In this document: piece by piece, positions 1 through 64,000 of the stretch
Position numbering within the stretch: position 1 is the first letter of the stretch
How the letters are laid out: the number at the start of each line of letters is the position of its first letter
Assembly (NCBI GenBank): GCA_013314755.1
Contig: JABUFA010000001.1
Location: 211,594 to 275,593 of the forward strand
DNA: 64,000 nt
Reading direction: 5' to 3'
Source of the DNA: Chthonomonadia bacterium
Lineage (GTDB): Bacteria > Armatimonadota > HRBIN16
Made by a program: the position numbers and the translations under genes
The notes under the pieces: model-generated
Told to the model about the DNA's origin: nothing
Databases searched by the model: none
The model's input: the letters and a program-made list of their open reading frames with translations, nothing else

Positions 1-1355
1 CGATTGACCGGGTGTTCACGCTGGCGGGGGCGGGCACGGTGGTGACCGGTACGCTGGTCAGCGGCAGGGTGCGCGTGGGGGATGCGGTGGAGATTCTGCC
101 GCCGGGTCTGCAATCCCGGGCGCGACAGATACAGGTGCACGGGCGCAGGGTGGAAGAGGCGGTAGCGGGCAGTCGGGTCGCCATCAACCTGCCGGGCGTT
201 GAAAAATCGCAGGTAGAACGCGGGATGGTGTGCACGCCGCCCGGGCTTTTCCGCCCGACGCAGGCTTTTGACGCGCAGGTTACCCTGCTTCCCGACGCGG
301 CGAAAGGGCTGACACAGCGGGCGCGAATACGAGTGTATCTGGGCACGGCAGAGGTGATTGGACGATTGTCCCTGCTGGACAGCGAGCGACTGGACGCCGG
401 CTCACAGGGGATGGTGCAGATAAGGCTGGAGAAGCCGCTGGTCGCGGCACGAGGCGACCGCTTCGTCATTCGTACCTATTCGCCCATGTTCACCATCGGC
501 GGGGGCATCGTGCTGGAGCCTCACGCACCGCGCCACCGGCGATTTGACCCTGCGGTGCTAGAACGCCTGCACTCATTGCTGAAGGGTGACCCGGCGCAAA
601 AGGTGCTGGCGATACTGGCGCAGTCCCCTGCCGGTCTGGACGAAGCGGAGCTTGCCCGTCGCGCCGAGACCGCTTCTCACCATCTTGCCACCTTGCTTCA
701 GCAGCTGGAGCGAGAAGGGCGTGCTGTGCGCGTGGGCGATGTATGGTTTGCGCGCACTGTACTGCAGGACCTGCAGGAGCGAACAAAGCAGACTCTTCAA
801 CGTTACCATCAACAGAACCCCCTGCGTGCGGGAATGCCCCGCGAGGAACTGCGCTCCACCGTAGCGAAGGGGCTGTCGCCGCGCCTGTTTGAGGCGTTGC
901 TGACACGCTGGCAGGAGGAAGGTGCGATTGCCCTGCAGGGGGCGATCGTGCGGCTGGCGGATTTTACCATTCGCCTCAACGAGCGTCAACAGCGTCTGGC
1001 GGAGCGCGTCGCACAGGCGATTCGCGAGGGGAAGGCAACCCCGCCACCGGTTTCCATCATCGCCCAGCAGGTAGGTGCGCCGCCCGATGCGGTGAGAGCA
1101 ATGATACAGGTGCTGGTGGAGATGGGAGAACTGGTGCGGCTGGAGGAGGACCTGTTCTTCCACCGGGAGGTGCTGGAGGAGCTGGCGGAGCTGGTGCGCC
1201 GGGCGATTCGGGAAAAGGGTTCGCTGAGCGTTGGAGAGTTTCGCGACCTTACCGGCTCCAGCCGCAAGTTTGCAGTGCCCCTGTTAGAGTATTTTGACAG
1301 CATCCACCTGACGCGCAGGGTAGGGGATGTGCGCGTGCTGGCAGAAGGGGGCTAA
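1..1355 (+). CDS. selB: SelB, selenocysteine-specific elongation factor (5' end cut off by the window)
   Basis: SelB is the GTPase that carries Sec-tRNA to UGA codons marked by a SECIS hairpin. The frame is open from base 3 (IDRVFTLAGAG...) with no start, so the G domain lies outside the window. What remains (about 450 residues) begins at the G-domain/domain II junction ('GTVVTGTL'). Domains II and III follow, including 'RGDRFVIRTYSPMFTIGGG' near residue 150, which is typical of SelB. The last roughly 250 residues look like the tandem winged-helix domains that bind the SECIS RNA. The stop overlaps the convergent fmdB-like gene by four bases. SelB implies a selenocysteine pathway; selA, selD and tRNA-Sec are not in this window. 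Confidence 0.93.
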   Translation, partial: IDRVFTLAGAGTVVTGTLVSGRVRVGDAVEILPPGLQSRARQIQVHGRRVEEAVAGSRVAINLPGVEKSQVERGMVCTPPGLFRPTQAFDAQVTLLPDAAKGLTQRARIRVYLGTAEVIGRLSLLDSERLDAGSQGMVQIRLEKPLVAARGDRFVIRTYSPMFTIGGGIVLEPHAPRHRRFDPAVLERLHSLLKGDPAQKVLAILAQSPAGLDEAELARRAETASHHLATLLQQLEREGRAVRVGDVWFARTVLQDLQERTKQTLQRYHQQNPLRAGMPREELRSTVAKGLSPRLFEALLTRWQEEGAIALQGAIVRLADFTIRLNERQQRLAERVAQAIREGKATPPPVSIIAQQVGAPPDAVRAMIQVLVEMGELVRLEEDLFFHREVLEELAELVRRAIREKGSLSVGEFRDLTGSSRKFAVPLLEYFDSIHLTRRVGDVRVLAEGG

Positions 1356-1720
1356 ACCAGGTCATCGCCTGCGCCGTCGCCCTCTCCGCCCTCGTCGCCC
1401 TCACCGGTGGCGGCTTTCTTCTCTTCCTCTACCAGCAGTTCGTCGAACTCGTCGGCGAAGTCCTCGCCCAGCTCCTTGCCCATCTCCTTCACCCAGCGAC
1501 GCATCGTCTTTGGGTCCTCGGGGTCACCGATTTTGTCGGGGTCCAGCATGTCGTCGATGATGTCGTCCTCGTTGCGCAAGCGGGCGAAGCGGGAAATCAA
1601 CCGGGTGGCATCGGTACTTCCACAACGCGGACATTGCAGGGGGTCATCCTGCGCAATCACACCCACCAGCACACTGAACCGCCTTCGGCAGGCATTACAT
1701 CGGTATTCATAGATGGGCAT
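1352..1720 (-). CDS. FmdB-like zinc-ribbon protein
   Basis: Small protein of 122 residues. The N-terminus 'MPIYEYRCNACRRRF' and a second Cys pair in 'LQCPRCGS' form the CxxC...CxxC zinc ribbon of the FmdB/CxxC_CxxC_SSSS family, annotated as putative regulators but of unproven function. The C-terminal half is highly acidic (Glu/Asp/Gly-rich tail) and probably disordered. A GGAGGTGA ribosome site lies nine bases before the ATG. The stop codon region overlaps the end of convergent selB. Confidence 0.8.
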   Translation of the reverse strand: MPIYEYRCNACRRRFSVLVGVIAQDDPLQCPRCGSTDATRLISRFARLRNEDDIIDDMLDPDKIGDPEDPKTMRRWVKEMGKELGEDFADEFDELLVEEEKKAATGEGDEGGEGDGAGDDLV

Positions 1721-1757
1721 GGACGATGCTCACCTCCCCGATAGTGTTTGCAGAAGC

Positions 1758-1786
1758 ATTATACCCTTCCCGTCCTTATTGTGCCA
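1758..1786 (-). promoter_or_regulatory. putative promoter of the FmdB-like gene
   Basis: On the minus strand a perfect TATAAT (1758-1763) sits 17 bases from a poor -35 (TGGCAC, 1781-1786). It lies between the end of the upstream membrane-protein gene and the fmdB-like start, about 38 bases before the ATG. Confidence 0.4.
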
Positions 1787-1788
1787 TA

Positions 1789-3771
1789 TCATATCCAGAA
1801 AATCTGGTTGCCCTTCGCTCCGCTGAAGTAGTCCATTACCAGCCAGAAGCCGTTGCAGGTGTACTGTCCCACAATCAGCCCTAGGAAGAAGGGCAGGGAC
1901 GCCCGGAACCAGCGTAGTCCGCCAAAGCGCAGGATGAGAAACTTCAGCAGCCAGGCGATGAAACAGGTCAGCCACAGCTCGTCCATAATCCACGTACTGC
2001 CTACGCAGAAGCCGACGGGGTGAAAGGGCCATCCCACGAACCGCTGGCGCATGGCGCTGAGGAATCCCATTACCGCCGCGCCGAAGCCGGTCAGCAACCA
2101 GCCGGTGATGCTGGGTTCGGATGGGTTGTTTATCTTGCCTGCCACCCACTTGTACGGGAACTGCGGACCGTCAATAAAGAACCATCTGTTCAGGTTGACG
2201 CCGCCTATTTGATAGGCAAGTACCAGCGTCATCCAGACTGACGCCACGATGCTGGCCACAATCGCCAGAGTCATTGCCCAGAACAGCGGGCGTGAACGTA
2301 CCCCTGTACGCTCGGCGAGGCACAGGCTATGGATGCTGGAAGCCATGACCGTCGTGCGGATGTCGGCAGAGTAGACCCACGTCAGCCCCAGCGCGGTAAG
2401 TCCTCGTGCCCCGAAAGGCACACTGCCGAATGCCGCCACTGTGAACACGGGAGCTATCATCGCCGCCACCGCCTCTGCCAGCCCTGTTTCCGCCACCACC
2501 CGCGTCAAACCGAAAAACAGCACCATCATGAACAGCAGGTAAAGCCACGTTCCCCACCACGACAGCCCCGACCACCATATCCACACGCCCATCACCAGCA
2601 AGCCCAGCAGTGCGCCCCAGAAGGCGACGGGATAGCTCAGCATTTCACTGCTGTCGTCCACATCCCTACCCCTGCCGATCGACTTCCTCAACACATCGCT
2701 CAGGTGTGCCCGCGCCGCCCATAACCCTGTCACCACCAGCATCAGCATCGCGCCCATGCCCAGATACTTGTAGGGAATGTAAGGCGTGCCGTAAGCTCCG
2801 CCGAGGTCTTCATGTATCTCCACGCCGTAGATATTCAGATAACCTCGCACCACCATAAACAAGAGGTTGAAGAACCACAGGCTGAACAGCGCGTCCAGGT
2901 TGGCGAGGTAGAAGAAGCCGACCATGGGGAAGCTGAAACGCAGGCTCCAGCTTACCGTTTCACGAAAAAGGGGCACATACACATTGAGCTTCGGCGCGGG
3001 CACGGAGGGCGCGTAGTTGTGCAGGGCAATCAAACTGCCCACCGCAAACGGCAGGGCGAATCCCAGCCAGAACAACGGCTTGCGCAGGAGGGGCGACTGC
3101 TCGTTCACCATCTCCAGCGGTAACTGTGTGACCGGAAACGCCAGACGCTCGCGCTCCATCCACTGGCGGCGGAATATCACCATCACACAAATCATCACGA
3201 AATAGAGGGCGAGAATGAGAGGCGCCCATGCCAGAAGGGGCGGTAACCACACCTGCCATGCTACCGACGCTCCGGGTTTGCCTTCGAAGAAGAGGCGTAT
3301 CGCCTCCCTGTCGCGCGGCACCAGTGAGGGGTTCAGATGAGGATGGATCAAACGCTCCCAGCCGTTTGCCGGGTTTGCAAAGTAGGTTACCGCTCCCAGC
3401 ACGGGCAGGATTTGCGCTGTCAGCCCCAGGGTGGGCACCACACAGGCGACAATCATCATGGTGTAAACAACGATGAGCTCGGCGGGCTGAAGCGCTGTAC
3501 GGGGGCTGAGGCGTTTCCATACCCTGTTGACTATCGCTACCAGCACAAAGAAGAGGAATACCGCCGCCGGCGTGCTGTAGTCCAGGGTCATATAAGAACC
3601 CTGAATCACATACAATCCATAGGGGTCCAGCGCGGCGATAAGCAGGGACGCCAGGAGACCAATCAGCACCGCTCGCAGACTGAAATGGCGCTCACGTTTC
3701 TCACGTCCCGGCGTGAACAATGAGATGTCCCCCAACGTGTTCAGTTTGCTTGTTGTTCTGGCAGGTTTCAC
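1789..3771 (-). CDS. polytopic membrane protein, DUF6785-type
   Basis: 660 residues with about 12-14 hydrophobic segments, the first just after a basic N-terminal tail (residues 35-55). The conserved look ('YGLYVIQGSYMTLDYSTPAAVFLFFVLV' region, 'PAELIVVYTMM', 'AYGTPYIPYKYLGMGAML') is that of the DUF6785/DUF6784 integral membrane proteins common in Armatimonadota and Planctomycetes; they resemble oligopeptide-transporter-like proteins but their function is unknown. The start is a GTG with a weak ribosome site, so the true start may be a little downstream. The gene stands alone, followed by the fmdB-like gene. Confidence 0.72.
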   Translation of the reverse strand: MKPARTTSKLNTLGDISLFTPGREKRERHFSLRAVLIGLLASLLIAALDPYGLYVIQGSYMTLDYSTPAAVFLFFVLVAIVNRVWKRLSPRTALQPAELIVVYTMMIVACVVPTLGLTAQILPVLGAVTYFANPANGWERLIHPHLNPSLVPRDREAIRLFFEGKPGASVAWQVWLPPLLAWAPLILALYFVMICVMVIFRRQWMERERLAFPVTQLPLEMVNEQSPLLRKPLFWLGFALPFAVGSLIALHNYAPSVPAPKLNVYVPLFRETVSWSLRFSFPMVGFFYLANLDALFSLWFFNLLFMVVRGYLNIYGVEIHEDLGGAYGTPYIPYKYLGMGAMLMLVVTGLWAARAHLSDVLRKSIGRGRDVDDSSEMLSYPVAFWGALLGLLVMGVWIWWSGLSWWGTWLYLLFMMVLFFGLTRVVAETGLAEAVAAMIAPVFTVAAFGSVPFGARGLTALGLTWVYSADIRTTVMASSIHSLCLAERTGVRSRPLFWAMTLAIVASIVASVWMTLVLAYQIGGVNLNRWFFIDGPQFPYKWVAGKINNPSEPSITGWLLTGFGAAVMGFLSAMRQRFVGWPFHPVGFCVGSTWIMDELWLTCFIAWLLKFLILRFGGLRWFRASLPFFLGLIVGQYTCNGFWLVMDYFSGAKGNQIFWI

Positions 3772-3802
3772 TGTATAGATTCGCTGGATAGGGGGGATAA
3801 TT

Positions 3803-3830
3803 CCTATAGCTACCCCGATGCTGGTTTCAA
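3803..3830 (-). promoter_or_regulatory. possible promoter of the DUF6785-type gene
   Basis: Minus-strand TTGAAA (3825-3830) and TATAGG (3803-3808) with a 16-base spacer, ending about 32 bases upstream of the GTG start. Only a moderate match; nothing better is visible. Confidence 0.3.
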
Positions 3831-3894
3831 CCGCTTCCTTCCACCGCCCCGAGCACCGTCGAAAAGTTTCAATCGCAACCCTCTTTGCTAGCGC

Positions 3895-4160
3895 TCAGCA
3901 CAGCAGGAAGGAGGATACTATTCATCGCCATGAACATTTCTTTTTGTTATTCTGAGCCATGCAAAGGATGGCCCATACCTCACAACAATTGCCCGCATGT
4001 CATTCTGGACGGAGCGAAGAATCCCAGAGATGCCTCACTATGGCTCAGCATAACAATAAGAACGAACTGTTTCGCTGACGCTCAGTATAACAAGGATGAT
4101 GTCATTCTTTTGCTGTTTTTTGTCACCCTGAGCGTCAGCGAAGGGTCTCAGATATAAAAC
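3895..4160. repeat. dispersed 'CTGAGCGTCAGCGAA' intergenic repeat patch
   Basis: This gap (3772-4206) holds no convincing gene. It contains low-complexity text with a perfect 15-base inverted repeat: TTCGCTGACGCTCAG at 4071-4085 and CTGAGCGTCAGCGAA at 4128-4142, with a T-rich 42-base centre. Related phrases (CATTCTGAGCC, GTCATTCTGGACGGAGCGAAGAATC) lie at 3950-4025. This type of sequence is widely scattered between genes in many bacteria. An open frame on the plus strand (3885-4157) is composed of the repeat itself. Confidence 0.6.
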
Positions 4161-4206
4161 TGCTCTCAAGATCATCCATTCAACCGAAATAAGAAATACC
4201 GCGCGC

Positions 4207-4509
4207 CTAACGCCCCTGTGCCATGTTTCCACTCCCTCCACTCGGCGGCACGTATACTGGCGGCATTCCCGGTGCAGGCGAGACCCATCCGCCCTGTGGC
4301 AACCGCTGTTGCAGCTCCTGCTGTTTCTGCTGCCACGCCTGCTCCTGACTGATGCGCTTTTGTGGAATTACCGGCGTGATGAAATGATGCACAAGGAACA
4401 GGATGAAGACCAGCAGGGCTACCCCTGCCAGCACAGCGACGCCTGGGCTGATTTCCCTGTGCCATCCCGAGTCGGGCTGTCTGCTTCCTCGATGAATTGT
4501 CTGAGGCAT
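4207..4509 (-). CDS. small single-span membrane protein next to the stand-alone pseudopilin
   Basis: About 100 residues from the ATG at 4509, chosen because AGGAGGT lies seven to ten bases upstream; a longer frame to 4572 has no such site. After a polar, basic N-terminus comes one hydrophobic segment (about residues 24-45, 'GVAVLAGVALLVFILFLV'). A Gln-rich stretch (QEQAWQQKQQELQQ) and a Pro/Gly-rich tail follow. It begins about 60 bases after the prepilin gene and probably shares its transcript. I do not recognise the family. Confidence 0.65.
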   Translation of the reverse strand: MPQTIHRGSRQPDSGWHREISPGVAVLAGVALLVFILFLVHHFITPVIPQKRISQEQAWQQKQQELQQRLPQGGWVSPAPGMPPVYVPPSGGSGNMAQGR

Positions 4510-4572
4510 CGGATACACCTCCTGGTTTGAAGAGGGTGCTCCCCCTCGCGCGGAGGGAGAGCACCTGCGCAT

Positions 4573-5559
4573 TTAATCAGACGAGGCGGTATGCTGACGC
4601 ATATAGGTATCCCGCTGGAACTTCACATGCCCGTCCGCAAAGATGTAGTTCGCCCCACCGTTGTGCGGATGCATGGCGCGGTCGTTGGAGCGCTGCACGG
4701 GCATAACCGTACCGTCCTCGTTCACCTGACCGTTTTCCATCACCCAGAAGTTGGGGTCGGTCTTGGCACGCTTCAGCGGGCGGTTGGGGTGATAACCCGC
4801 GGGGAAGCCACCTTCCGCCGGATACGCCGTCGCCATCTTCGCAAGGATAGTGGCACGGTCGCCGGGGTAGGAGCTCAGGTCACAGCACTCGGCGAACATG
4901 GGTCCCGCGCCCAGCACTCCTTCCATGAACACGATAGAATCCGCCGGGTGGGTCAGTCGAGCGAGCTGAGCGCCCTTTGCACAGCCCCAACCCCAGCCCT
5001 GGCAGCCGGGGTCCTGTCCGCACAGGAAGTCCGCTCCGCCTCCAGCCGCCGCTGCGGCGCTCTCCGGGTTGATGGGGTCGGCGTTAATGTTACTCTGGTT
5101 GATAGCATAGGTCAGCGAACCCCACCCGCTCTCACCACCAACAGCGGGAATGAGCGAATCTCCCGTGGGGCAGGTGAACACCCCGCGGTTGCCCTTCGAG
5201 ATGGGGGCGCCGGAGGCATCGTAGTTCGCCGCGCGTCCCGACTTCACGTAGGGATAGATGAGGTCAGGCCAGTACTGTCCCCACGGCGTGCCGGTGTAAG
5301 GTGCACGGAAGTTCGGGTCTACCACCGGGAAGCATCCCAGCCTCAGGTTGCTCTTGACCCACATGGGACACCCGGTCTCGTCGTAGTCCTGCGCGTACAT
5401 TGCCCAGGCAGTTCCGATGTTCTTCATGTTGCTGGTGCAGGTTGCCTGGCGCGCCTTTTCCCGAGCCTGGGCGAACACGGGGAGCAGAATCGCCGCCAGA
5501 ATCGCGATAATCGCGATAACCACCAGCAACTCAATCAGTGTGAAAGCCTTGCGAGACAT
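4573..5559 (-). CDS. prepilin-like protein, DUF1559-type (stand-alone pseudopilin)
   Basis: 328 residues. The N-terminus '[26 protein letters not shown]' is a classic short type IV prepilin leader plus hydrophobic helix, with Ala rather than Gly before the FTLIE motif and Glu at position 5 of the mature chain. '[15 protein letters not shown]' and the C-terminal '[11 protein letters not shown]' are typical of the DUF1559/H-X9-DG prepilins abundant in Planctomycetes and Armatimonadota. The ribosome site AGGAGGTG lies just upstream. It would need the prepilin peptidase encoded at 55.2-56.2 kb or an equivalent. It is separate from the main pilus operon and lies 95 bases downstream of the GntR-LacI gene on the same strand. 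Confidence 0.9.
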
Positions 5560-5654
5560 GCTCCTGACACCTCCTGGTAAAGTTTTGGAATGACTTCAAG
5601 GTTTCAGAGTGCACAGCATGACACGAATAGATGGCAAAAGATATGCTTGTTTGA

Positions 5655-6788
5655 CTAACCACCTCCTTTCAACGGTGATGCAGTTATCGCTGTCTGGACT
5701 ATCGCCGTTAACGCAACAGTGGAAGCGCGAATATGCAGGTCTACCGGCAGCACCACATGTTGCGCAGGCTGTTCAGGATTGCGAATGCGACGCACCAGCA
5801 ACCGTACCGCCTCCGCGCCCATGCGCAGGGACTGCTGTTTGACCGTGGTCAGGCTGGGACTGACCAGTTCGGAAAGCTCGATGCCGTCGTAGCCTATCAG
5901 AGCCATCTCTTCCGGCACGGCGATACCCCTCTCACGCAAATATCTCAACGCACCGACGGCAAGCAGGTCGTTCATTGCAAACAGGGCGGTCGGAGGGTTG
6001 GGCAGTTTAAGCAGCGCCTCCGTTTGTACCCTTCCCTGGTACAGATACTCGTCCCAGCCATCGCGCCGCTTGCCGATAGCATGTGCTATCAGCTCGGGGT
6101 CAAACGGCACACCGAACTCTTCAAGAGCCTGTTGATACCCTCGCAGCCTTTCGGTGCAGGTAGTGGCTTTTCGCGCGGAAATCACCCCAATCCTGCGGTG
6201 TCCGAGCTCCAGCAGATAGCGTGTGGCAAGGTATCCTCCCTGCACATTGTCAGAGGTCACCCTGTCCACATTGAACTCGGGCAGGTAGCGGTCGATAAAC
6301 ACGAACGGAACGCCCCGCACCAGCAGTTGTCCGTAGTGTACATGGTTCTGGTTCCCCGTTGCCGGCGCGATGATGAAACCGGCTACGTGCGACTGTAATT
6401 CCAGCAGGCACTGACGTTCCTTTTCGGCGTCGTTGTCGGTGGAGCGCACCAGCAGTTTGTAGCCGTGCGCTGCCGCCTCCTGTTCCGCCCCCCGGATCAG
6501 CTTGCCAAAGAAGTCCAGCTGCACATCCAGCGCAAGCAGGGCAATCAGCTTCGGCGAAGCGGACGGCTGGTCGCTGTGTCGCACGAAGGTGCCTTTTGCC
6601 GGGATGCGTACTACCAGTCCCTCCCGCTGGAGCAGTGCCAGGGCGTGGCGCACTGTCACCCGGCTTACTCCGAAACGGTGCATCAGTTCTGTTTCCGTAG
6701 GCAGTTGTGCACCGGGCGGATAGTGTCCGCTCACAATGTCTGCTTTTAGCGTATGGTAGATTTGTCGGTACAGTGTCGGATCGTCCAT
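5655..6788 (-). CDS. GntR-LacI chimeric transcription regulator (AraR-like)
   Basis: 377 residues from the ATG at 6788, preferred over the one at 6824 because a GAGG site precedes it and the longer start would fall in the operator. Residues 1-75 are a GntR winged helix ('LYRQIYHTLKADIVSG', 'SRVTVRHALALLQREG', 'IPAKGTFV'). Residues 85-365 are a periplasmic-binding-protein-like sensor of the LacI/GalR type ('HRRIGVISA', 'PPTALFAMNDLLAVGALRYL', 'IGYDGIELSELVSPSLTTV'). This architecture is that of AraR-type repressors that bind a sugar effector. It probably represses itself through the tandem repeat at 6806-6825. The effector is not deducible; nearby carbohydrate genes fit a sugar. Confidence 0.9.
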   Translation of the reverse strand: MDDPTLYRQIYHTLKADIVSGHYPPGAQLPTETELMHRFGVSRVTVRHALALLQREGLVVRIPAKGTFVRHSDQPSASPKLIALLALDVQLDFFGKLIRGAEQEAAAHGYKLLVRSTDNDAEKERQCLLELQSHVAGFIIAPATGNQNHVHYGQLLVRGVPFVFIDRYLPEFNVDRVTSDNVQGGYLATRYLLELGHRRIGVISARKATTCTERLRGYQQALEEFGVPFDPELIAHAIGKRRDGWDEYLYQGRVQTEALLKLPNPPTALFAMNDLLAVGALRYLRERGIAVPEEMALIGYDGIELSELVSPSLTTVKQQSLRMGAEAVRLLVRRIRNPEQPAQHVVLPVDLHIRASTVALTAIVQTAITASPLKGGG

Positions 6789-6805
6789 GTTTTCCTCATA
6801 ATAAT

Positions 6806-6825
6806 ATGATACATTATGATACATT
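6806..6825 (-). promoter_or_regulatory. tandem 10-base operator-like repeat upstream of the GntR-LacI gene
   Basis: Two exact head-to-tail copies of ATGATACATT (6806-6815 and 6816-6825) lie between the -10 box and the start codon of the regulator gene. A 10-base period puts both copies on the same DNA face. The position suggests autoregulation by blocking transcription initiation. Confidence 0.55.
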
Positions 6826-6836
6826 GCAGTACCTAT

Positions 6837-6866
6837 ATTCTACACCGGCTCGCGCACAAATGTCAA
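6837..6866 (-). promoter_or_regulatory. promoter of the GntR-LacI gene
   Basis: Minus-strand TTGACA (6861-6866), 18-base spacer and TAGAAT (6837-6842). Strong sigma-70 match about 50 bases upstream of the start codon; the ATGATACATT repeats lie just downstream of it. Confidence 0.75.
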
Positions 6867-6921
6867 GGGTTTAGGGGCGTTTTTTTGAAAAAAAATCGAG
6901 GCACATTCACTGGTAGGAGCC

Positions 6922-6950
6922 TTGACAATGCTGGAGGGTGGATGTAGAAT
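6922..6950 (+). promoter_or_regulatory. promoter of tRNA-Gly
   Basis: TTGACA (6922-6927), 17-base spacer and TAGAAT (6945-6950), 15 bases before the mature tRNA 5' end. It is divergent from the GntR-LacI promoter. Confidence 0.8.
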
Positions 6951-6965
6951 ATTATTGTAGAGTGA

Positions 6966-7040
6966 GCGGGAGTAGTTCAGCGGAAGAACGCCAGCTTCCC
7001 AAGCTGGATGTCGCGGGTTCGAGTCCCGTCTCCCGCTCCA
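6966..7040 (+). tRNA. tRNA-Gly (anticodon CCC)
   Basis: Complete cloverleaf. Acceptor stem GCGGGAG/CTCCCGC; anticodon stem CCAGC/GCTGG with loop TTCCCAA, so the anticodon is CCC and reads GGG glycine codons; T arm GCGGG-TTCGAGT-CCCGT. Discriminator T at 7037 and an encoded CCA at 7038-7040. Confidence 0.96.
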
Positions 7041-7134
7041 TGTTACTATATGTTGTGTCTATGCCCCTTTCTACCTCGCAAACTCCACTACATCTTGTGT
7101 TTCCAGACAGAAGCGGGTAAAGGAGACACAAGGT

Positions 7135-7149
7135 GAAGAACGCCAGCTT
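7135..7149 (+). repeat. 15-base copy of the tRNA-Gly D-arm/anticodon segment
   Basis: GAAGAACGCCAGCTT is identical to bases 6983-6997 inside tRNA-Gly, 152 bases upstream. The sequence before it (AGCGGGTAAAG) and after it (CGGGTTCTTG) also loosely echo the tRNA, so this may be the remnant of a partial tRNA duplication. The rest of the 7041-7186 gap shows no gene. Confidence 0.35.
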
Positions 7150-7181
7150 TCGGGTTCTTGACAGTATGAAGCTGCGGAACG

Positions 7182-7214
7182 AAAATCCCCTCTCCCAGAG
7201 CGTTGGAAGAGGGG
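7182..7214 (-). terminator. intrinsic terminator after ndk
   Basis: Reading the minus strand, CCCCTCTTCC, an eight-base loop and GGGAGAGGGG form a long GC stem (about nine pairs with one mismatch) followed by ATTTTC. It lies 34 bases downstream of the ndk stop. The arms resemble the GC-rich palindromes found elsewhere in this window. Confidence 0.65.
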
Positions 7215-7247
7215 AGGGGGGTAAGGGCTTTTGGCTCACCAGCAGGG

Positions 7248-7661
7248 CTAAAGCAGCTCATCCTCCCTGAACCACAGGGCGATTTCGCTCTCGGCGGTCT
7301 CGGGTGAGTCCGAACCGTGGATGATATTCATCTGCTTATCGCAGGTGAAGTCGCCGCGGATGGTGCCAGGCTGTGCCTGCAGAGGGTCTAACGCACCCAT
7401 CATGGTACGCACCAGCGGGATGGCGTTGGGTCCCTCAATCACCATCGCCACTACTGGTCCCGAGGTGATGAACTCCACCAGGTCGTTGTAGAACGGCTTT
7501 TCGCGGTGCACCGCGTAGTGTTTCTCTGCCAGCTCGCGTGACGGTACCAGCATCTTCAGCCCTACCAACCGCAGCCCACGCTGTTCAAACCGGCGGATGC
7601 ATTCTCCCACCAGTCCACGCTGAACGCCATCGGGCTTAATCATCACGAACGTTCTCTGCAT
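7248..7661 (-). CDS. ndk: nucleoside diphosphate kinase
   Basis: 137 residues, the normal bacterial length. It transfers the gamma phosphate from ATP to other nucleoside diphosphates through a phosphohistidine. The signature 'NIIHGSDS' places the catalytic His at residue 115; '[11 protein letters not shown]' (residues 7-17) and 'GDFTCDK' complete the nucleotide site. AGGAGG precedes the ATG. The gene starts 23 bases after hpf and is probably cotranscribed with it. Confidence 0.97.
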
Positions 7662-7684
7662 AGAACCTCCTGATACTATTGACT

Positions 7685-8257
7685 CTACTCCTCGCCAATC
7701 AGAAGACCGTAAGTACCATCCTTGCGGCGATAGAGCACCTGCACGTTCTGGGTTTCCATGTCGAGAAAGACGTGGAAATCGTGCTGAAGCATTTCCATTT
7801 CCATCGCCGCCTCCTCCAGCGTGGAGGGCTTGAGGGTGAATCGCTTGATTCGGGCAATGCGGAAGGCAGGAAGCTCTTCGCTGGATTCGGCTGGCGCTTC
7901 TTCACCCACCGCCTCCAGCATCAACGTAATCTCTTCCTCATGCAGCATGTTCTCTCGTTCTCGCTTCGCCAGCGAGCGGAACCGTCTGCCTTTGAAACGC
8001 GCCAGCTGGGTCTCCAGCTTGTCCACCACCCGATCTACCGAGGCGCGCAGGTCACTCGTACTCTCTTCCGCCCGCAGAGTAAGCCCATCACCGTTCAGGG
8101 TAATCTCCACTGTGTGCCTGCCGCGGATTTCCTCATGCACCACCATAGCCGTGCGGAAGTTCTTGAAGTGACGCTCCAGTTTGCTGATCTTCTTCTCGAT
8201 GTACTCGCGTGCCGCTGCGGGAAGCGAACCTTCCATGTCACGATATTGCACTTGCAT
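7685..8257 (-). CDS. hpf: long-form ribosome hibernation promoting factor
   Basis: 190 residues from the ATG at 8257, which has GAGGGG seven bases upstream; an ATG five codons earlier has no ribosome site. Residues 1-100 are the ribosome-binding S30AE fold ('[16 protein letters not shown]', '[18 protein letters not shown]', '[17 protein letters not shown]'). A linker follows, then the C-terminal dimerisation domain of the long form ('[25 protein letters not shown]', '[26 protein letters not shown]'). The long form makes 100S ribosome dimers in resting cells. First gene of an hpf-ndk unit. Confidence 0.95.
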
Positions 8258-8317
8258 GGCTGTGCCCCTCATCTGTCTATAATCTCAAGGCGAATCTGCC
8301 TTGTCCTTCCGTTTCTT

Positions 8318-8346
8318 ATTATACGTTCTATTCGCCTCTCACCACA
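8318..8346 (-). promoter_or_regulatory. putative promoter of hpf-ndk
   Basis: Minus-strand TATAAT (8318-8323) with a weak -35 (TGTGGT, 8341-8346) at 17 bases, about 60 bases upstream of the hpf start. The remainder of the 8258-8487 gap shows no gene. Confidence 0.4.
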
Positions 8347-8487
8347 GGTAAACCTCTGTCTTGTAGAAGATTCCTGAAACCATGGCGATAAAGGAGGATG
8401 CACAGGGTGACGGCTGGCATCTTGGGGGACAGGGTTTTCGAGCCATAACTGCGTAATTTCTATTATGGACAAGACGGGGAGGGGTAA

Positions 8488-9948
8488 ATGTCTGTTGTAA
8501 CTGTTGCGGTTGACACGGGGCGGCGTTACCAGGTGATAGAAAACTTCGGGGCGTCGGGTGCGTGGAGCATAGACCCTATCGGTAAGGAGTGGTCGGAGGC
8601 GAACAAGAACGCACTTGCCGACCTGCTCTTCTCGCGTGAGAAGGGCATTGGACTCTCGTTGTGGCGGTTCAACATCGGTGCAGGTGGTGCGCTCACCGAC
8701 CAGCTGTGGGACCCATGGCGTGGCGCGGAGGTATTCAAAGCCAGCGAGAACGCCGATTACGACTGGAGCAAACATGCGGGACAACAATGGTTCCTGCGTG
8801 CTGCCAGAAAACGCGGGGTGGATCGGTTCCTCGCCTGTGTGTACAGCCCGCCCATCTGGATGACCAAAAACGGACATGCTCACTGCGACAAACAGTCTGG
8901 CTCTACGAACCTCAAGCCCGGCTATGAACAACCTTTTGCCCGTTTCCTCGCCGATGTGCTGGAACATTTTGCTAGAGAGGGTTTGCCCTTCCACTACATC
9001 AGTCCGGTCAACGAGCCGAACTGGGATTGGGAAGGTGGTCAGGAGGGCTGTCGATACAACAACGACGACCTGAAACGGGTTATCCATGCCCTCTATGCCG
9101 AGATTCGGTCTCGCAAACTGTCTACCGAAATCGTGGTACCGGAGGCGGGTGAGCTGGTCTCCCTTCTGGACGACGAGTTCTACCGCCGGTGGGCGGGGAT
9201 TGATGATCCAAAGGCTGCCTACACGCACGGCAACCGCTCCAGAGGCTGGGGGATGTATGGGCAGTACATCCGGGAACTGCTGGGCGATGCCGAACTGCGG
9301 CGAAGGGTGGGCAACCGTATCTGCGCACACGCCTACTGGACCGATTCCAACCTGCATCTCTTGCGTGACCTGCGTCGCACGGTGCAGGAAAACATCGCAC
9401 GTTACGCACCGGGCGCACAGTACTGGCAAACGGAGTACTGCGTAATGGAGCACCATCGCGACCTGGGCATGGATACTGCCCTGCGCGTGGCGCGGGTGAT
9501 CCACTACGACCTGACCGCAGGCAATGCCTCAGCGTGGCACTGGTGGCTGGCGGTTTCGCCGTATGACTATAAAGACGGGCTGATATATACCGACTACCGG
9601 CGCACCGGTCAGCAAAACATCCTGCCGTCCAAAACGCTGTGGGTGCTGGGGAACTTCAGCCGCTATCTGCGCCCGGGCGCCGTTCGCGTGCACGCCGACC
9701 CCTCTGAGGTAGAGGAGAACCTGCTGGTTTCCGCATACATCCAGTCCGCGAGCCCGCGCTTTGTGTGCGTGGTGGTCAATCGCGGGACGCAGGAGGTGAC
9801 GCTGAAGCTGGATGTGGACCGCAAGGTAGATACGCTCCTTCCGGTGGTGACCTCTTCCGAACACGACCTTGCCCCTCAGCCCGCGGTCAGAGCGGCCTCA
9901 GGCATAGCAATTCCCCCGCGCAGTGTGGTGACGTTGATTCACCGGTGA
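8488..9948 (+). CDS. glycoside hydrolase family 30-like enzyme
   Basis: 486 residues with no signal peptide visible, so probably cytoplasmic unless the start is wrong (GGGAGGGG lies three bases before this ATG). A (beta/alpha)8 barrel: 'IENFGASGAWSIDP' at the N-terminus, 'GIGLSLWRFNIGAGG' (residues 53-67), 'ACVYSPPIWMTKNG', the acid/base motif 'SPVNEPNW' (Glu176) and the nucleophile strand 'QTEYCVM' (Glu316). A C-terminal beta domain ends 'GIAIPPRSVVTLIHR'. GH30 acts with retention on beta-linked sugars; the Trp/Asn-rich sites resemble the endo-beta-1,6-galactanase group, but the substrate is not certain. First gene of a carbohydrate-related plus-strand set. Confidence 0.85.
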   Translation: MSVVTVAVDTGRRYQVIENFGASGAWSIDPIGKEWSEANKNALADLLFSREKGIGLSLWRFNIGAGGALTDQLWDPWRGAEVFKASENADYDWSKHAGQQWFLRAARKRGVDRFLACVYSPPIWMTKNGHAHCDKQSGSTNLKPGYEQPFARFLADVLEHFAREGLPFHYISPVNEPNWDWEGGQEGCRYNNDDLKRVIHALYAEIRSRKLSTEIVVPEAGELVSLLDDEFYRRWAGIDDPKAAYTHGNRSRGWGMYGQYIRELLGDAELRRRVGNRICAHAYWTDSNLHLLRDLRRTVQENIARYAPGAQYWQTEYCVMEHHRDLGMDTALRVARVIHYDLTAGNASAWHWWLAVSPYDYKDGLIYTDYRRTGQQNILPSKTLWVLGNFSRYLRPGAVRVHADPSEVEENLLVSAYIQSASPRFVCVVVNRGTQEVTLKLDVDRKVDTLLPVVTSSEHDLAPQPAVRAASGIAIPPRSVVTLIHR

Positions 9949-10019
9949 AAAACGCAGGAAATATGCGCCAATACAGGTAAAATTAGGCTGTATCTGGCAA
10001 GGGGGCTGGTAGAAACAAT

Positions 10020-11267
10020 ATGTCCAGGCGCAAGTCCAAAACCATAAGTGCAGGGCAACCTTCAGAGGAAACCATTCGCCTGCTGGAGCCGGCGCGTGGG
10101 GTGACAGACCCTGACGACCCGCGCGTTCAGCAGGTAGCGACGCAGCTCCTGGCGCTCTCGCAGGAGGAGCAGCTGGCAGCGGCACAGTGGATGGGTTCAC
10201 AGCCCGATTACATCATGCTGGTGGCTTGCCTTCTGCACAGGATCGGCGTTAGCGGCGCGGTGCGCCGCGTGCTCAAGCGGGCGATGTTCGAACTGAATCG
10301 GCAGGGCGTGCAGGTCACGCAAGTCTATTCGGTTGCGGGTGCAGAGCGCCAGGACGCTCGAAAGTCCGAGGGCTGGGTGACCGAAGAGGTATTTGCGAGT
10401 GTGTTCTACGAGTTCAGCAGTGCCGTGCATCTGCGCTTCTTCATGCGCCACCCCGTAGAGGGGCGGGCGGTATTCCTCCTCGAGGTCACCGGCGGCGGCT
10501 ATCTCGGGCTGGCACAGTTTGTGGATAGACAAGTCGATGAATTGCATCGTGAGTGCCTAACTTACACGTATGATGCACTGTTGCCGGGGCGCGAATCGGA
10601 GATGGAGCGCAACAGGGGCATGTTTTTTACGCCAGTACCTGTAGACTGGGCAGTACAGGTGGTCAACCGGGCACGTCAGCGGAACCTGCAGGAGCACACG
10701 GATATACATCCCCACGCCGCCTTCTACTGGGGGCGCCTGCCTGCTCCGCCAGACTCTCCAGTGCCCAATCCTGTCGATTCCATACCGGACGCAGAGACGA
10801 GCTGGGCCCTGTCCCCTTTGATGGGCAACCAGCCTGAGCGCGAAGCACCCCAACCGCTGATGCTGATGCTGACGGAATACATGCCTCCCGCGGATATGCT
10901 TGCTGAATACATGTCCCGCGAGCTGGAGCGGGGGCAGAGTCGCATCGTTGTTGCCGGGCAGACGGAGCAGGACCGCCTCGGGCGGGTCATGGAACAAGTC
11001 GCCCAGCAGATTTTCGACGACGAGCAACTTCGGGGGTGGCTGGAAGATATGCTGCCGGTCTATGGAAGCGTCGCTTTACTGGCTGGCGACCGCCGAACCG
11101 CGGTATGGTGCAAAGCACTCTGGCGCGAACTGACCGAAAGGCGTGATAAACCCTTCTGGAATACTCGTACAGCCTCGTTGTTGATTGCTATGTCATTCTC
11201 GGTATTGATGTCCGAGATAGAAATGGCTAAGGAGGGTTTCGCTAATGATGCACCGCTTACGCAGTAG
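10020..11267 (+). CDS. hypothetical protein, 415 residues
   Basis: Not recognised. It appears soluble: no signal peptide or membrane helix is clear. Residues 1-180 are a mixed alpha/beta region, including helical 'QQVATQLLALSQEEQLAAAQWM' and 'GVSGAVRRVLKRAMFELNRQGVQV' stretches and a basic N-terminal tail (SRRKSKT). A Pro-rich linker follows around residues 240-280, then a helical acidic C-terminal part. The gene overlaps the downstream lipoprotein hydrolase by 23 bases, so they are likely translated together. The ribosome site before the ATG is weak. Nothing in the sequence supports a specific function. Confidence 0.7.
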   Translation: MSRRKSKTISAGQPSEETIRLLEPARGVTDPDDPRVQQVATQLLALSQEEQLAAAQWMGSQPDYIMLVACLLHRIGVSGAVRRVLKRAMFELNRQGVQVTQVYSVAGAERQDARKSEGWVTEEVFASVFYEFSSAVHLRFFMRHPVEGRAVFLLEVTGGGYLGLAQFVDRQVDELHRECLTYTYDALLPGRESEMERNRGMFFTPVPVDWAVQVVNRARQRNLQEHTDIHPHAAFYWGRLPAPPDSPVPNPVDSIPDAETSWALSPLMGNQPEREAPQPLMLMLTEYMPPADMLAEYMSRELERGQSRIVVAGQTEQDRLGRVMEQVAQQIFDDEQLRGWLEDMLPVYGSVALLAGDRRTAVWCKALWRELTERRDKPFWNTRTASLLIAMSFSVLMSEIEMAKEGFANDAPLTQ

Positions 11268-12237
11268 AGGTTTCGTGTGGAGTCTGTCTCGCTGTTTGGC
11301 GACCGTTTTACTGGTCGCTGTTGCTGCGGGGTGTGCCCGTACCCAGAACGCACAGCCTTCACGTACCATTCCCTATGAGCAGGTTTACGCTTACGACCGT
11401 GACCTGCCCCTCAACGCCGAGGTTACCGAGCAACAGCGCGGCACTGGCTATGTCATCTACCGCGTGCAGTACAGCAGTGTGCACGATAAGCGCGTGCCCG
11501 CATGGTGGTGCGTGCCAACGACCGGCACGCCCCCTTATCCCTGCGTCATCATCATGCATGGCTACGGAGGCGATAAGAACGGTCTGCAGATGCTGGCGCC
11601 TGCCTTTGCCATGCGCGGTATCTCCACGCTGGCGATTGACGCCGAGTATCATGGCGACCGCAAACAGCCCGGCAACGACATCTTCAGCGCATACATCTAC
11701 CGCAACCGCGATGCGCTTGTTCAGACGGTGATTGACCTGCGTCGCGCCGTCGACTTCCTGCAGAGCAGGCAGGAGATAGACGGCAAGCGCATCGGCTACA
11801 TCGGCTTGAGCATGGGCGGCATCCTCGGCGGCATACTGGCAGGCGTGGACGAGCGCATCCAGGCGCCCATCCTGATTGTGGCGGGCGGCGACTGGGGCTA
11901 CCTGTTCAGCACCAGCCAGCATCCAACCTCCGTGCAGCTGCGCGAGAAGAACCCCGAACTGTTCAAGAGTGCGCAGAAGATAAACGAAGTGATGGGCGTC
12001 GTGGACCCGGTGAACTGGGTAGCGCGTATCTCCCCGCGCCCCTTGCTGATGATTAACGGCAAGGATGACCAGATTGTGCCCAAAGAGTGCACCGAGCGCC
12101 TCTTCGCCGCGGCAAAAGAGCCGAAGGAGATTGTGTGGCTGGAAGGCGGGCACATGCCTCAGCCTGATGCCGTCCTGCGCAAGGTGGACGAGTGGCTGAC
12201 GAAGCACCTGTTGAGCGGGCAAACGGCGGGGAAATAG
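11245..12237 (+). CDS. lipoprotein alpha/beta hydrolase (acetyl-xylan-esterase or dienelactone-hydrolase-like)
   Basis: 330 residues. The N-terminus is basic then hydrophobic and ends in a lipobox-like 'VAAGC' (Cys30), so the enzyme is probably lipid-anchored outside the inner membrane. The serine hydrolase elements are visible: oxyanion region 'IIMHGYGGDK', nucleophile elbow 'IGLSMGG' (Ser189), Asp in 'INGKDDQIVP', His in 'EGGHMPQ'. The fold matches carbohydrate acetyl-esterases and related peptidase-like hydrolases; the substrate is unknown. AAGGAGGG lies eight bases before the ATG. It sits downstream of GH30, which fits a role in removing ester groups from glycans. Confidence 0.82.
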   Translation: MMHRLRSRGFVWSLSRCLATVLLVAVAAGCARTQNAQPSRTIPYEQVYAYDRDLPLNAEVTEQQRGTGYVIYRVQYSSVHDKRVPAWWCVPTTGTPPYPCVIIMHGYGGDKNGLQMLAPAFAMRGISTLAIDAEYHGDRKQPGNDIFSAYIYRNRDALVQTVIDLRRAVDFLQSRQEIDGKRIGYIGLSMGGILGGILAGVDERIQAPILIVAGGDWGYLFSTSQHPTSVQLREKNPELFKSAQKINEVMGVVDPVNWVARISPRPLLMINGKDDQIVPKECTERLFAAAKEPKEIVWLEGGHMPQPDAVLRKVDEWLTKHLLSGQTAGK

Positions 12238-12252
12238 AAACTTCTTTGTGAA

Positions 12253-12307
12253 CACCTCTCCCCGACGCGGGGAGAGGTGATGCGCCCCTTCCCTCGCAGG
12301 GAAGGGG
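12253..12307. terminator. pair of perfect palindromes between convergent genes
   Basis: Two 23-base perfect palindromes: CCTCTCCCCG plus complement (12255-12277) and CCCCTTCCCT plus complement (12285-12307). They lie between the ends of the lipoprotein hydrolase and the flotillin-like gene and could stop transcription from both sides, although no T tract follows. The same two palindromes recur at 21.0 and 35.5 kb in the opposite orientation. Confidence 0.55.
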
Positions 12308-12351
12308 CTAGGGGTTAGGTCAATCCAGCCTCGCCCTCCAGAGGGGATGTT

Positions 12352-14223
12352 CTACTCTTTGGCAGGCTGTTCGGGCTGGGAAGCGGTCTCCTTCTGCGCG
12401 GAGGCGACCACCTGCTCCACGAGGTTGTTTACCTGCTGGGCGACCTCCGGCGAAACCGCTTTGCCGGTCAGGCTCTGCACCAGCGAAAGCACCTGGTTCG
12501 CCAGCTGGGGTACCACGCTTCCGTCGCCGCCCAGCGGGGAGCCTTTCATCAGCCCGTCCACGAACGCGCCAACGCCCATGCCCTTGAAGTACTGCTGGAC
12601 CATGTTCGCCATCATGCCCGGGTCACCGAAGATGACGAACTGTCCGTTGCTCATGAAGCGTCCGATGGCTTCGGCGACCGCCTTCTGGATGTCGCGGCTG
12701 GCTTCTATCTGCAGTTTGGTGAGCTCGAAGCGCAGCGCGGCATCGCTGAAGGTCTGCTTGTTCTCCAGCGCCTGGCGCTCTACCTCTACCTGCGCCTTCT
12801 GCACATCCACCTGCTCGCGGGCGATGTTCACGTCCACCATCTTCAACGCCTGTTCGCCCTGAGCCACCAGTTCCTTGGCGCGGGCTTCGGCATCCGCTTT
12901 GCGCAGGATGGCTTGTGCCTCCAGCTCGGCGGCTTTCTGCTGTGCCTCGGCGCGCTTGACCTCGGCGTACGCCTGCACCTCCGCCTCTACCTGCCGCTTC
13001 AGCCGCTCCTGTTCAATCTGCTGTTTGGCGGCGATGAGCTTGGTCTGCGCCTCGCGGTCCGCCTGCGCGGTCACCTGCACGGTGATAATGTCCTGATTGG
13101 CGCGTTCACGCTCCGCCTGTGCACGCAATGCCTCCTGCTCCGCCTCGGCACGCTGTTTCTCTTTGGTGGCAATGGCAATCTGCTTCTCGCGCTCCGCCAC
13201 CTCTATCGCCTTCAGCCGCTCGATATCGGTCTGCTTCAGCTCCTGCTCCTTCAGCACCAGCGCCTTGTCGCGCTCGATGGCGGTGGTCTGCACGGCGAGG
13301 TCGCGCTGGATTTCCGCCTCTTTGACCTGTCGCTCCTGCTCTATCTGGTAGGTCTGCGCTTCGCGCTGTTTCTCCGCGCGGATTTTGGCGACCTGTGTTG
13401 CCTGCTCCGCTTCAGCCTCTGCCTGCTGGCGTTCCAGCTCCAGCACCTCTTTGCGCGTCTGCACGTTCTTCAACGTCATCTCGCGCTGGGCGTCGCGCTC
13501 GATGCGGTTGCGTTCCACCAGCGCCGCCTGGGTAATCTCGGTGATTTTCTTCTTGCCCTGCGCGTCAAAGATGTTGTTGTCCGACAGCAGTTCCTGCGAG
13601 GTCTGGTCCAGGCGCGAGATGGTGACCGACTCCAGCGTCAACCCGTTCTGCTGAAGGTCTGCCACCACCAGATTATGCACCGCGCTGGCGAAGGCGTCAC
13701 GCTGAGCGTGGATTTCCACCAGGTCCTTGGTGGCAGCGACGCTTCGAAGCGCAGAGACCAGCTTCTCGAAGACCAGCGCGGACACCGAATGCGAGTCCAC
13801 CGACTTTTCACCCAGCGAACGCGCCGCGTTCAGCACGTCCTCCTTCAGGGCGCGCACCTTGATGTAGAACTCTGCCTTGACGTCCACGCGCAGGTTGTCG
13901 CGGGTAATCAGCGCATCGGGACCCTTGCGTTCCACCTCCAGCTTCATGGTCTCGAGGGAGACCGGCACGATTTTGTGCACCACCGGAAAGACCAGAGAGC
14001 CGCCGTCAATTAGCACATGCGTGCCTCCCCAGCCGGTGCGCACATACGCCAGGTTCGCCGAGGGCTTGAGGTAGAACCGCTTGATTGCCAGCGCGAGCGC
14101 GGAGAAGAACATTATCACCACGCCCACGATGGACGAAACCAGCGTCTGCGTCCACTCCCACCCCAGATAGAACGGAGCGAAGATAAGAAGCGCTCCAATC
14201 AACACAAACAGCAACGCCGTCAT
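12352..14223 (-). CDS. flotillin/YqiK-like SPFH membrane protein
   Basis: 623 residues. Two closely spaced hydrophobic segments at residues 3-20 and 28-47 anchor the protein. An SPFH/band-7 domain follows (about 55-230: 'GGTHVLIDGGSLVFPVVHKIVPVSLETMKLEV', 'TRDNLRVDVKAEFYIKV'). A long charged coiled coil of Glu/Ala/Gln/Arg-rich heptads covers about residues 250-500. A short C-terminal domain contains 'NGQFVIFGDPGMMANMVQQYFKGMG'. This is the plan of bacterial flotillins (FloT, YqiK), which form large oligomers in membrane microdomains. The start overlaps the stop of the YqiJ-like gene by four bases (ATGA), the standard yqiJ-yqiK pairing. Confidence 0.9.
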   Translation of the reverse strand: MTALLFVLIGALLIFAPFYLGWEWTQTLVSSIVGVVIMFFSALALAIKRFYLKPSANLAYVRTGWGGTHVLIDGGSLVFPVVHKIVPVSLETMKLEVERKGPDALITRDNLRVDVKAEFYIKVRALKEDVLNAARSLGEKSVDSHSVSALVFEKLVSALRSVAATKDLVEIHAQRDAFASAVHNLVVADLQQNGLTLESVTISRLDQTSQELLSDNNIFDAQGKKKITEITQAALVERNRIERDAQREMTLKNVQTRKEVLELERQQAEAEAEQATQVAKIRAEKQREAQTYQIEQERQVKEAEIQRDLAVQTTAIERDKALVLKEQELKQTDIERLKAIEVAEREKQIAIATKEKQRAEAEQEALRAQAERERANQDIITVQVTAQADREAQTKLIAAKQQIEQERLKRQVEAEVQAYAEVKRAEAQQKAAELEAQAILRKADAEARAKELVAQGEQALKMVDVNIAREQVDVQKAQVEVERQALENKQTFSDAALRFELTKLQIEASRDIQKAVAEAIGRFMSNGQFVIFGDPGMMANMVQQYFKGMGVGAFVDGLMKGSPLGGDGSVVPQLANQVLSLVQSLTGKAVSPEVAQQVNNLVEQVVASAQKETASQPEQPAKE

Positions 14224-15080
14224 ATCTGTACCTCCCGACCGATGATGTTATCTGCAAACGGGTTCTCCTCCACGAGGTATCTCCCCGTTTCGACCTCGTA
14301 GTCCGTTACCACGATGGGCGTACCCATGGCGATGGGGGCACTTCCTTCTCGCGTATGGCAGGTGATGCGATGCACCGTGCCCACCGTGTCATACACATCA
14401 GCCGCGCCACCCTTCTCGTCGATGGTGAAGACCGCCACCCCCGTTGCGCCGATGAGTCGCTCACGCGATGTGCTGGGAACCTGTCCCATCTGCAGGTAGC
14501 GTGCCACCACTCCCGACACACTGCGTGCAATCAACGAAGTGCCCACCAGGCTGATGCCTGCGCTGATCCATGCGTAAATCGCCGGGAAGCGCAGAACGGG
14601 ATGCAGTGCCTGATTGCTTACCAGCCCCAGCACTCCCCACAGCATCATGCAGAACGGTAGCATCACCGAGATGGGCACGCCCCTCCCAATGCCGAACGCC
14701 TCCAGGATTTGCGTTATCACCGACTCGTGGTGATTGTGGTTGCCGTGCGCTCCTTCGTGCGCATGTTCGGCATGTGCATCGTGCGATACCTCGCCGTGGT
14801 CAACCTCTGCAGGCACGTGCTCCGCTATGTCACCGTGCTCGGCGTGGAGGTCCGCTGCGTGGTCGATGTCACCGTGCATATCGGCAGCGTGTTCCACGTC
14901 GCCATGTGTCCCTTCAGCGTCTGCACCGTGGTCCACCTCACCATGCCCTTCTGCCTGATGCTCTGCAGAGACGAAGCCCAGCGCGGTGACGATAGAGAAG
15001 AGTGCTCCTACCAGCAGCGGCAGGGCGAACAGAAGGTTCCACCATTGAAGCAGATTTTGCAGGTTGCTCAAGGCTCTCAC
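14220..15080 (-). CDS. YqiJ/YuaF-like membrane protein (NfeD-related) with a His-rich insert
   Basis: 286 residues. An N-terminal membrane helix (residues 12-37) is followed by an insert of about 80 residues (42-122) made of His/Asp/Glu/Ala/Gly repeats such as 'ADMHGDIDHAADLHAEHGD', containing 19 His. Two further membrane segments follow (about 140-200), then a C-terminal OB-like beta domain ('LIGATGVAVFTIDEKGGAADVYDTVG', 'GTPIVVTDYEVETGRYLVEENPF'), as in NfeD-family proteins that partner flotillins. The flotillin gene follows with a four-base overlap. The insert could bind divalent metal; that is inference from composition. Confidence 0.83.
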   Translation of the reverse strand: MRALSNLQNLLQWWNLLFALPLLVGALFSIVTALGFVSAEHQAEGHGEVDHGADAEGTHGDVEHAADMHGDIDHAADLHAEHGDIAEHVPAEVDHGEVSHDAHAEHAHEGAHGNHNHHESVITQILEAFGIGRGVPISVMLPFCMMLWGVLGLVSNQALHPVLRFPAIYAWISAGISLVGTSLIARSVSGVVARYLQMGQVPSTSRERLIGATGVAVFTIDEKGGAADVYDTVGTVHRITCHTREGSAPIAMGTPIVVTDYEVETGRYLVEENPFADNIIGREVQI

Positions 15081-15266
15081 CTGCCTTTCGTTACTGTTGA
15101 CACAGGATAAACAGGAAAAGTTGCGATGCTCCTGAGCACCTCTATCTTAGCATGAGGAACGGTTTGAATCAATCTTGACAGAGCAGTGACGAGTGCTGGC
15201 GACGGTGGCATGGCGTTTGGGGTTCAGCCATTGTCGGGTGGTGATACACACTGCCAGCAAGGGGGT

Positions 15267-15296
15267 TTGTGCTTGTTCCCTTCGCTGTGATACAAT
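15267..15296 (+). promoter_or_regulatory. putative promoter of the first restriction-modification pair
   Basis: TTGTGC (15267-15272), 18-base spacer and TACAAT (15291-15296), about 46 bases before the methylase ATG. The rest of 15081-15342 shows no gene. Confidence 0.4.
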
Positions 15297-15342
15297 GAGA
15301 CAGAATGAACAGCGTTCCGTATCGCTCTGGTAGAGGGAAACG

Positions 15343-16572
15343 ATGTTGACTAACGAAGAGAAGCGTGTGGGCATATATGCGGAGAACCAGCCTATTCGTC
15401 CTGAGACGGTCACACCAGAGACACCACTGGACGCGCTTAACCTGAACTGGACAGAGCGTGACCTACCCGAGCGCGAGCGTACCAAGCACGTGCATCGTCT
15501 GCACCCCTATCTGGGGAAGTTCATCCCTCAGCTGGTAGAGGTGTTCCTGCGCAAGTATTTTGCGCCCGGGCAAACGGTGCTCGACCCTTTTGTGGGTTCG
15601 GGCACAACGCTGGTTCAGGCAAACGAGCTGGGCATTCATTCTGTCGGTTACGATATCTCGGCATTCAATGTGCTGTTGTGTCAGGCGAAAACCGCGCAGT
15701 ACGACCTTGACCTGATGCAGAACGAGGTGCTGGACATTCTGGAGCGCACGCGCCGGGCTACTCAACGAAAGGAACCTCAGCTGTCTCTGCTCTTTGAACA
15801 CCAGGCAGAGTATACTCCCAGCACGCTCGGCGGCGATACGGAGTACCTGCTCCACTGGTACGCTCCTCGTGCTCTACAGGAACTGCTAACCTACAGGAGC
15901 TTTATCGATACGGGGAACTACCGTTACAAGCATCTACTCAAAATCATTCTGTCGCGTTCTGCGCGTTCGGCGCGGTTGACACCGCACTACGAGCTGGACT
16001 TTCCGAAGCAACCTCAGCGCGAACCGTACTGGTGTCACAAACATCACCGAATCTGCGAACCGACAGACGAAGCATACAAGTTCCTGCATCGCTACAGCCT
16101 CGACACGATTCGCAGGATACGCGAGTTTGCGCTGGTACGAACAGACGCTCGAGTAGAGGTGTATCATGCGGACAGCCGCACCGCTCAGTTCCCGCCTGTG
16201 GACGGTGTGTTTACCAGCCCGCCCTATGTGGGATTGATTGATTATCATGAACAGCATGCATACGCTTACCACTTGCTCGGTCTGCAGGATTTGCGCGAGG
16301 GGGAGATAGGCGCCGCCGCAAACGGTTCGTCGGAACGGGCGAAGGCACAGTATGTCCAGGACATCTGCGCAGTGTTTCGTAATGCGCTGAAGGCAATGCC
16401 GCAGGGTGGTCGGCTGATTGTAGTTGCCAATGACAAGTATGGACTCTATCCCATCATCGCGGAGCAGATTGGGGTGGAGCAGGAAGCGGTTCTCCATCGC
16501 CACGTCAACCGGCGCACGGGCAGACGTTCCAGCGAGTTCTTCGAATCGGTGTTCATCTGGAGAAAAAGCTGA
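15343..16572 (+). CDS. DNA methyltransferase (TSPPY type), R-M system 1
   Basis: 409 residues. AdoMet motif I is 'VLDPFVGSGTTL' (residues 79-90), preceded by 'HRLHPYLGKFIPQLVEVFL', which acts as motif X. The catalytic motif IV is 'FTSPPYVGLIDY' (about residues 290-300); TSPPY is usual for N4-cytosine methylases but also occurs in N6-adenine ones. Motif I comes before motif IV. The stop overlaps the next gene's start (TGATG), which encodes a restriction nuclease, so this methylase should protect the host against it. AGAGGGA precedes the ATG. Confidence 0.92.
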   Translation: MLTNEEKRVGIYAENQPIRPETVTPETPLDALNLNWTERDLPERERTKHVHRLHPYLGKFIPQLVEVFLRKYFAPGQTVLDPFVGSGTTLVQANELGIHSVGYDISAFNVLLCQAKTAQYDLDLMQNEVLDILERTRRATQRKEPQLSLLFEHQAEYTPSTLGGDTEYLLHWYAPRALQELLTYRSFIDTGNYRYKHLLKIILSRSARSARLTPHYELDFPKQPQREPYWCHKHHRICEPTDEAYKFLHRYSLDTIRRIREFALVRTDARVEVYHADSRTAQFPPVDGVFTSPPYVGLIDYHEQHAYAYHLLGLQDLREGEIGAAANGSSERAKAQYVQDICAVFRNALKAMPQGGRLIVVANDKYGLYPIIAEQIGVEQEAVLHRHVNRRTGRRSSEFFESVFIWRKS

Positions 16573-17405
16573 TGCCCGCCATCTCGCAGCAGACGCGCGA
16601 ACGGATCAGAGGATACCTGGAAGGCTTCATCGGGGGGCTGGTGGAGGCTTACAAAAACTGGTATCCTCCCACTTATGGCTCCGTACAGCAGTACCTTGGG
16701 CAGAGGTCTGCAAAGGGTACGCTGAAGCCGTTTCATCACGCCATTATGCCTGTGGAACTGCTGAAGATAAACGCATTCGAGCGGAGCTTCAGCACCAAAC
16801 TGGGAACAACCTTTGAGGAATGCGCCCGTTTGATAGCAAGTGAACACCATGAGCAGGCGGTGCGAGGCTACAGTATGGAAGGGCAGGTAAGCCAGAGCGC
16901 CCTGAATGAGATAGAAAATCTCGTGCGCCGGCTGGGTGAACCTGCATCGGAGCCGCTTTCGCTCGCCAGTATGGTGGAGGATGTCCTGGCACATCGCAGG
17001 GAAGACGACCTGGTGCATATCAGGGTTATCTCGGACCTGTACGTTCGCAAGCACAGTGGCGAAGAGATGTTCTTTGAGATAAAGTCTCCAAAACCCAACA
17101 AAGATCAGTGCGAGAAGGCTTTAAAGCGCCTCCTCCAAATACACCTGCTACGTGGAGCGACGTGCCCGGCTGTATCCGCCTATTTCGCAATGGCTTATAA
17201 CCCTTTTGGTGACGGTCGTGAGGAATATCGCTGGAGCATCTTAAGCCAATACCCGCCTTTAATGGAAGCGGCGGTGATCGCGGATGAGTTCTGGAGCCTG
17301 ATAGGCGGCGCAGGGACCTACGAGGAACTTTTGCAAATCTATCAGGAAGTAGGGAATCTGCGGTCAAGGTTCATTCTTGATGCGCTTGTCCGCAGTGCAG
17401 AGTGA
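16572..17405 (+). CDS. type II restriction endonuclease, TdeIII-family-like, R-M system 1
   Basis: 277 residues. 'INAFERSFSTKLGTTFEE' (about residues 64-81) and 'MFFEIKSPKPNKDQ' (about residues 166-180) resemble what I recall of the TdeIII family. The latter supplies the E-x-K half of a PD-(D/E)XK nuclease site, with a candidate Asp in 'VISDLYVRKH' just upstream. The start codon shares one base with the methylase stop, so production is coupled. The family assignment is from memory of these motifs; the target sequence cannot be read from the protein. Confidence 0.75.
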   Translation: MPAISQQTRERIRGYLEGFIGGLVEAYKNWYPPTYGSVQQYLGQRSAKGTLKPFHHAIMPVELLKINAFERSFSTKLGTTFEECARLIASEHHEQAVRGYSMEGQVSQSALNEIENLVRRLGEPASEPLSLASMVEDVLAHRREDDLVHIRVISDLYVRKHSGEEMFFEIKSPKPNKDQCEKALKRLLQIHLLRGATCPAVSAYFAMAYNPFGDGREEYRWSILSQYPPLMEAAVIADEFWSLIGGAGTYEELLQIYQEVGNLRSRFILDALVRSAE

Positions 17406-17421
17406 AAGGAGTTGTAAGCTA

Positions 17422-18708
17422 ATGACCGCACCACGCAGGTCACCTGTCTCGCGAGTGATTCGCCCAGCACAGGCGGAGGGTGCGCTGGATAACCCGTTGA
17501 AAGGCTGGGCGGCATACAGTGAGGAGTGGAGCCGATATGCCTTGCCTGCACGCATGGCGTACTTCTATGCCTCCTGGCGGGAGCTGGAACCCGAGCGCGG
17601 AAAGTATCGCTTCGCCGAGTGGGAAGCCAGCAAATGGGAAGGCACAAACGCCCGCGGGAAGCACATCGTCTTCCGCCTCTACTTAGACTACCCGAATCTG
17701 CCCGTTGGCGTGCCGCAGTGGGTCATTGATACCGGCGTCGCCATGCGCCCATACGACATCCCTGAAATTGGCAGGGGACTAGCTCCCGATTACGACGACC
17801 CCCGATTACTCAATCCCCTGCTGGACTTTATCCGCGTGCTCGGTGAGCGATACAATCGCAATCCGCGGGTCGCTTTCGTCGCGCTGGGCACACTGGGCTT
17901 CTGGGGCGAGTGGCACACCTGGCCCCGAAGCGAGCTGTTCGCCAGCGAGAGTACCCAGCGGGCGGTGGTTCAGGCTTATCGCAGGGCGTTTCCAGACAGG
18001 GTACTGCTCGCCCGAATGCCTTATCCCGCCACCAGCGAACCCTGGCTGGGCTACCACGATGACATGTTCCCCGAAGACACCGACTATTACGAGGGACAGG
18101 GCTACGACTGGTATTTCCTGCCCCAGCTTCGCCGGGCGGGCAGGGAGAACAACTGGAAAGTCGCCGCTATCGGCGCGGAGATGGTGCCGCGGCAGGGCAA
18201 GAAGTTCCTCAGCACCGAATGGGCGAAAACGCGCACCATGCTGGAACGGATGCACCTGACATGGGTGGGACCCTACTGTCCCATTCTGGAGACGAACCTG
18301 AGCGAGGAGGAACTGCAAAAGGCGCAGTGGATGGCGCGGCGCATGGGCTACCAGTATCGCCTGTCGGAGGTCGTCTGGAGGATGCAGGCGCGAACGCTTT
18401 CTCTGCAGGTGCGCGGGGTCAATGAAGGGGTGGCTCCGTTCTACTATCCCTGGCAGGTGCAGGTGGCGTTGCTGAAGGGGGACGGAAGCGTTGCGCAGGC
18501 AGAAGGGCTGGATGTGGATATCCGGCGGTGGCTGCCCGGCAATTTCCAGTTCTCGGCAACCCTCTCTCTGCGGGTGCAGGCGGGCACATACCGGCTGGCG
18601 CTGGGCGTCATTGACCCGTGGCGCAATCAGCCCGATATCCGTTTCGCGAATAAACTGCCTGTTGTAAACGGCTGGACCGTGCTGGACAATGTGGTGGTAG
18701 CGTCTTAG
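17422..18708 (+). CDS. DUF4832-type beta-barrel glycosidase-like protein
   Basis: 428 residues from the ATG at 17422 (AAAGGAG ten bases upstream; a frame opening at 17377 lacks this and overlaps the nuclease). The N-terminal two thirds resemble a TIM-barrel glycosidase: 'NPLKGWAAY', 'YFYASWRELEPERGKYRF', 'FRLYLDYPNLPVGVPQW', 'VAFVALGTLGFWGEWHTW'. The Glu in 'GFWGEWH' is a plausible catalytic residue. The C-terminal 100 residues are beta-rich ('FQFSATLSLRVQAGTYRLALGVIDPW'), as in DUF4832/DUF4874 proteins. No signal peptide is seen. Substrate unknown. Confidence 0.75.
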   Translation: MTAPRRSPVSRVIRPAQAEGALDNPLKGWAAYSEEWSRYALPARMAYFYASWRELEPERGKYRFAEWEASKWEGTNARGKHIVFRLYLDYPNLPVGVPQWVIDTGVAMRPYDIPEIGRGLAPDYDDPRLLNPLLDFIRVLGERYNRNPRVAFVALGTLGFWGEWHTWPRSELFASESTQRAVVQAYRRAFPDRVLLARMPYPATSEPWLGYHDDMFPEDTDYYEGQGYDWYFLPQLRRAGRENNWKVAAIGAEMVPRQGKKFLSTEWAKTRTMLERMHLTWVGPYCPILETNLSEEELQKAQWMARRMGYQYRLSEVVWRMQARTLSLQVRGVNEGVAPFYYPWQVQVALLKGDGSVAQAEGLDVDIRRWLPGNFQFSATLSLRVQAGTYRLALGVIDPWRNQPDIRFANKLPVVNGWTVLDNVVVAS

Positions 18709-18768
18709 GATACGAGCAGGGTACTGTGCCGCAAAGCGCGAATCGGACAGCAGAAGAGGTGAAGTGAG

Positions 18769-19422
18769 GTGCAGGTGCTGAAAATGGGACGGATACTCCC
18801 CCTCTGTGTGGCGATTCTCTTAATGGTCGGCAGTGCGCTCTCTGCTCCGCGCTGGCAGAAGCTGTTTGACGGCAAGAGCATGAACGGCTGGCGACTGATG
18901 GCGGTGCATGGCGGGCGCGGCGGCGTGTGGACGGTGGAGAAGGGCGCCCTGGTGGGCAATCAGGACACCGACCACACCGGCGGCTTGCTGGGCACCGAAC
19001 GCAAGTTCAGCGACTTCGAGATAGAGCTGGAGTTCCAGGCGGACTATCCGGTGGACAGCGGGCTGTTCCTGCGCACGCGCGACGACGGCATGGGTTACCA
19101 GATTACCATTGACTACCGGGATGGTGGTTATGTGGGCAGTCTATATGCCCCTGCGGCGGGTGGTTTTCTGGTGCAGTATGAGGACTGGCAAAAGGCGTAC
19201 AGAAAGACAGGCTGGAACAAGCTGAAGGTGCGCATTGAGGGGCGGCCTGCCCGTATCACGGCGTGGCTCAATGGCGTCAAAACGATAGACTATCAGGACA
19301 GGGAGGAGCGGTATCCTCGCGAGGGATATATCGGCTTGCAGGTGCACGGAGGCGAGGGCGCGTGGGGCGAGAACAGCCGCGTGCGCTTCCGCAATATCCG
19401 TATTCTGGAACTGGGCAGGTAA
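18769..19422 (+). CDS. DUF1080 (3-keto-disaccharide hydrolase-like) exported protein
   Basis: 217 residues. A signal peptide 'ILPLCVAILLMVGSALSA' is followed by the lectin-like jelly roll of the DUF1080 family: 'WQKLFDGKSMNGWRL', 'WTVEKGALVG', 'FEIELEFQADYPVDSGLFLR', 'GWNKLKVRIEGRPARITAWLNGVKTIDY', 'YIGLQVHG'. Members of this family are reported to act on oxidised (3-keto) sugars or to bind sugars; the role here is unproven. The GTG at 18769 and an ATG at 18784 are both possible starts. It lies only 11 bases before the ATPase gene. Confidence 0.85.
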   Translation: MQVLKMGRILPLCVAILLMVGSALSAPRWQKLFDGKSMNGWRLMAVHGGRGGVWTVEKGALVGNQDTDHTGGLLGTERKFSDFEIELEFQADYPVDSGLFLRTRDDGMGYQITIDYRDGGYVGSLYAPAAGGFLVQYEDWQKAYRKTGWNKLKVRIEGRPARITAWLNGVKTIDYQDREERYPREGYIGLQVHGGEGAWGENSRVRFRNIRILELGR

Positions 19423-19433
19423 CGAGAGGAACT

Positions 19434-20693
19434 ATGTATAACACGGGGCTTCGCAGTTCGGGACGTTCGTTCCGCCTGTTGATGCGCCAGCCGGGCGCGA
19501 TGCGCGAGATGGGCGGACAGGAGCTGTCGCTGGCGGTTCAGGCGGTAGACCTGATGTTCATGCGCGCCTTGGACGCGGGAGCTTCAGACATTCACCTGCA
19601 TCCCGAACGCGACATGCTGCGCATCCGCTTCCGCATCGACGGACTACTGCACGAGTTCCAAACCGTCACCGACCCTGAACTGATACAGGCTATCATCACC
19701 CGGGTGAAGCTCGCGGCGGATATGCACATCGACGAGAAGCGCGAGACGCAGGACGGACGCATCGACATGGAATATAACGACCGCAAGCTCAGCGCGCGCG
19801 TTTCGTGCATCCCCTCCCTGAACGGCGAGCGCATCGCCATCCGCCTGCTGGACCCGGCGCAGATGCGCGTGGACCTTGACAGGCTGGGAATGCCCCCTGA
19901 TGTGCTGGCGGACTGGAAGCAGTCCTTGCAGACCGCCTACGGCATGATGGTGGTCACCGGTCCCACCGGCGCAGGCAAAACCTCCACGCTGTATGCCTCT
20001 ATCAACCTGCTGGACCGCAAGAGGCGCAACATCATCACGGTAGAAGACCCGGTGGAATACGAGTTTCCCGACAACATCATGCAGATTCATGTCACGGAGA
20101 AGATAACCTTCCCCAAGGCACTGCGTGCGATACTGCGCCACGACCCCGACGTGATTATGATTGGCGAGATTCGCGACCGGGAATCCCTGCAAATCGGTAT
20201 TCAGGCGGCGCTGACCGGGCATCTGGTGTTCACTACTCTGCACACCAACAACGCGGTAGAGACCATCAGCAGGATGATTGATATGGGCGCGGAGGACTAT
20301 CTGATTGCTGCCACCCTGGTGCGGGTGATGGCACAGCGTCTGGTGCCGATTATCTGCGGCAACTGCCGTGTTCCGTATCAGCCTGCGCCCGAAGAGCTGA
20401 AAGCGCTTGGACTTCCGCTCGACGCCCCCCAGAAACAGCAGTTCTTTATGGGGAAGGGCTGTGAGGCGTGCCGCGGCACAGGTTTTCGTGGGCGCACAGG
20501 CATCTTTGAACTGCTGAAGGTCACACGGGAAGTGCGCGAGGCTATCCTGCGCCGCGCCTCCGGCGATGAGATTCTGCAAATCGCGCGCGAGCAGGGCATG
20601 CGCACCATGCTGGAAGACGGACGCGACAAGGTGTTAAAGGGCATCACCACGGCGAATGAGGTGATTAAGGCGGTCTTCGCGGGGATGATATAG
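19434..20693 (+). CDS. PilB/GspE-type secretion ATPase, short form
   Basis: 419 residues from the ATG at 19434 (GAGAGGA just upstream); a longer frame beginning at 19263 runs through the upstream gene and is not used. The protein lacks the N-terminal MshEN domain of full PilB and begins close to the N2 domain ('ASDIHLHPERDMLRIRFRIDGLLHEF'). Walker A is 'GPTGAGKTST', Walker B 'PDVIMIGEIRD', and the zinc-binding C-terminal element has CxxC pairs ('CGNCRVP', 'CEACRGTGFRGRTGIFELL'). It is a motor of the type II secretion/type IV pilus class, but no pilin or platform gene is beside it. It follows a DUF1080 gene. Confidence 0.9.
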   Translation: MYNTGLRSSGRSFRLLMRQPGAMREMGGQELSLAVQAVDLMFMRALDAGASDIHLHPERDMLRIRFRIDGLLHEFQTVTDPELIQAIITRVKLAADMHIDEKRETQDGRIDMEYNDRKLSARVSCIPSLNGERIAIRLLDPAQMRVDLDRLGMPPDVLADWKQSLQTAYGMMVVTGPTGAGKTSTLYASINLLDRKRRNIITVEDPVEYEFPDNIMQIHVTEKITFPKALRAILRHDPDVIMIGEIRDRESLQIGIQAALTGHLVFTTLHTNNAVETISRMIDMGAEDYLIAATLVRVMAQRLVPIICGNCRVPYQPAPEELKALGLPLDAPQKQQFFMGKGCEACRGTGFRGRTGIFELLKVTREVREAILRRASGDEILQIAREQGMRTMLEDGRDKVLKGITTANEVIKAVFAGMI

Positions 20694-20701
20694 CGGCGTT
20701 A

Positions 20702-20850
20702 CTACCAGTTCAGCACAATGTTTATCACCAGGTATATCGCGAGAAGCCCGTAAGACGCTGTGTTCGCCAGCCAGCACGCCCGCCAGAGCATAGCCGAGTA
20801 ACATGGAGACCATGTTCACCCAGGCAATCAATTTCAGCGTTTGCCGCCAC
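20702..20850 (-). pseudogene. broken small two-span membrane protein
   Basis: On the minus strand a good ribosome site (GGGAGGTG, near 20857-20867) precedes a GTG at 20850. Reading onward gives 'LKLIAWVNMVSMLLGYALAGVLA' in one frame and 'ANTASYGLLAIYLVINIVLNW' followed by a stop at 20702 in another. Together these look like a two-helix membrane protein of about 50 residues. At least one frameshift separates the halves near base 20770, and another separates the GTG from the first half. No intact frame encodes it. It may be a decayed gene or hold sequencing errors. Confidence 0.35.
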
Positions 20851-20967
20851 GCTGTTCACCTCCCGCCAGGGATATTCGCACGGATTTGCCTTCTGCCCTC
20901 TACAAGCCACCCGTAGAGGAGTTCCTGCGTGCGATGCGAATATAGCAGAGTAGGGCAAGCGTTACTC

Positions 20968-21104
20968 TGGAGGGCGAGGCTCCTGCCGAGTCGCTGTAAA
21001 CCTAACCCCCAGCCCCTTCCCTGCGAGGGAAGGGGAGCATCTCCTCTCCCCGCGTCGGGGAGAGGTTGGGAGAGGGGTCGGCTCACCAGGAGGTTCGCCC
21101 TCCA
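20968..21104. repeat. terminal-inverted-repeat element, copy A
   Basis: The left end (TGGAGGGCGAGGCTCCTG, 20968-20985) and right end (GGCTCACCAGGAGGTTCGCC from 21080 to 21104) are imperfect inverted repeats of about 25 bases. Between them lie CCTAACCCCCAGCC and two perfect palindromes (21013-21035 and 21043-21065), the same as at 12.3 and 35.5 kb. No coding potential beyond frames produced by the repeat. Confidence 0.7.
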
Positions 21105-21127
21105 GGTTGGACGGATGCATCATGTAC

Positions 21128-21225
21128 TGGATGGCGAGGCTCTTGCCGAGCCGTGTTTCCCTCTCCTTGTGGGAGATGGTCAGGGTGAGGGCTTCTTATT
21201 CGGCTCACCGGGAGGTTCGCCCTCC
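21128..21225. repeat. terminal-inverted-repeat element, copy B
   Basis: Same ends as copy A (TGGATGGCGAGGCTCTTGCC from 21128; CGGCTCACCGGGAGGTTCGC to 21225), but the interior is a different short hairpin phrase (CCCTCTCCTTGTGGGAGATGG, followed by GGTGAGGG). Copies A and B lie in tandem 23 bases apart, filling most of the gap before the GH20 gene. Confidence 0.65.
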
Positions 21226-21290
21226 AGATTGGGGGACTAAGAAAGGTCCAGCACGCAGAGGCTAAATGCTAAAACCGGGAGGACTGTACG

Positions 21291-23150
21291 GTGAATACAT
21301 CAGGTGAACCGATCATCCTGTTACCACAACCCAGAACCTTTCGCCCGCAAACGGGTGTGCTGAACCTGCAAAACGGGGCACGCATCATCTGCCAGGGTGA
21401 TATACAGACCCTGTTACCTATCGCCATCCGCCTGCAGACATCGGTGCGCGAAACGCAAAGCCTGCACTGGCAGATTGGGGCGGGCAGTGCTGAAAACGAC
21501 CCGCTGGCGCAGGCGGTGCTAACGCTGGATAATACGCTCAACCTTCCCGCGCAGGGCTACCGCCTGTACATCACACCTCAACAGGTGCATGTCCGCGCCG
21601 GCAACGCGACAGGTCTTTTTTACGGCGTGATGACGCTTCGGCAAATCCTGCGCCAGTGCACGGGCGCACTGCCCTGCTGTGAGATAGAGGACTATCCCGA
21701 TTTCCCCTCGCGTGGGGTGATGCTGGACATCAGCCGGGATAAAGTGCCCACCCTGCAAACGCTGTTCGCGCTGGTGGACGAACTGGCGGAGTGGAAAGTA
21801 AACCATCTGGAGCTGTACACCGAACACACCTTCGCCTATTGCAACCACCGTGAGGTCTGGGCGCAAGCCAGCCCGATGACCGGCGAGGATATTCTGCGCC
21901 TGGATGCCTACTGCCGGGAGCGATTTATTGAACTGGTGCCGAACCAGAACTCCTTCGGGCACATGCATCGCTGGCTGAAGCTGCCGCGCTATCGCCACCT
22001 TGCCGAGTGTCCCGACGGATTTGACTGGCCCTGGGGCGGACACAGCGACGAACCGTTCAGCCTGGACCCGACCAACCCCGAAAGCCTTGCGCTGATTGCC
22101 GAGCTGTATGCCGAGCTCCTGCCGCACTTCTCCAGCCGCAAGTTCAATGTGGGCTGTGACGAGACGTTTGACCTTGGTTTGGGGAAGAGCCGGGCAGAGT
22201 GCGAGCGCAAGGGCAAAGGGCGCGTCTACCTGGAGTTCCTGCTGAAGATATACGAGCTGGTCAAAGGGCACGGGCGCACCATGCACTTCTGGGGCGACAT
22301 TATCATGGAGCATCCCGAGCTGGTTCCCGAACTTCCCAGAGACGTGGTGGCTCTGGAGTGGGGCTACGAGGCGAGCCATCCGTTCGCGGAGCACGGCGCG
22401 AAGTTTGCCGAATCGGGAATCCCCTTCTACGTCTGCCCGGGCACTTCGTCATGGAACACCATCGCGGGGCGCACCGATAACTGTCTGGGGAACCTGCGCA
22501 ACGCCGCCGAAAACGGGCTGAAGCACGGCGCCATCGGCTACCTGAACACCGATTGGGGCGATAACGGGCACTGGCAGTACCTGCCGGTGAGCTATCTGGG
22601 CTTCGCGGCGGGAGCGGCGCTCTCGTGGTGCTACGGGGCGAATCGCGAACTGGACGTGGTGCGCGCGCTGGATACGCATGTCTTCCGCGACAGGGCGCAG
22701 GTGATGGGCAGGCTGGTGTACGACCTCGGCAACGCCTATCAGAAGATTGGGCATCTCGTTGGCAACGCCAGTATGCTGTTCCACTTTGTGCACTCCCCGG
22801 TTACCCGGCCTCTGCCTGAATCCATCACTGAGGGAGCCATCCGCGATACGATGGAGTACATTCGCGCGGTAACGGAACCACTGTCCCGTGCCAGCATGCA
22901 AAGGGCGGATGCCTCGCTGATTATAGACGAGTTTGCCAACGCCGCCCGGATGTTATTGCACGGTTGCCGTCGCGCGCTGGCGGTGCGTACGGGTATCATA
23001 GACACAGAAGCGGAGCGACGCGCCCTCGCGGGGGAGATGCGCGAGATACTGGGCGAGCACCGTCGGCTGTGGATGGCGCGCAACCGCGAAGGCGGATTGC
23101 AGGATAGCACCCGGGTACTGGAACAACGTTTAGCGGAGTACGAGAGATGA
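21291..23150 (+). CDS. glycoside hydrolase family 20 beta-N-acetylhexosaminidase-like
   Basis: 619 residues, GTG start with GGGAGGA seven bases upstream. Residues 1-120 form the small GH20b domain ('GYRLYITPQQVHVRAGNATGLFYGVMTLRQIL'). The barrel follows ('RGVMLDISRDKVPTLQTLFALVDELAEWKVNHLELYTEH', 'LVPNQNSFGHMHRWL'). The Asp-Glu pair of substrate-assisted catalysis is 'GCDETFDLG' (Asp290, Glu291). A helical C-terminal part follows 'HFWGDIIMEHPELVPELP'. No signal peptide is seen, so it probably works on imported oligosaccharides. The downstream aldo/keto reductase starts 26 bases later. Confidence 0.87.
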   Translation: MNTSGEPIILLPQPRTFRPQTGVLNLQNGARIICQGDIQTLLPIAIRLQTSVRETQSLHWQIGAGSAENDPLAQAVLTLDNTLNLPAQGYRLYITPQQVHVRAGNATGLFYGVMTLRQILRQCTGALPCCEIEDYPDFPSRGVMLDISRDKVPTLQTLFALVDELAEWKVNHLELYTEHTFAYCNHREVWAQASPMTGEDILRLDAYCRERFIELVPNQNSFGHMHRWLKLPRYRHLAECPDGFDWPWGGHSDEPFSLDPTNPESLALIAELYAELLPHFSSRKFNVGCDETFDLGLGKSRAECERKGKGRVYLEFLLKIYELVKGHGRTMHFWGDIIMEHPELVPELPRDVVALEWGYEASHPFAEHGAKFAESGIPFYVCPGTSSWNTIAGRTDNCLGNLRNAAENGLKHGAIGYLNTDWGDNGHWQYLPVSYLGFAAGAALSWCYGANRELDVVRALDTHVFRDRAQVMGRLVYDLGNAYQKIGHLVGNASMLFHFVHSPVTRPLPESITEGAIRDTMEYIRAVTEPLSRASMQRADASLIIDEFANAARMLLHGCRRALAVRTGIIDTEAERRALAGEMREILGEHRRLWMARNREGGLQDSTRVLEQRLAEYER

Positions 23151-23176
23151 GTAAGGTTGTTTAGAGGAGGTGTACC

Positions 23177-24028
23177 ATGATACCTAAACGTTCCTATGGC
23201 AAGAAGGGAGATAAAATCTCCATTATCGGGCTGGGGGGCATCGTGCTGGCGAGGCTGCCCCAGAAGGAGGCAGATGCTCTCGCCCGTGAAGCCTTCGAGA
23301 AGGGCATCAATTACTTCGACGTTGCCCCCACCTACTGGGACGCGGAAGAGCGCATGGGACCGGCGATTAAATCCTTCCGCGACAAGCTCTTCCTCGCATG
23401 CAAAACCACGAAGCGCGATGCCAAAGGCGCACAGGAAGAGCTGGAGAACTCTCTGCGCAAACTGCAGACCGACCACTTTGACCTGTACCAGCTGCATGGT
23501 CTGTCCAAAATGGAGGAGCTGGAGCAGTGCTTTGCGCCCGGCGGGGCGATGGAAACTTTTCTGAAGGCACGCGAACAGGGCAAGGTGCGTTATATCGGCT
23601 TCAGCGCACACTCGGAGGAGGTGGCTCTGGAGGCGATTAAACGGTTTCCCTTCGACAGCGTGCTGTTCCCCTTCAACTTCGTCACGCTGTTCAAGGGCAA
23701 CTTCGGCTGGGAGTTGCTGAAAGAGGCTCCAAAGCGCGGTATGACCCTGCTGGCTCTGAAGGCGATGGCGGCTACACACTGGAAAGAAGGCGAGAAGCGG
23801 CTGGAGAAGTGCTGGTACAAACCCATCACCGACCCCAAGCTGGCGGAGCTGGCGCTGCGCTTCACGCTGTCCTTGCCGGTAGCCGCAGCGATTCCACCCG
23901 GCGACGAGAACATCTTCCGTATGGCAATACCTTTTGCCGAGCGGTTCCGCAAGATTACTTCGCGCGAAGAACAGCGCTTACGCGCTGAGGCGGAGGGGCT
24001 GACGCCTATTTTCTCCAGAACAGCGTAG
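23177..24028 (+). CDS. aldo/keto reductase
   Basis: 283 residues, NAD(P)H-dependent carbonyl reductase fold. The catalytic tetrad is readable: Asp48 ('INYFDVAPTY'), Tyr53, Lys76 ('LFLACKTT') and His107 ('DLYQLHGL'). The protein begins 'RSYGKKGDKISIIGLGGIVLARL'. The C-terminal cofactor-loop region is short ('LPVAAAIPPGDENIFRMAIPFAERF'). AGAGGAGG lies just upstream. Probably cotranscribed with GH20; the carbonyl substrate is unknown. Confidence 0.88.
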   Translation: MIPKRSYGKKGDKISIIGLGGIVLARLPQKEADALAREAFEKGINYFDVAPTYWDAEERMGPAIKSFRDKLFLACKTTKRDAKGAQEELENSLRKLQTDHFDLYQLHGLSKMEELEQCFAPGGAMETFLKAREQGKVRYIGFSAHSEEVALEAIKRFPFDSVLFPFNFVTLFKGNFGWELLKEAPKRGMTLLALKAMAATHWKEGEKRLEKCWYKPITDPKLAELALRFTLSLPVAAAIPPGDENIFRMAIPFAERFRKITSREEQRLRAEAEGLTPIFSRTA

Positions 24029-24112
24029 GGTTTCTGTACCGTGGCGGAGATGGTCACTCTGAACGCAGACGAAGGAGGTGCCAGGGACCTTCACTGCGTT
24101 CAGGTCCACAAC

Positions 24113-24694
24113 CTACACCAGCAATTCATCTACGCTGATAGGGCTGTCGGGCTTTTGCAGGCAGGTCAGTGCCTCCCCAGACTTGTAGATGCGCCTTGAG
24201 CGATAGCCAATCTGGGCGTCCGGGTCGCGATATACCTCTATACAGCGATCCTCAAGGTTCACCAGCCAGTATTCGGGGATGCCTGCCCGCGCATAAAGCA
24301 GTCCCTTCACCTGTCGGTCGTACTCTAAGGAACTCTGAGCCACCTCTACCACCAGCACTGCCGTGCTGGGATGAGCATCGCGATAGTCGCTCGGTTTGCC
24401 AGGCACCACGGCAACATCGGGTTCAGGTTCGCTATCGCCCAAACTCAACGGCGACTGCATTCGCACAAAAAACACATCGCCCAGCAACTGCTGAAAACAG
24501 GAGAACACATTGTGCGTGCACACCGTGTGCGCGGGACCAATTGGCGACATCCGTACAATCTCCCCCTCTATCAGTTCCACCCGCTCGCCGTCGAACAGTC
24601 CAATCTCCGCCATCCGATGATACTCCTCCGGCGTGAACCGACGGCGTTCTGCGCATACAACTGGCTTGTTTTCTAATGTCTGAACCATTGTCAT
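24113..24694 (-). CDS. Uma2-family putative nuclease, copy 1 of a tandem pair
   Basis: 193 residues from the ATG at 24694. Uma2 (DUF820) proteins have a PD-(D/E)XK nuclease-like core of unproven biology. Visible: 'FTPEEYHRMAEIGLFDGERVELIEGEIV', 'EPEPDVAVVPG' (Asp of the site), 'STAVLVVEVAQSSLEYDRQVKGLLYARAGIPEYWLVNLEDRCIEVYRDP' (E-x-[AS] motif and following Lys). The sequence is nearly the same as the neighbour downstream except for residues around 58-82 and the tail, where it diverges sharply. Confidence 0.83.
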   Translation of the reverse strand: MTMVQTLENKPVVCAERRRFTPEEYHRMAEIGLFDGERVELIEGEIVRMSPIGPAHTVCTHNVFSCFQQLLGDVFFVRMQSPLSLGDSEPEPDVAVVPGKPSDYRDAHPSTAVLVVEVAQSSLEYDRQVKGLLYARAGIPEYWLVNLEDRCIEVYRDPDAQIGYRSRRIYKSGEALTCLQKPDSPISVDELLV

Positions 24695-24719
24695 CACCTC
24701 GGATGACCTCCTGCGCTGG

Positions 24720-25301
24720 CTACACCAGCAGAGCGTCCACGTTGATGGGACTATCAGGCTTCTGCAGGCAGGTCAACGTCTCGCCCGGAGTGTAGATGCG
24801 TCGCCAGCGGTAACCGAGTTCTGGTGCGGGGTCGCGATATACCTCCACGCAACGCTCTTCCAGGTTCACCAGCCAGTATTCGGGGATGCCTGCCCGCGCA
24901 TAAAGCAGTCCCTTCACCTGTCGGTCGTACTCTAAGGAACTCTGAGCCACCTCTACCACCAGCACTGCCGTGCTGGGATGAGCATCGCGATAGTCGCCCG
25001 GTTTGCCAGGTACGAGGGCGATGTCCGGCTGAGGCTCACTGTCGCCCAAGGAGAGGGGCATCTGCACGCGCACGCGATAGCCTTCACCAAATAGCCTCCA
25101 CAACACCTCCGCGACAACGGTAACCGTCTCCCCATGTGCTGGTCCAATCGGTGCCATCTGCACAATCTCCCCCTCTATCAGCTCCACCCGCTCGCCGTCA
25201 AACAGTCCAATCTCCGCCATCCGATGATACTCCTCCGGCGTGAACCGACGGCGTTCTACGGTTACAGCGGGCGTCTTTTCCATCGCCTGCACCATCGCCA
25301 T
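24720..25301 (-). CDS. Uma2-family putative nuclease, copy 2 of a tandem pair
   Basis: 193 residues, same family and motifs as the copy at 24.1-24.7 kb ('QPDIALVPG', 'VLVVEVAQSSLEYDRQVKGLLYARAGIPEYWLV'). A 136-base stretch (24862-24997) is identical to 24255-24390 in the other copy. The block around residues 58-82 ('GETVTVVAEVLWRLFGEGYRVRVQ') is unrelated to its counterpart. The two genes lie 25 bases apart in the same direction. A third, more distant Uma2 gene is inside the pilus operon. Confidence 0.83.
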   Translation of the reverse strand: MAMVQAMEKTPAVTVERRRFTPEEYHRMAEIGLFDGERVELIEGEIVQMAPIGPAHGETVTVVAEVLWRLFGEGYRVRVQMPLSLGDSEPQPDIALVPGKPGDYRDAHPSTAVLVVEVAQSSLEYDRQVKGLLYARAGIPEYWLVNLEERCVEVYRDPAPELGYRWRRIYTPGETLTCLQKPDSPINVDALLV

Positions 25302-25325
25302 CACCCCCGAATACCTCTGCTCTGA

Positions 25326-28300
25326 TTATACACCATCTGGAGCAAAACTCTCTTCAGGGAGGCTGGCTGGAGCACGCCTGTTCTTGCGATACTCCACCAG
25401 CCAATCCACAAACGCCCACAGGAAGGATGCAACGACCACCGCTACCAGCAGAACCCCACCGGCGCGGTGGGTGGGATAGTGAAGCTGAGCGATACCGTCA
25501 AACACGAAAACAGTGTGAACCCCAAACACAAACAGCGCAAGCGGGTTGTAACGAAGCACCCAGCGATGGAGTAGCCATACCCCCGCGAGGAACAGCCCTG
25601 TTCCCAGCACATATTGCAGAGATTCCCACCACTCGGCGAAAAGCAGTGCGCCTGGCAGAGTTAGCAGAAGATACCAGAGCACGCATCGGCGCGTATTGCC
25701 GAACATCAACTTGAGGCTGGGCAGTGTGCCAAACCACACAACCAGTAAAGCCAACCCAGCCAATATCCCCACCACGAGCGCAAAAAGGAAAGGCGAGAAA
25801 GTCGCAATACCCAAAGGGGCGAAGACAGAATCCACCCGGGTCTGCAGTATCCATTGTGGAATGACAGCGCGTCCACTGCCCGGCTGTGCCAGCAGTTCCA
25901 CGGAATCTATCACGGAAAAGAGCACAAGAACCGGCGACCATATCGCTGGCTGTATCGTGATGGCGTCTCTCCACGCCCGGCGATAGCGACGCGGATGCGA
26001 CAACGCCCGCCACCAGTCGGTCAGGTCAGGCAGAGTGGGGTACAGTGCCCTCCAGGCGGGCACGAAGGGGGCTAATGCCATGACAGCGATGAATAACAGC
26101 CCTCCCACAATCAGCAAGTTCACCATTACCAGCATCGCGAATGTTTCCGGGGGCAGTGATTCAGGCGCACTGGCAACCTGTTCCGGGTAACGCAGGAAAA
26201 CAAGAAACAGAAACAGCACGGCAACTGCCGTCGCGGGATGAAGCAACGAACGCCACGGCGTTTTGTAGCGGCGCATGACCTGAATGGTCACCCGCCAGCT
26301 CCACACAAACAGGATGAGCCCCACCACGGCTATCGCAAGCCCGCCTGCCACGCGACGTGCGGTAGAAACCTCCCGTTGAAATATCTCACTGCTTGGCACC
26401 TCCACTTCGCGATAGATGTCGGTTGCAACGTCGCCATCTACCCTTGCCACCACCCAGAACTGCGCTTTGCCTACCTGCAACCCGTCTACCTGCCACCTGA
26501 AAGAGTAGAGCGAGCGGGCAGGAAGCTGGTATGCCATACTTCCCGACAAACGCAGCCGCTCCAGAGGGAAACCGAGCTCCTTCAGCGCAGAGGTTGCGAT
26601 TTGCTGTGCCTGTTCCTTAGATATCTTTTTGCCGGGCGCCTCTTCAGGCAGGTTGCAATATCTGTACCAGAAATCGCCTTCGGGTGTAAGCATCACGAGC
26701 CACTCCTGACGGCTGCCGGGTTGCCACCAGCGAACCTGCCACATCTCATCCCGATACTGCACGCGCTCCCACAGCGCATCGGCATCCTTCTGGCTCAGAA
26801 AGTGTCGCAGGTACTGGTACTCTGGATAATCGTTCTCATTGATACGGACGTTTTCCACCCCGACCAGCCAGCCATTTACCTCCTTGCCTTTTGCGGGCAG
26901 GTAACCCTTCGCCTTCTCCAGAGCCTGTCGCGCGTCCAGCAGATGTACCCGGAAGGGGTTCGTTTCGCCTTCCGCCCATTTGAATCTCTGCTGAGCGCTG
27001 GTTAATTGGCTATTGGCATAGGCTAACAATAGTGAAGCAAGCAACACCACAGCGGAAACCCACAGCACTTTGCTCGGGATGGCGGGAAACTCTACTCTCC
27101 GCTCAACAGGAGGCGCTTCAGCGGTCGGCGGTTCAACGGCTGGAGAGGTTTTCTCTGTTTCCGGTTCCACAGGTAGTTCCGTCGCTACCTGCTCACCCAG
27201 CCGACGCGACCAGTACCACGAGAGCAGGGCAGGCAGAGCAACCCAGAACATCACCACACCAAAGCTCAGGCGAGCCTGCCACTGGTCACTGTACAAAAAG
27301 ATGTCACTGCTGACAGCCACATTGTAGAGGGCGTGCGTCACGATGGTGGGCAGTGGTCCAAACTGCATCACAGCCCATCCCCACAGAATACCCGGCAGGA
27401 GCAGCTCCACCAGACGCAGGTAGTAGGGAACCGTGGGATAACTGCAGTGTGCCGCAGCCCAGATGACCGCGCCGACGATGATGCCTGCCCACGCGCTCTT
27501 CAGGTATCGGCGGAACAGCGAAATGATGAACACACGAAACAGTATCTCTTCACTGACGGATGCATCGATCCCCGCCAGAAGAGGATATGCCCAGGGTGCT
27601 ACGGTGCTCAGCAGGTCATCATAAGGTACGGTGGTAGATGCCCATGCTCCGAGGAAGCGCTGTGCGGCGCCTAAGAAAAGCACGACATACAGGAGATCTA
27701 TCGCAAACAGCCAGTAACCCAGGGCAATGCGCTTTTTGCCTTCTGGATGCGCCCAGCCGCGCCGCGTGAACCAGAAATAGAGTGGTACTGCGTTAGGAAA
27801 TGCCTGGCGATAAACCAGTTCCGCCCCAGCGATGATGAGCAGGATGAGCGCACCTCTCAGCAGCACCGTGAAAAAGGTTCCCAGAATCTCCGATGTCCAG
27901 AACGCTGACCACGTCTGGTCATTCTCCATCTCGGCGATGCTGAGGGGGATTTCGTTCAGGGCGTTTAGCAAATATACCCCAGAAACTATTCCGGCAGGCG
28001 CCAGGGCGCCCTTCCAGTGCAGTTGCCGCCTCACCATACCAAACAGCAATACCGCTGCCAGAATGACAGTGAAGATGACCTCCGCACTGTACGCAACTGT
28101 TGCGATTACCATTCCACGCGAGTGCTGTCGCTCGAAGGAGTACCTGAAGGCTTCAGGGGTGTGCAGATAGCGGTTGTAGTAAATGACCTGGTCTCCTGAG
28201 ACGGCAACCCTAATGCGCTGTCTGCCTTCACCAAGCCGCAGATTGGTGCGCTCCCAAAGATAGTAGTAATCCACGCGGGCGTGACGAGGTTCTTTGCTTT

Positions 28301-28802
28301 CGCCAATGAGGCGATACTCCTTCAGGTCAATGCCTATCGTCTGCTGGAGAAACTGCTCCGCCACCTGTCTGGGACGACGCGAAGGGGGCATGGGGGCGTC
28401 GGTCGGCATCCTGCGCACGAACACAAGCACACGCCCATCGGGGTCCACGCCCACACGATAGTCTTCCTCCCTGCCCGGGCGAAACCAGCGAGTGTACCAG
28501 CGGTACACAAACCCCTGTTCCTGCGCCACCTGGTTTGCTCTGCGGATACCAAGTGTTTGCTCGAGGTAGGTTTTGGCGGAGTCTGCTACCATGAACGTCG
28601 TTACCCGGGTGTAGCCAGGAGGAACCTTTACCCCCATCTGAGACAAAAAGCGCGTGGCGATTTGCTGTGCCTCACCGCGCAACACATTCAGTCGCAAGCC
28701 CGATATGGGGAACACACGGGGATACAACCACAAGCCGATTACCAGAGCCAGCACCCCGGTGACCACAAAGGTTGTTGTGTATGAGCGGCTGTCTCGGAAC
28801 AT
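25326..28802 (-). CDS. large membrane protein with a CPBP (CAAX-protease-like) domain and repeated soluble domains
   Basis: 1158 residues from the ATG at 28802 (a GTG one codon earlier is also possible). One N-terminal membrane helix is followed by a soluble part with two PepSY-like segments ('QQIATRFLSQMGVKVPPGYTRV', 'RQVAEQFLQQTIGIDLKEYRLI'). A polytopic CPBP intramembrane protease domain then spans about residues 235-545, with its Glu-Glu-x-x-x-Arg motif ('SEEILFR', near 417), a His in 'WAAAHCSY' and a His in 'TIVTHALYN'. A Pro/Glu-rich linker leads to a second soluble part with another PepSY-like segment ('AQQIATSALKELGFPLERLRL') and a final block of about eight membrane helices. CPBP proteins process proteins or peptides in membranes; the target here is unknown. 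Confidence 0.8.
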   Translation of the reverse strand: MFRDSRSYTTTFVVTGVLALVIGLWLYPRVFPISGLRLNVLRGEAQQIATRFLSQMGVKVPPGYTRVTTFMVADSAKTYLEQTLGIRRANQVAQEQGFVYRWYTRWFRPGREEDYRVGVDPDGRVLVFVRRMPTDAPMPPSRRPRQVAEQFLQQTIGIDLKEYRLIGESKEPRHARVDYYYLWERTNLRLGEGRQRIRVAVSGDQVIYYNRYLHTPEAFRYSFERQHSRGMVIATVAYSAEVIFTVILAAVLLFGMVRRQLHWKGALAPAGIVSGVYLLNALNEIPLSIAEMENDQTWSAFWTSEILGTFFTVLLRGALILLIIAGAELVYRQAFPNAVPLYFWFTRRGWAHPEGKKRIALGYWLFAIDLLYVVLFLGAAQRFLGAWASTTVPYDDLLSTVAPWAYPLLAGIDASVSEEILFRVFIISLFRRYLKSAWAGIIVGAVIWAAAHCSYPTVPYYLRLVELLLPGILWGWAVMQFGPLPTIVTHALYNVAVSSDIFLYSDQWQARLSFGVVMFWVALPALLSWYWSRRLGEQVATELPVEPETEKTSPAVEPPTAEAPPVERRVEFPAIPSKVLWVSAVVLLASLLLAYANSQLTSAQQRFKWAEGETNPFRVHLLDARQALEKAKGYLPAKGKEVNGWLVGVENVRINENDYPEYQYLRHFLSQKDADALWERVQYRDEMWQVRWWQPGSRQEWLVMLTPEGDFWYRYCNLPEEAPGKKISKEQAQQIATSALKELGFPLERLRLSGSMAYQLPARSLYSFRWQVDGLQVGKAQFWVVARVDGDVATDIYREVEVPSSEIFQREVSTARRVAGGLAIAVVGLILFVWSWRVTIQVMRRYKTPWRSLLHPATAVAVLFLFLVFLRYPEQVASAPESLPPETFAMLVMVNLLIVGGLLFIAVMALAPFVPAWRALYPTLPDLTDWWRALSHPRRYRRAWRDAITIQPAIWSPVLVLFSVIDSVELLAQPGSGRAVIPQWILQTRVDSVFAPLGIATFSPFLFALVVGILAGLALLVVWFGTLPSLKLMFGNTRRCVLWYLLLTLPGALLFAEWWESLQYVLGTGLFLAGVWLLHRWVLRYNPLALFVFGVHTVFVFDGIAQLHYPTHRAGGVLLVAVVVASFLWAFVDWLVEYRKNRRAPASLPEESFAPDGV

Positions 28803-28868
28803 CACGGAATCCCTGCGCTAAATAACTTATAAGCAGAAAGTTCTTGCAGGAGCGAAAAGAATCCTTCC

Positions 28869-29624
28869 CTATCCCCTGTTGATGAGGTGCGCCAGGTAGC
28901 CTGCGCCGAAGCCGTTGTCGATGTTCACCACCGCGACGCCGGGCGCACAGCTGTTCAGCATGGTCAGCAGGGGAGCCAGCCCGCTGAAATGCGCTCCGTA
29001 GCCCACGCTGGTCGGCACGGCGATAACCGGACGGCTGACCAGCCCGCCCACCACGCTGGGAAGCGCACCCTCCATCCCCGCTACCACCACCAGCACATAC
29101 GCTCCGAACAGCATCTCCGAGTTCGCCAGCAGGCGATGTAGCCCCGCCACGCCCACGTCATACAGCCTCTCCACCCTGCTTCCCATCTCGGAGGCAGTTA
29201 CCGCAGCCTCCTCTGCTATCGGCAGGTCGGCAGTGCCGGCGGCAACCACTAACACATAGCGGTCCTGTGGCACGCTGGCTTCGGGTTCGCTCTCGCCAAG
29301 CACCAGAATGCGCGCCGTTTCGTGATAGCGTATTCGGGGGAATCGCTCCTTCACCACCGCCGCCAGTTCGGGCGTGGCGCGGGTCGCCAGCACCTTGCGG
29401 TGACGGTTGCTCAGTCGTTCCAGAATCGCCACCACGTGCTCAGGTGTTTTGCCCTGGCAGAATACCACTTCGGGGAAGCCGGTGCGCAGGGCACGGTGTG
29501 TATCAATGCGGGCGAACTCCAGATTCTCGTACGGCAGGGCACGCAGTTGCTGAAGGGCATCCTGCACCGACAGCCTGCCCTCGCGCACGGCAACCAGCAG
29601 GTTTTCAATTGCCTGAGCGTCCAT
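28869..29624 (-). CDS. larB: LarB, nickel-pincer cofactor biosynthesis carboxylase
   Basis: 251 residues. LarB carboxylates and hydrolyses nicotinic acid adenine dinucleotide to the biscarboxylate mononucleotide that LarE then sulfurates. A helical N-terminus ('ENLLVAVREGRLSVQDALQQL') precedes the PurE/AIR-carboxylase-like core: 'VLVVAAGTADLPIAEEAAVTASEMG', 'RLYDVGVAGLHRLL', 'VLVVVAGMEGALPSVVGGLVSRPVIAVPTSVGYG', 'NIDNGFGAGYLAHLI'. The start overlaps the end of larE by 20 bases. larC, needed for nickel insertion, is not in this window. Confidence 0.94.
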   Translation of the reverse strand: MDAQAIENLLVAVREGRLSVQDALQQLRALPYENLEFARIDTHRALRTGFPEVVFCQGKTPEHVVAILERLSNRHRKVLATRATPELAAVVKERFPRIRYHETARILVLGESEPEASVPQDRYVLVVAAGTADLPIAEEAAVTASEMGSRVERLYDVGVAGLHRLLANSEMLFGAYVLVVVAGMEGALPSVVGGLVSRPVIAVPTSVGYGAHFSGLAPLLTMLNSCAPGVAVVNIDNGFGAGYLAHLINRG

Positions 29625-30474
29625 GTGATGCCACCTGAATCGTGTCGGCTGGGATGACGCCCTGTCGGCGCAGAGGCTCGTTCAGGCTACCGGTGCGATA
29701 GCCCGCGAGGTCAAGCGTCACATAGAGATAGCCCAGCTCCTTGAACCTCGCCACGATGATGTCTGCCAGCTCCACCGCTCTGGGCAGGGCGGATTTCTCT
29801 ACCTCGATGCGGGCAATCGTGCCGTGATGGCGTACACGAAACTGCCGAAAGCCCAGCTCGCGCAGACATCGCTCCGCCTGGTCCACCTGCACCAGCAGTT
29901 CCGGCGTGATGGTGGTGCCATACGGAAATCGCGAGGAGAGACAGGCAAACGAAGGCTTATCCCAGTTTGGCAGTCCCGCCGCTTGCGCCGCGGCGCGAAT
30001 GTCTTCTTTGGTGAAGCCTGCCTCTCTCAGCGGACTGCGCACGCCCTGTTCTGCCGCTGCCAGCATCCCGGGGCGATAATCGCCCTCATCCCCGGCGTGT
30101 GAACCGTCGGCTACCCAGCGGATGCCGTGCTCGTCCGCTATCCGCCGGATTACCCCGAAAAGCTCCGTCTTACAGTGATAGCATCGGTCGGGGTTGTTCA
30201 CGCGGAAGTTCGGATTGCTCAGCTCGTGCGTGCGCACCACCACATAACGCCAGCCGCGCTCTTCCGCCAGTCGGCGTGCCTCCTCAATCTCGCCCGCGGG
30301 GAAAGCCTCCGAATCCCCGATAACCGCCAGCGCGTTTTCGCCCAGCACCTCATGCGCTGTGTGCATCAGGAAGGTGCTGTCCACACCGCCCGAATATCCC
30401 ACCGCCACACTGCCCATCTCGCGCAGAATGGCGCGCAATCGCTCCAGTTTGTCGGATAGAGCCGCATCCACCAT
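29605..30474 (-). CDS. larE: LarE, ATP-dependent sacrificial sulfur transferase
   Basis: 289 residues from the ATG at 30474, chosen because GGAGGG lies seven bases before it; earlier in-frame ATGs (30480, 30489) sit on the ribosome site. Pyrophosphatase loop 'VGYSGGVDST', then 'NNPDRCYHCKTELF' and 'KPSFACLSSRFPYG', whose Cys (residue 178 with this start) matches the Cys that donates its sulfur in Lactobacillus LarE. It transfers sulfur to the LarB product in making the nickel-pincer nucleotide. It sits directly after dacF and before larB on the same transcript. Confidence 0.94.
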   Translation of the reverse strand: MVDAALSDKLERLRAILREMGSVAVGYSGGVDSTFLMHTAHEVLGENALAVIGDSEAFPAGEIEEARRLAEERGWRYVVVRTHELSNPNFRVNNPDRCYHCKTELFGVIRRIADEHGIRWVADGSHAGDEGDYRPGMLAAAEQGVRSPLREAGFTKEDIRAAAQAAGLPNWDKPSFACLSSRFPYGTTITPELLVQVDQAERCLRELGFRQFRVRHHGTIARIEVEKSALPRAVELADIIVARFKELGYLYVTLDLAGYRTGSLNEPLRRQGVIPADTIQVASHGRSGN

Positions 30475-30476
30475 CT

Positions 30477-31688
30477 TCATTCCCTCCATCTTATATTACC
30501 CGAACGGCGCACCGCATAGCGTCGGCGGTAACCGTTCAGCCTGCCCTGTCTGGCGAGGCGATTGGTCACCCAGATCAGCACGCCAATCACAATCCACAGC
30601 GCGAGGCTGAAACGAGGTGTCATTCGGGCTTCCACCGCTGCAGTGACCGGCACCTTTGCCACCACCTTACCGTTCACCACCGCCGCCAGCTCGCCCACCG
30701 CCTGCCCGCGCTTGACGGGAGGGCGAACCGGAGCCATGCGCAGAACCGGCTGGACCTCCTCTTTCCATCGCCTGGGCACAATCACCCGCAGAGGCGCAGA
30801 GGCAACAACCGGCACCGAATCCGGCTTCGCCCCATCCACGCGCACTTCACCAACCGCGCCCCCCGCCTGCGCCAGGTCCAGGCGTGTATACTGCCTGTAC
30901 GCCCACTCGATCAGCGCATGGGTGTCTTTATCGGCGTCGGTACTGCCCAGCACGACTGAAATCAACCGCCAGCCGTTGCGCGTCACCGAGCCGACGAAGC
31001 ATCTGCCTGCCTTTGCGGTGTAGCCTGTCTTGATACCGTCTGCGCCGGGCAGGTCCTTCAGGCAGTGCGCGTGAGTGGTCACCACCACATCCTGCTGGTT
31101 CACCGAGCGCAGGATACGCACTTTCTGCGTGCGCACAATCTCGTTGAAGATGGGGTTTTGGATGCAGTATCGCGCCAGTGTCGCCAGGTCGCGGGCGGTG
31201 GAGTAGTGATTGGGATGGTCCAGCCCGTGCGAGTTGGCAAAGCGCGTGTTTTTCAGTCCCAGCTCCTGCGCCTTTTCGTTCATCATCTGCACGAATCGCT
31301 CTTCGGTGCCAGCCAGATACTCTGCCGCCGCAACGCTTCCATCGTTGGATGAGCGTAACATGATAGCATACAGCATATCGCGCAACGGGATGGTCTCGCC
31401 CGGAGTCATGTTCAGGTTGGCATAGCGCGTGCGCACTGCGTTCTCGGTTGCCACCACCAGGTCGTCCAGATTGCCGCGCTCAATCAGCAGGATGGCGGTC
31501 ATCATCTTGGTGGTGCTGGCGATGGCGCGTCGCTCATCGGCACGCAGTTCGTACAGCACCTGTCCGGTGTCTGCGTCCACCACTATCGCCGACTTCGCTT
31601 TCAGAACAGGCGGTGGGATAGCATAAGCCATCCCCGTCACCAACCACCAGACTATGTAAAGGCTCAACACCTTGCGCACGAGATTCAT
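30477..31688 (-). CDS. D-alanyl-D-alanine carboxypeptidase (peptidase S11, DacF-like)
   Basis: 403 residues. A signal peptide or anchor ('VLSLYIVWWLVTGMAYA') precedes the penicillin-binding fold: SxxK as Ser58-Thr-Thr-Lys61, SxN as Ser113-Ser-Asn115, KTG as Lys220-Thr-Gly222. A beta-rich C-terminal domain follows, then one membrane helix (about 367-385, 'FSLALWIVIGVLIWV') and an Arg-rich tail. It trims the terminal D-Ala from peptidoglycan stem peptides outside the cell. GGGGAGG directly abuts the ATG, so a GTG three codons in could be the true start. Between scpB and larE. Confidence 0.92.
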   Translation of the reverse strand: MNLVRKVLSLYIVWWLVTGMAYAIPPPVLKAKSAIVVDADTGQVLYELRADERRAIASTTKMMTAILLIERGNLDDLVVATENAVRTRYANLNMTPGETIPLRDMLYAIMLRSSNDGSVAAAEYLAGTEERFVQMMNEKAQELGLKNTRFANSHGLDHPNHYSTARDLATLARYCIQNPIFNEIVRTQKVRILRSVNQQDVVVTTHAHCLKDLPGADGIKTGYTAKAGRCFVGSVTRNGWRLISVVLGSTDADKDTHALIEWAYRQYTRLDLAQAGGAVGEVRVDGAKPDSVPVVASAPLRVIVPRRWKEEVQPVLRMAPVRPPVKRGQAVGELAAVVNGKVVAKVPVTAAVEARMTPRFSLALWIVIGVLIWVTNRLARQGRLNGYRRRYAVRRSGNIRWRE

Positions 31689-31699
31689 CCTCCCCTGTT

Positions 31700-32257
31700 C
31701 TACATCTGCAGTGCGGGTTGTTCGCTCTTCTCTGGCTGATTCCCCTCGGAGAGGCTCAGCTCCTCCAGATCCGGTAGCTCCTCTAAGGAGTTTAAGCCGA
31801 AGTAATGCAGGAACTGCGGGGTGGTTCCGTACAGCACGGGTCTGCCTGCCGTCTGTTTGCGCCCCACCTCCTGAATCAGCCCGCGCTGTAGCAGGGTGCG
31901 CACCACTCCGTCCGATTGTACCCCACGAATGGCTTCAATTTCGGGCAGGGTAATGGGCTGGCGATAGGCGATAATCGCGACCGTCTCGAGCGCGGCGCGG
32001 GAGAGTTTGCTGGGCTGTGGCTGAAGGTAACGGGCAACGACCTCTGCGAATTCCGGGCGCGTGCAGAGCTGATATCCACCTGCTACCTGCACCACCTGCA
32101 ATCCGCTGTCTTGCAAACGCTCCTCCAGCAGGCGCAGGGCTTCTTGCAGGCACTCTTCCTGTTCGCGAAGCACCTCCACCAGTGTCTTCATGGGTATCGG
32201 CTCGGTGGCGACAAAAAGCAGGCACTCCACCGCATGGCTAAGACGCTGGATGTCCAT
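31700..32257 (-). CDS. scpB: ScpB, segregation and condensation protein B
   Basis: 185 residues. Two winged-helix domains: the first about residues 5-75 ('LSHAVECLLFVATEPIPMKTLVEVL', 'GGYQLCTRPEFAEVVARYL'), the second about 85-160 ('LSRAALETVAIIAYRQPITLPEIEAIRGVQSDGVVRTLLQRGLI'). It dimerises and binds the ScpA kleisin in the SMC complex that organises the chromosome. AAAGGAGG precedes the ATG, and the start overlaps the scpA end by 20 bases. Confidence 0.95.
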   Translation of the reverse strand: MDIQRLSHAVECLLFVATEPIPMKTLVEVLREQEECLQEALRLLEERLQDSGLQVVQVAGGYQLCTRPEFAEVVARYLQPQPSKLSRAALETVAIIAYRQPITLPEIEAIRGVQSDGVVRTLLQRGLIQEVGRKQTAGRPVLYGTTPQFLHYFGLNSLEELPDLEELSLSEGNQPEKSEQPALQM

Positions 32258-32996
32258 CGCTCGCCTCCTTTCGCGCCCACAGGGTTATCTCGCCGAACAG
32301 GTCTTCCTGCCGGGCTTCTACTCGTCCCTGTCGCATCAGCTCCAGCACCGCCAGGAAGGTCAACAGCACCTCCCAGCGTGTGAAGGGGGTATCCAGTAAA
32401 TCTTCAAAGCGCAGCCCCTCCTGCGCGCCCTGTATCCTGCGCCACACCTCCACAATTTTGAGTCTCAGCGAGAGGCGTTTGCGCGGAATAAGGATAGCGG
32501 GAGGCGGGGTATCTATAGCTTCCGCCAGCAATCGCTCCAGCGCACGCAGAAGGTGCTGGGGAGTCAGCTCGCCGACGGGTATGGGCAGTTCGTAATCAGG
32601 CATGGGCGCGTCGGGGCTTCGGAAGAACCACTGTTTGCGCTCCGACTCCCATGCCTGCAGGGTCTCCACCAGCGCTTTGTACTTCTGGTATTCGATAAGG
32701 CGCGCGGTCAGCTCCGCTCGCGGGTCCTCTTCTTCCTCATCGGCTGGGCGGGGCGGCTTGGGCAGTAACATGCGCGACTTTATCTCCAGCAGGGTCGCCG
32801 CCATCACCAGAAACTCGCTGGCGATTTCCAGGTCCAGCTCCTCCATCATGCGCAGGTATTCCAGATACTGGTCGGTAATCAGGGCGATGGGAATGTCGGT
32901 GATAGAAACCTTGTTCTCGCGCACGAGATGGAGCAGAAGGTCTAGGGGACCTTCGAAAACGGGAAGATGCAGGGTTATTGCAGAGACGGCGGGCAT
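32238..32996 (-). CDS. scpA: ScpA, kleisin subunit of the SMC complex
   Basis: 252 residues. The N-terminal kleisin helix region 'FEGPLDLLLHLVRENKVSITDIPIALITDQYLEYL' and 'EIASEFLVMAATLLEIKSRMLLP' is diagnostic. An acidic linker (EEEEEDPRAE) follows, then the C-terminal winged helix ('FEDLLDTPFTRWEVLLTFLAVLELMRQGRVEARQEDLFGEI') that binds the SMC head. The ATG lies one base after the stop of the upstream restriction nuclease, so a foreign-looking pair has been placed directly in front of this housekeeping gene. Confidence 0.95.
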   Translation of the reverse strand: MPAVSAITLHLPVFEGPLDLLLHLVRENKVSITDIPIALITDQYLEYLRMMEELDLEIASEFLVMAATLLEIKSRMLLPKPPRPADEEEEDPRAELTARLIEYQKYKALVETLQAWESERKQWFFRSPDAPMPDYELPIPVGELTPQHLLRALERLLAEAIDTPPPAILIPRKRLSLRLKIVEVWRRIQGAQEGLRFEDLLDTPFTRWEVLLTFLAVLELMRQGRVEARQEDLFGEITLWARKEASDGHPAS

Positions 32997-32997
32997 C

Positions 32998-33897
32998 TCA
33001 GTGTTCCTCTATAAGAGATTTCCAAATCTGGCGTCTTAGCGGAAGTTCTTTAAGCAGGAAATCTGAGAACCCGAAAACCCTGCTTTCCGAAGGGAAAAGA
33101 TTCTGCTTTACAGCGTCTCGAACAACAAGATAAATGTTTTGCTCTTTCAACTTTCCGATTTTCGAATGTGCTAAGTCTTTTTTTGCCTCCTCCAGTGTTT
33201 CTGTAACTAACAGATAAACGCTCAACCCTCCAGTAATTCCTAACTCCTCAAAAACCTGTTTGTATCTTTCACGCAAAGAACGCTTCACAGATACAATGAT
33301 GCAACGCTGCCTATCCCGTTTCCATGCTTCGCGATTTGGAAATAAGAAGTCAACCTTTCCGTTGAGAACAGTTTGTGTCTCGAACTCTCCTGAATAGCCG
33401 AGTAGACGCAACAGATATTCGAAGTGAGTCTGCGGACTGCCGCCAGCCCGAGTGCACCGCCCTTGGGACAACGATTGTTCGAACAACATGTAGAACGGGC
33501 GAAGCAAACTCGCCAACTCGCTCAGCCTTTGAGTAGACTCTTCCGTTTGATTTTCGATCATCTGTAGAGCCATCTGAAGCATCTGTGCGGTGTGGGGATA
33601 TTTTTCAAGAACCTGAGCATTGTTCAATGCAAGCCGAATCGCCTCTGCAATACACTTTTCTTCATACTGCAAGTAGATTTCGTACTCCGTATCCAGTAAA
33701 TCACAAAAGAATTCATCCACGGTCGTTTCACGGAATGCTTCTTTCTGGGGCTCTACGCCGTCCCACCGCGTGTCTATAACTTTTCTTCGCGCTTCCAGCG
33801 CCAGTTGTTCTCCTGACGGGATTATCTGTTGGCGCACCCACGCAACGAAGCCGTCAGAACCTTGCATTTCTCTCTTGATGGCAAGCCAGTTGCTCAT
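32998..33897 (-). CDS. type II restriction endonuclease, EcoRII-C-like, R-M system 2
   Basis: 299 residues. The C-terminal half has 'TRAGGSPQTHFEYLLRLLG', 'VDFLFPNREAW' and 'IIVSVKRSLRERYKQVFEEL'. These correspond to the EcoRII-C-type PD-(D/E)XK site: Asp in VDFLFP, Lys in VSVK, and the Arg/Lys-rich helix after it. The N-terminal 150 residues are helical and may contact DNA. The coding sequence is clearly richer in A+T than its neighbours (about 42 percent G+C in its last 60 bases, against roughly 60 percent around it), suggesting recent acquisition. Its start overlaps the methylase stop by four bases. Confidence 0.78.
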   Translation of the reverse strand: MSNWLAIKREMQGSDGFVAWVRQQIIPSGEQLALEARRKVIDTRWDGVEPQKEAFRETTVDEFFCDLLDTEYEIYLQYEEKCIAEAIRLALNNAQVLEKYPHTAQMLQMALQMIENQTEESTQRLSELASLLRPFYMLFEQSLSQGRCTRAGGSPQTHFEYLLRLLGYSGEFETQTVLNGKVDFLFPNREAWKRDRQRCIIVSVKRSLRERYKQVFEELGITGGLSVYLLVTETLEEAKKDLAHSKIGKLKEQNIYLVVRDAVKQNLFPSESRVFGFSDFLLKELPLRRQIWKSLIEEH

Positions 33898-35180
33898 TGC
33901 GACTTCTCCAAAACAACAATGTGTTCTCTCGTGATAGTTTCACCTCGTTCCCCAGGCACGTTACTTGGGCTGTTCTGCAGGGGCATACGCTTGTTCGGAA
34001 TACGGCGTTCAAATTGCTCGACGAACCGCCAACCGAAGCCTTCCGCTATTTCGCGCAGGATGGTATCGGTTGGCACACGTATCCCCCGAACGGTACGGTT
34101 GCCCACCACGAAGCACGCTTTCGCCCCAGCCCGACATACGCGAGTAATCTCCACAAAGCACTGCGCGAAGTCATCATAAAAGGCTTTCACCTGTCGGGCG
34201 CGTCGGGTGTCGCGCTGGCTAATCTGTTCTACCGTCGCCTCTAATGACTGGGAGCGGTACAGAGATGTCTGCGCCTTATCCTGTAGTTTCCCTCCTAAAG
34301 CCCGTCGGTCAACGCTCTTTGCTTCCTCGCAGGGCAGTCCTAACCATTGCAGGGAGAGCCGCGAAAACTGCCCGTATGCCACTGTGGTCTGCGAGTCGCC
34401 GTATGGCGGAGATGTGACCACTAAATCCACGCTCGCATCGGGAATAGGCTGACGCAAACGGGTATCCGACTGGAACACCTGTACATGGGTGCGGTGGTCC
34501 ACCTGAGCGTTGAACTCTGCCATCCCTGCGATGTTCTTTTCGACCTTCGCAATGAACGTACCGAGCACATCAGGGCGGAAATCGCGAATCTGGCTCTCTG
34601 GCAGGCGATATAGTTTGAACTCGCCTTTGCGGGTATACGAGCACTCACGCACCGTATGCGAGAACGCCACCAACATAAACTGCCGAACCGCCTGGTCCAG
34701 GATAGCGAAAATCACTTCACGCAGACAAGCAAGCTGCAACTGCACTTCTGGAGAGAACCAGTAGTCCATGTTGAAGAACTGGGGAACCTGTACCGTTCCG
34801 TTTTGGCGCCGCAGTTGATAGGCGTCGATAATCTCCAGGAGAGCTCCTTGCAACACAGATTCCGGGATGTCGGTTGTTTTCGCGCGAGCCAGCAACACCG
34901 CCAAGGGGTTAATGTCTATCCCATAGCCGTTCAGCCCCGCCAGTCGCGCCTCGACCAGCGACGTGCCAGAGCCGCAAAAGGGGTCAAGCAGTGTCTGCCC
35001 GCGCTGTCCATACATGCCGATAAGCCGACGTGCCACCTGTGGAATCATCATCGCGGGGTAGGCATGGAAACCGTGTGTGTGCGTTTTGGTATCGGCGGAG
35101 GCGTAATCCCAATCCTCCTCAATAAGAGGCTGTTGGGTATCTCGAGGCACGTATAGCAGGCTGATTTGTTCCTTCACCAT
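33894..35180 (-). CDS. DNA methyltransferase (TSPPY type), R-M system 2
   Basis: 428 residues from the ATG at 35180 ('MVKEQISLLYVPRD'). The frame stays open to an ATG at 35234, but that codon overlaps the likely -10 box, so the shorter start is preferred; its ribosome site (AAAGGAG) is rather far, 17 bases away. Motif I 'LLDPFCGSGTSLVEARLAG', motif IV 'VVTSPPYGDSQTTVAY', in that order. Likely N4-cytosine or N6-adenine specificity. It should protect against the EcoRII-C-like nuclease encoded next, with which it overlaps by four bases. Confidence 0.9.
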   Translation of the reverse strand: MVKEQISLLYVPRDTQQPLIEEDWDYASADTKTHTHGFHAYPAMMIPQVARRLIGMYGQRGQTLLDPFCGSGTSLVEARLAGLNGYGIDINPLAVLLARAKTTDIPESVLQGALLEIIDAYQLRRQNGTVQVPQFFNMDYWFSPEVQLQLACLREVIFAILDQAVRQFMLVAFSHTVRECSYTRKGEFKLYRLPESQIRDFRPDVLGTFIAKVEKNIAGMAEFNAQVDHRTHVQVFQSDTRLRQPIPDASVDLVVTSPPYGDSQTTVAYGQFSRLSLQWLGLPCEEAKSVDRRALGGKLQDKAQTSLYRSQSLEATVEQISQRDTRRARQVKAFYDDFAQCFVEITRVCRAGAKACFVVGNRTVRGIRVPTDTILREIAEGFGWRFVEQFERRIPNKRMPLQNSPSNVPGERGETITREHIVVLEKSQ

Positions 35181-35224
35181 CGCTTTGGCGTTATGTGCTC
35201 CTTTGGCATGGCTTCGCTCACTAT

Positions 35225-35253
35225 AATATAGCATATCACGCCCGCGATGCGAA
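35225..35253 (-). promoter_or_regulatory. putative promoter of R-M system 2 (may also drive scpAB-dacF-larEB)
   Basis: Minus strand: TATATT (35225-35230), 17-base spacer and TTCGCA (35248-35253). It lies at the border of the repeat block. No other obvious promoter was seen between here and larB. Confidence 0.45.
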
Positions 35254-35298
35254 AGGGGGCAAAAGCAGGTGCAAGAGGGGCTTCTTCAGTGTCTGTCA

Positions 35299-35600
35299 GC
35301 CCCCCTGTCGTCCCCCCGCAAGCAGGGGGACAGTCCCTCCCCGCCTGCGGGGAGGTTAGGAGGGGCTATTCGGGGTCGGCTCACCGGGAGGTTCGCCATC
35401 CAATTTGGCGGACGTGTTATGCTATGGAGGGCGAGGCTCCCGCCGAGCCGTTGTAAACCTAACCCCCAGCCCCTTCCCTGCGAGGGAAGGGGAGCATCTC
35501 CTCTCCCCGCGTCGGGGAGAGGTCGGGAGAGGGGTCCCCAGCCTCCCTGCAAGAGAAAAACCTCTCCCCGCGTCGGGGAGAGGTTGGAGAGGGGTTTCAG
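35299..35600. repeat. composite repeat block downstream of the pilus operon
   Basis: Contains a 'CCCCCGCAAGCAGGGGG' hairpin unit (35299-35333), a right-end inverted-repeat arm (GGCTCACCGGGAGGTTCGCC from 35378), a left-end arm (TGGAGGGCGAGGCTCCCGCC from 35425), and the 65-base two-palindrome unit (35458-35522), with a second copy of the CCTCTCCCCG palindrome at 35561-35583. The whole 35254-35614 gap between the R-M promoter and the giant gene is made of these elements; no gene is seen. Confidence 0.7.
35553..35583 (-). terminator. intrinsic terminator of the 25-kb pilus operon
   Basis: On the minus strand a perfect ten-pair stem (CCTCTCCCCG, loop, complement; 35561-35583) is followed at once by TTTTTCTC. 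It lies 32 bases after the stop of the 2274-residue gene. The stem is a copy of the dispersed 23-base palindrome. Confidence 0.75.
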
Positions 35601-35614
35601 AACAGGATGCCTGC

Positions 35615-38600
35615 TTAGGGCACAATCACATCGGGATACAGCCGCGGGCTGAAGGCTTCAAAGAACAGGTCACTGGTGCCGCCGCGCGTGCTGTTCCAGA
35701 AGAGCCACACCTTCGGTTCGAACTCGTCCTTCAGGGCGAACAGGTTGCTCTCGCTGGTGGCACCGACCAGCGGTACCATCGCCTGCGAGCCTTCGGTGGC
35801 TTCGGACGTCTCATCAATCCAGCGCACCACGCCCACCACCGTGCGCGGACTGGATTCGGGGTTGCCCTGCGCGTCCAGAGCGGTGTAGGTGATGCTTACC
35901 AGTTTGCCCTCGTCCGCTTCGGTGAAGTAGAGGCGTCCTCGTGCGAAGTCCACCTCCACCGGTCCCACAGGTGCACTGAGACCGGTTACCTGCACACCGG
36001 ACACGTCGGGGCGACGCTCGCCCTGACCGTCGGTGATGATGGGCGTATACACCGGCGCGGGCAGGTATATTCCGAGCCGCATGGTCTTCGCCACGAACAC
36101 TTCCGCGGTCGGCGAGCCTGTGGACTTGCGGTAGAACAACCACAGGCGGTCTACCGGCGGCGACTGGGTGGGGTTGTTCAGCGCGGGCAGAATGTACTTC
36201 CAGCGCGGGTTCTGCGACTTCTCCAGTCCGCCTGTCGGTGCGCTGTTAGCGCCGGCGTAGAAGGCTATCGGTTGCGGCACCGGCACGCCATCGTTAGGCA
36301 TCAGCGAGTTCCATCCGTGGTTCGCCGTCAAGCGCATCGCACGCGGCGTGTAGTCGGCGAAGATGACATCTGTGCGCGACGGAGCGCGATACGGGAAGGT
36401 GACCGTGCCCGCCGACAGGTCTATCACCGCCTGCCAGTCAATCTGTGTGCGTGCGCTGTCGGTGTATCGGGTGAGGTACAGGATGCCCGTGTTCGAGTCG
36501 TACTGCTGACCGTACCAGTAGTTCCCCGACTGCTGGATGTCGTTGGCTGCCAGCGGTTGCGGGTCGCCCACGCGCCAGATGCGGATACGCTGTCCCCGCG
36601 CCCAGGAGAGGTCTCGCGACATCCAGACGTTGGTGGTGCCGATGCGCTGGAGCACCTCGCCGCGCACCGGAGGCAGGTTGACCGGTGTCAGTGCGCCTCC
36701 ACCGCCCAGCCTGAAGCGGGTGAGCAGTATCTCATTGGTCTGGCGCGTCTTGGTGGAGGCGGTATAGATGACGTCGAGGTAGCCGGCGCGCGGGATAGCC
36801 AGCGGCTCGAAGGCGTTGGTCACCACCGCAGGCACCGGCAGTTGCTGGTCGCGCGTCCATGCGCTGGGGTTCAGCGGGTTGCCCAGGCAGGCGTTGTAGT
36901 AGATGGTATAGCGTCCGCTGGCTCCGCTGTACCAGAACATCACAGGCACGCCGCCGATGACCGTCACGCGCGGCTGGAAGCGTGGCAGAGCCGCATCATT
37001 GCCCAGCGCCACGGGCGTTCCGGGTACGCCGTTCACAATCGGCGCCACGAAGGTCACATTCTCTATCAGGATGGAACCGTTGTCCTGACGCTTCGCCGCC
37101 TGTCCCTGCCACAGCAGGTAGGGCTGACCGCCCGCAACAAAGAACGTCGGCGCGTAGTGCTTGATAGAGGACGGAATAACCGTGCCCGGCAGGGTGGTGA
37201 ACAGTTTGCCGTACTTATCGCGCACCGCGCTGTTCGTCGGGTCGCGCGGATACTCCACACTGCGCCCGCTCCACCACTGCGTGGGGGAGGCAGGCATCCA
37301 CACTCCACGCTGAGCATCGCGTGGCAGAACAGCGACATGCAGGAACCAGGCGTTGCTCCCGGAGGGTTGCGTCTCGCGGTAGCTGTCGGTTCCATCTTCA
37401 ACGGGGCGGTTGCGGCTCCAGTTACTGCTCCACGCCAGCAACATGCTATCGGCGCCCATCAGCGCGGCGGGTTGCACGTTCGCTGACAGGTAGCCGGGCT
37501 GTCCGGGCTGAGGCGGAATGCCCTGCCATATCGTATCCACCTGCGGCAGAGAGCCGCTGGAGGTGCTGTTGGTCAGGCGCGATTCGGTTACCGTCACTTT
37601 CACCCGCATGGTCGGCTCGCTAACCGGCTGAGCGGGTTCGTTGTTCGCCAGAACGCCCAGCACGTACGGGTTCCACGACGCCGCTTCAAAGATGCGGATG
37701 AGGTTGCTGTAAGTGCCCGCCGGCGTGCCCAGCGGAACCTGCACACTGACCAGCGGTTTGGTGGTGGGCACGTTGTCAAATGCGCCGCCCGCGGCGCCCG
37801 GATAGGGTTTGTCCGGGATGGACAGTACGGTCGGACTGCTATCAGGGCGCGGCTTGTGCAGGGTGTGCATGCCCGGGAAGCCGTTGTACAGCGGCGGGCG
37901 CATGGCCAGCCACATCGGGTCGTAAATCTGGTCAAGCGAGGTGAACACGTTCTGCTGAACCACGCTTCCGTCCGACCGACGCACCCAGCCGGCGGTCAGC
38001 GCAGGTTTGTGGAAGGTGAAGGTCGGGTCGCCAATGGGGCTGACCTCCCAGTAGTACGGGTTCACCTGGTCGCTAACCAGCGTGATGGGCAGCGGATTCT
38101 GGAACACCGGGTTGCCGCCAGCGTCCAGATAGTCCACCGAGCCCACCGCGCGCACGTTTAGCAGGTTCACATTGCTGAGGCTTCGCACCGTAAACGGCTT
38201 CCAGAACGGCTTCAGCGACTGGTACCACGGGTCGTTCAGATAGGTCGGGTCGCTATCCGAGATGGGCGGGCGGAAGGCGTGTGTCGCCGGGTCGGGATGC
38301 ACGCCGAAACCGTGCGGCACCGCGCCGATGTCGATGGTCTCTTCTTCCACGCGCAGGCGCATGTCGGGCGGGATGCCCAGCGTGATCCGGAACTCGCGAT
38401 ACGGCTCCTCGCGGGTAACTGGCGGCGTCTGGCGCAGTCTCGCCCCGCCGGGCAGATCCAGGTCGCCGTTATTGTTGACGTCCACATACACGCGAATCGG
38501 GGCGCGGAACCGCGTGGCATAACCGCGCGCAGTCAGCGGATTGATGCCGTCAAAGCCCACCAGGTTCGCGGGCTGGAACTGCGGCACCTGCACCATCACT

Positions 38601-41600
38601 TCGCCGACGGTGGGCACTAACGTCCAGCTGGTCCAGTCCGGCGCCACGCCTACCGGGTCGGTCGGGGGAGCCAACGCACCGCCTCGCGCAGCAGCAGACA
38701 GGTCTACGCCACCTGCAGATACCCTCAACGCTCGTTCAGGGATGTCCGGGTAGTCGACGCTGGTGTTCGGGATGTTCACCGGCAGCTCGTCCCAGGGCAG
38801 GGGGTTAATCACCGCCAGCGAGCCATCGTCGTTGTTGTGCCATGCCAGTCGCTCGCGCTCGACTTTCACCCGAAGCGGGTCACCGCCCAGCAGAGCCACC
38901 TTCGAGCGGTCGGCAATCTGGATGAGCCGGCTTCCGCTGGCGCCGTGCGGCACCAGCCCCATGACCACCCACGCCAGGTTCTTGCCGGCGTTGCCGTTCA
39001 TACTCAGCTCCTGCGGCACCGAGTTACCGACCACCGTTTGCCCAATCCATCCTACCTCAAAGGTAGTGTTGGGGTTGATGGTGCCGTCCGGGTTCAGGAT
39101 GCGCAGCGCCAGCGGGTGGGCAATGGTGAACTCGAAGTATGGGTCTACCGTGCGCTCCATCGTGATTGTGGTGGTTTGCTGTCCGCCGCCTGTGGTGGTG
39201 GTTGCGGTGGCACGTACAGCGGCGGTGTAGCGTGCGCCGGGCGTCCACGCATCGCCGTCCTGTGTCGGTACGATACGGAAGGCGTGATACGCCATCCATT
39301 TCTGGTTCACGCCCACGTCGGTTCCATATGGTACCACACCAACCGTGCGGTTCACCGTCGCGGCGCGACTGCGCAGACTCAGCGTCACCGAGCGGGCAGG
39401 AGGCACCAGCCCCTGCATTCCATAGGCGATCACGTACACCGTATCGCCCCACTCATAGCCAATCTTGCGCGTGTGTCCGCCGGCGACCACCTCTTCTGGC
39501 GTGCGGGTGCGCCGCTGTACGATGTCGGCGTACTCTTCCGCCGTGAAGATTTCCACCTTCAGGTTCGTCAGTTCTGGCGTCAGCGAGGCGTCCACCAGCT
39601 CCGCGCCCGGAGGCTCACCCGGCGTCAGATAGCCACCGGTTGGCGAGAAGGCGTAGATGATGCCGTCATCTCCGGCGATGTACATCCAGTCGTTCGCCAC
39701 CGCGGGCGAGGCAAATACCGACTGCCCCAGCGTCTGCCAGCCCCACAGCACATCGCCGCGCACGTTAATCGGGTTGCCGTTGTTGTCCAGCACCTGCCGG
39801 AAAGTGCCCGGTCCGCTGTTGAACGCGCTGAGCGCCAGCACCTTGCCGTCCATCAAGCCGAATACAATAGCCGGCAGGGGACCCGTGCCTGTCGCCGAGC
39901 GGCTGGGGATAATCTGCGTGAACGTGATGGAGGAGTAGATCGACGCACCCATCGAGCCGCTGGCGGATGCCACCGGGTTCAGCGGGTCGGTCACATCCTG
40001 CCAAACCAGCTCCGTCCTGCCATCGCCTGTGCCCTGCGCATCCAGGGCGTACACGGTGCCGCCCCGGTCGCCGATAAACACCACGTCGCGGACACCGGTA
40101 ATGGTGGTAACCTGCGCTGCCACCGTCGGCGAGGAGTACAGGAACGGCTCTACGGGGTCTTCATCGCCTGCTGTGCTTACGGGTGGATTCTGGGCATAGG
40201 GCCACACCCACACCCGCTCGGTGCGCCGGCGACCGCTGCCTTTCTCCTTGACGCAATATACTCGTCCATCCGCGGCGGCGAAGTACACTTTGCCGTCAAA
40301 GATAGCCGGCGTGGTGGAGATGGCGTCCAGAGGCAGCTCTTCGTTCAGCGCGGGATCGTCGCCCGAGGCGGGTTCATATTTGCCCGGATAAACCCAGCGT
40401 TCGGTGGTGGTACCGCTGGAGCCTTCGGCGTCCAGGGCGTACATTCGCCCATCCAGACCGCCCACGAAAATGGTCGGACCGACGTCGCTGGTGCGGTTGT
40501 ATGCGGGCGAAGAGACGAAACCGTTCACGACCGCCGCCTTATCCGCGGCGGGATAAATCCAGATACGGTCGGTGGTACCCGGGTTGGTCGCGCTGAAGTC
40601 GCCATTTCCGCTGGCATCCAAACAGTACACGCGCCCGTTGGAGTTGGCAACATACACCCGCCAGTCGGGCGAGCCGCTTGTCCCGATATTCACCACCAGC
40701 GGGGAGGAGTATCCAAAGGAACCGACCACCGGTCGCTCATTCAGGGGCTCTTCGGGATACACCCAGTACGAGAAGGTCGTGCCGTCGCCGTTGCCCACGG
40801 CGTCCAGCGCATATACCTTGCCGTCATTCGCGGAGAAGAAGACCACCTGCCTGTCGGCAACCGTTCCGCCGGAGACGCGCATGGGCACGGTCTGCACCAC
40901 CGGAGTGGAGAAGATACCGCTGGCGCCCGTTCCCTGCTCCACAAACCGCGCCGCGTCGGCAATCACCACGCGCCCTTCGGTCACCTCGCTGGCTTTGCGG
41001 CAGTAGTTGACCAGCTCCACGTAGTTGGTCGTACCCTGTCGCATCCGGTAGGTGCCCAGGCTGAACCACTGTCCGCCCGCCGTGTTCTGCGTCTGGTCTA
41101 CCTCCACCACCGTGTCACCGTCCTCGTGGTGCACGATATAGCGGGCTGCCGTCGTGCGGCTCACGCTACCGTCGTCCTGGGGCAGCCAGACGTAAATAGT
41201 GTACTGCGCCGTTGTCGCTCCGTTGGAGGGTTGAAGGTCTGGTTGCCAACGCACACGCCTCCAGGTGGTGGAATCGGTGCTGCCTGTGACCGTTGTCTGC
41301 AGGTAGCTGGTGCTGTACGGGTCGGGCTGAGGCGTTGCGGGTGCTGTCCAGCCCGGGTCCGCCTGGAAGGTGGGCGCACCGTCGGCGTCATCTACGGTAA
41401 CCGCCCGCTGTCCGCTCACGTTCAGCGGATAGCGCCACACCACTCGCCCGGCGTTGTCAAAGCAGTACATCACGCCGATTTCCACGCTGGCGGTGGGGTC
41501 GTTCGGGTCGGCGACACGCTCGATGCGTCCGATGAACACCCTCTGCGCCAGCTGTCCGGGCGCAACCTGTATCATTGCCGCCACCGGCGAGGAGTAGAAC

Positions 41601-42439
41601 GAGCCCAGGTCGGGCATAAAGCGCACGCCGTCGAACACCACCAGTCGCCCAGCGTCATCAAAGTTGCCGTCATCGTCGGTGTGCGTGGAGGTGTTGTATG
41701 CGTAAACCTCTACGGGGCGTCGTCCGTCGAAGGGAAAAGTCAGGTCACTGCGTAGCCGGGTACGCTCCCACCTGCTGGTGGCGGAGTTGTACACGTAGGC
41801 GATGCTTCCTGCCGTGCCCAATCGTATCCAGTTACCACCGGCTGTCTGGTCCACCACCAGAATGACCTCGCCGTAGGTGTTTGTGCCGGTGGGATAACGC
41901 ACCTTGTATACCGCTTCGCGCACGTTGCGGTTGCCCTGCGTGCCGCTGGAGGGGAACCATACGGCAATCTGATAGCGAGTGGGTCTGGCAACAAGCGGGT
42001 TATAGGCGGAATCGGCCGGGTCCAGCTCGTTCGGAGTAGCATTACGCCATCGCACAACCACCGTGGCACCGCTCGTGGGGTCATTGGCGTTGCTGGGGTT
42101 GACTGCTGTGGCGTAGTCGTAGGAGTCGCGGAAACCGTCGGTCACGGCGTTGGTATCGGTGATGGTGATGGTGGTCACCGAGCCCTGCGTTACCGTGTAG
42201 TCACCAGCGCGGTTGACCCCGTCGCGGTCTATCTCCAGCGTGATGCCTCTATCCTGCTGGGCGGGCCACCACCAGCGCAGATACGCCCTGCCCGGACCCT
42301 GCTCGGTGCTGAGGTTTGTCGCGCCTGTACGCTGAGGGTCGCGGCGGAACATCGGAAAATCGTCCGCCCACACCGCGCACTGCCCAAGCAGCACGCTCCC
42401 GATTATCCATGCCAGTAACCAGTTTCTCGCTGTTGCCAT
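35615..42439 (-). CDS. giant exported beta-propeller protein with two golvesin-like domains
   Basis: 2274 residues from the ATG at 42439; the frame is open further to 42586, but only this start gives a signal peptide ('LLAWIIGSVLLGQCAVWA', cut before DDFP). 'FPMFRRDPQRTG' begins a PQQ/BamB-like propeller, as in quinoprotein-like exported proteins. Golvesin-C-like domains lie near residues 155-225 ('RYQIAVWFPSSGTQGNRNVREAVY', 'VVDQTAGGNWIRLG') and 405-500 ('YTIYVWLPQDDGSVSRTTAARYIVHHEDG'). Blades repeat as 'VYALDA.G.GDG' and 'VYCLDASG', residues about 550-950. The C-terminal 1300 residues are beta-rich and Pro-rich with further propeller-like runs. Last gene of the pilus operon; likely surface-exposed or secreted. 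Function unknown. Confidence 0.85.
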   Translation of the reverse strand: MATARNWLLAWIIGSVLLGQCAVWADDFPMFRRDPQRTGATNLSTEQGPGRAYLRWWWPAQQDRGITLEIDRDGVNRAGDYTVTQGSVTTITITDTNAVTDGFRDSYDYATAVNPSNANDPTSGATVVVRWRNATPNELDPADSAYNPLVARPTRYQIAVWFPSSGTQGNRNVREAVYKVRYPTGTNTYGEVILVVDQTAGGNWIRLGTAGSIAYVYNSATSRWERTRLRSDLTFPFDGRRPVEVYAYNTSTHTDDDGNFDDAGRLVVFDGVRFMPDLGSFYSSPVAAMIQVAPGQLAQRVFIGRIERVADPNDPTASVEIGVMYCFDNAGRVVWRYPLNVSGQRAVTVDDADGAPTFQADPGWTAPATPQPDPYSTSYLQTTVTGSTDSTTWRRVRWQPDLQPSNGATTAQYTIYVWLPQDDGSVSRTTAARYIVHHEDGDTVVEVDQTQNTAGGQWFSLGTYRMRQGTTNYVELVNYCRKASEVTEGRVVIADAARFVEQGTGASGIFSTPVVQTVPMRVSGGTVADRQVVFFSANDGKVYALDAVGNGDGTTFSYWVYPEEPLNERPVVGSFGYSSPLVVNIGTSGSPDWRVYVANSNGRVYCLDASGNGDFSATNPGTTDRIWIYPAADKAAVVNGFVSSPAYNRTSDVGPTIFVGGLDGRMYALDAEGSSGTTTERWVYPGKYEPASGDDPALNEELPLDAISTTPAIFDGKVYFAAADGRVYCVKEKGSGRRRTERVWVWPYAQNPPVSTAGDEDPVEPFLYSSPTVAAQVTTITGVRDVVFIGDRGGTVYALDAQGTGDGRTELVWQDVTDPLNPVASASGSMGASIYSSITFTQIIPSRSATGTGPLPAIVFGLMDGKVLALSAFNSGPGTFRQVLDNNGNPINVRGDVLWGWQTLGQSVFASPAVANDWMYIAGDDGIIYAFSPTGGYLTPGEPPGAELVDASLTPELTNLKVEIFTAEEYADIVQRRTRTPEEVVAGGHTRKIGYEWGDTVYVIAYGMQGLVPPARSVTLSLRSRAATVNRTVGVVPYGTDVGVNQKWMAYHAFRIVPTQDGDAWTPGARYTAAVRATATTTTGGGQQTTTITMERTVDPYFEFTIAHPLALRILNPDGTINPNTTFEVGWIGQTVVGNSVPQELSMNGNAGKNLAWVVMGLVPHGASGSRLIQIADRSKVALLGGDPLRVKVERERLAWHNNDDGSLAVINPLPWDELPVNIPNTSVDYPDIPERALRVSAGGVDLSAAARGGALAPPTDPVGVAPDWTSWTLVPTVGEVMVQVPQFQPANLVGFDGINPLTARGYATRFRAPIRVYVDVNNNGDLDLPGGARLRQTPPVTREEPYREFRITLGIPPDMRLRVEEETIDIGAVPHGFGVHPDPATHAFRPPISDSDPTYLNDPWYQSLKPFWKPFTVRSLSNVNLLNVRAVGSVDYLDAGGNPVFQNPLPITLVSDQVNPYYWEVSPIGDPTFTFHKPALTAGWVRRSDGSVVQQNVFTSLDQIYDPMWLAMRPPLYNGFPGMHTLHKPRPDSSPTVLSIPDKPYPGAAGGAFDNVPTTKPLVSVQVPLGTPAGTYSNLIRIFEAASWNPYVLGVLANNEPAQPVSEPTMRVKVTVTESRLTNSTSSGSLPQVDTIWQGIPPQPGQPGYLSANVQPAALMGADSMLLAWSSNWSRNRPVEDGTDSYRETQPSGSNAWFLHVAVLPRDAQRGVWMPASPTQWWSGRSVEYPRDPTNSAVRDKYGKLFTTLPGTVIPSSIKHYAPTFFVAGGQPYLLWQGQAAKRQDNGSILIENVTFVAPIVNGVPGTPVALGNDAALPRFQPRVTVIGGVPVMFWYSGASGRYTIYYNACLGNPLNPSAWTRDQQLPVPAVVTNAFEPLAIPRAGYLDVIYTASTKTRQTNEILLTRFRLGGGGALTPVNLPPVRGEVLQRIGTTNVWMSRDLSWARGQRIRIWRVGDPQPLAANDIQQSGNYWYGQQYDSNTGILYLTRYTDSARTQIDWQAVIDLSAGTVTFPYRAPSRTDVIFADYTPRAMRLTANHGWNSLMPNDGVPVPQPIAFYAGANSAPTGGLEKSQNPRWKYILPALNNPTQSPPVDRLWLFYRKSTGSPTAEVFVAKTMRLGIYLPAPVYTPIITDGQGERRPDVSGVQVTGLSAPVGPVEVDFARGRLYFTEADEGKLVSITYTALDAQGNPESSPRTVVGVVRWIDETSEATEGSQAMVPLVGATSESNLFALKDEFEPKVWLFWNSTRGGTSDLFFEAFSPRLYPDVIVP

Positions 42440-42521
42440 ATGGTCTTCACCCTCACTTCCACTCAGCAATCTCTTCACACTCTGTTTGACGAAACGGCAT
42501 GGGGATTCGTTCGTAACCCCC

Positions 42522-45500
42522 TCAGAACGGTCTATCCGCATAGAAGGGTGTATCCACCCGATATGTGTCACTGCTGACGACCTCATTGACGTTCGCCCAG
42601 CTCTTCACCCGTCGCGGCGTCCACCACACGATGTCCTCCGGCCTCATCCCGTCGGTCAGGTAGGTGCGTGGACCGTCAATTTCATTTTCCACCCGTGTGG
42701 CGCCCGGGTTGTAGTTGGCGGGGTCTATCTCAAAGACCTCTCCGTTGAACCTGCTGCTATCGGGCAGGAGCCCGCGATAGGCGTTGGCTATCAGGTAGTG
42801 TCCGTTGGGCAGACGTACAGCGCTCACCGCCCACAGCGGGATAGCCCGGCTGATGTATACATCCACCGGCTGTGGTCCTCTGATGCGGTCCCGCAGGTGC
42901 GTCAGACTGCGGTACACCTCGTCGGTCAGCCTCCATTTGATACGCCACTGATTGGGCGCGAGGCGTTCCAGGTCAAACACGCCCTTATCGGTGGCGAGTA
43001 CGATGTTGTACACGACGGTTCCTGTTGCGCTGTCGTAGCGCACCGGATACACCTGCACGCTGTTCGGACTGCCGATAGGCACCCGGTTATTGGAGCCGAG
43101 CGGTTCGTTGGGCAGAAGTACCTCGCTGAAAGCTTCGGTGATGTCCAGTCCAGCGCCGATGGTGCGCACCATCACCGTGCCCCCGACGCCCTCTTCGCCC
43201 GTGCCGTCCGGGCGCACGCGATAGTTGGCTACCGTCGCCACTAGTGTAAACACCGGTGCACCGCCGCTGTAGCCCGACACGATGCGCTGGATACCCGTGT
43301 AGCGGTACTTGCGCCTCTCGGCGCCGCTCGCGCTTGTCCAGAACAGCTGGCGTCCTGCAATCAGCGGACCGACCGCTCCAGTGGTGGCATCGGCGGCGTA
43401 GCGGTCTACCACGTCGATCAGCCGCCCGTTGCCCGTGTCGGCAATCAGGTAGTGCACCCAGAACTCCAGGTCCTGCGCGTCTTCAAAGGGGTTGACCCGA
43501 TTGCCACCCGCTTCTTTCGGCACGTATTCGGTGTAGATGTTCACGTCCTGCGGCTCGCGCAGTTCGTGCGGGTCGCCCGGCATCAGCGGGGCGGGCGGCT
43601 TCGTGGGGTCCGACAGGTCAAGGCGAGGCGGGTTCTCGAATCGGCGCAGTTCCGCCGTCACGTTGCCCGACCGATCCACCCACACGATGCGGTTGTTGCC
43701 GGTATCTACCACAATCATCTCGTTTGCGCTGGTGCGATACACTTTTGCAGGGCGTGCCACCGATGTAGGCGTCACGCTCACCACTGGCGCGGAACCACCT
43801 GAAGCGGTTCCCCACAGCCTGCTGGCATCCATGCTCCACGCCACCTTGCCGCCCGGGTCCATTTCCAGCAGGCGGTGGCTGTCGGCAATCAGCGTCATCT
43901 GACGCTCAAACACCTTGATGCCCGTATCGCCGACCGCCGCCAGCAGTCCACCCGACACGGCGACCGACGCGATGCCCTGAGTGCCCACCTGCGCCCGACG
44001 CAGCTCGTTCAGTGTGGCTGTCAGCAGGTTGACCAGAGACGGTCCCCACGTCGCCGGGTTGTTCGGGTCGTAGCCGTAATCCGCCGGCTTGCCCAGCGCG
44101 GGCCACAGCACGTGGTTCGGCTTGTCCGAGTCCTGGGTAATCAATGGCACGTCGTCGCCCGTCTGGATGCTGGGGTCGGTTGCGGTGGGATCGGCAGAGA
44201 CCGCAATCACCGTAGAGACCTGCACTCCCGGCGCATCTACCTGCACCGGCAGGTATACCACGTCGCCCGCCACTACCGGCGATGCCTTCACCCGCACCGC
44301 CGGGATGAACATGAACCACTTCAGGTTGCTGTAGGTAGAAGGCTGGATGAAATACTGGCGCGGCGGCTCACTGCCTGCAGTGACCACCACCAGCGTGGGC
44401 TGAGACAGGCTGAAGGCGAATATTGCGCCGCCTCCGCCCGCGCCCGGCATCATGTTATTGATGGTGATGATTCCGCCAGCCCGGTTGACCGAATACTGCG
44501 CCGGCTGCACATAGGTATACTGCGTAGGACCGCTGGCACTGCGTATCACGTCCACCTGCCGGATTTGCAGGGTGGCGTTGCCCGGGATGGCGATGGGGTT
44601 GCCGTTGTCGTCGCGCAGGCGCAGTTCCACGCGCGGGTTGTTGTTGAACGCCATCAGCACCGTGCCCGGTATCTCGCCGATGGGCGGACCGAAGTTTGCG
44701 CGCGCCTCCGCCACCGCGTAGGTGGTGTCGCCGAACACGGCAGGCGGTGCAGAGAAGCCGACCGGGTTAATGCCGATGTACTGCCCGGAGGGCAGCGGCG
44801 TGCCGAACAGCGTGTGCTTCAGCTGCAGGGATGGGGGCACGTTCACCTGCTGTTGAGGCGTAATCTGGTCGGTGTATCCGTTGTGCAGCTGCCAGCGCCA
44901 GCGCATCACCGTTCGGTTGCCCGGCTGTTCCAGCACGGCGTACACACTGCCATTATCGGTGGTATAAATCACGTTATCGCCGGCATCCAGCGCGGGCTGA
45001 CCCATGATGTTTTTGCTCGGATTGGGCACGACGTCGGCGATACCCACGCTGGTGCGTACCGGTGTGCCGGGCGACTTGCCCCAGTCGATAAAGTAGTTCA
45101 TTACCACCACCGGGTTGGTGGCTGGCTGGCTGGAGAACTGAATCGTGCCTGCGTTCACCGTCACGCGCGAATCGGGCAGGTCGTAGCGGTCTACCAGCAC
45201 CAGCGAGCCGTCCGTCTGGCGGTTATACACCCACACCACCGGGTTCAGCGGGGTGTAAGGGCTGGTTGGGTCCGCCAGGAAGATGTGCAGCTGCCGTCCC
45301 TGCGCGCGGGTGACAAAAGTGCGCTTATCGTTGTTCGGGTTGCTGAGCACCTCACCCTTCGTGCCCAGCCAGAAAGCGTACACGGCGCTGGTCAGCGTGC
45401 CCGTAGTGGAGCTGGGAGCAGTGGAGACGTAAGCCATCAGGTCGGAAGCGATGGAGCCTTCGCCCGTTTGCCCTCTGTCCTGCACATAGCCCAGTGTGAC

Positions 45501-47069
45501 GCCACCACGTATCAGGGGCAGGTTGGTGCGAGGCTGTATCCAGTCTTGCCCGGAACTGCCGGAGTTAATCACCTCACCGGTGATCGCCCACAGCACATAC
45601 AGCCGTCCGTTATTGCCGCTCGTACCCGCCTGCATAGCGGGCACCACAATCAGCCCTTCCGCCGCGGCGGCAACGGGAATATCATCGGTATCAAACGGCA
45701 CGGCGTTGGGCAGGTTGCGCTCCCAGACTAGGTTCGAGCCATCCGACAGCCCGGCGATGGGCGAGTTGATACCTCCCGTGCGCGGGAAGGCGCGGTATGC
45801 CTGAACGGTGCCGTTCTTCAGCGTCACCACAACCAGCGCACGCTGAAGCGGGTCGTTGCTGGAGGTTGGTGTCTCCACGATTTGCGGTGTGGAAACAGGT
45901 TCCGACCCCAGCGGAGCCTCCCATATCTCATCGTAGGGCGTGCCCCTCTGCCACAGGTCGGGCAGACCATCATCCTCATTGCCATCGCCGTCGATATCGC
46001 GGCGCGGGTTGGCATCGAAGCAGTACAGGCGCAGTCCACCCAGAGGCGACGCACCGACCACAAAGAGCGCGCCGTTGTAGAACACCGGTGCCGAGGCGAA
46101 CGTGCCCACTGCCTGCAGTCCAGCCAATCCCCACTTTTCCACCAGCGGCGCCCCTGCACTCTCGAACGTGCCCGAGGTGCGGCGCGCGCTTTTGCGCTGT
46201 GCGGTAAACGCCGACGCCCACTGAATCATGTTGTAGCCGAACTTCAGGTTCGGGGGCGCAGCGGCGGCAAAGTTGTCGTTGGCGACCGGAACGCCCGGCG
46301 GAGCCACCGCATGGCTGAGCGCATAGGCAATACCGATAGAGGAAACCACTACCGCCCCACTGCCATACTGTCCTGCCATCAGCACCGGGCGTCGGTTATC
46401 CTGGCGCACCGCAATCGGAGCCAGCACACCGGGTGCAGGGGGAGCGTTCAGGTCGGCGCCGACCGCGCTCAGCGAGCCGCGAATGCCCGCGCCCATCCGG
46501 TTCAGCTCCCCCAACCGAATGGGGTAGGGGATGTTCACCAGCGGATGGGTGGGATATACCAGCAGTCCGTTGGTCAGCCCTTCGTCGTTGAACTGTAGGT
46601 CGAGGAAAAGGGGCGCGCGTGTGTCGATGGTATAAGCCGTCTGGTTATCGATCCAGAGCAGACCGCCCGCGTCCACAAATTTGCGCAGCTTTTCGCGCTG
46701 TTCGGGGGTGAAGGCGATGTTACTGCCCTGCGTGGCAATGACCGCGGCGTCGAACTTGCGCAGGTCTTCCATCGAAACCGTGTCCAGGTTCACCACCCAG
46801 TAGGGCGCCATGTTCTTCCTGCTGCCCGGTCCAGCCAGCGGGTTGACGAAATCCCACCCGCCGGGCTTGTAGTCGGTTCGTCTGTCCAGCACGTGCCACA
46901 CGAAGGGGGTAAGCACGGGGTTATTACCGACCTGCAGCACGCAGACGCGAATCTGCTTGCGCACGGCGGTGTACGTATAAGCATCCCCCTGTGCTGTGCG
47001 AGAGATCCCCAGCCACATGGCGAAGACGCCCAGTCCTATCAGTATCAACAGTCGGTTTCGCATAGCCAT
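42522..47069 (-). CDS. giant exported beta-propeller protein with an N-terminal amidotransferase-like domain
   Basis: 1515 residues; the ATG at 47069 shares one base with the stop of the 79-residue gene (TGATG). Signal peptide 'LLILIGLGVFAMWLGISRTAQGDA'. Residues about 40-240 look like a class I glutamine-amidotransferase/ThuA-type Rossmann domain ('DAAVIATQGSNIAFTPEQREKLRKFVDAGGLLWIDNQT', 'GSGAVVVSSIGIAYAL'), without an evident Cys nucleophile. Propeller segments follow ('GALFVVGASPLGGLRLYCFDANP', 'DAGDNVIYTTDNGSVYAVLEQPG') and NHL-like text near the end ('NEMIVVDTGNNRIVWVDRSGNV'). Embedded in the pilus operon before the 2274-residue protein. Probably extracellular; function unknown. Confidence 0.83.
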   Translation of the reverse strand: MAMRNRLLILIGLGVFAMWLGISRTAQGDAYTYTAVRKQIRVCVLQVGNNPVLTPFVWHVLDRRTDYKPGGWDFVNPLAGPGSRKNMAPYWVVNLDTVSMEDLRKFDAAVIATQGSNIAFTPEQREKLRKFVDAGGLLWIDNQTAYTIDTRAPLFLDLQFNDEGLTNGLLVYPTHPLVNIPYPIRLGELNRMGAGIRGSLSAVGADLNAPPAPGVLAPIAVRQDNRRPVLMAGQYGSGAVVVSSIGIAYALSHAVAPPGVPVANDNFAAAAPPNLKFGYNMIQWASAFTAQRKSARRTSGTFESAGAPLVEKWGLAGLQAVGTFASAPVFYNGALFVVGASPLGGLRLYCFDANPRRDIDGDGNEDDGLPDLWQRGTPYDEIWEAPLGSEPVSTPQIVETPTSSNDPLQRALVVVTLKNGTVQAYRAFPRTGGINSPIAGLSDGSNLVWERNLPNAVPFDTDDIPVAAAAEGLIVVPAMQAGTSGNNGRLYVLWAITGEVINSGSSGQDWIQPRTNLPLIRGGVTLGYVQDRGQTGEGSIASDLMAYVSTAPSSTTGTLTSAVYAFWLGTKGEVLSNPNNDKRTFVTRAQGRQLHIFLADPTSPYTPLNPVVWVYNRQTDGSLVLVDRYDLPDSRVTVNAGTIQFSSQPATNPVVVMNYFIDWGKSPGTPVRTSVGIADVVPNPSKNIMGQPALDAGDNVIYTTDNGSVYAVLEQPGNRTVMRWRWQLHNGYTDQITPQQQVNVPPSLQLKHTLFGTPLPSGQYIGINPVGFSAPPAVFGDTTYAVAEARANFGPPIGEIPGTVLMAFNNNPRVELRLRDDNGNPIAIPGNATLQIRQVDVIRSASGPTQYTYVQPAQYSVNRAGGIITINNMMPGAGGGGAIFAFSLSQPTLVVVTAGSEPPRQYFIQPSTYSNLKWFMFIPAVRVKASPVVAGDVVYLPVQVDAPGVQVSTVIAVSADPTATDPSIQTGDDVPLITQDSDKPNHVLWPALGKPADYGYDPNNPATWGPSLVNLLTATLNELRRAQVGTQGIASVAVSGGLLAAVGDTGIKVFERQMTLIADSHRLLEMDPGGKVAWSMDASRLWGTASGGSAPVVSVTPTSVARPAKVYRTSANEMIVVDTGNNRIVWVDRSGNVTAELRRFENPPRLDLSDPTKPPAPLMPGDPHELREPQDVNIYTEYVPKEAGGNRVNPFEDAQDLEFWVHYLIADTGNGRLIDVVDRYAADATTGAVGPLIAGRQLFWTSASGAERRKYRYTGIQRIVSGYSGGAPVFTLVATVANYRVRPDGTGEEGVGGTVMVRTIGAGLDITEAFSEVLLPNEPLGSNNRVPIGSPNSVQVYPVRYDSATGTVVYNIVLATDKGVFDLERLAPNQWRIKWRLTDEVYRSLTHLRDRIRGPQPVDVYISRAIPLWAVSAVRLPNGHYLIANAYRGLLPDSSRFNGEVFEIDPANYNPGATRVENEIDGPRTYLTDGMRPEDIVWWTPRRVKSWANVNEVVSSDTYRVDTPFYADRPF

Positions 47070-47308
47070 CACCCTTCTTCTCTCGGCTCAATCTGTTCGG
47101 GATCGATACCCAGCTCACGTAATCGCTGTGCCAGACGTTCGGCACGCTGTTGCGCACGGCGGCGTTCCGCGCCCCGGTCATGGAAAAGCGCTTGGAGCCC
47201 TCCTTCGATGGTCACTATCCAACGAAACTGCTTTGTGTTGTCCGCCATCGGCTTGCCATCGGACTCAGGGTAGACCACTGGCTCCCGTTGCGAGGCGAGG
47301 ACAGCCAT
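47069..47308 (-). CDS. 79-residue soluble coiled-coil protein in the pilus operon
   Basis: Short but well supported: GAGGTGAT before the ATG, one base after the stop of the 900-residue gene, and its own stop overlaps the next start. The N-terminal 40 residues are a short beta-like region ('FRWIVTIEGGLQALF'). The rest is a charged helix ('ERRRAQQRAERLAQRLRELGIDPEQIEP') that closely resembles the C-terminal tails of many Uma2 proteins. No signal or membrane segment, so it should stay in the cytoplasm. Family not recognised. Confidence 0.75.
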   Translation of the reverse strand: MAVLASQREPVVYPESDGKPMADNTKQFRWIVTIEGGLQALFHDRGAERRRAQQRAERLAQRLRELGIDPEQIEPREEG

Positions 47309-47309
47309 A

Positions 47310-50012
47310 TCACCTCATCTCCCCCACATAGAGCAGTCCCGGACTGACCGGCAGGCGCGGCATCGGCGGCAGACGCCGTCCATACTGATCGACGCGCACC
47401 ACGCCCGCTGTGGTAAACACCGGGTCGTACTCCATCACCAGGTTATAGCCCATTGGCAGATTGCGAGTGGGGTCTCGCGGGTCGCGCAGATGGAACGGCG
47501 GTATCGGAATGCCCGAATTGCCGTACTGCGGTGGGATCCATCCCCACTTCTTCAGCCACTCGCCCTGGTCCTGGATTGCCCATGGCAGGTTCTCGGCTAT
47601 CGCGCCTCGGATGGTGATGCGGATGTCCAGAGGTTGTCCGTAGAACGGATAGATGGGTGTCTGTACGTTGTATAACTGCCGGCGCAGGTTCTGGTCCACC
47701 GACGATGGGCTGGAACCGATTGGGAACGTGTCGCGCGGGTCGGTGTTGAACCACTCGCCGGGCAGAACCACGAACGAACCCTCCTGCGCGTACATCAGCG
47801 CCTCGATGGCGATGTCCAGCGGCACCACCGCCACCCGGCTCAGGTGGTACTCGTTAGCGGGCGCGTTGCCCCAACCGCTGTTGACTTCAAAGGTGAGCCG
47901 GTTTTCATCGCCCGGTCTGGTGTTCAGCACGTAGTCGCTGCGCGGATTGGTGGGGTCCGTCGGCGGGTTGGAGTTGAAGGGCGATATATTGCGCAGGAGC
48001 TCCAGCCCCAGGTGTTCGTAGTTCACGCCTGAAGCGTTCACCAGATAGATGGTAGGCAGTCCCAGCGCATCAGACAGCCCACCCGGGAAGCGATACAGGT
48101 CTTCATCCAGAACGCCGTTGCCGTTGGTATCGTTCACCGGGTAGTTCACATGCAGGAAGATGCTGGTCTGTTCGTTCTCAATAGCCGCATGGCGCACCAG
48201 CAGTTTCAAGCCGTGCGGCCAGGTGTTGCTGTAGTAGTTGTTCAGCGAAATGGCTGACGAGAACACAAAGGACTGGCGCTGGGTGGGCAGGATAGCGCGA
48301 TGCCACGATGGGAAGTTCAGCGGTGCATCCTGCTCGTTCCAGCTGCCCGCCTCCGTGCCCAGTTCGGGGTCGATGAACAGGGTGGTGTTGACCACCACAT
48401 TCTTCTTCGCCAGCAGAGCAATCGCGCTGGTGTTGTCGGGCTGACCGTTGGGCAGGCGCGGCTTCATCAGGTTGCCCTCGATGAAGATGTCGCCGCCAGA
48501 CACCACCGTTAACTGCTTGCCAGCAGGAATGATGCCGCGGATGCGCACGTTCCCCTCCGCGTAGATGACCCCTGTAAACGGCGTCACAAAGGGCAGACCC
48601 ACCGCCGACTTGTTCAGCGACGGGTCCAGGAGGTCCTGAGACAGCCGCCCATCGGGCAGGTAGGTGCACACCATCGTCACGGCGTTGGTGGGGGAGCCGT
48701 TGGGTGCGCGCCACCGCCCGCGCGTCAGCTGGATGGTGAAGCCGTTGGGGTTCAGACGGATGATTGCGCCCGGTGGAACGTAGTACGGTCCCTGCCAGTT
48801 GCGCGAATCGATCAGGCGCAGGAACTCACTACGCACGGTGGGACCGCCGAACAGCCCCGGCTCGCGAAGGACGTCGGCGCGGTTGTTGATATAGATGCCC
48901 CTGCCAAAGCCGAACAGCCCGCTATTGCGCCCGCCAACCAGCGCACCCGAGTTGCGCGTCATGCTCCAGTAGCGGTTGACGTTGGTGGCAGGGTCGGTCA
49001 GGTCGATAATCGGTGGCTCCAGGCGTGTGATAGAGCGTCCGCCGCCGTCCACGCCCACTCCCATGCGTCCATCGCGCACGACGCCGCCATAGGTGCTGAA
49101 GCTGGTACTGCTGCTGGGCAGAAGGATATTATTGTTCACGCTGACCTGTGCCCTAGGCGCCAGCAGGATGTCTCCCGCCACCTCTAACCGGTCGCCGTTT
49201 TGCGGGTTCATGGTCAGCTCCACCTCGCCGTACCAGCGGATGTTTCCGTTGATTCGGATGGGTGCGCCGCTGGTATTACTGCCCCAAATGAGTCGGACGG
49301 GTATCGGGTTGCCGCTGGCATCGTGTCCCACGATACCCTCGGGCACGCCCAGTTCTACCATCACGTTGGCGCGGTTGTCGCGGTTGGTGACGAAGCGCAG
49401 ATAGTCGGTGATGCCGATGGCTTTATATGCCACCATCTCGCGTCGCAGCCCTGTAGCCGCGCTGGTGAGCATGGTCGGGTCGTTGGGTTCAATCCTGCCC
49501 ACTCGCCCGATGGATTCTATCTTGATATAACGCGAGAGGGGACCCGATTCGGGGTCATTCGGGTCATAGGGGCGCGGATTATAGGTAACCCGAATCAGCG
49601 CACGCCCGTTCTCGAACAGCACCCGACTGTAGCCGCCGCTGGGTCCGGCGACCGGCGTGCCGCAGGGGTTCAGCGTGGTGGATTCGGTGGGCGCGTAGGG
49701 ACGCAGCCATGGATAGTCCGGGTCGCGGCACTGGTCGGGAGGCAGGTTTGCCGGCACCGGGCGCCAGTCCGCACCCTCCTCGCTGAAGGTGATCTGCTGG
49801 TCAGCGTACTGGATACCCGCTTCCGCGAAGTACTGCGCGTCGGTTACCCTGCCGCTGCGCGCTGCGTTTTCGAGGTTGCGCCCGATAATCGCCACGAACA
49901 GCGCACCCATGAACATCATCACGAACATAACCACCACGGCTACAATCAGCGTTTGACCACGCTGAGTGTACACGGCGCCGGTAAGACGGTCTCTGCTGTT
50001 CATTTTGTGCAT
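47310..50012 (-). CDS. GspK/PilX-like large minor pilin without Glu5
   Basis: 900 residues. The N-terminus 'TQRGQTLIVAVVVMFVMMFMGALFVAIIGRNLENAARSGRVTDAQYFAEAGIQYADQQI' is that of PilX/GspK-type minor pilins: Gly before the hydrophobic helix, then Val where other pilins carry Glu5. 'AEAGIQYA' is a hallmark of the PilX_N-like group. The remaining 850 residues are a large beta-rich extracellular domain, including 'GVIYAEGNVRIRGIIPAGKQLTVVSGGDIFIEGN', which suggests a stacked beta-solenoid section. In type II systems the Glu5-less GspK caps the pseudopilus tip. The gene is 13 bases after the preceding prepilin gene. Confidence 0.82.
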   Translation of the reverse strand: MHKMNSRDRLTGAVYTQRGQTLIVAVVVMFVMMFMGALFVAIIGRNLENAARSGRVTDAQYFAEAGIQYADQQITFSEEGADWRPVPANLPPDQCRDPDYPWLRPYAPTESTTLNPCGTPVAGPSGGYSRVLFENGRALIRVTYNPRPYDPNDPESGPLSRYIKIESIGRVGRIEPNDPTMLTSAATGLRREMVAYKAIGITDYLRFVTNRDNRANVMVELGVPEGIVGHDASGNPIPVRLIWGSNTSGAPIRINGNIRWYGEVELTMNPQNGDRLEVAGDILLAPRAQVSVNNNILLPSSSTSFSTYGGVVRDGRMGVGVDGGGRSITRLEPPIIDLTDPATNVNRYWSMTRNSGALVGGRNSGLFGFGRGIYINNRADVLREPGLFGGPTVRSEFLRLIDSRNWQGPYYVPPGAIIRLNPNGFTIQLTRGRWRAPNGSPTNAVTMVCTYLPDGRLSQDLLDPSLNKSAVGLPFVTPFTGVIYAEGNVRIRGIIPAGKQLTVVSGGDIFIEGNLMKPRLPNGQPDNTSAIALLAKKNVVVNTTLFIDPELGTEAGSWNEQDAPLNFPSWHRAILPTQRQSFVFSSAISLNNYYSNTWPHGLKLLVRHAAIENEQTSIFLHVNYPVNDTNGNGVLDEDLYRFPGGLSDALGLPTIYLVNASGVNYEHLGLELLRNISPFNSNPPTDPTNPRSDYVLNTRPGDENRLTFEVNSGWGNAPANEYHLSRVAVVPLDIAIEALMYAQEGSFVVLPGEWFNTDPRDTFPIGSSPSSVDQNLRRQLYNVQTPIYPFYGQPLDIRITIRGAIAENLPWAIQDQGEWLKKWGWIPPQYGNSGIPIPPFHLRDPRDPTRNLPMGYNLVMEYDPVFTTAGVVRVDQYGRRLPPMPRLPVSPGLLYVGEMR

Positions 50013-50025
50013 TCCCCCTCCCGCT

Positions 50026-51870
50026 CTATCGTAACAGGTTGCGTACCCGCACCTGTGTGGTCAGCGACATCAATAGCGGGTCGCCCGTTGTTGGGTCGTA
50101 CAGCTTGATATTGATAGCCAGCGTATACTGCGAGCGCGTCATGTAGTCCACTTTCACCACATCGTTCGCGGTATTGGTCTGTATCCAATAGGTGACCCGA
50201 AGCAGGTCGTATGGCGTGCCATCACTGCGCGTGCCCGACGGTATCTGCCACAGCGGCCAGAACTCCACATAGCCTGTCTGCAGGGTCGGGTGCCCATTGT
50301 TCGTGCCCCGGTAGTTGATGCGATACTGGTTCGGACCCGGCGTGACGTTCCAGGGAACCCGGGTGTACGGCACCAGTCGCGGCTCCACGCCGGGCGGTGT
50401 GGTCTGGTCGGGTCCCCAGATGCGCTCGGAGCCGGGCACGATGGAAACCGTTGCCAGCAGTTTCAACGGGCTCTGCCGGTTATTAGAAGCGGTGTTGTTG
50501 ATGTCGGGTTCCGACAGAAGCAGGTAGCGCCGCCCGCTCTCATCCACCTGCGTATTGCGGGCAAGATATTCGAACACCGGTCGCTCGCCCGGACGGAACA
50601 CCACCGTCGCCGGAAGCGCGAAGTTCACCGTTCCCGAGCGCGGATCCACCGTGCACGCCAGGAACGGATAGGGCGCACCGATGGCATTGGGGTTGCGCTC
50701 CCAGTTGTTCCAGGGGTCCGGCAGATTGGAACAGACATCCTGCGCCCACGTGCCCTCATCGTAACAGCCCGAAGACTCCATCAGCTGATAGGCGGTGATG
50801 TTGAACAGCAACGGACCACGCCCTATCAGCAGGTTGCCGTTCTGGTCTATCGTGGTGGTGTAATACAACGGCGGATTAAGGCTCCGATACACGGTAACGG
50901 CAAACGGACTGCTCCAGCCGCCCTTCTTGGTCATGTAGGCGGTTGGGATGGCGTTGGGCACTTCGTTCGCCGCGTCATCCAGCGCGGTAGGCACTGCCGG
51001 GTCGTCCGTCACCAGTCCGGGCAGGAACTGTATCAGCGGGGTCACCTGCACAATTTGCCCCTGCTGGTTGTACTGCACGTTGATGAGGTCGATATCTTCC
51101 ACTTCGGTAACCGGGCGGCTGACCTCTAACCAGTTCTGCATGTACGACCTGCCATTTGGGGCGATGCGCGTGTCATAGAAGAAGCCCGGCTCGTCAAGGA
51201 TCGGCTGTCCGTTCGCATCCAGCTTGAACAATCGGGTATTGGGTACAAATGCTCCATTACCATTGCGCTCGTACAATACGAACTGCGCCCGCCACAGGAT
51301 GTACGGGTTGTCCGCCGCCACAGCAAGCAGCTGTTCGTTGCGGTTGCTGTAGGGTCGGCTTGGGTCGCGGCGAGCGATGAAATAGCGTACGACGGTGCGC
51401 CCCGCCAGCAGGGGAAGGCGCGGCGGATTGCCCACTCTGCGGTCTGGCGGCACATAGTCACTGCCGTCGGTCGGGTCGGTAACTCCGGTGCCGTTCGGGG
51501 TGACACGCTCTGGCAACACGAAGTCGATCTTGGTGTACGGCAGGTAGAAGGTGACCGGGTTGCCCTGTCGATCAGTCAGGTCGAAGCGCAGGGTGGCATC
51601 GTTGACCGGGTTGCTGGTGGTCAGCGGGTTGAGCACGCGTGAGTTGTCGAACACGTATGCCGCGTCGGCGATTTCGCGCGAGATGGTCTCCATCAGGTCG
51701 CGGGCGGTATCCTGTGCCTGAGCCACCCGCTGGACGCGCCTTGTAAAGTTGAAGCTTTGCAGCATGGGACCAAGCAGAAGCCCCAGCATAATGGCGGTAA
51801 TCGCCATCACCACCAGCAGTTCCACCAGAGTAAACGCCTGTCCTATTTTCATGTTGCCTGTATCTCTCAT
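50026..51870 (-). CDS. large prepilin-like protein (614 residues)
   Basis: The ATG at 51870 is chosen for its AGGGGTG site; an ATG at 51903, right after the stop of the previous gene (TAACATG), is also possible and would add 11 residues. Leader then 'GQAFTLVELLVVMAITAIMLGLLLGPML' gives the pilin helix with Glu5 and Ala before FTLVE. 'RVQRVAQAQDTARDLMETISREIADAAYV' resembles PulJ/GspJ-type minor pseudopilins, but the extracellular part (about 550 residues) is far larger than the usual 200. It contains 'CTVDPRSGTVNFALP', a beta motif shared with its neighbours. Confidence 0.88.
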   Translation of the reverse strand: MRDTGNMKIGQAFTLVELLVVMAITAIMLGLLLGPMLQSFNFTRRVQRVAQAQDTARDLMETISREIADAAYVFDNSRVLNPLTTSNPVNDATLRFDLTDRQGNPVTFYLPYTKIDFVLPERVTPNGTGVTDPTDGSDYVPPDRRVGNPPRLPLLAGRTVVRYFIARRDPSRPYSNRNEQLLAVAADNPYILWRAQFVLYERNGNGAFVPNTRLFKLDANGQPILDEPGFFYDTRIAPNGRSYMQNWLEVSRPVTEVEDIDLINVQYNQQGQIVQVTPLIQFLPGLVTDDPAVPTALDDAANEVPNAIPTAYMTKKGGWSSPFAVTVYRSLNPPLYYTTTIDQNGNLLIGRGPLLFNITAYQLMESSGCYDEGTWAQDVCSNLPDPWNNWERNPNAIGAPYPFLACTVDPRSGTVNFALPATVVFRPGERPVFEYLARNTQVDESGRRYLLLSEPDINNTASNNRQSPLKLLATVSIVPGSERIWGPDQTTPPGVEPRLVPYTRVPWNVTPGPNQYRINYRGTNNGHPTLQTGYVEFWPLWQIPSGTRSDGTPYDLLRVTYWIQTNTANDVVKVDYMTRSQYTLAINIKLYDPTTGDPLLMSLTTQVRVRNLLR

Positions 51871-51904
51871 CGGTGTCACCCCTGTTATATCTCTATCACT
51901 CATG

Positions 51905-53737
51905 TTATTCCACTTCGCGCGTGAGGATGGTTTCCACCTCATAGCGCTGCCAGCGATTGTTCTCCTTCCAGATAACACGCGCCTTGAACGACGCACCTTT
52001 CACTCCACGCACCACGTAGCCGTAGGTGCTGTAGGCGTCCAGGTCCAGCGAAACCGCCGTGGGTTTGATGTCGCGGATGTCTATGTAGCACAGCGGGCGT
52101 CCGCCAACCGATTCGGTGCGGGTGCTGATACGCGCCAGCACTCCCCGCATCACGTCCTTGCCCAGCACGCTGTCGTTGTAGAACACCTCGCCAAGGATGA
52201 CCTGCTTGCCAGCGTCGCACACTGGGAAGTAGATGCGGGTTGGCGAGCCGCCATCGGAGCCTCCACCCACGTAAAACTCCCGATAGCTTAACAGGTTGCC
52301 GTATCGCTCGCGGTATATCTCATACGGCTTCATAATCTGCACGCCCCAGTCCGCATCCGCCTGATAGTAGAAGCGCAGGGTGTGCCCCGCCAGCGACGGA
52401 TCAAGCACGTTCACGATGCCGTTGCGGTAGTCCACCTGGTAGGAGCCGGAGTCGCCCTGCCCCACGATGGGGTCGATAATCTGACCGGTTTGCAGGTCCA
52501 CTGCCACGAAGTCAGGTTGCTGGCGCACCGGGTCGCCCTGCGGCAGGGCGTTCCAGTTCACCCCGCGGATCAGCCCTTCGTAGGTGGTCTGGTCGTCCAG
52601 CTTGTCGCCGCGCTTGCGCAGGAAGCGCAGGTTCAGCTTAATCTCCGCCGGCACGGTGGGCACCAGCCTGTCCTCGCGGATGATGTGCCAGTCCAGCACG
52701 GTGTAATCAATGTGGGCGGTCAGGGGCACCACACCACGAGCCGTGCGCTCGGTGTAGTTGTGTCCGCGCGGGTTGAACAGCAACACGCCCACGTTCGCGT
52801 AGGGACCGATGTTGCCGTAGAGTATCTTGAACTCGTATGGGTCGTCTGACCAGCTCTGCGCCAGCGGAAGGAGCCGGAACTCCCGGCTGACCAGCTCACT
52901 GCCCGCGCGCATCCGCCACCCCGATTCCAGAATGGGCTTGCCATCGGGACCCGTGTAACTGCGCAGTTCAATGCGCACCGGTTCCCCGATTAAGCCCACC
53001 ACGTTGGGGATGGTCTTGGACACCGATTTGAGTTTCCATCCGTCGTTGCCGTCGTAATAGTCGTACGAGATGGTGAAGTCGCGCGGGTAGGACGTCGGAT
53101 AGAACCAGATAACCACGTCGTCGAACGCGCCGTCATCGCTGGCATCGTAGTCGATGGCGTACTGGTGCGGACCGCGCAGAGGTGGTGGCGCGTCCTCCTG
53201 GGCGTTCCATAGCATCCGCACCATGGGCGAGCCGTACACATTGAGATTATTCAGTCGCCACACCTGTGCAACGGGGTCGTACAGCGGCTGGTCGACGAAG
53301 GGACCTGCACCCAGCACGTACACCGACCCCTGTCCCGCCACGGTGGGCACAGGGATAGGCACGCGCACCTTTTCGCCCACCACCCGCCGCCAGCGGTTAA
53401 TATCCGAGTAGTAATAGGCATCGATGCCCGGAGGCAGTGAAGGCGGTGCGAGGTTATCGGGATGTGCGCCGACGTCTATCGCCTCGCCGGTGGTGCTACC
53501 GTCGGAGTACGGCGCCAGCGCCAGAACGCCTGCCGGCAGCGCGGTCGCGTTGTTCTTCCACCGCTCAATCTCCTGCTGAGCCAGTCGGCTGGCGAACGAG
53601 CGGTTCTCCGCCGCACGGGTCACAAAGAACCCGCCCGGGAACAGCTTCAGAATCACCAGAATGCCGATGGTCAGCACGGCAATCGCTGCCAGCACTTCAA
53701 TCAGAGAGAAGGCTTGTCCCCTTCTTCGTTTGTTCAT
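51905..53737 (-). CDS. large prepilin-like protein (610 residues)
   Basis: ATG at 53737 with GGAGGGG just upstream. 'MNKRRRGQAFSLIEVLAAIAVLTIGILVILKLFPGGFF' is a prepilin leader and helix with Glu5; 'SFASRLAQQEIERWKN' resembles the PilV/GspI-type minor pilins. The extracellular part (about 570 residues) is unusually large and beta-rich. It contains 'YQVDYRNGIVNVLDPSLAG', matching motifs in the other large proteins of this operon. It follows the 262-residue prepilin by 46 bases and precedes the 614-residue one. Confidence 0.88.
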   Translation of the reverse strand: MNKRRRGQAFSLIEVLAAIAVLTIGILVILKLFPGGFFVTRAAENRSFASRLAQQEIERWKNNATALPAGVLALAPYSDGSTTGEAIDVGAHPDNLAPPSLPPGIDAYYYSDINRWRRVVGEKVRVPIPVPTVAGQGSVYVLGAGPFVDQPLYDPVAQVWRLNNLNVYGSPMVRMLWNAQEDAPPPLRGPHQYAIDYDASDDGAFDDVVIWFYPTSYPRDFTISYDYYDGNDGWKLKSVSKTIPNVVGLIGEPVRIELRSYTGPDGKPILESGWRMRAGSELVSREFRLLPLAQSWSDDPYEFKILYGNIGPYANVGVLLFNPRGHNYTERTARGVVPLTAHIDYTVLDWHIIREDRLVPTVPAEIKLNLRFLRKRGDKLDDQTTYEGLIRGVNWNALPQGDPVRQQPDFVAVDLQTGQIIDPIVGQGDSGSYQVDYRNGIVNVLDPSLAGHTLRFYYQADADWGVQIMKPYEIYRERYGNLLSYREFYVGGGSDGGSPTRIYFPVCDAGKQVILGEVFYNDSVLGKDVMRGVLARISTRTESVGGRPLCYIDIRDIKPTAVSLDLDAYSTYGYVVRGVKGASFKARVIWKENNRWQRYEVETILTREVE

Positions 53738-53783
53738 CACCCCTCCACCGCCTTTCGTCAGGTGGTTTGGTCAATAGTTTCTG

Positions 53784-54572
53784 TTAGTCCAGACACCAGA
53801 ATCGGTTCTGCCCAGCGTTGCTGAAGTTCGGGTCGTTGCCCGTCATTTTCTGCTTGATGATTCGCGAGTCCACCGGTTTGGCTGTGCCGCTTAGCAGAAG
53901 CACGATATCCTTGCTGCCGGGCGCCGGCTGTCCCGAGCTGTCGCAACTGCGATGGTCAGATACCCAGGTGACGATAGTGTTCTCGGGCGGCAGGTTGTAC
54001 TGCAGCTGGCACATGTCGTCCAGCGGACCGGCGGTGTTGTTCGTGGGCAGATACGGACGATACAGGCTGTAGTGTTGCTCGTACACTCCGCTTCCCGGAC
54101 AGGTGGGCCCGATGTCCATGCTATCCAGCAGATAGTACGGACGGGTGACCAGCGCACCGTTGATTTCGTTCACGCGCTGGCTGGGGTTGTTCGGGTCGGG
54201 CAGAAGCACCTCTACCGCTTTCCAGCTGGTCTTGTCGTTTACCGGGTTGTTCGGGCTGCGGAAGATGTTGATGTCGCGGATGTACGCCTGGTACAGGAAA
54301 CCGCCCCGTATCCGGTCGGCAGGCGTTACCTGCGAGTTGTTGATCAGCTCCACGTAGCCCAGTAACGCCTCGGGATACACGCGGTTGTCCTGTTTGTACA
54401 TCTTCAACGCGACCTGTATCTGGTGCAAATTGGACATGGTGGTGGTACGGCGTGCCTGCTCACGCACCGTTGCCGCTACCGGAAAGATGATGGCAGCGAG
54501 CACGGCGATAATGGCTATCACCGTCAGCATCTCCACCATCGTAAACGCGCGGATGTTTATCCGGTCTCGCAT
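53784..54572 (-). CDS. prepilin-like protein (262 residues), probable major pseudopilin
   Basis: 'MRDRINIRAFTMVEMLTVIAIIAVLAAIIFPVAATVREQARRTTTMSNLHQIQVALKMYKQD' is a GspG/PilA-type N-terminus: short leader, Ala before FTMVE, Glu5, and the long amphipathic helix, with 'NRVYPEAL' as in GspG-like pilins. At 262 residues it is the smallest pilin of the operon and the first in order, so it is the best candidate for the shaft subunit. GAGGTG precedes the ATG. It follows the Uma2 gene by 60 bases. Confidence 0.9.
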   Translation of the reverse strand: MRDRINIRAFTMVEMLTVIAIIAVLAAIIFPVAATVREQARRTTTMSNLHQIQVALKMYKQDNRVYPEALLGYVELINNSQVTPADRIRGGFLYQAYIRDINIFRSPNNPVNDKTSWKAVEVLLPDPNNPSQRVNEINGALVTRPYYLLDSMDIGPTCPGSGVYEQHYSLYRPYLPTNNTAGPLDDMCQLQYNLPPENTIVTWVSDHRSCDSSGQPAPGSKDIVLLLSGTAKPVDSRIIKQKMTGNDPNFSNAGQNRFWCLD

Positions 54573-54632
54573 AGTCGGTCACCTCGTTCCTTTCCTGTCG
54601 GTTTTGACGACGCCTCCGGGCGTATTGTTCCT

Positions 54633-55208
54633 TCACGCGAAGAGGCGGCTGGTGTCTATCTGCAAATCTGGCAGAACCTCCGAACGCACAGTATCTCCCT
54701 TGCCGTACAAGCCGATACGCTCAACGCCCCGCTGGTTCAGGCGCAACACCTCCACCGTTTCGGCTTCGGGGCTGACCAGCCAGATCTCACGCACCCCTAC
54801 GTGCCGGTAGTCTTCTATCTTCGCGCTGAGGGAGGTGCGTGTTTCCCCTGGGGAGAGTATTTCTACAACAAGGTCTGGAACCACTTCTCCGTGCGGTGCC
54901 GCCATCAGTTCCTGCTCGTTTTGATAACTCCCCTCGCGATAAAGCGCCACCATGATGTCGGGCTGGCGCACCCTCAGCGGCGAGCGGGAGATGATGACAT
55001 CCATGGGGGAGGGGAGTATCTCACCTCGCATTTCTGGCACATGTTGTTCCATCAGCAGAAGCAGACGACACACGAGCTGCTGATGTATGTAACCCGGTGC
55101 AGGTAACACTCTCAGTACCCCATCAATCACTTCGCACGGCTGATTCGTCTCGGGGAGCCTCAGCCATTCGTCGTAGGTAAGCAGTTTGGGAGTCGTTTGC
55201 GCTGACAT
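54633..55208 (-). CDS. Uma2-family putative nuclease inside the pilus operon
   Basis: 191 residues. 'YDEWLRLPETNQPCEVIDGVLRVLPAPGYIHQQLVCRLLLLMEQHV', 'VRQPDIMVALYREG', 'VVPDLVVEILSPGETRTSLSAKIEDYRHVGVREIWLVSPEAETVEVLRL' carry the Uma2 core: Asp in QPDIM, Glu in VEILSP and Lys in AKIEDY. The start follows the pilD stop by three bases with a shared ribosome site, so it is translated with pilD. Why a Uma2 gene lies in a pilus operon is not known; it could be a passenger. It is only distantly similar to the two copies at 24-25 kb. Confidence 0.85.
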   Translation of the reverse strand: MSAQTTPKLLTYDEWLRLPETNQPCEVIDGVLRVLPAPGYIHQQLVCRLLLLMEQHVPEMRGEILPSPMDVIISRSPLRVRQPDIMVALYREGSYQNEQELMAAPHGEVVPDLVVEILSPGETRTSLSAKIEDYRHVGVREIWLVSPEAETVEVLRLNQRGVERIGLYGKGDTVRSEVLPDLQIDTSRLFA

Positions 55209-55211
55209 CCT

Positions 55212-56234
55212 CTATCCTCCTCCCGTCGCCCAGCGCCAGTAGGCGTCCCACAGCGCCAGCACATAGGGCTTACCGATGAGTGCAATCAGGGTGGCGGCAA
55301 CAATGTACGGACCGAAGGGGATGGTGGTTAAACCGGGCACGAACTCCTCTTCCGCTTCGGAGGTTGCGGAAGCCTTGCGCGAAGAGAACAAAGAACGCAC
55401 CCCATCATAGAAGAACACCAGCACATCCAGCGCAACCAGCAGAGCCAGGCTGTACAGGAGCATCTGTCCTATCGGCTCGGGAGGGGTTGTTGGAGTGGTG
55501 TCAGCGGGCGTGGTTTCGGCGGGGGACTGTTTCTTTAATGTGAACGCAACCAGAAGCCCTCCCACAATCGCTCCCAGCGCCACCGATCCAGCAAAAGCCA
55601 GCAGAGCCAGCTTCAACGGCATCATTGCGCCGATGGCTCGCGCCAGCTTGACATCTCCAAATCCCATCGCATCCTTTCGAAACATCACTCGCCCCATCAA
55701 AGCGATAGTTGCAAATATCGCAGTGCAAGCCACTGCTCCCACCAGCGCATAGGGCAGATTCCAACCTGCCACCCTTACCCACGCCTGCGGGTTGCCTTCC
55801 TCAATCAACACAATGTTGCGGGCAACCCCCAGCACCAGCATGAAAACGTTTAAGCCGTCCGGTATCAAAAAGTGTTCCAGGTCAATGAAAAAGGCAGCAA
55901 TCAGCGCCGCTGTGAACAGCACATAGAATACGGTATCCCAGCTCCAGCCGTAGCGCCAGTAGATGCCCAGAAACAGCAAGCCGGTAGCGAGTTCCACCCA
56001 GAAATAGCGCCACGAGATGCGCGCGCCACAATAACGACATTTGCCCCTCTGCCATAAAAAGCTCAGCAGAGGCACCAGGTCTTTCACACCCAGCTCGGTC
56101 TTACAGTTTGGGCAGTGGGAGCGTGGCTTGACAATGGATAAACCACGCGGGAGGCGGTAGATAAGCACGTTCAGGAAGCTGCCCACCACCGCCCCATAGA
56201 TAAAAACCACCAGCCCAATGTACCAATCCGGCAT
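55212..56234 (-). CDS. pilD: prepilin peptidase/N-methyltransferase (PilD, peptidase A24)
   Basis: 340 residues from the ATG at 56234. N-terminal 'GSFLNVLIYRLPRGLSIVKPRSHCPNC' and 'CRYCGARIS' carry the two CxxC zinc pairs of full-length PilD. About eight membrane helices. The aspartyl protease residues are in 'FIDLEHFLIPD' and 'GFGDVKLA'. An unusual charged and Thr/Pro-rich insert (about residues 230-255, 'KKQSPAETTPADTTPTTPPEP') and a second polar stretch (about 280-300) interrupt the C-terminal part. It cleaves and methylates the prepilins encoded downstream in this operon. Confidence 0.94.
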   Translation of the reverse strand: MPDWYIGLVVFIYGAVVGSFLNVLIYRLPRGLSIVKPRSHCPNCKTELGVKDLVPLLSFLWQRGKCRYCGARISWRYFWVELATGLLFLGIYWRYGWSWDTVFYVLFTAALIAAFFIDLEHFLIPDGLNVFMLVLGVARNIVLIEEGNPQAWVRVAGWNLPYALVGAVACTAIFATIALMGRVMFRKDAMGFGDVKLARAIGAMMPLKLALLAFAGSVALGAIVGGLLVAFTLKKQSPAETTPADTTPTTPPEPIGQMLLYSLALLVALDVLVFFYDGVRSLFSSRKASATSEAEEEFVPGLTTIPFGPYIVAATLIALIGKPYVLALWDAYWRWATGGG

Positions 56235-56291
56235 CACCCGTTGATTTGCGTCTCCCTCTGGAAAGGGGGGCGGAACCCCGCCCCCCGAATT

Positions 56292-57524
56292 TTATCCGCC
56301 AGCTCCGCCTTCCTGCTGTCCGCCTGCCAGGTTCTGCACTGCAGTGATCAGCGGCAGAAGCAGGGAGATGACGATGAAGCCCACCATGCCGCCCAGCAGG
56401 ACGATGAGCACGGGTTCAATCGCCGATGTGAGCGATTGCAGGGTGGACTCCACTTCGGACTCATAGAAGTCCGCCACTTTGGACAGCATCTGGTCCAGCG
56501 CACCCGATTCCTCACCGATGGAAATCATGTGCACCACCATCGGCGGGAACATGCCGCTCTTCTCCAGAGGTGGTCCGATTCGGTCACCCTCGCGGATGCG
56601 GGCACGGGCTTCCATCACCGCCTCGGCGATAATCTCGTTTGCCACCGTTCCCGCCACCGTTTCCAGCGCCTGCAGGATGGGCACGCCGGAGCTGAGCAGG
56701 GTGCTGAGCGTGCGCGAGAACCGCGCCAGAGCAATCTTGTGGTTGAGCGGACCGAACACCGGCAGTTTCAGTTTCAGGCGGTCATAGAGCCGGCGTCCAA
56801 TGCGTGTGCGCACAAACATACGGAATGCCATGACCACCAGCACCACGATGGCAATCATCACGTACCATCGGCTGGTGAGAAAGTTGCTGAAGTCCATCAG
56901 CATCTGCGTCATCACCGGGAAGTCCTTGATGCCCAGGTCCCTGAACACGTCGAAGAACTTGGGCAGGATGAAGGTCACCAGCCCGATGACGATTGCCAGC
57001 GCGGCAATCACCACGATGGTCGGGTAGGTTAGGGCGGCTTTCACCTTCCGGCGCAGTGCCACATCCGCTTCCAGGAAGGCTGCCAGACGCTGAAGGCTCT
57101 CCTCCAGAACGCCACCCACTTCACCGGCTCGGATCAAGCCGATGAACAGGTTGGAGAACACGTTCGGGTATTTGCTCATCGCTTTGGAGAGCGTTTGTCC
57201 GGCTTCCACCTCCGCCTGGATGTCCATGATGATGCGGCGCAGTTTGGGGCTTTGCGTCTGCTGAGCCAGAACGTCCAGACTGCGCACGATGGAAACGCCC
57301 GCATCCTGCATGGTGGAGAACTGGCGGCAGAAAATCGCCAGGTCCGACAGTTTCACGCGCCCCCATCCGCCTCCGGGACGCTGTGCGCGAATCTGGCGCA
57401 CCTCGGTGACGGTAAAGCCCTGTTCCTGCAGTCGCTTGCGCAGGATTTCCGCGCTTTCCGCCTCAGAGGTGCCCGAACGCACCGTGCCCATCGAGTCGCG
57501 GAAGGTGTACGCAAAGGTTGGCAT
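56292..57524 (-). CDS. pilC: PilC/GspF-type inner-membrane platform protein
   Basis: 410 residues, normal length. Short N-terminal 'MPTFAYTFRDSMGTVRSGTSEAESAEILRKRLQEQGFTVTEV' followed by two GspF domains: the first about residues 70-190 ('LAIFCRQFSTMQDAGVSIVRSLDVLAQQTQ', 'NVFSNLFIGLIRAGEVGGVLEESLQRLAAFLE') and the second about 270-395 ('LARFSRTLSTLLSSGVPILQALETV', 'FPPMVVHMISIGEESGALDQMLSKVADFYE'). Each ends in membrane helices. It links the ATPase motors to the pilin pool. AAGGAGGGG precedes the ATG. Confidence 0.95.
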   Translation of the reverse strand: MPTFAYTFRDSMGTVRSGTSEAESAEILRKRLQEQGFTVTEVRQIRAQRPGGGWGRVKLSDLAIFCRQFSTMQDAGVSIVRSLDVLAQQTQSPKLRRIIMDIQAEVEAGQTLSKAMSKYPNVFSNLFIGLIRAGEVGGVLEESLQRLAAFLEADVALRRKVKAALTYPTIVVIAALAIVIGLVTFILPKFFDVFRDLGIKDFPVMTQMLMDFSNFLTSRWYVMIAIVVLVVMAFRMFVRTRIGRRLYDRLKLKLPVFGPLNHKIALARFSRTLSTLLSSGVPILQALETVAGTVANEIIAEAVMEARARIREGDRIGPPLEKSGMFPPMVVHMISIGEESGALDQMLSKVADFYESEVESTLQSLTSAIEPVLIVLLGGMVGFIVISLLLPLITAVQNLAGGQQEGGAGG

Positions 57525-57599
57525 CGTTTACCCCTCCTTCTGGAGGTGCTGGGCAGAGCCCAGCACCTTCACCGATTACTTCACGCTTATGCCTGCCGG

Positions 57600-58790
57600 C
57601 TACCGCCCACGCACGCCCACCGTTCCCTCGGTCACGGTCGGCGTAATCAGCTTCTTCAGCTCGTCGGGGTTCATCGCCCGCGACAGAGCCTCTTCCAGCG
57701 TAATCCAGCCCTTCATGTACAGGTCACGCAGGGACTGGTCCATCGTCTGCATGCCCACATTCGCGCTGGTTTGTATCACCGAGGTAATCTGGTGTGCCTT
57801 GTTCTCGCGGATGAGGTTTCGGATTGCCGGCGTGGCAATCATCACCTCCACGGCAGGCACACGTCCGGGTTGTCCTGCGCGCGGCAGTAACTGCTGGCAG
57901 ATGACCGCCTGGATGCTGTTGGACAGCTGGATTCGGATTTGCTCCTGCTGACCGGGCGGGAACACGTCCACGATACGGTCAATGGTGGTGGCGGCGCTGT
58001 TGGTGTGCAAGGTTGCCAGCACCAGGTGTCCCGTCTCGGCAGCGGTAATCGCTAAGGCGATGGTCTCCGGGTCGCGCATCTCGCCCACGAGGATGACGTC
58101 TGGGTCCTCGCGCAGAACCGCACGCAGGGCGTTGTGGAACGATTTGGTATCCTGTCCCAGCTCGCGCTGGTTGATGATGCTGAAGCGGTGCGTGTGCAGG
58201 TATTCAATCGGGTCCTCGATGGTCACGATGTGCACGCTCCGCTCCATGTTAATCTGGTTAATCATCGCCGCCTGCGTGGTGGACTTACCCGAACCGGTGG
58301 GACCGGTCACGATGATAAGCCCGCGCGGCAGCCGGGTGAGCTCTTCCAGCACGGGCGGCAGGTTCAGCTCGCGAATGGTGGGGATGCGGGTCGGAATCAG
58401 GCGGAACGCCGCGGCGACCGCTCCCCGGTCGCGGTACACATTCACGCGGAACCGCGCCATCTTGCCCAGCGAGTACGAGAAGTCCAGCTCCAGCGTGCTT
58501 TCGAACCGCTGGATTTGCTCGTCGGTCAGGATATCGTACATCAACCGCTGGGTATCCTGCGGTGTGGCTTTTTCATAATTGGTGGGAATTAACCTGCCAT
58601 CCACGCGAATAACAGGGGGTACGCCTGCGCACAGGTGCAGGTCGGATGCTCCTTTTTCCACCACGATGCGCAGGAGGTCGTCGATATGGGCATCCTCCAG
58701 GCTGCGCGGGCGTACTGCCGACGCAGCGGAGGTTGCGCCCGGTTGTCCTCCGATTGTCGGTTCGATATCGAACTGCGTTGTCTGCTCCAC
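57600..58790 (-). CDS. pilT: PilT-type retraction ATPase
   Basis: 396 residues, GTG start with GGGAGG 11 bases upstream. 'IDDLLRIVVEKGASDLHLCAGVPPVIRVDGRLI' is the PilT N-terminal domain; Walker A '[12 protein letters not shown]', Walker B 'DVILVGEMRDPETI', His box 'GHLVLATLHTNSAATTIDRIVDVFP', and the C-terminal 'QAVICQQLLPRAGQPGRVPAVEVMIATPAIRNLIRE' typical of retraction motors. The presence of PilT argues for a retractable type IV pilus rather than a simple type II secretion system. A 30-residue N-terminal extension is polar. Confidence 0.95.
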   Translation of the reverse strand: MEQTTQFDIEPTIGGQPGATSAASAVRPRSLEDAHIDDLLRIVVEKGASDLHLCAGVPPVIRVDGRLIPTNYEKATPQDTQRLMYDILTDEQIQRFESTLELDFSYSLGKMARFRVNVYRDRGAVAAAFRLIPTRIPTIRELNLPPVLEELTRLPRGLIIVTGPTGSGKSTTQAAMINQINMERSVHIVTIEDPIEYLHTHRFSIINQRELGQDTKSFHNALRAVLREDPDVILVGEMRDPETIALAITAAETGHLVLATLHTNSAATTIDRIVDVFPPGQQEQIRIQLSNSIQAVICQQLLPRAGQPGRVPAVEVMIATPAIRNLIRENKAHQITSVIQTSANVGMQTMDQSLRDLYMKGWITLEEALSRAMNPDELKKLITPTVTEGTVGVRGR

Positions 58791-58814
58791 GGAAACTTCT
58801 GCCTCCCTTTGAGA

Positions 58815-60584
58815 TTAGTGTCCTGCGGTGAAGACCACGCGCATCACTTCGTCCGGCGTGGTGACGCCTTCCAGCACTTTCAGCAAGCCGTCTTCGCGCA
58901 GTTCGTGCATGCCGTTCGCCTTCGCGGCGTCACGGATGTCTGCCAGCGGTGCGCGCCGGACAATCAGCTCTGCGATTTCGTCGTTCACCCGCATCAGTTC
59001 AAAGATGCCGATACGTCCGCGGAACCCGGTATATCGGCACGCCTCGCACCCTCGCCCGCGCCACAGGGTAACCATCTGTTCGGGGTGTTCGGGGCGGAAG
59101 CCGAAGCGCCGCAGGTCGGCAGCGGGCACTTCGTACGGCTCTTTGCAGTGCGGGCAGAGGCGACGTGCCAGACGCTGTGCGAGAACACCAATCACAGTAG
59201 CAGAGATCAGGTAAGGCTCCACGCCCATATCCACCATACGGATAACGGCGGACGGCGCATCGTTGGTGTGCAGGGTGGTTAACACCAGGTGTCCGGTCAG
59301 CGACGCCTCGATGGCGATTTCGGCGGTCTCCAGGTCGCGCATTTCACCGACCATGATGATATCCGGGTCCTGGCGCAGGAAGGAGCGGAGAGCGTTGGCG
59401 AACGTTAACCCCGCTTTACGGTTTACCTGCACCTGGCTGATGCCCGGCAGCTGGTACTCCACCGGGTCCTCGATGGTGATGATGTTCTTCTCGATGGAGT
59501 TCAGCTTGTGCAGGACGGAGTACTGGGTTGTGGTCTTCCCCGAACCTGTGGGACCGGTAGAGAGCACCATACCGTTCGGCTGGACGACCAGCTCCTCGAG
59601 CTGAGCCTGCACTTCAGGGGTGAAGCCCAGTTTTTCCAGACCGATGAGGATGCTGGTTTTATCCAGGATACGCATGACGATTTTCTCGCCCATGCCGGAG
59701 CTCAGGTGCACGGGGATAGAAGAGACACGCAGGTCGTAGTCTTTACCTTCCACCCGGATGGGGATGCGTCCGTCTTGCGGCAGGCGTCGCTCGGCGATGT
59801 TCATTTCCGCCATAATCTTGTAACGGGAGATGAGCGGCGCCTGAATGTACTTGGGCAGGGTCATGATTTCGTGCAGAACACCGTCAATGCGGTAGCGGAT
59901 GCGCACGCCGCGCTCCTGGGGTTCCACGTGGATATCCGAAGCGCGCTCTTTCACTGCCTGCTGGATGATGGTGTTGGCGATGCGCACAATGGGCGCCTCT
60001 TCGGCGACGCGCGCGGCGCTTTCTACGTCCTCCTCATCCACATCCATGCCCACGCCAACCTGCGCGATGTCGGCTTTGATTTGCGCCATCATTCCCCCGC
60101 CAACCGGTGCCGCCGCGGCCTGTGCTTCCTGTTCAGGAGCTCTGCCCACCACCGACTGATAGGCACGGTTAATCGCCTCTTCGATGGCGTCCGCCGCTGC
60201 CAGCGCGGGGCGAATGGTGCATCGCGAAACAAGCCTCAGGTCATCAAACGCCAGCACGTTGTTCACATCCGCCATTGCTACCGTCAACACGTTGCCGTCT
60301 TTGAGGATAGGGACCACCTTGTGCTGGCGAGCAATGCGTTCAGGAACAACGTTCACCGCGCTGGGGTCAATCGTGAAGGTGTTCAGGTCGACAAAAGGAA
60401 CCCCCAGTTCCTGCGCTCGCGCTTCCGCCACCTGAGCAGGCGTTGCCCACTGGTTGTCTACCAGTATCCTGCCCAGGTCACCGCCCGAACTGCGCTGAAT
60501 TTTTTGCGCCTGTTCCAGCTGTTCGCGGGTGACGTATCCCCTCTCGACCAGGTATTCGCCCAGGCTTTTTCGTACAGTTGCCAT
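58815..60584 (-). CDS. pilB: PilB-type assembly ATPase
   Basis: 589 residues. N-terminal MshEN domain (about residues 5-150: '[20 protein letters not shown]', '[32 protein letters not shown]'), which in relatives may bind c-di-GMP. Then N2 ('[21 protein letters not shown]'), Walker A '[12 protein letters not shown]', Walker B '[13 protein letters not shown]', and the zinc element ('[10 protein letters not shown]', '[19 protein letters not shown]'). It powers pilin polymerisation. First gene of the 25-kb operon; pilT follows after 24 bases. Confidence 0.96.
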
Positions 60585-60679
60585 CGCTCTCTCACCCCGT
60601 CTCGTCGTTTCGGTCGCGCCTGGTGCTCGTTCGCGCCAGGTGCTGGTTTTACGGATGATTCCTTGCTCCCAGACAAGCG

Positions 60680-60708
60680 ATTATAGCATGATACCACAGG
60701 ACGCGCAA
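60680..60708 (-). promoter_or_regulatory. promoter of the pilB-led operon
   Basis: Minus strand TTGCGC (60703-60708), 17-base spacer and perfect TATAAT (60680-60685), about 95 bases upstream of the pilB ATG and just after the aroE stop. The leader contains an imperfect repeat of GCGCCTGGTGCT/GCGCCAGGTGCT (about 60615-60647). This is the only good promoter I saw serving the operon. Confidence 0.7.
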
Positions 60709-60714
60709 TACCTT

Positions 60715-61590
60715 CTACACAACCTGTCCTGCGAACTCCATACCCAGCGCTTTGCGCACCACCTGTTCCATCACATCCACTGGTGGGTATTGCCCTGTCC
60801 ACAGCCGAAACGATTCCGCTCCCTGATACACCAGCATTTTTACGCCATTCATGATGGCACATCCTCTTTTTTGCGCTTCGCGCAGCAGCCGACTCACCGG
60901 CGGATTGTAAATCAGGTCATACACCAGCATATCCGGGTGCAGCCCCTCCAGCGGGATCGGCGGCATCTCCTCTACATGGGGATACAGCCCCAGCGGAGTG
61001 GTGTTCACCAGCACCCGTGCCTTTCGCATCACATCCACCACCGCCGGGTCGGTATACTGCAGCGCATGAGCCTCCGCTCCCAGTTCCCACAGCATCTGTG
61101 CCGCCCGGTCTCTGTGCCGGCTGACCACGATGACGCTTGCACCGACCTGAATCAGCGCATTTGCCACCGCTCGCGCTGAACCGCCCGTGCCCAGCACCAC
61201 CACTTCCAGGTCCTCACCGAGGGATACTTGCTCGGACTCCAGCGAGCGCAGGAAGCCGATGCCATCGGTGCTCGTGCCGCACAGTGCACCGTCCTCACGC
61301 CGGTAAACGGTGTTCACTGCGCCGATTTGCTTTGCCACCTCACTCAGTTCGTCCATCAGTGGCGGTATCAGCTCCTTCAGCGGCACAGTAATGTTCGCGC
61401 CGCGAAAACTCATCGCACGCAGTCCAGCGACGGCGTCCTGTACGCTCTCTGGCGGGGTGAGCAGGGGCACGTAGATCCAATCCATGTTCAGCGCTTCAAA
61501 CGCGGCGTTATGCATCGCCGGCGAGAGGCTGTGCTCGACCGGGTAGCCCATCACGCCTACGACCTGTGTCCGCCCAGTAATTACCCTCAC
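60715..61590 (-). CDS. aroE: shikimate dehydrogenase
   Basis: 291 residues, GTG start with GGGGAGTG upstream. Reduces 3-dehydroshikimate to shikimate with NADPH. Substrate site 'GYPVEHSLSPAMHNAAF', catalytic Lys72 in 'ANITVPLKE' and Asp109 in 'GTSTDGIGF'; dinucleotide loop 'VVLGTGGSARAVANAL' with 'SRHRDRA' after it; C-terminal 'GVKMLVYQGAESFRLWTG'. It is the last gene of the ruvX-mltG-yqeG-aroE unit, 30 bases after yqeG. Confidence 0.96.
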   Translation of the reverse strand: MRVITGRTQVVGVMGYPVEHSLSPAMHNAAFEALNMDWIYVPLLTPPESVQDAVAGLRAMSFRGANITVPLKELIPPLMDELSEVAKQIGAVNTVYRREDGALCGTSTDGIGFLRSLESEQVSLGEDLEVVVLGTGGSARAVANALIQVGASVIVVSRHRDRAAQMLWELGAEAHALQYTDPAVVDVMRKARVLVNTTPLGLYPHVEEMPPIPLEGLHPDMLVYDLIYNPPVSRLLREAQKRGCAIMNGVKMLVYQGAESFRLWTGQYPPVDVMEQVVRKALGMEFAGQVV

Positions 61591-61620
61591 GAACCCACTC
61601 CCCCTTTATCTGTTTGACGT

Positions 61621-62169
61621 TCATATTGTTCTTTCGGTTCCCGCCGTCTGCTTCAGTGCTCCGGATCGGCGATACGCCCACAGTAAGATTCGCTCCAGAA
61701 GCCGACTTACCTTCGTGCCGAGAAACTCGTGCCTTGCCATCGGCATCACGAGGATGGTGCGCATCCCCATGCGGTTGCCACCCCACACGTCGGTAAAAAT
61801 CTGGTCGCCTATCATCACCGCCTGCTGGGGGGTGGCTTTCAAACGCTCCAGTGCCTGACGCAGCCCGTATCGGCGGGGCTTGAATGCCTTGGGCACGTAG
61901 GCAACGCCCAGCTCCTTCGCCAGAATCTCCAGCCTGCGCCTGCGACGGGTATTGGAGACCAGGCACAGACGCAAACCTGCTCCCTTCATCGCCTCAATCC
62001 ACTGGCGAACCCCGTCGGGCACATCCAGCCGCTGCCAGGGTACCAGGGTGTTATCCAGGTCCAGCAAAACCGCCTGAATGCCCTGCTGTTTCAGCTTTGC
62101 CGGGTCGATCTCGGCGACGCTGGAAACCACCTCGTCGGGGCACCAGCGAAGCCACCCTCGTTTGTTCAT
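61621..62169 (-). CDS. YqeG-family HAD phosphatase
   Basis: 182 residues. HAD motif I 'VLLDLDNTLVPW' (DxDxT), motif II 'LVSNTRRRR', Lys of motif III near 'KAFKPRRYGLRQAL', motif IV 'VMIGDQIFTDVWGGNRMG'. This is the YqeG group of HAD-IIIA phosphatases; in Firmicutes the gene also lies near aroE. The physiological substrate is not established. The start overlaps the mltG stop by four bases (ATGA). Confidence 0.92.
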   Translation of the reverse strand: MNKRGWLRWCPDEVVSSVAEIDPAKLKQQGIQAVLLDLDNTLVPWQRLDVPDGVRQWIEAMKGAGLRLCLVSNTRRRRRLEILAKELGVAYVPKAFKPRRYGLRQALERLKATPQQAVMIGDQIFTDVWGGNRMGMRTILVMPMARHEFLGTKVSRLLERILLWAYRRSGALKQTAGTERTI

Positions 62170-63188
62170 GGTATCGCTCGCGCTCGCTCCCTTCGCGCCC
62201 GGGCAACGGCAACATGGTGCTCCTGCAATGTGCGCGTGAAAATATGACTGCCGTCCGGGCGGGCTACGTAATACAGATAGTCTACCTGCGCCGGGCGCAA
62301 TGCCGCCTCAATACAGGCACTGCCTGGGTTGGCGATGGGTCCCGGCGGTAGCCCTTTCCGCCTGTACGTATTATAATCGGAATCCACGTCCAGGTCACGA
62401 TACAGCACGCGCGACTTATGCACGCCCAGTGCATATAACACCGTTGCGTCGATCTCCAGCCTCATCCCGCGGCGCAGTCGGTTGCGGATGACGGCGGAAA
62501 TCAGCGGGCGGTCTTCCGGCACCTTCGCCTCCCGTTCTATCATCGAAGCAATCGTCAATATCTGATGAAAGGTGAACCCCGATCCCTCGATCTCGGCGCG
62601 ATACTTCTGGTAAACCTCCCTGTCCAGCAGGGAAATCATCGCCTGGATTGCGGGGCGTGCGCCAGTGCCTCGCGGAAATCGGTAGGTATTCGGGAAGAGA
62701 TAGCCCTCCAGGTTTTTCGGCAGGGGGAACGACGCTTTAAAGGTATCGCCTTCGGTGGTTGCCAGTCGCACGAACTCTTCCGCCTCAGCCACGCCGCGCT
62801 CCTCCAGCAAACGTGCAATCTGCCGAATGGTATAACCTTCCGGGATGGTCACCCAGCTGGTTGCCACGCGCCCCTCGGCGATGATTCGCGCAATCTGCTG
62901 GGGCGACATGTTCGGGCGCAGTTCATACTGTCCCGGCTTCAGGCGGCTTCCCCAGCCCTTCCAGCGCACCACCCACTCGAACGTCCACGCCCGCCGGATG
63001 ATGCCCATCTGTTGCAGTTTCTGCCCAATCTGGCGCGCGCTCATGCCGGGCGTAATTCGCACCAATCGCAGGGAGCCTTTTCCCACAGGCTGGAACTGCC
63101 ACCAGAGCCATCCTCCCGCCAGCAGGAGCACCGTTAGCGCAATGCCTGCGGCTATCAGCCATCTATATTGCACGCTTTTCGGTTCCAT
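62166..63188 (-). CDS. mltG: MltG, endolytic murein transglycosylase
   Basis: 340 residues. One N-terminal membrane helix ('WLIAAGIALTVLLLAGGWLWWQF') after a short basic tail; a LysM-like part ('VRITPGMSARQIGQKLQQMGIIR', 'GQYELRPNMSPQQIARIIAEG', 'ITIPEGYTI'-type strand); catalytic domain with 'LEGYLFPNTYRFPRG' and the catalytic Glu in 'ILTIASMIEREAKVPEDRPLISAVIRNRLRRGM', ending 'NPGSACIEAALRPAQVDYLYYVARPDGSHIFTRTLQEH'. It cuts nascent peptidoglycan strands at the membrane. Overlaps ruvX by 26 bases. Confidence 0.95.
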   Translation of the reverse strand: MEPKSVQYRWLIAAGIALTVLLLAGGWLWWQFQPVGKGSLRLVRITPGMSARQIGQKLQQMGIIRRAWTFEWVVRWKGWGSRLKPGQYELRPNMSPQQIARIIAEGRVATSWVTIPEGYTIRQIARLLEERGVAEAEEFVRLATTEGDTFKASFPLPKNLEGYLFPNTYRFPRGTGARPAIQAMISLLDREVYQKYRAEIEGSGFTFHQILTIASMIEREAKVPEDRPLISAVIRNRLRRGMRLEIDATVLYALGVHKSRVLYRDLDVDSDYNTYRRKGLPPGPIANPGSACIEAALRPAQVDYLYYVARPDGSHIFTRTLQEHHVAVARARRERARAIP

Positions 63189-63612
63189 CCGTCCTCTTTG
63201 CCGAACGCTGGCTCAGGTATCGCTCCAGAATCAGCGCCGCTGCCACCGCATCCACCCTCTGCCTGCGCACCCCGCGCCGAACGTCCGCCTCGCTCATGCG
63301 CCTGTCCGCCTCGACGGTGCTCAGTCGCTCGTCCACCAGCATTACGGGAACGTTTAATGCATCGCGCAGGTGAGAGATAAACTGATGCACCTTTTGCGCC
63401 GATTGCGCTTGCTCGCCTCGCAGGGTGTAAGGTAGCCCCACCACCACCTCGCCGACGGCGTGTTCCCGAATCAGCTGCGCTATCCGCGCCACGTCCTTTG
63501 CCACGCCTTCGCGCGAAATCACCGCCAGCGGCTGAGAGATGGTCGCGGTTTCGTCGCTGACCGCCACACCAATACGTCGTTCTCCTATGTCCAGAGCCAG
63601 TACACGTGCCAT
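63163..63612 (-). CDS. ruvX: RuvX/YqgF, putative Holliday junction resolvase and pre-16S rRNA nuclease
   Basis: 149 residues. RNase H-like fold: 'VLALDIGERRIGVAVSD' (first acidic residue), 'VVVGLPYTLRGEQAQSAQKVHQF', 'VPVMLVDERLSTVEADRRM' (second acidic residue) and 'VDAVAAALILERYL' (third). Family members process the 5' end of 16S rRNA and may resolve junctions. First gene of the ruvX-mltG-yqeG-aroE unit, preceded by a clear promoter. Confidence 0.94.
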   Translation of the reverse strand: MARVLALDIGERRIGVAVSDETATISQPLAVISREGVAKDVARIAQLIREHAVGEVVVGLPYTLRGEQAQSAQKVHQFISHLRDALNVPVMLVDERLSTVEADRRMSEADVRRGVRRQRVDAVAAALILERYLSQRSAKRTDGTEKRAI

Positions 63613-63623
63613 CGGTTACCCGT

Positions 63624-63652
63624 ATTGTACCGCACCTCAGAGGGGATAGCAA
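63624..63652 (-). promoter_or_regulatory. promoter of ruvX-mltG-yqeG-aroE
   Basis: Minus strand TTGCTA (63647-63652), 17-base spacer and TACAAT (63624-63629), about 12 bases before the ruvX ATG, so the mRNA leader would be very short or absent. Confidence 0.55.
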
Positions 63653-63673
63653 CGCAGGGGCTATGTCATTCTG

Positions 63674-64000
63674 TGGAGGGCGAGGCTCCCGCCGAGCCGT
63701 TTGAGGTGCCGGCCCCCCTGTCGTCCCCCCGCAAGCAGGGGGATTGTTAGCCCCCCTGTAGTCCCCCCGCAAGCAGGGGGACAATTCCTGCGCGCCTAGG
63801 TGGGGCTGTCCTGATTCTCGGTGGGCAACCACAGGGGGTTGCCCCTACAACATCTTTTGGAGGGCGAGGCTCCCGCTGAGACGTTTTGCCCTCTCCTTGT
63901 GGGAGAGGGTCAGGGTGAGGGCTTTGCGGGGAGGTTAGGAGGAGCTGTACTGCGTCGGAGAGAGGTTCGATGATTCCATAAAGCAACCTAACCCCCAGCC
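63674..64000. repeat. composite repeat block at the right edge
   Basis: Two left-end inverted-repeat arms (TGGAGGGCGAGGCTCCCGCC from 63674 and a variant from 63858), two tandem 'CCCCCGCAAGCAGGGGG' hairpin units (63711-63743 and 63750-63783, 39-base period), a GGGCAACC/GGTTGCCC hairpin (63823-63846), a CCCTCTCCTTGTGGGAGAGG phrase (from 63889), and the beginning of another two-palindrome unit (AACCTAACCCCCAGCC) cut by the window edge. No credible gene. Confidence 0.65.

Follow-up and report, generated by a model that had tools for sequence, protein, structure and literature searches.

In this genus of uncultured hot-spring Armatimonadota, the site between an upstream terminator and scpA is quite probably a slot for defence genes inside the scpAB operon, occupied by a type II restriction-modification (R-M) pair that would pre-date diversification of the genus. 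This one operon position has held two unlike defence systems, the R-M pair and a class 2 DISARM system. The reading is built on observations of gene order, deletion scars, promoter retention, tree congruence and replacement of one system by another. Forty relatives were searched with ScpA, of which nine are congeneric and the rest share only the phylum, giving a genus set of ten genomes. Metatranscriptomes of hot-spring mats record an active member of class HRBIN16 (PMC11788075), which may or may not belong to this genus.

In the window, meaning the whole 64,000-nucleotide stretch of DNA that was analysed, the relevant genes all lie on the minus strand, running from a gene for a 2323-residue protein, through a terminator and a promoter, to the methyltransferase, the nuclease, scpA, scpB, a carboxypeptidase gene, and larE-like and larB-like genes. 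The intrinsic terminator of the upstream gene (35559..35585) consists of a 12-pair stem and a T tract, and terminators occupy the equivalent position in G001, G003, G004, G005 and G009. Between 35460 and 35590, after the 2323-residue gene, there are repeated palindromes (CCTCTCCCC...GGGGAGAGG), one of which scores as a terminator. The 2323-residue protein itself (35615-42586) has a golvesin C-terminal domain and weak beta-propeller matches, and its gene is the upstream neighbour of the site in most congeners. On the other side of the pair, scpA (32238..32996; Pfam PF02616, SMC_ScpA) encodes the SMC kleisin and overlaps scpB (31700..32257; Pfam PF04079, SMC_ScpB, and TIGR00281, both above cut-off). 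Genes for a D-Ala-D-Ala carboxypeptidase, assigned by Pfam, and the larE-like and larB-like proteins, named from reading their translations by eye rather than from a family call, follow in the orientation of scpAB (28869..31688), an order that is kept in congeners.

The methyltransferase (33894..35180) is an amino-methyltransferase of the N6/N4 type (Pfam PF01555, N6_N4_Mtase, 4.3e-14; PADLOC MTase_II, PDLC03322, 444 bits), while the restriction endonuclease (32998..33897) carries an EcoRII-C domain (Pfam PF09019, 3.8e-13, 50.3 bits against a cut-off of 25). Such adjoining methyltransferase and restriction endonuclease genes are the arrangement of a type II R-M system. The two reading frames share a four-base ATGA stop-start overlap (33894..33897), and a single base separates the nuclease stop (ending at 32998) from the scpA start (32996), exactly the junctions that the preliminary description had reported. 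The start of the methyltransferase is likely to be the ATG at 35180 rather than the ORF finder's choice of 35234, because the latter falls inside the -10 box of the promoter, and a stop codon interrupts its frame in both G004 and G002. With one promoter and overlapping junctions, the pair is predicted to form an operon with scpAB.

That promoter (35221..35253, minus strand) is the sole coding-strand match to a sigma-70-like consensus between 31600 and 35700, leaving none inside the nuclease gene or elsewhere in the cassette. It comprises a -35 box, TTCGCA (35253-35248), a 17-nucleotide spacer and an extended -10, TGC-TATATT, within TATGCTATATTATAG (35221-35235). In G000, G001, G002, G004 and G007, TATGCTATATTATAG with a TTTGC-like -35 precedes the methyltransferase; in G009 and G006, which lack the R-M genes, the same promoter stands directly before scpA, with one change in G006. 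Comparing scpA upstream regions with those of R-M-less relatives supports the earlier proposal of a dependence of the kleisin genes on the R-M promoter: the upstream gene is terminated, and the promoter is kept before scpA after the R-M genes have gone, making it very likely, as judged from these sequence comparisons, that scpAB relies on the promoter ahead of the R-M pair. Where the whole upstream region has changed, in G003, G005 and G008, the motif is absent from the scpA site, and scpA does without this promoter.

Across the ten genomes there are eight exact matches to TRTGCTATATTATAG, seven at this site and one in G007, where contigs overlap by 127 identical bases and this place is present twice, alongside three one-mismatch matches elsewhere (G000, G002 and G003). 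A generic promoter motif was consequently rejected, as exact copies are confined to this site among the ten genomes. In the seven genomes sharing it, 14 of the 15 motif positions are invariant, compared with 29 invariant sites among the 87 shared fourfold positions of scpA, a contrast that is descriptive in that the motif was chosen after being seen. Consensus sigma-70 scans are weak guides, with that of G001 giving no match and so missing even this promoter, and that of G004 giving further weak matches inside the R-M cassette; the best internal score in G002 is 13.6, below the range of 14.9-15.6 given to the promoter in the six other genomes scored.

The occupants of the site vary over the genus: four genomes have the R-M pair (G000, G001, G002 and G004), one the methyltransferase alone (G007), two DISARM (G003 and G005), and three neither (G006, G008 and G009). 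In G002 a contig break falls within the methyltransferase, and the locus lies on two contigs. Completeness is listed as 89% for G006, 77% for G007 and 80% for G008, making absence from the whole genome less certain in these, while the scpA site was read in all ten. No copy of the nuclease was found away from the scpA site in any of the ten genomes, and it is gone from six of them. A methyltransferase relative, about 70% identical, lies at another locus in G008 (L077:1786-3093), without a nuclease and without the promoter motif.

The two simple losses have left scars. G009 is closest to G002, with 96.3% identity over five flanking proteins and a shared grouping in the tree, and follows it from the -35 box through the leader and methyltransferase codon 8, before skipping to the cassette's end and scpA. 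At the junction, a short stretch similar to the end of the nuclease gene precedes scpA, and the scar is a 13-codon ORF, MREERVSELKEGE, whose stop overlaps the scpA ATG as TAATG. The scar ORF of G006 also ends in TAATG on scpA; its final residues, PGESGEEMTREHIVVLEKG, compare with PGERGETMTREHIVVLEK of intact methyltransferases, and about the last 18 methyltransferase codons are kept. These short ORFs are leftovers of methyltransferase and, apparently, nuclease coding sequence. In the G006 and G007 lines the nuclease was probably lost first, because the methyltransferase end abuts scpA there, an order to be expected if losing the methyltransferase before the nuclease is harmful.

The R-M pair does not appear to be a recent insertion, since G009 and G006, which lack it, bear its scars and share the promoter with the R-M-bearing genomes. 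A recent acquisition, as the preliminary description had implied, was also rejected by the shared location of the pair throughout the genus, and by the topology of the methyltransferase tree, which equals that of the tree of five flanking proteins for the shared genomes. The unrooted nuclease tree of four genomes does not conflict with the flanking tree, and support is weak at one node in this comparison. Rooting used ScpA and ScpB with 18 of 19 outgroup loci (L027, whose stretch holds no ScpB, was dropped), and placed the R-M-bearing G004 outermost, followed by the R-M-bearing G000, though the order of these two is poorly supported (63/71). Most simply, the R-M pair at scpA would be ancestral in the genus and vertically inherited, having been lost separately in G006, G008, G009 and the G003/G005 line, and in part in G007.

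In G005, the slot from the upstream terminator to scpA is filled by genes matching PADLOC models for DrmMII, a nicking endonuclease, DrmA, DrmB and DrmC, and G003 has the same gene order, with 73% identity in drmB, a gene found in only these two of the ten genomes. The set of drmMII, drmA, drmB and drmC that defines class 2 DISARM is thus present in G005 by PADLOC, where all four models match, while for G003 it is recognised from ORF order and drmB. The operon differs from class 2 DISARM in a nicking-endonuclease-like gene after drmMII, and in drmC ending 17 bases before scpA in both genomes. The G005 gene matching the nicking endonuclease model (L031:1829-2560) lies between drmMII and drmA, and an ORF of equal size takes the same place in G003.

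A defence hotspot is marked by unlike systems that occupy a single position flanked by conserved genes, as found here. As described in PMC12707154, the enterobacterial immigration control region and hotspot 37 similarly hold exchangeable R-M and other defence systems between conserved boundary genes, with DISARM among the systems of hotspot 37. Compared with these regions, the slot described here lies inside an operon-like unit, extending from the promoter to the scpA start with a stop-start overlap, and the promoter survives its simple losses. The ORFs read at the scpA site included no recognisable tRNA or integrase gene. A literature search, judged mostly by titles and the openings of abstracts, found no description of defence genes in an scpA operon.

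Among solved structures, the best match of the nuclease is Ecl18kI (2fqz; 3.8e-6). Residues D183, K205, R209-E210-R211 and E218, matched with those of Ecl18kI, are invariant in all seven aligned homologues, and on this basis the predicted nuclease looks intact; from the residue roles of Ecl18kI, we take D183, K205 and E218 to be catalytic, and assign the role of the RER motif (209-211) likewise. The pair resembles R-M systems of the EcoRII, Ecl18kI and PspGI kind in its EcoRII-C nuclease, with K-x3-RER and catalytic D, K and E as in Ecl18kI, but differs from them in its partner, an amino-methyltransferase of the N6/N4 type. EcoRII proper, a type IIE enzyme, has an N-terminal effector DNA-binding domain, whereas Pfam finds only EcoRII-C here, at residues 136-271. 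The RER motif presumably points to a CC(N)GG-like target, which is our guess. Site avoidance told nothing of specificity and lent this target no support: the frequencies of CCWGG and CCNGG are alike in loci from congeners with and without the R-M genes, with observed/expected CCWGG ratios of 0.46 in the window, 0.45 in R-M-bearing congener loci and 0.46 in R-M-less ones. GGCC is strongly depleted in the window (21 observed against 364 expected, a ratio of 0.06), with ratios of 0.10 and 0.12 for two groups of loci from congeners (L031-L035, L037-L039, L078); another R-M system or modification may target it throughout the genus.

The nuclease was rightly described as poorer in G+C than its surroundings, at 46.4%, compared with 55.8% for the methyltransferase, 59.7% for scpA and 60.1% for the whole window, but this does not hold as a sign of arrival. 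All four bearers in the genus share the low G+C (49.0, 51.0 and 52.5% in the other three), as do three genomes of another family (47.5-51.0%), and it is a standing property of this nuclease rather than a mark of recent arrival. Nor was the arrangement seen to recur with uniform composition in distant relatives; it was encountered in this genus alone, and the nuclease is G+C-poor in all its bearers. Another family of the phylum and Poribacteria also contain relatives of the R-M pair, and a nuclease relative lies in a Bacteroidetes contig that starts at the nuclease gene, with neither scpA nor scpB near the R-M relatives outside the genus within the locus stretches examined. A mobile origin was considered, and no nuclease relative was present in the viral contigs or plasmids searched; a survey of mobile R-M forms reportedly appeared in 2010. 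In the other family, decaying pairs were seen at L079:2325-2889, with a large internal methyltransferase deletion, and at L082:5835-6530, where a truncated methyltransferase and nuclease pieces lie side by side.

A defence slot within the operon is compatible with either of two origins for its promoter. That the R-M genes brought it, the reading of the preliminary description, is a serious possibility, held at somewhat less than even confidence: their insertion would have cut scpA from its old promoter, the R-M promoter would have driven scpAB since, and losses would have to keep it. The simple losses do retain it, and R-M operons of the other family have their own extended -10-like sequence before the methyltransferase, identified by eye (TATGGTATAAT in L080, GGGTATAAT in L081); yet extended -10 boxes are generic, and the genus genomes include no pre-insertion state. 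The relocated methyltransferase of G008, in lacking the motif, speaks against this origin and for the other, which we advance tentatively, that the promoter is native to scpA, and that the R-M genes entered between the two and borrowed a housekeeping promoter. In seven of ten genomes the motif accompanies the scpA site, with R-M genes or without, but scpA of G008 lacks it, and both R-M-less sites with the promoter bear methyltransferase scars, and so are not pre-insertion states.

Two further explanations compete with this reading. The genes might merely be neighbours, with scpA served by its own internal promoter and the conserved one mattering only for the defence genes; weak internal matches in some genomes would allow this, but the window has no such coding-strand match, and the promoter is intact in G009 and G006 though no defence genes are left at the site, making the idea unlikely. 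A hotspot into which related R-M systems inserted several times independently would account for R-M proteins being less alike among congeners (67-93% identity for the methyltransferase, 59-63% for the nuclease) than the five flanking proteins (79-96%), and DISARM shows that replacement happens at the site. Such a history is nevertheless very unlikely, given the agreement of the methyltransferase tree with that of the flanking genes, and the single promoter, single junction type and deletion scars in genomes that have lost the pair.

According to the preferred explanation, a slot within the scpAB operon, the type II pair would have entered before the genus diversified and become the first two cistrons of the operon, with one promoter, the ATGA overlap, and a junction with scpA that either overlaps or leaves one base between stop and start. 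Defence and SMC kleisin genes would then be made from one transcript, with probable translational coupling at the junctions. Later losses would be deletions within the transcribed unit that spared the promoter and scpA junction, as seen in G009 and G006, or removed only the nuclease, as seen in G007, with scpA's need for a promoter filtering which losses survived. In the ancestor of G003 and G005, cassette and promoter together would have been replaced by a DISARM operon, its last gene again close before scpA. A more ambitious version, which we regard as doubtful, would see in the scpA leader an exchange slot favoured by selection, where defence cassettes persist as translationally coupled, promoter-proximal cistrons within the kleisin operon, such that defence dose follows segregation-gene expression, and leftover ORFs still start scpA translation.

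Defence islands have mostly been described as accessory DNA beside core genes, whereas here the slot would lie inside a housekeeping transcription unit. Sister species serve as natural deletions, in which the promoter is the part kept when the defence genes go. Hence the coupling of R-M to host genes can be tested by comparison. The preliminary description had suggested that such coupling might stabilise the acquired system against loss, yet the comparison contradicts this, as the nuclease has gone from six of the ten genomes, and the losses keep the promoter; coupling to a housekeeping gene does not alone prevent the loss of a defence system.

Follow-up and report, generated by a model that had tools for sequence, protein, structure and literature searches.

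A probable Glu5-less tip pilin of 900 residues, with giant propeller neighbours, in the type IVa pilus locus of Armatimonadota

Introduction

Among pilins that lack the glutamate usual at position 5 (Glu5), the closest described counterpart of the protein considered here is ComZ of Thermus thermophilus, a solenoid-bearing, DNA-binding pilin of 554 residues with glycine at that position (PMC6561018). Its pilin domain is most like that of GspK, its solenoid has been argued on structural grounds to fit only at the tip, and the described locus comprises five open reading frames, pilA1-4 and comZ (PMC6561018). Glu5 is likewise absent from GspK and from the PilX proteins of P. aeruginosa, N. gonorrhoeae and M. 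xanthus (PMC7541494). PilX is placed beside PilY1 at the tip of the pilus (PMC7541494, PMC13190605), in a modelled order of PilA-FimU-PilW-PilV-PilX-PilY1 (PMC13190605).

Here we describe a prepilin of 900 residues encoded by a Chthonomonadia bacterium of the phylum Armatimonadota (assembly GCA_013314755.1, contig JABUFA010000001.1, positions 211,594 to 275,593 of the forward strand; this whole stretch of 64,000 nucleotides is the window, to which coordinates refer unless prefixed). Its sequence, the order of the genes around it, its conservation, the lack of Glu5 in every readable relative and its modelled fold were observed directly, and by analogy with the systems above it is probably the minor pilin at the very tip of a type IVa pilus, standing in the PilX/GspK position and joining a ComZ-like pilin domain to a large beta-solenoid head. 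This reading is supported by gene order, by the absence of Glu5 throughout the family and by a modelled fold like that of ComZ, and the tip position in particular is well supported by analogy.

The pilus operon

The locus lies on the minus strand and opens with a PilB-like extension ATPase (58815..60584; TIGR02538, 649 bits, just under the curated cut-off), followed by a PilT-family retraction ATPase (57600..58790; TIGR01420, 514 bits against a cut-off of 319.1), a PilC/GspF-like platform protein (56292..57524) and a prepilin peptidase of the A24 family (55212..56237), so that PilB, PilT, PilC and the peptidase share one operon. The presence of PilT marks this as a type IVa pilus locus and not one for type II secretion. 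An earlier note on this DNA had proposed an oversized, Glu5-less tip pilin in a type II setting; the tip pilin itself is supported by gene order, Glu5 loss and the ComZ-like fold, but the setting has given way to the PilT match. The N-terminal part of the PilB-like ATPase contains a cyclic di-GMP-binding motif of the MshE type (NF053729, 60.5 bits, cut-off 38), and pilus extension may therefore be controlled by cyclic di-GMP. A second PilB/GspE-like ATPase, of 476 residues, is encoded at 19263-20693 on the plus strand, with no pilus genes recognised beside it within the window.

After an unrelated small gene, which separates it from the peptidase, comes a GspG-like pilin of 262 residues (53784..54572, minus strand; T2SSG over cut-off, TIGR01710 E 7e-13, below cut-off). 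It is followed on the same strand by a PilV/GspI-like pilin of 611 residues (51905..53740; N_methyl just over cut-off, TIGR02523 PilV E 9.4e-8, below cut-off) and a PilW/GspJ-like pilin of 614 residues (50026..51870; N_methyl 23.1 bits, cut-off 21.2, with weak HpsC and Verru_Chthon C matches), the last counted from the ATG at 51870, the longest frame starting at 51996 and giving 656 residues. All three carry Glu5, as had been claimed, in the contexts A/FTMVE, A/FSLIE and A/FTLVE, respectively. The 900-residue prepilin is next and is the final pilin of the cluster. Across the phylum, the order 262-611-614-900-1516 recurs on one strand in the 20 neighbourhoods retrieved, as far as the contig or fetched stretch extends, with PilB, PilT, PilC and the peptidase upstream of the pilins wherever it reaches them.

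Directly downstream, in the PilY1 position, are two giant propeller proteins that the earlier note left out. The first, of 1516 residues (42522..47072, minus strand), combines a signal-peptide-like N-terminus and a DUF4159-like region (113-286, just under cut-off) with several beta-propellers: residues 301-1500 gave a confident model (pLDDT 84.6) made mainly of beta strands, whose best Foldseek matches were generic multi-propeller proteins (Elongator, CPSF160, designed Cake, NHL), PilY1 being absent among the 50 matches listed. The second, of about 2274 residues (35615..42439, minus strand; likely start at ATG 42439, longest frame from 42586), likewise starts with a signal-peptide-like stretch and carries two Golvesin_C domains (E 3.9e-21) as well as propeller repeats of the BamB/PQQ type; the N-termini of both proteins were judged by eye. 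A search of the whole genome with PF05567 (PilY1) returned nothing over cut-off, these two proteins included. Predicted secreted beta-propeller proteins stand beside the gene in the PilX position, and, like PilY1, they are apparently Sec-secreted and occupy the place of pilY1 relative to pilX. They probably complete the pilus tip.

Sequence and conservation of the 900-residue prepilin

The prepilin gene (47310..50012, minus strand) begins with ATG and encodes a type III leader peptide, MHKMNSRDRLTGAVYTQRG (49956..50012, minus strand), with cleavage predicted after Gly19. The mature protein of 881 residues begins, after that glycine, with QTLIVAVVVM; the earlier reading of valine in place of glutamate at position 5 is borne out by the open reading frame, as is the estimate of about 850 residues outside the membrane (881 less the 25-30 or so within it). 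Scans with Pfam, NCBIfam and PHROGs assigned the protein to no family. The N_methyl model matched 93 frames across the genome, among them the genes for the 262-, 611- and 614-residue pilins, and missed the 900-residue one, as expected of a pilin without the canonical motif. Most of those 93 prepilin-motif matches are open frames of about 250-330 residues. The 900-residue protein is present as a single copy in its own genome, where two further weak matches are confined to the N-terminal region.

Conservation across Armatimonadota is extensive, with the protein found in 264 of 291 genomes and 150 of 156 genera. A profile built from 73 sequences detected it in 38 of 42 genomes, most of which had been picked for weak or absent earlier matches. 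Among the best 80 of 177 relatives, those named belong to HRbin16, Fimbriimonadales, Chthonomonadales, Abditibacteriota and other Armatimonadota; one bears the label Propionibacteriaceae. None of 75 close relatives has Glu at position 5; all carry Ile, Val, Leu, Ala or Thr there (the cleavage sites of relatives L055 and L076 were re-read by eye for this count), and glycine precedes the cleavage site in 72-73 of the 75. Distant homologues with a readable N-terminus likewise lack Glu5, so its absence is a fixed property of the family; the partner pilins read in the 20 neighbourhoods retain it. Measured as open-frame lengths, some of which include residues before the start, relatives of the 900-residue protein span about 740 to about 1300 residues, those of the 611-residue pilin 504-764 and those of the 614-residue pilin 508-800.

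Fold and likeness to ComZ

An AlphaFold2 model of the mature protein, built with the 73 sequences, reached a pLDDT of 85.6 and a pTM of 0.86. Residues 2-57, in the numbering of the mature protein, form a long helix at the N-terminus. Strands at 110-178 make up a pilin-like sheet, after which many short strands, as is typical of a solenoid, cover about 187-530. Beyond them lie a beta-rich region of lower conservation (about 540-700), more strands at 703-788 and a conserved tail. Conservation peaks in the helix, at 461-500 (TGVIYAEGNVRIRGIIPAGKQLTVVSGGDIFIEGNLMKPR), 701-740, 781-800 and 861-880 (RLPPMPRLPVSPGLLYVGEM), whereas the region of about 540-690 is poorly conserved; it and the solenoid take up most of the larger insertions seen in relatives.

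Against the PDB, Foldseek returned ComZ (6QVI) as the sole match with E <0.001 (E 4.5e-7, probability 1.00, 575 columns). The model thus agrees with the earlier description of the sequence as beta-solenoid-like, both in its run of short strands and in its best PDB match. Foldseek's global superposition on ComZ was poor (TM 0.15-0.23, rmsd 15 A), and what is shared is therefore local architecture, not a close copy. Searches of PDB sequences gave no match for the 900-residue protein or its 73-sequence profile, and only chance matches for a 598-residue paralogue (described below) and its profile, so the link to ComZ is one of fold only. Carbohydrate-binding (CBM-like) jelly rolls matched part of the model at E of about 0.01, some with a probability near 1, which we take as no more than a hint. 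Matches in a viral structure library were scattered over parts of the model, none covering the whole.

Like the 900-residue protein, ComZ joins a pilin domain to a large beta-solenoid, lacks Glu5, is encoded beside several pilins (small ones in its case) and has been proposed as a tip pilin. The head had been called exceptionally large, and the 900 residues stand, but a solenoid-bearing tip pilin has a precedent in ComZ, with its Gly5 and 554 residues (PMC6561018), over which the present protein is 1.6 times as large. The partner pilins also differ in size, at 156-233 residues for ComZ and 611-614 here. A further mark of ComZ-type pilins is a solenoid inserted ahead of the last pilin strand; on this point the model of the 900-residue protein gives the order of strands listed above.

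The same genome encodes a second minor-pilin cluster (G000:C8:22478-26085; L181:12480-16086), in which four short Glu5 pilins are followed by a Glu5-less pilin of 598 residues. The latter reads A/TALVT across its predicted cleavage site and has solenoid-like sequence with weak DUF4900 and MinC_C matches. Of 251 Armatimonadota genomes, 65 contain a homologue of it, and relatives of this pilin give weak matches to DUF4900 and PilX_N. Profiles of the 900- and 598-residue proteins aligned over 418 columns (hhalign, 91.9%), helix and solenoid both being alignable. This second cluster resembles Thermus pilA1-3/comZ in size, and differs from the 900-residue locus in its small partner pilins and in that no giant neighbours were seen.

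These comparisons bear on whether the 900-residue protein is itself a ComZ-like pilin for DNA uptake. ComZ is its only significant fold match and binds DNA (PMC6561018), and the genome encodes ComEC; we nevertheless consider such a role unlikely. The cluster with the 598-residue pilin is far nearer to pilA1-3/comZ in size, the mature 900-residue protein has a net charge of -6 and only ten lysines, a charge that lends no support to DNA binding, and the described locus of ComZ, with its role in DNA uptake, is without propeller proteins, whereas two giant ones, one bearing Golvesin_C, adjoin the 900-residue gene. Given the propeller and Golvesin-type neighbours, the charge and the ComZ-sized cluster elsewhere in the genome, we prefer adhesion to DNA uptake as the function of the 900-residue pilin.

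Comparison with PilX, GspK and the Verru_Chthon cassette

With PilX the 900-residue protein shares the lack of Glu5, the place of final pilin in the cluster, an adjoining secreted propeller protein and a locus with PilB, PilT and PilC, and the genes are arranged in the logic of fimU-pilV-pilW-pilX-pilY1. PilX itself is small. The PF14341 (PilX_N) model found nothing over cut-off in the whole genome, the 900-residue protein included, and since neither this model nor PF05567 gave a match above threshold, we assign neither the protein nor its neighbours to PilX or PilY1.

The likeness to GspK lies in the absence of Glu5 and in the K position after I/J-like pilins. Both points of the analogy drawn in the earlier note stand, but PilX, likewise without Glu5 (PMC7541494), is the proper counterpart, and the genome has a conventional T2SSK gene elsewhere (C14). 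GspK itself is a protein of about 320 residues with a helical insert (fold per PMC6561018), whereas here the head is beta-rich and the operon includes PilT. Neither PF03934 nor NF037980 (GspK) matched the 900-residue protein, and relative L053 scored 16.7 bits with NF037980 against a cut-off of 130. That the protein serves as GspK in a type II pseudopilus pushing secreted enzymes out would accord with the missing Glu5, the I/J-like partners and the GspG-like pilin of 262 residues, but we regard it as very improbable in view of the PilT-family ATPase in the operon, the T2SSK gene elsewhere in the genome together with the lack of a T2SSK match here, and a modelled head that is beta-rich and not the helical GspK insert (PMC6561018).

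A further family, Verru_Chthon cassette protein A (TIGR02600), is described by a model of 1296 positions and named as part of a cassette with proteins B, C and D. Relative L083 matched it weakly, over the N-terminal helix only, and the partner pilins weakly match cassette proteins B and C; scores for the 900-residue family are far below the TIGR02600 cut-off, and the cassette C and B models have 361 and 151 positions, as against about 600 residues in the partner pilins here. We found no publication on the cassette. The 900-residue protein is best described as working like PilX, GspK and ComZ, with an architecture closest to that of ComZ; tests of its sequence for membership of each of the three were negative.

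Proposed assembly and significance

As the tip-most pilin, the 900-residue protein would be processed by the A24 peptidase, whose gene lies a short way upstream in the operon, a few genes off, and would enter the nascent filament first; no subunit would then lie above it whose N-terminus Glu5 would neutralise. The 611-residue PilV/GspI-like and 614-residue PilW/GspJ-like pilins would stack below it, priming PilB-driven polymerisation, while conserved surfaces of the 900-residue pilin may hold one or both propeller proteins in place of PilY1. The whole cap would exit via a secretin and serve as an adhesive tip, probably binding glycans or surfaces, that is pulled by PilT retraction. It is highly doubtful that the protein lies away from the tip, as a minor subunit or as a surface protein left in the membrane by its pilin-like helix: a head of such size is sterically awkward and its processing is a prediction, but the prepilin cleavage site and synteny with the pilus machine are conserved across the phylum, and on steric grounds the tip is a likelier place for it than the shaft (PMC6561018).

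A broader and more tentative proposal, which we put forward as possible though short of probable, is that nearly all Armatimonadota build type IV pili bearing a giant tip, a distinct class of tip complex for attachment to glycans or surfaces, in which pilins of 611, 614 and 900 residues are joined by propeller proteins of 1516 and about 2274 residues that replace PilY1, some 5,900 residues in all. With ComZ already known, and the loss of Glu5 usual for such tip pilins, the 900-residue protein does not found a new category. We have found no earlier account of this scale (881 mature residues, with up to about 1300 in relatives), of the enlarged PilV- and PilW-like partners, of the giant propeller proteins that are not PilY1, or of the conservation of these features across the phylum. 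In the literature on pili in Armatimonadota we found no description of the giant pilin and propeller set; the Fimbriimonas genome paper, in the part available, counts pilin genes and reports non-motile cells with fimbriae, and that part does not describe the set.

ComZ thereby gains an apparent fold relative outside Thermus, and the conservation of this relative across a phylum suggests a design that recurs, in which tip pilins without Glu5 bear a solenoid. The locus also offers a type IVa-like system in which, by family models, PilY1 is absent from the genome and other propellers stand in its place, and in which the tip proteins taken together exceed the usual size several-fold. Whether the size of the tip tracks lifestyle in attached, non-swimming bacteria is one question that this raises. 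Another concerns the passage of such a cap through the secretin, and as a counterpoint to the tip reading the 900-residue head must fit through it. Five secretin domains are encoded elsewhere in the genome and could provide for exit through the outer membrane; three are clustered on one contig (G000:C43:55321-59193).
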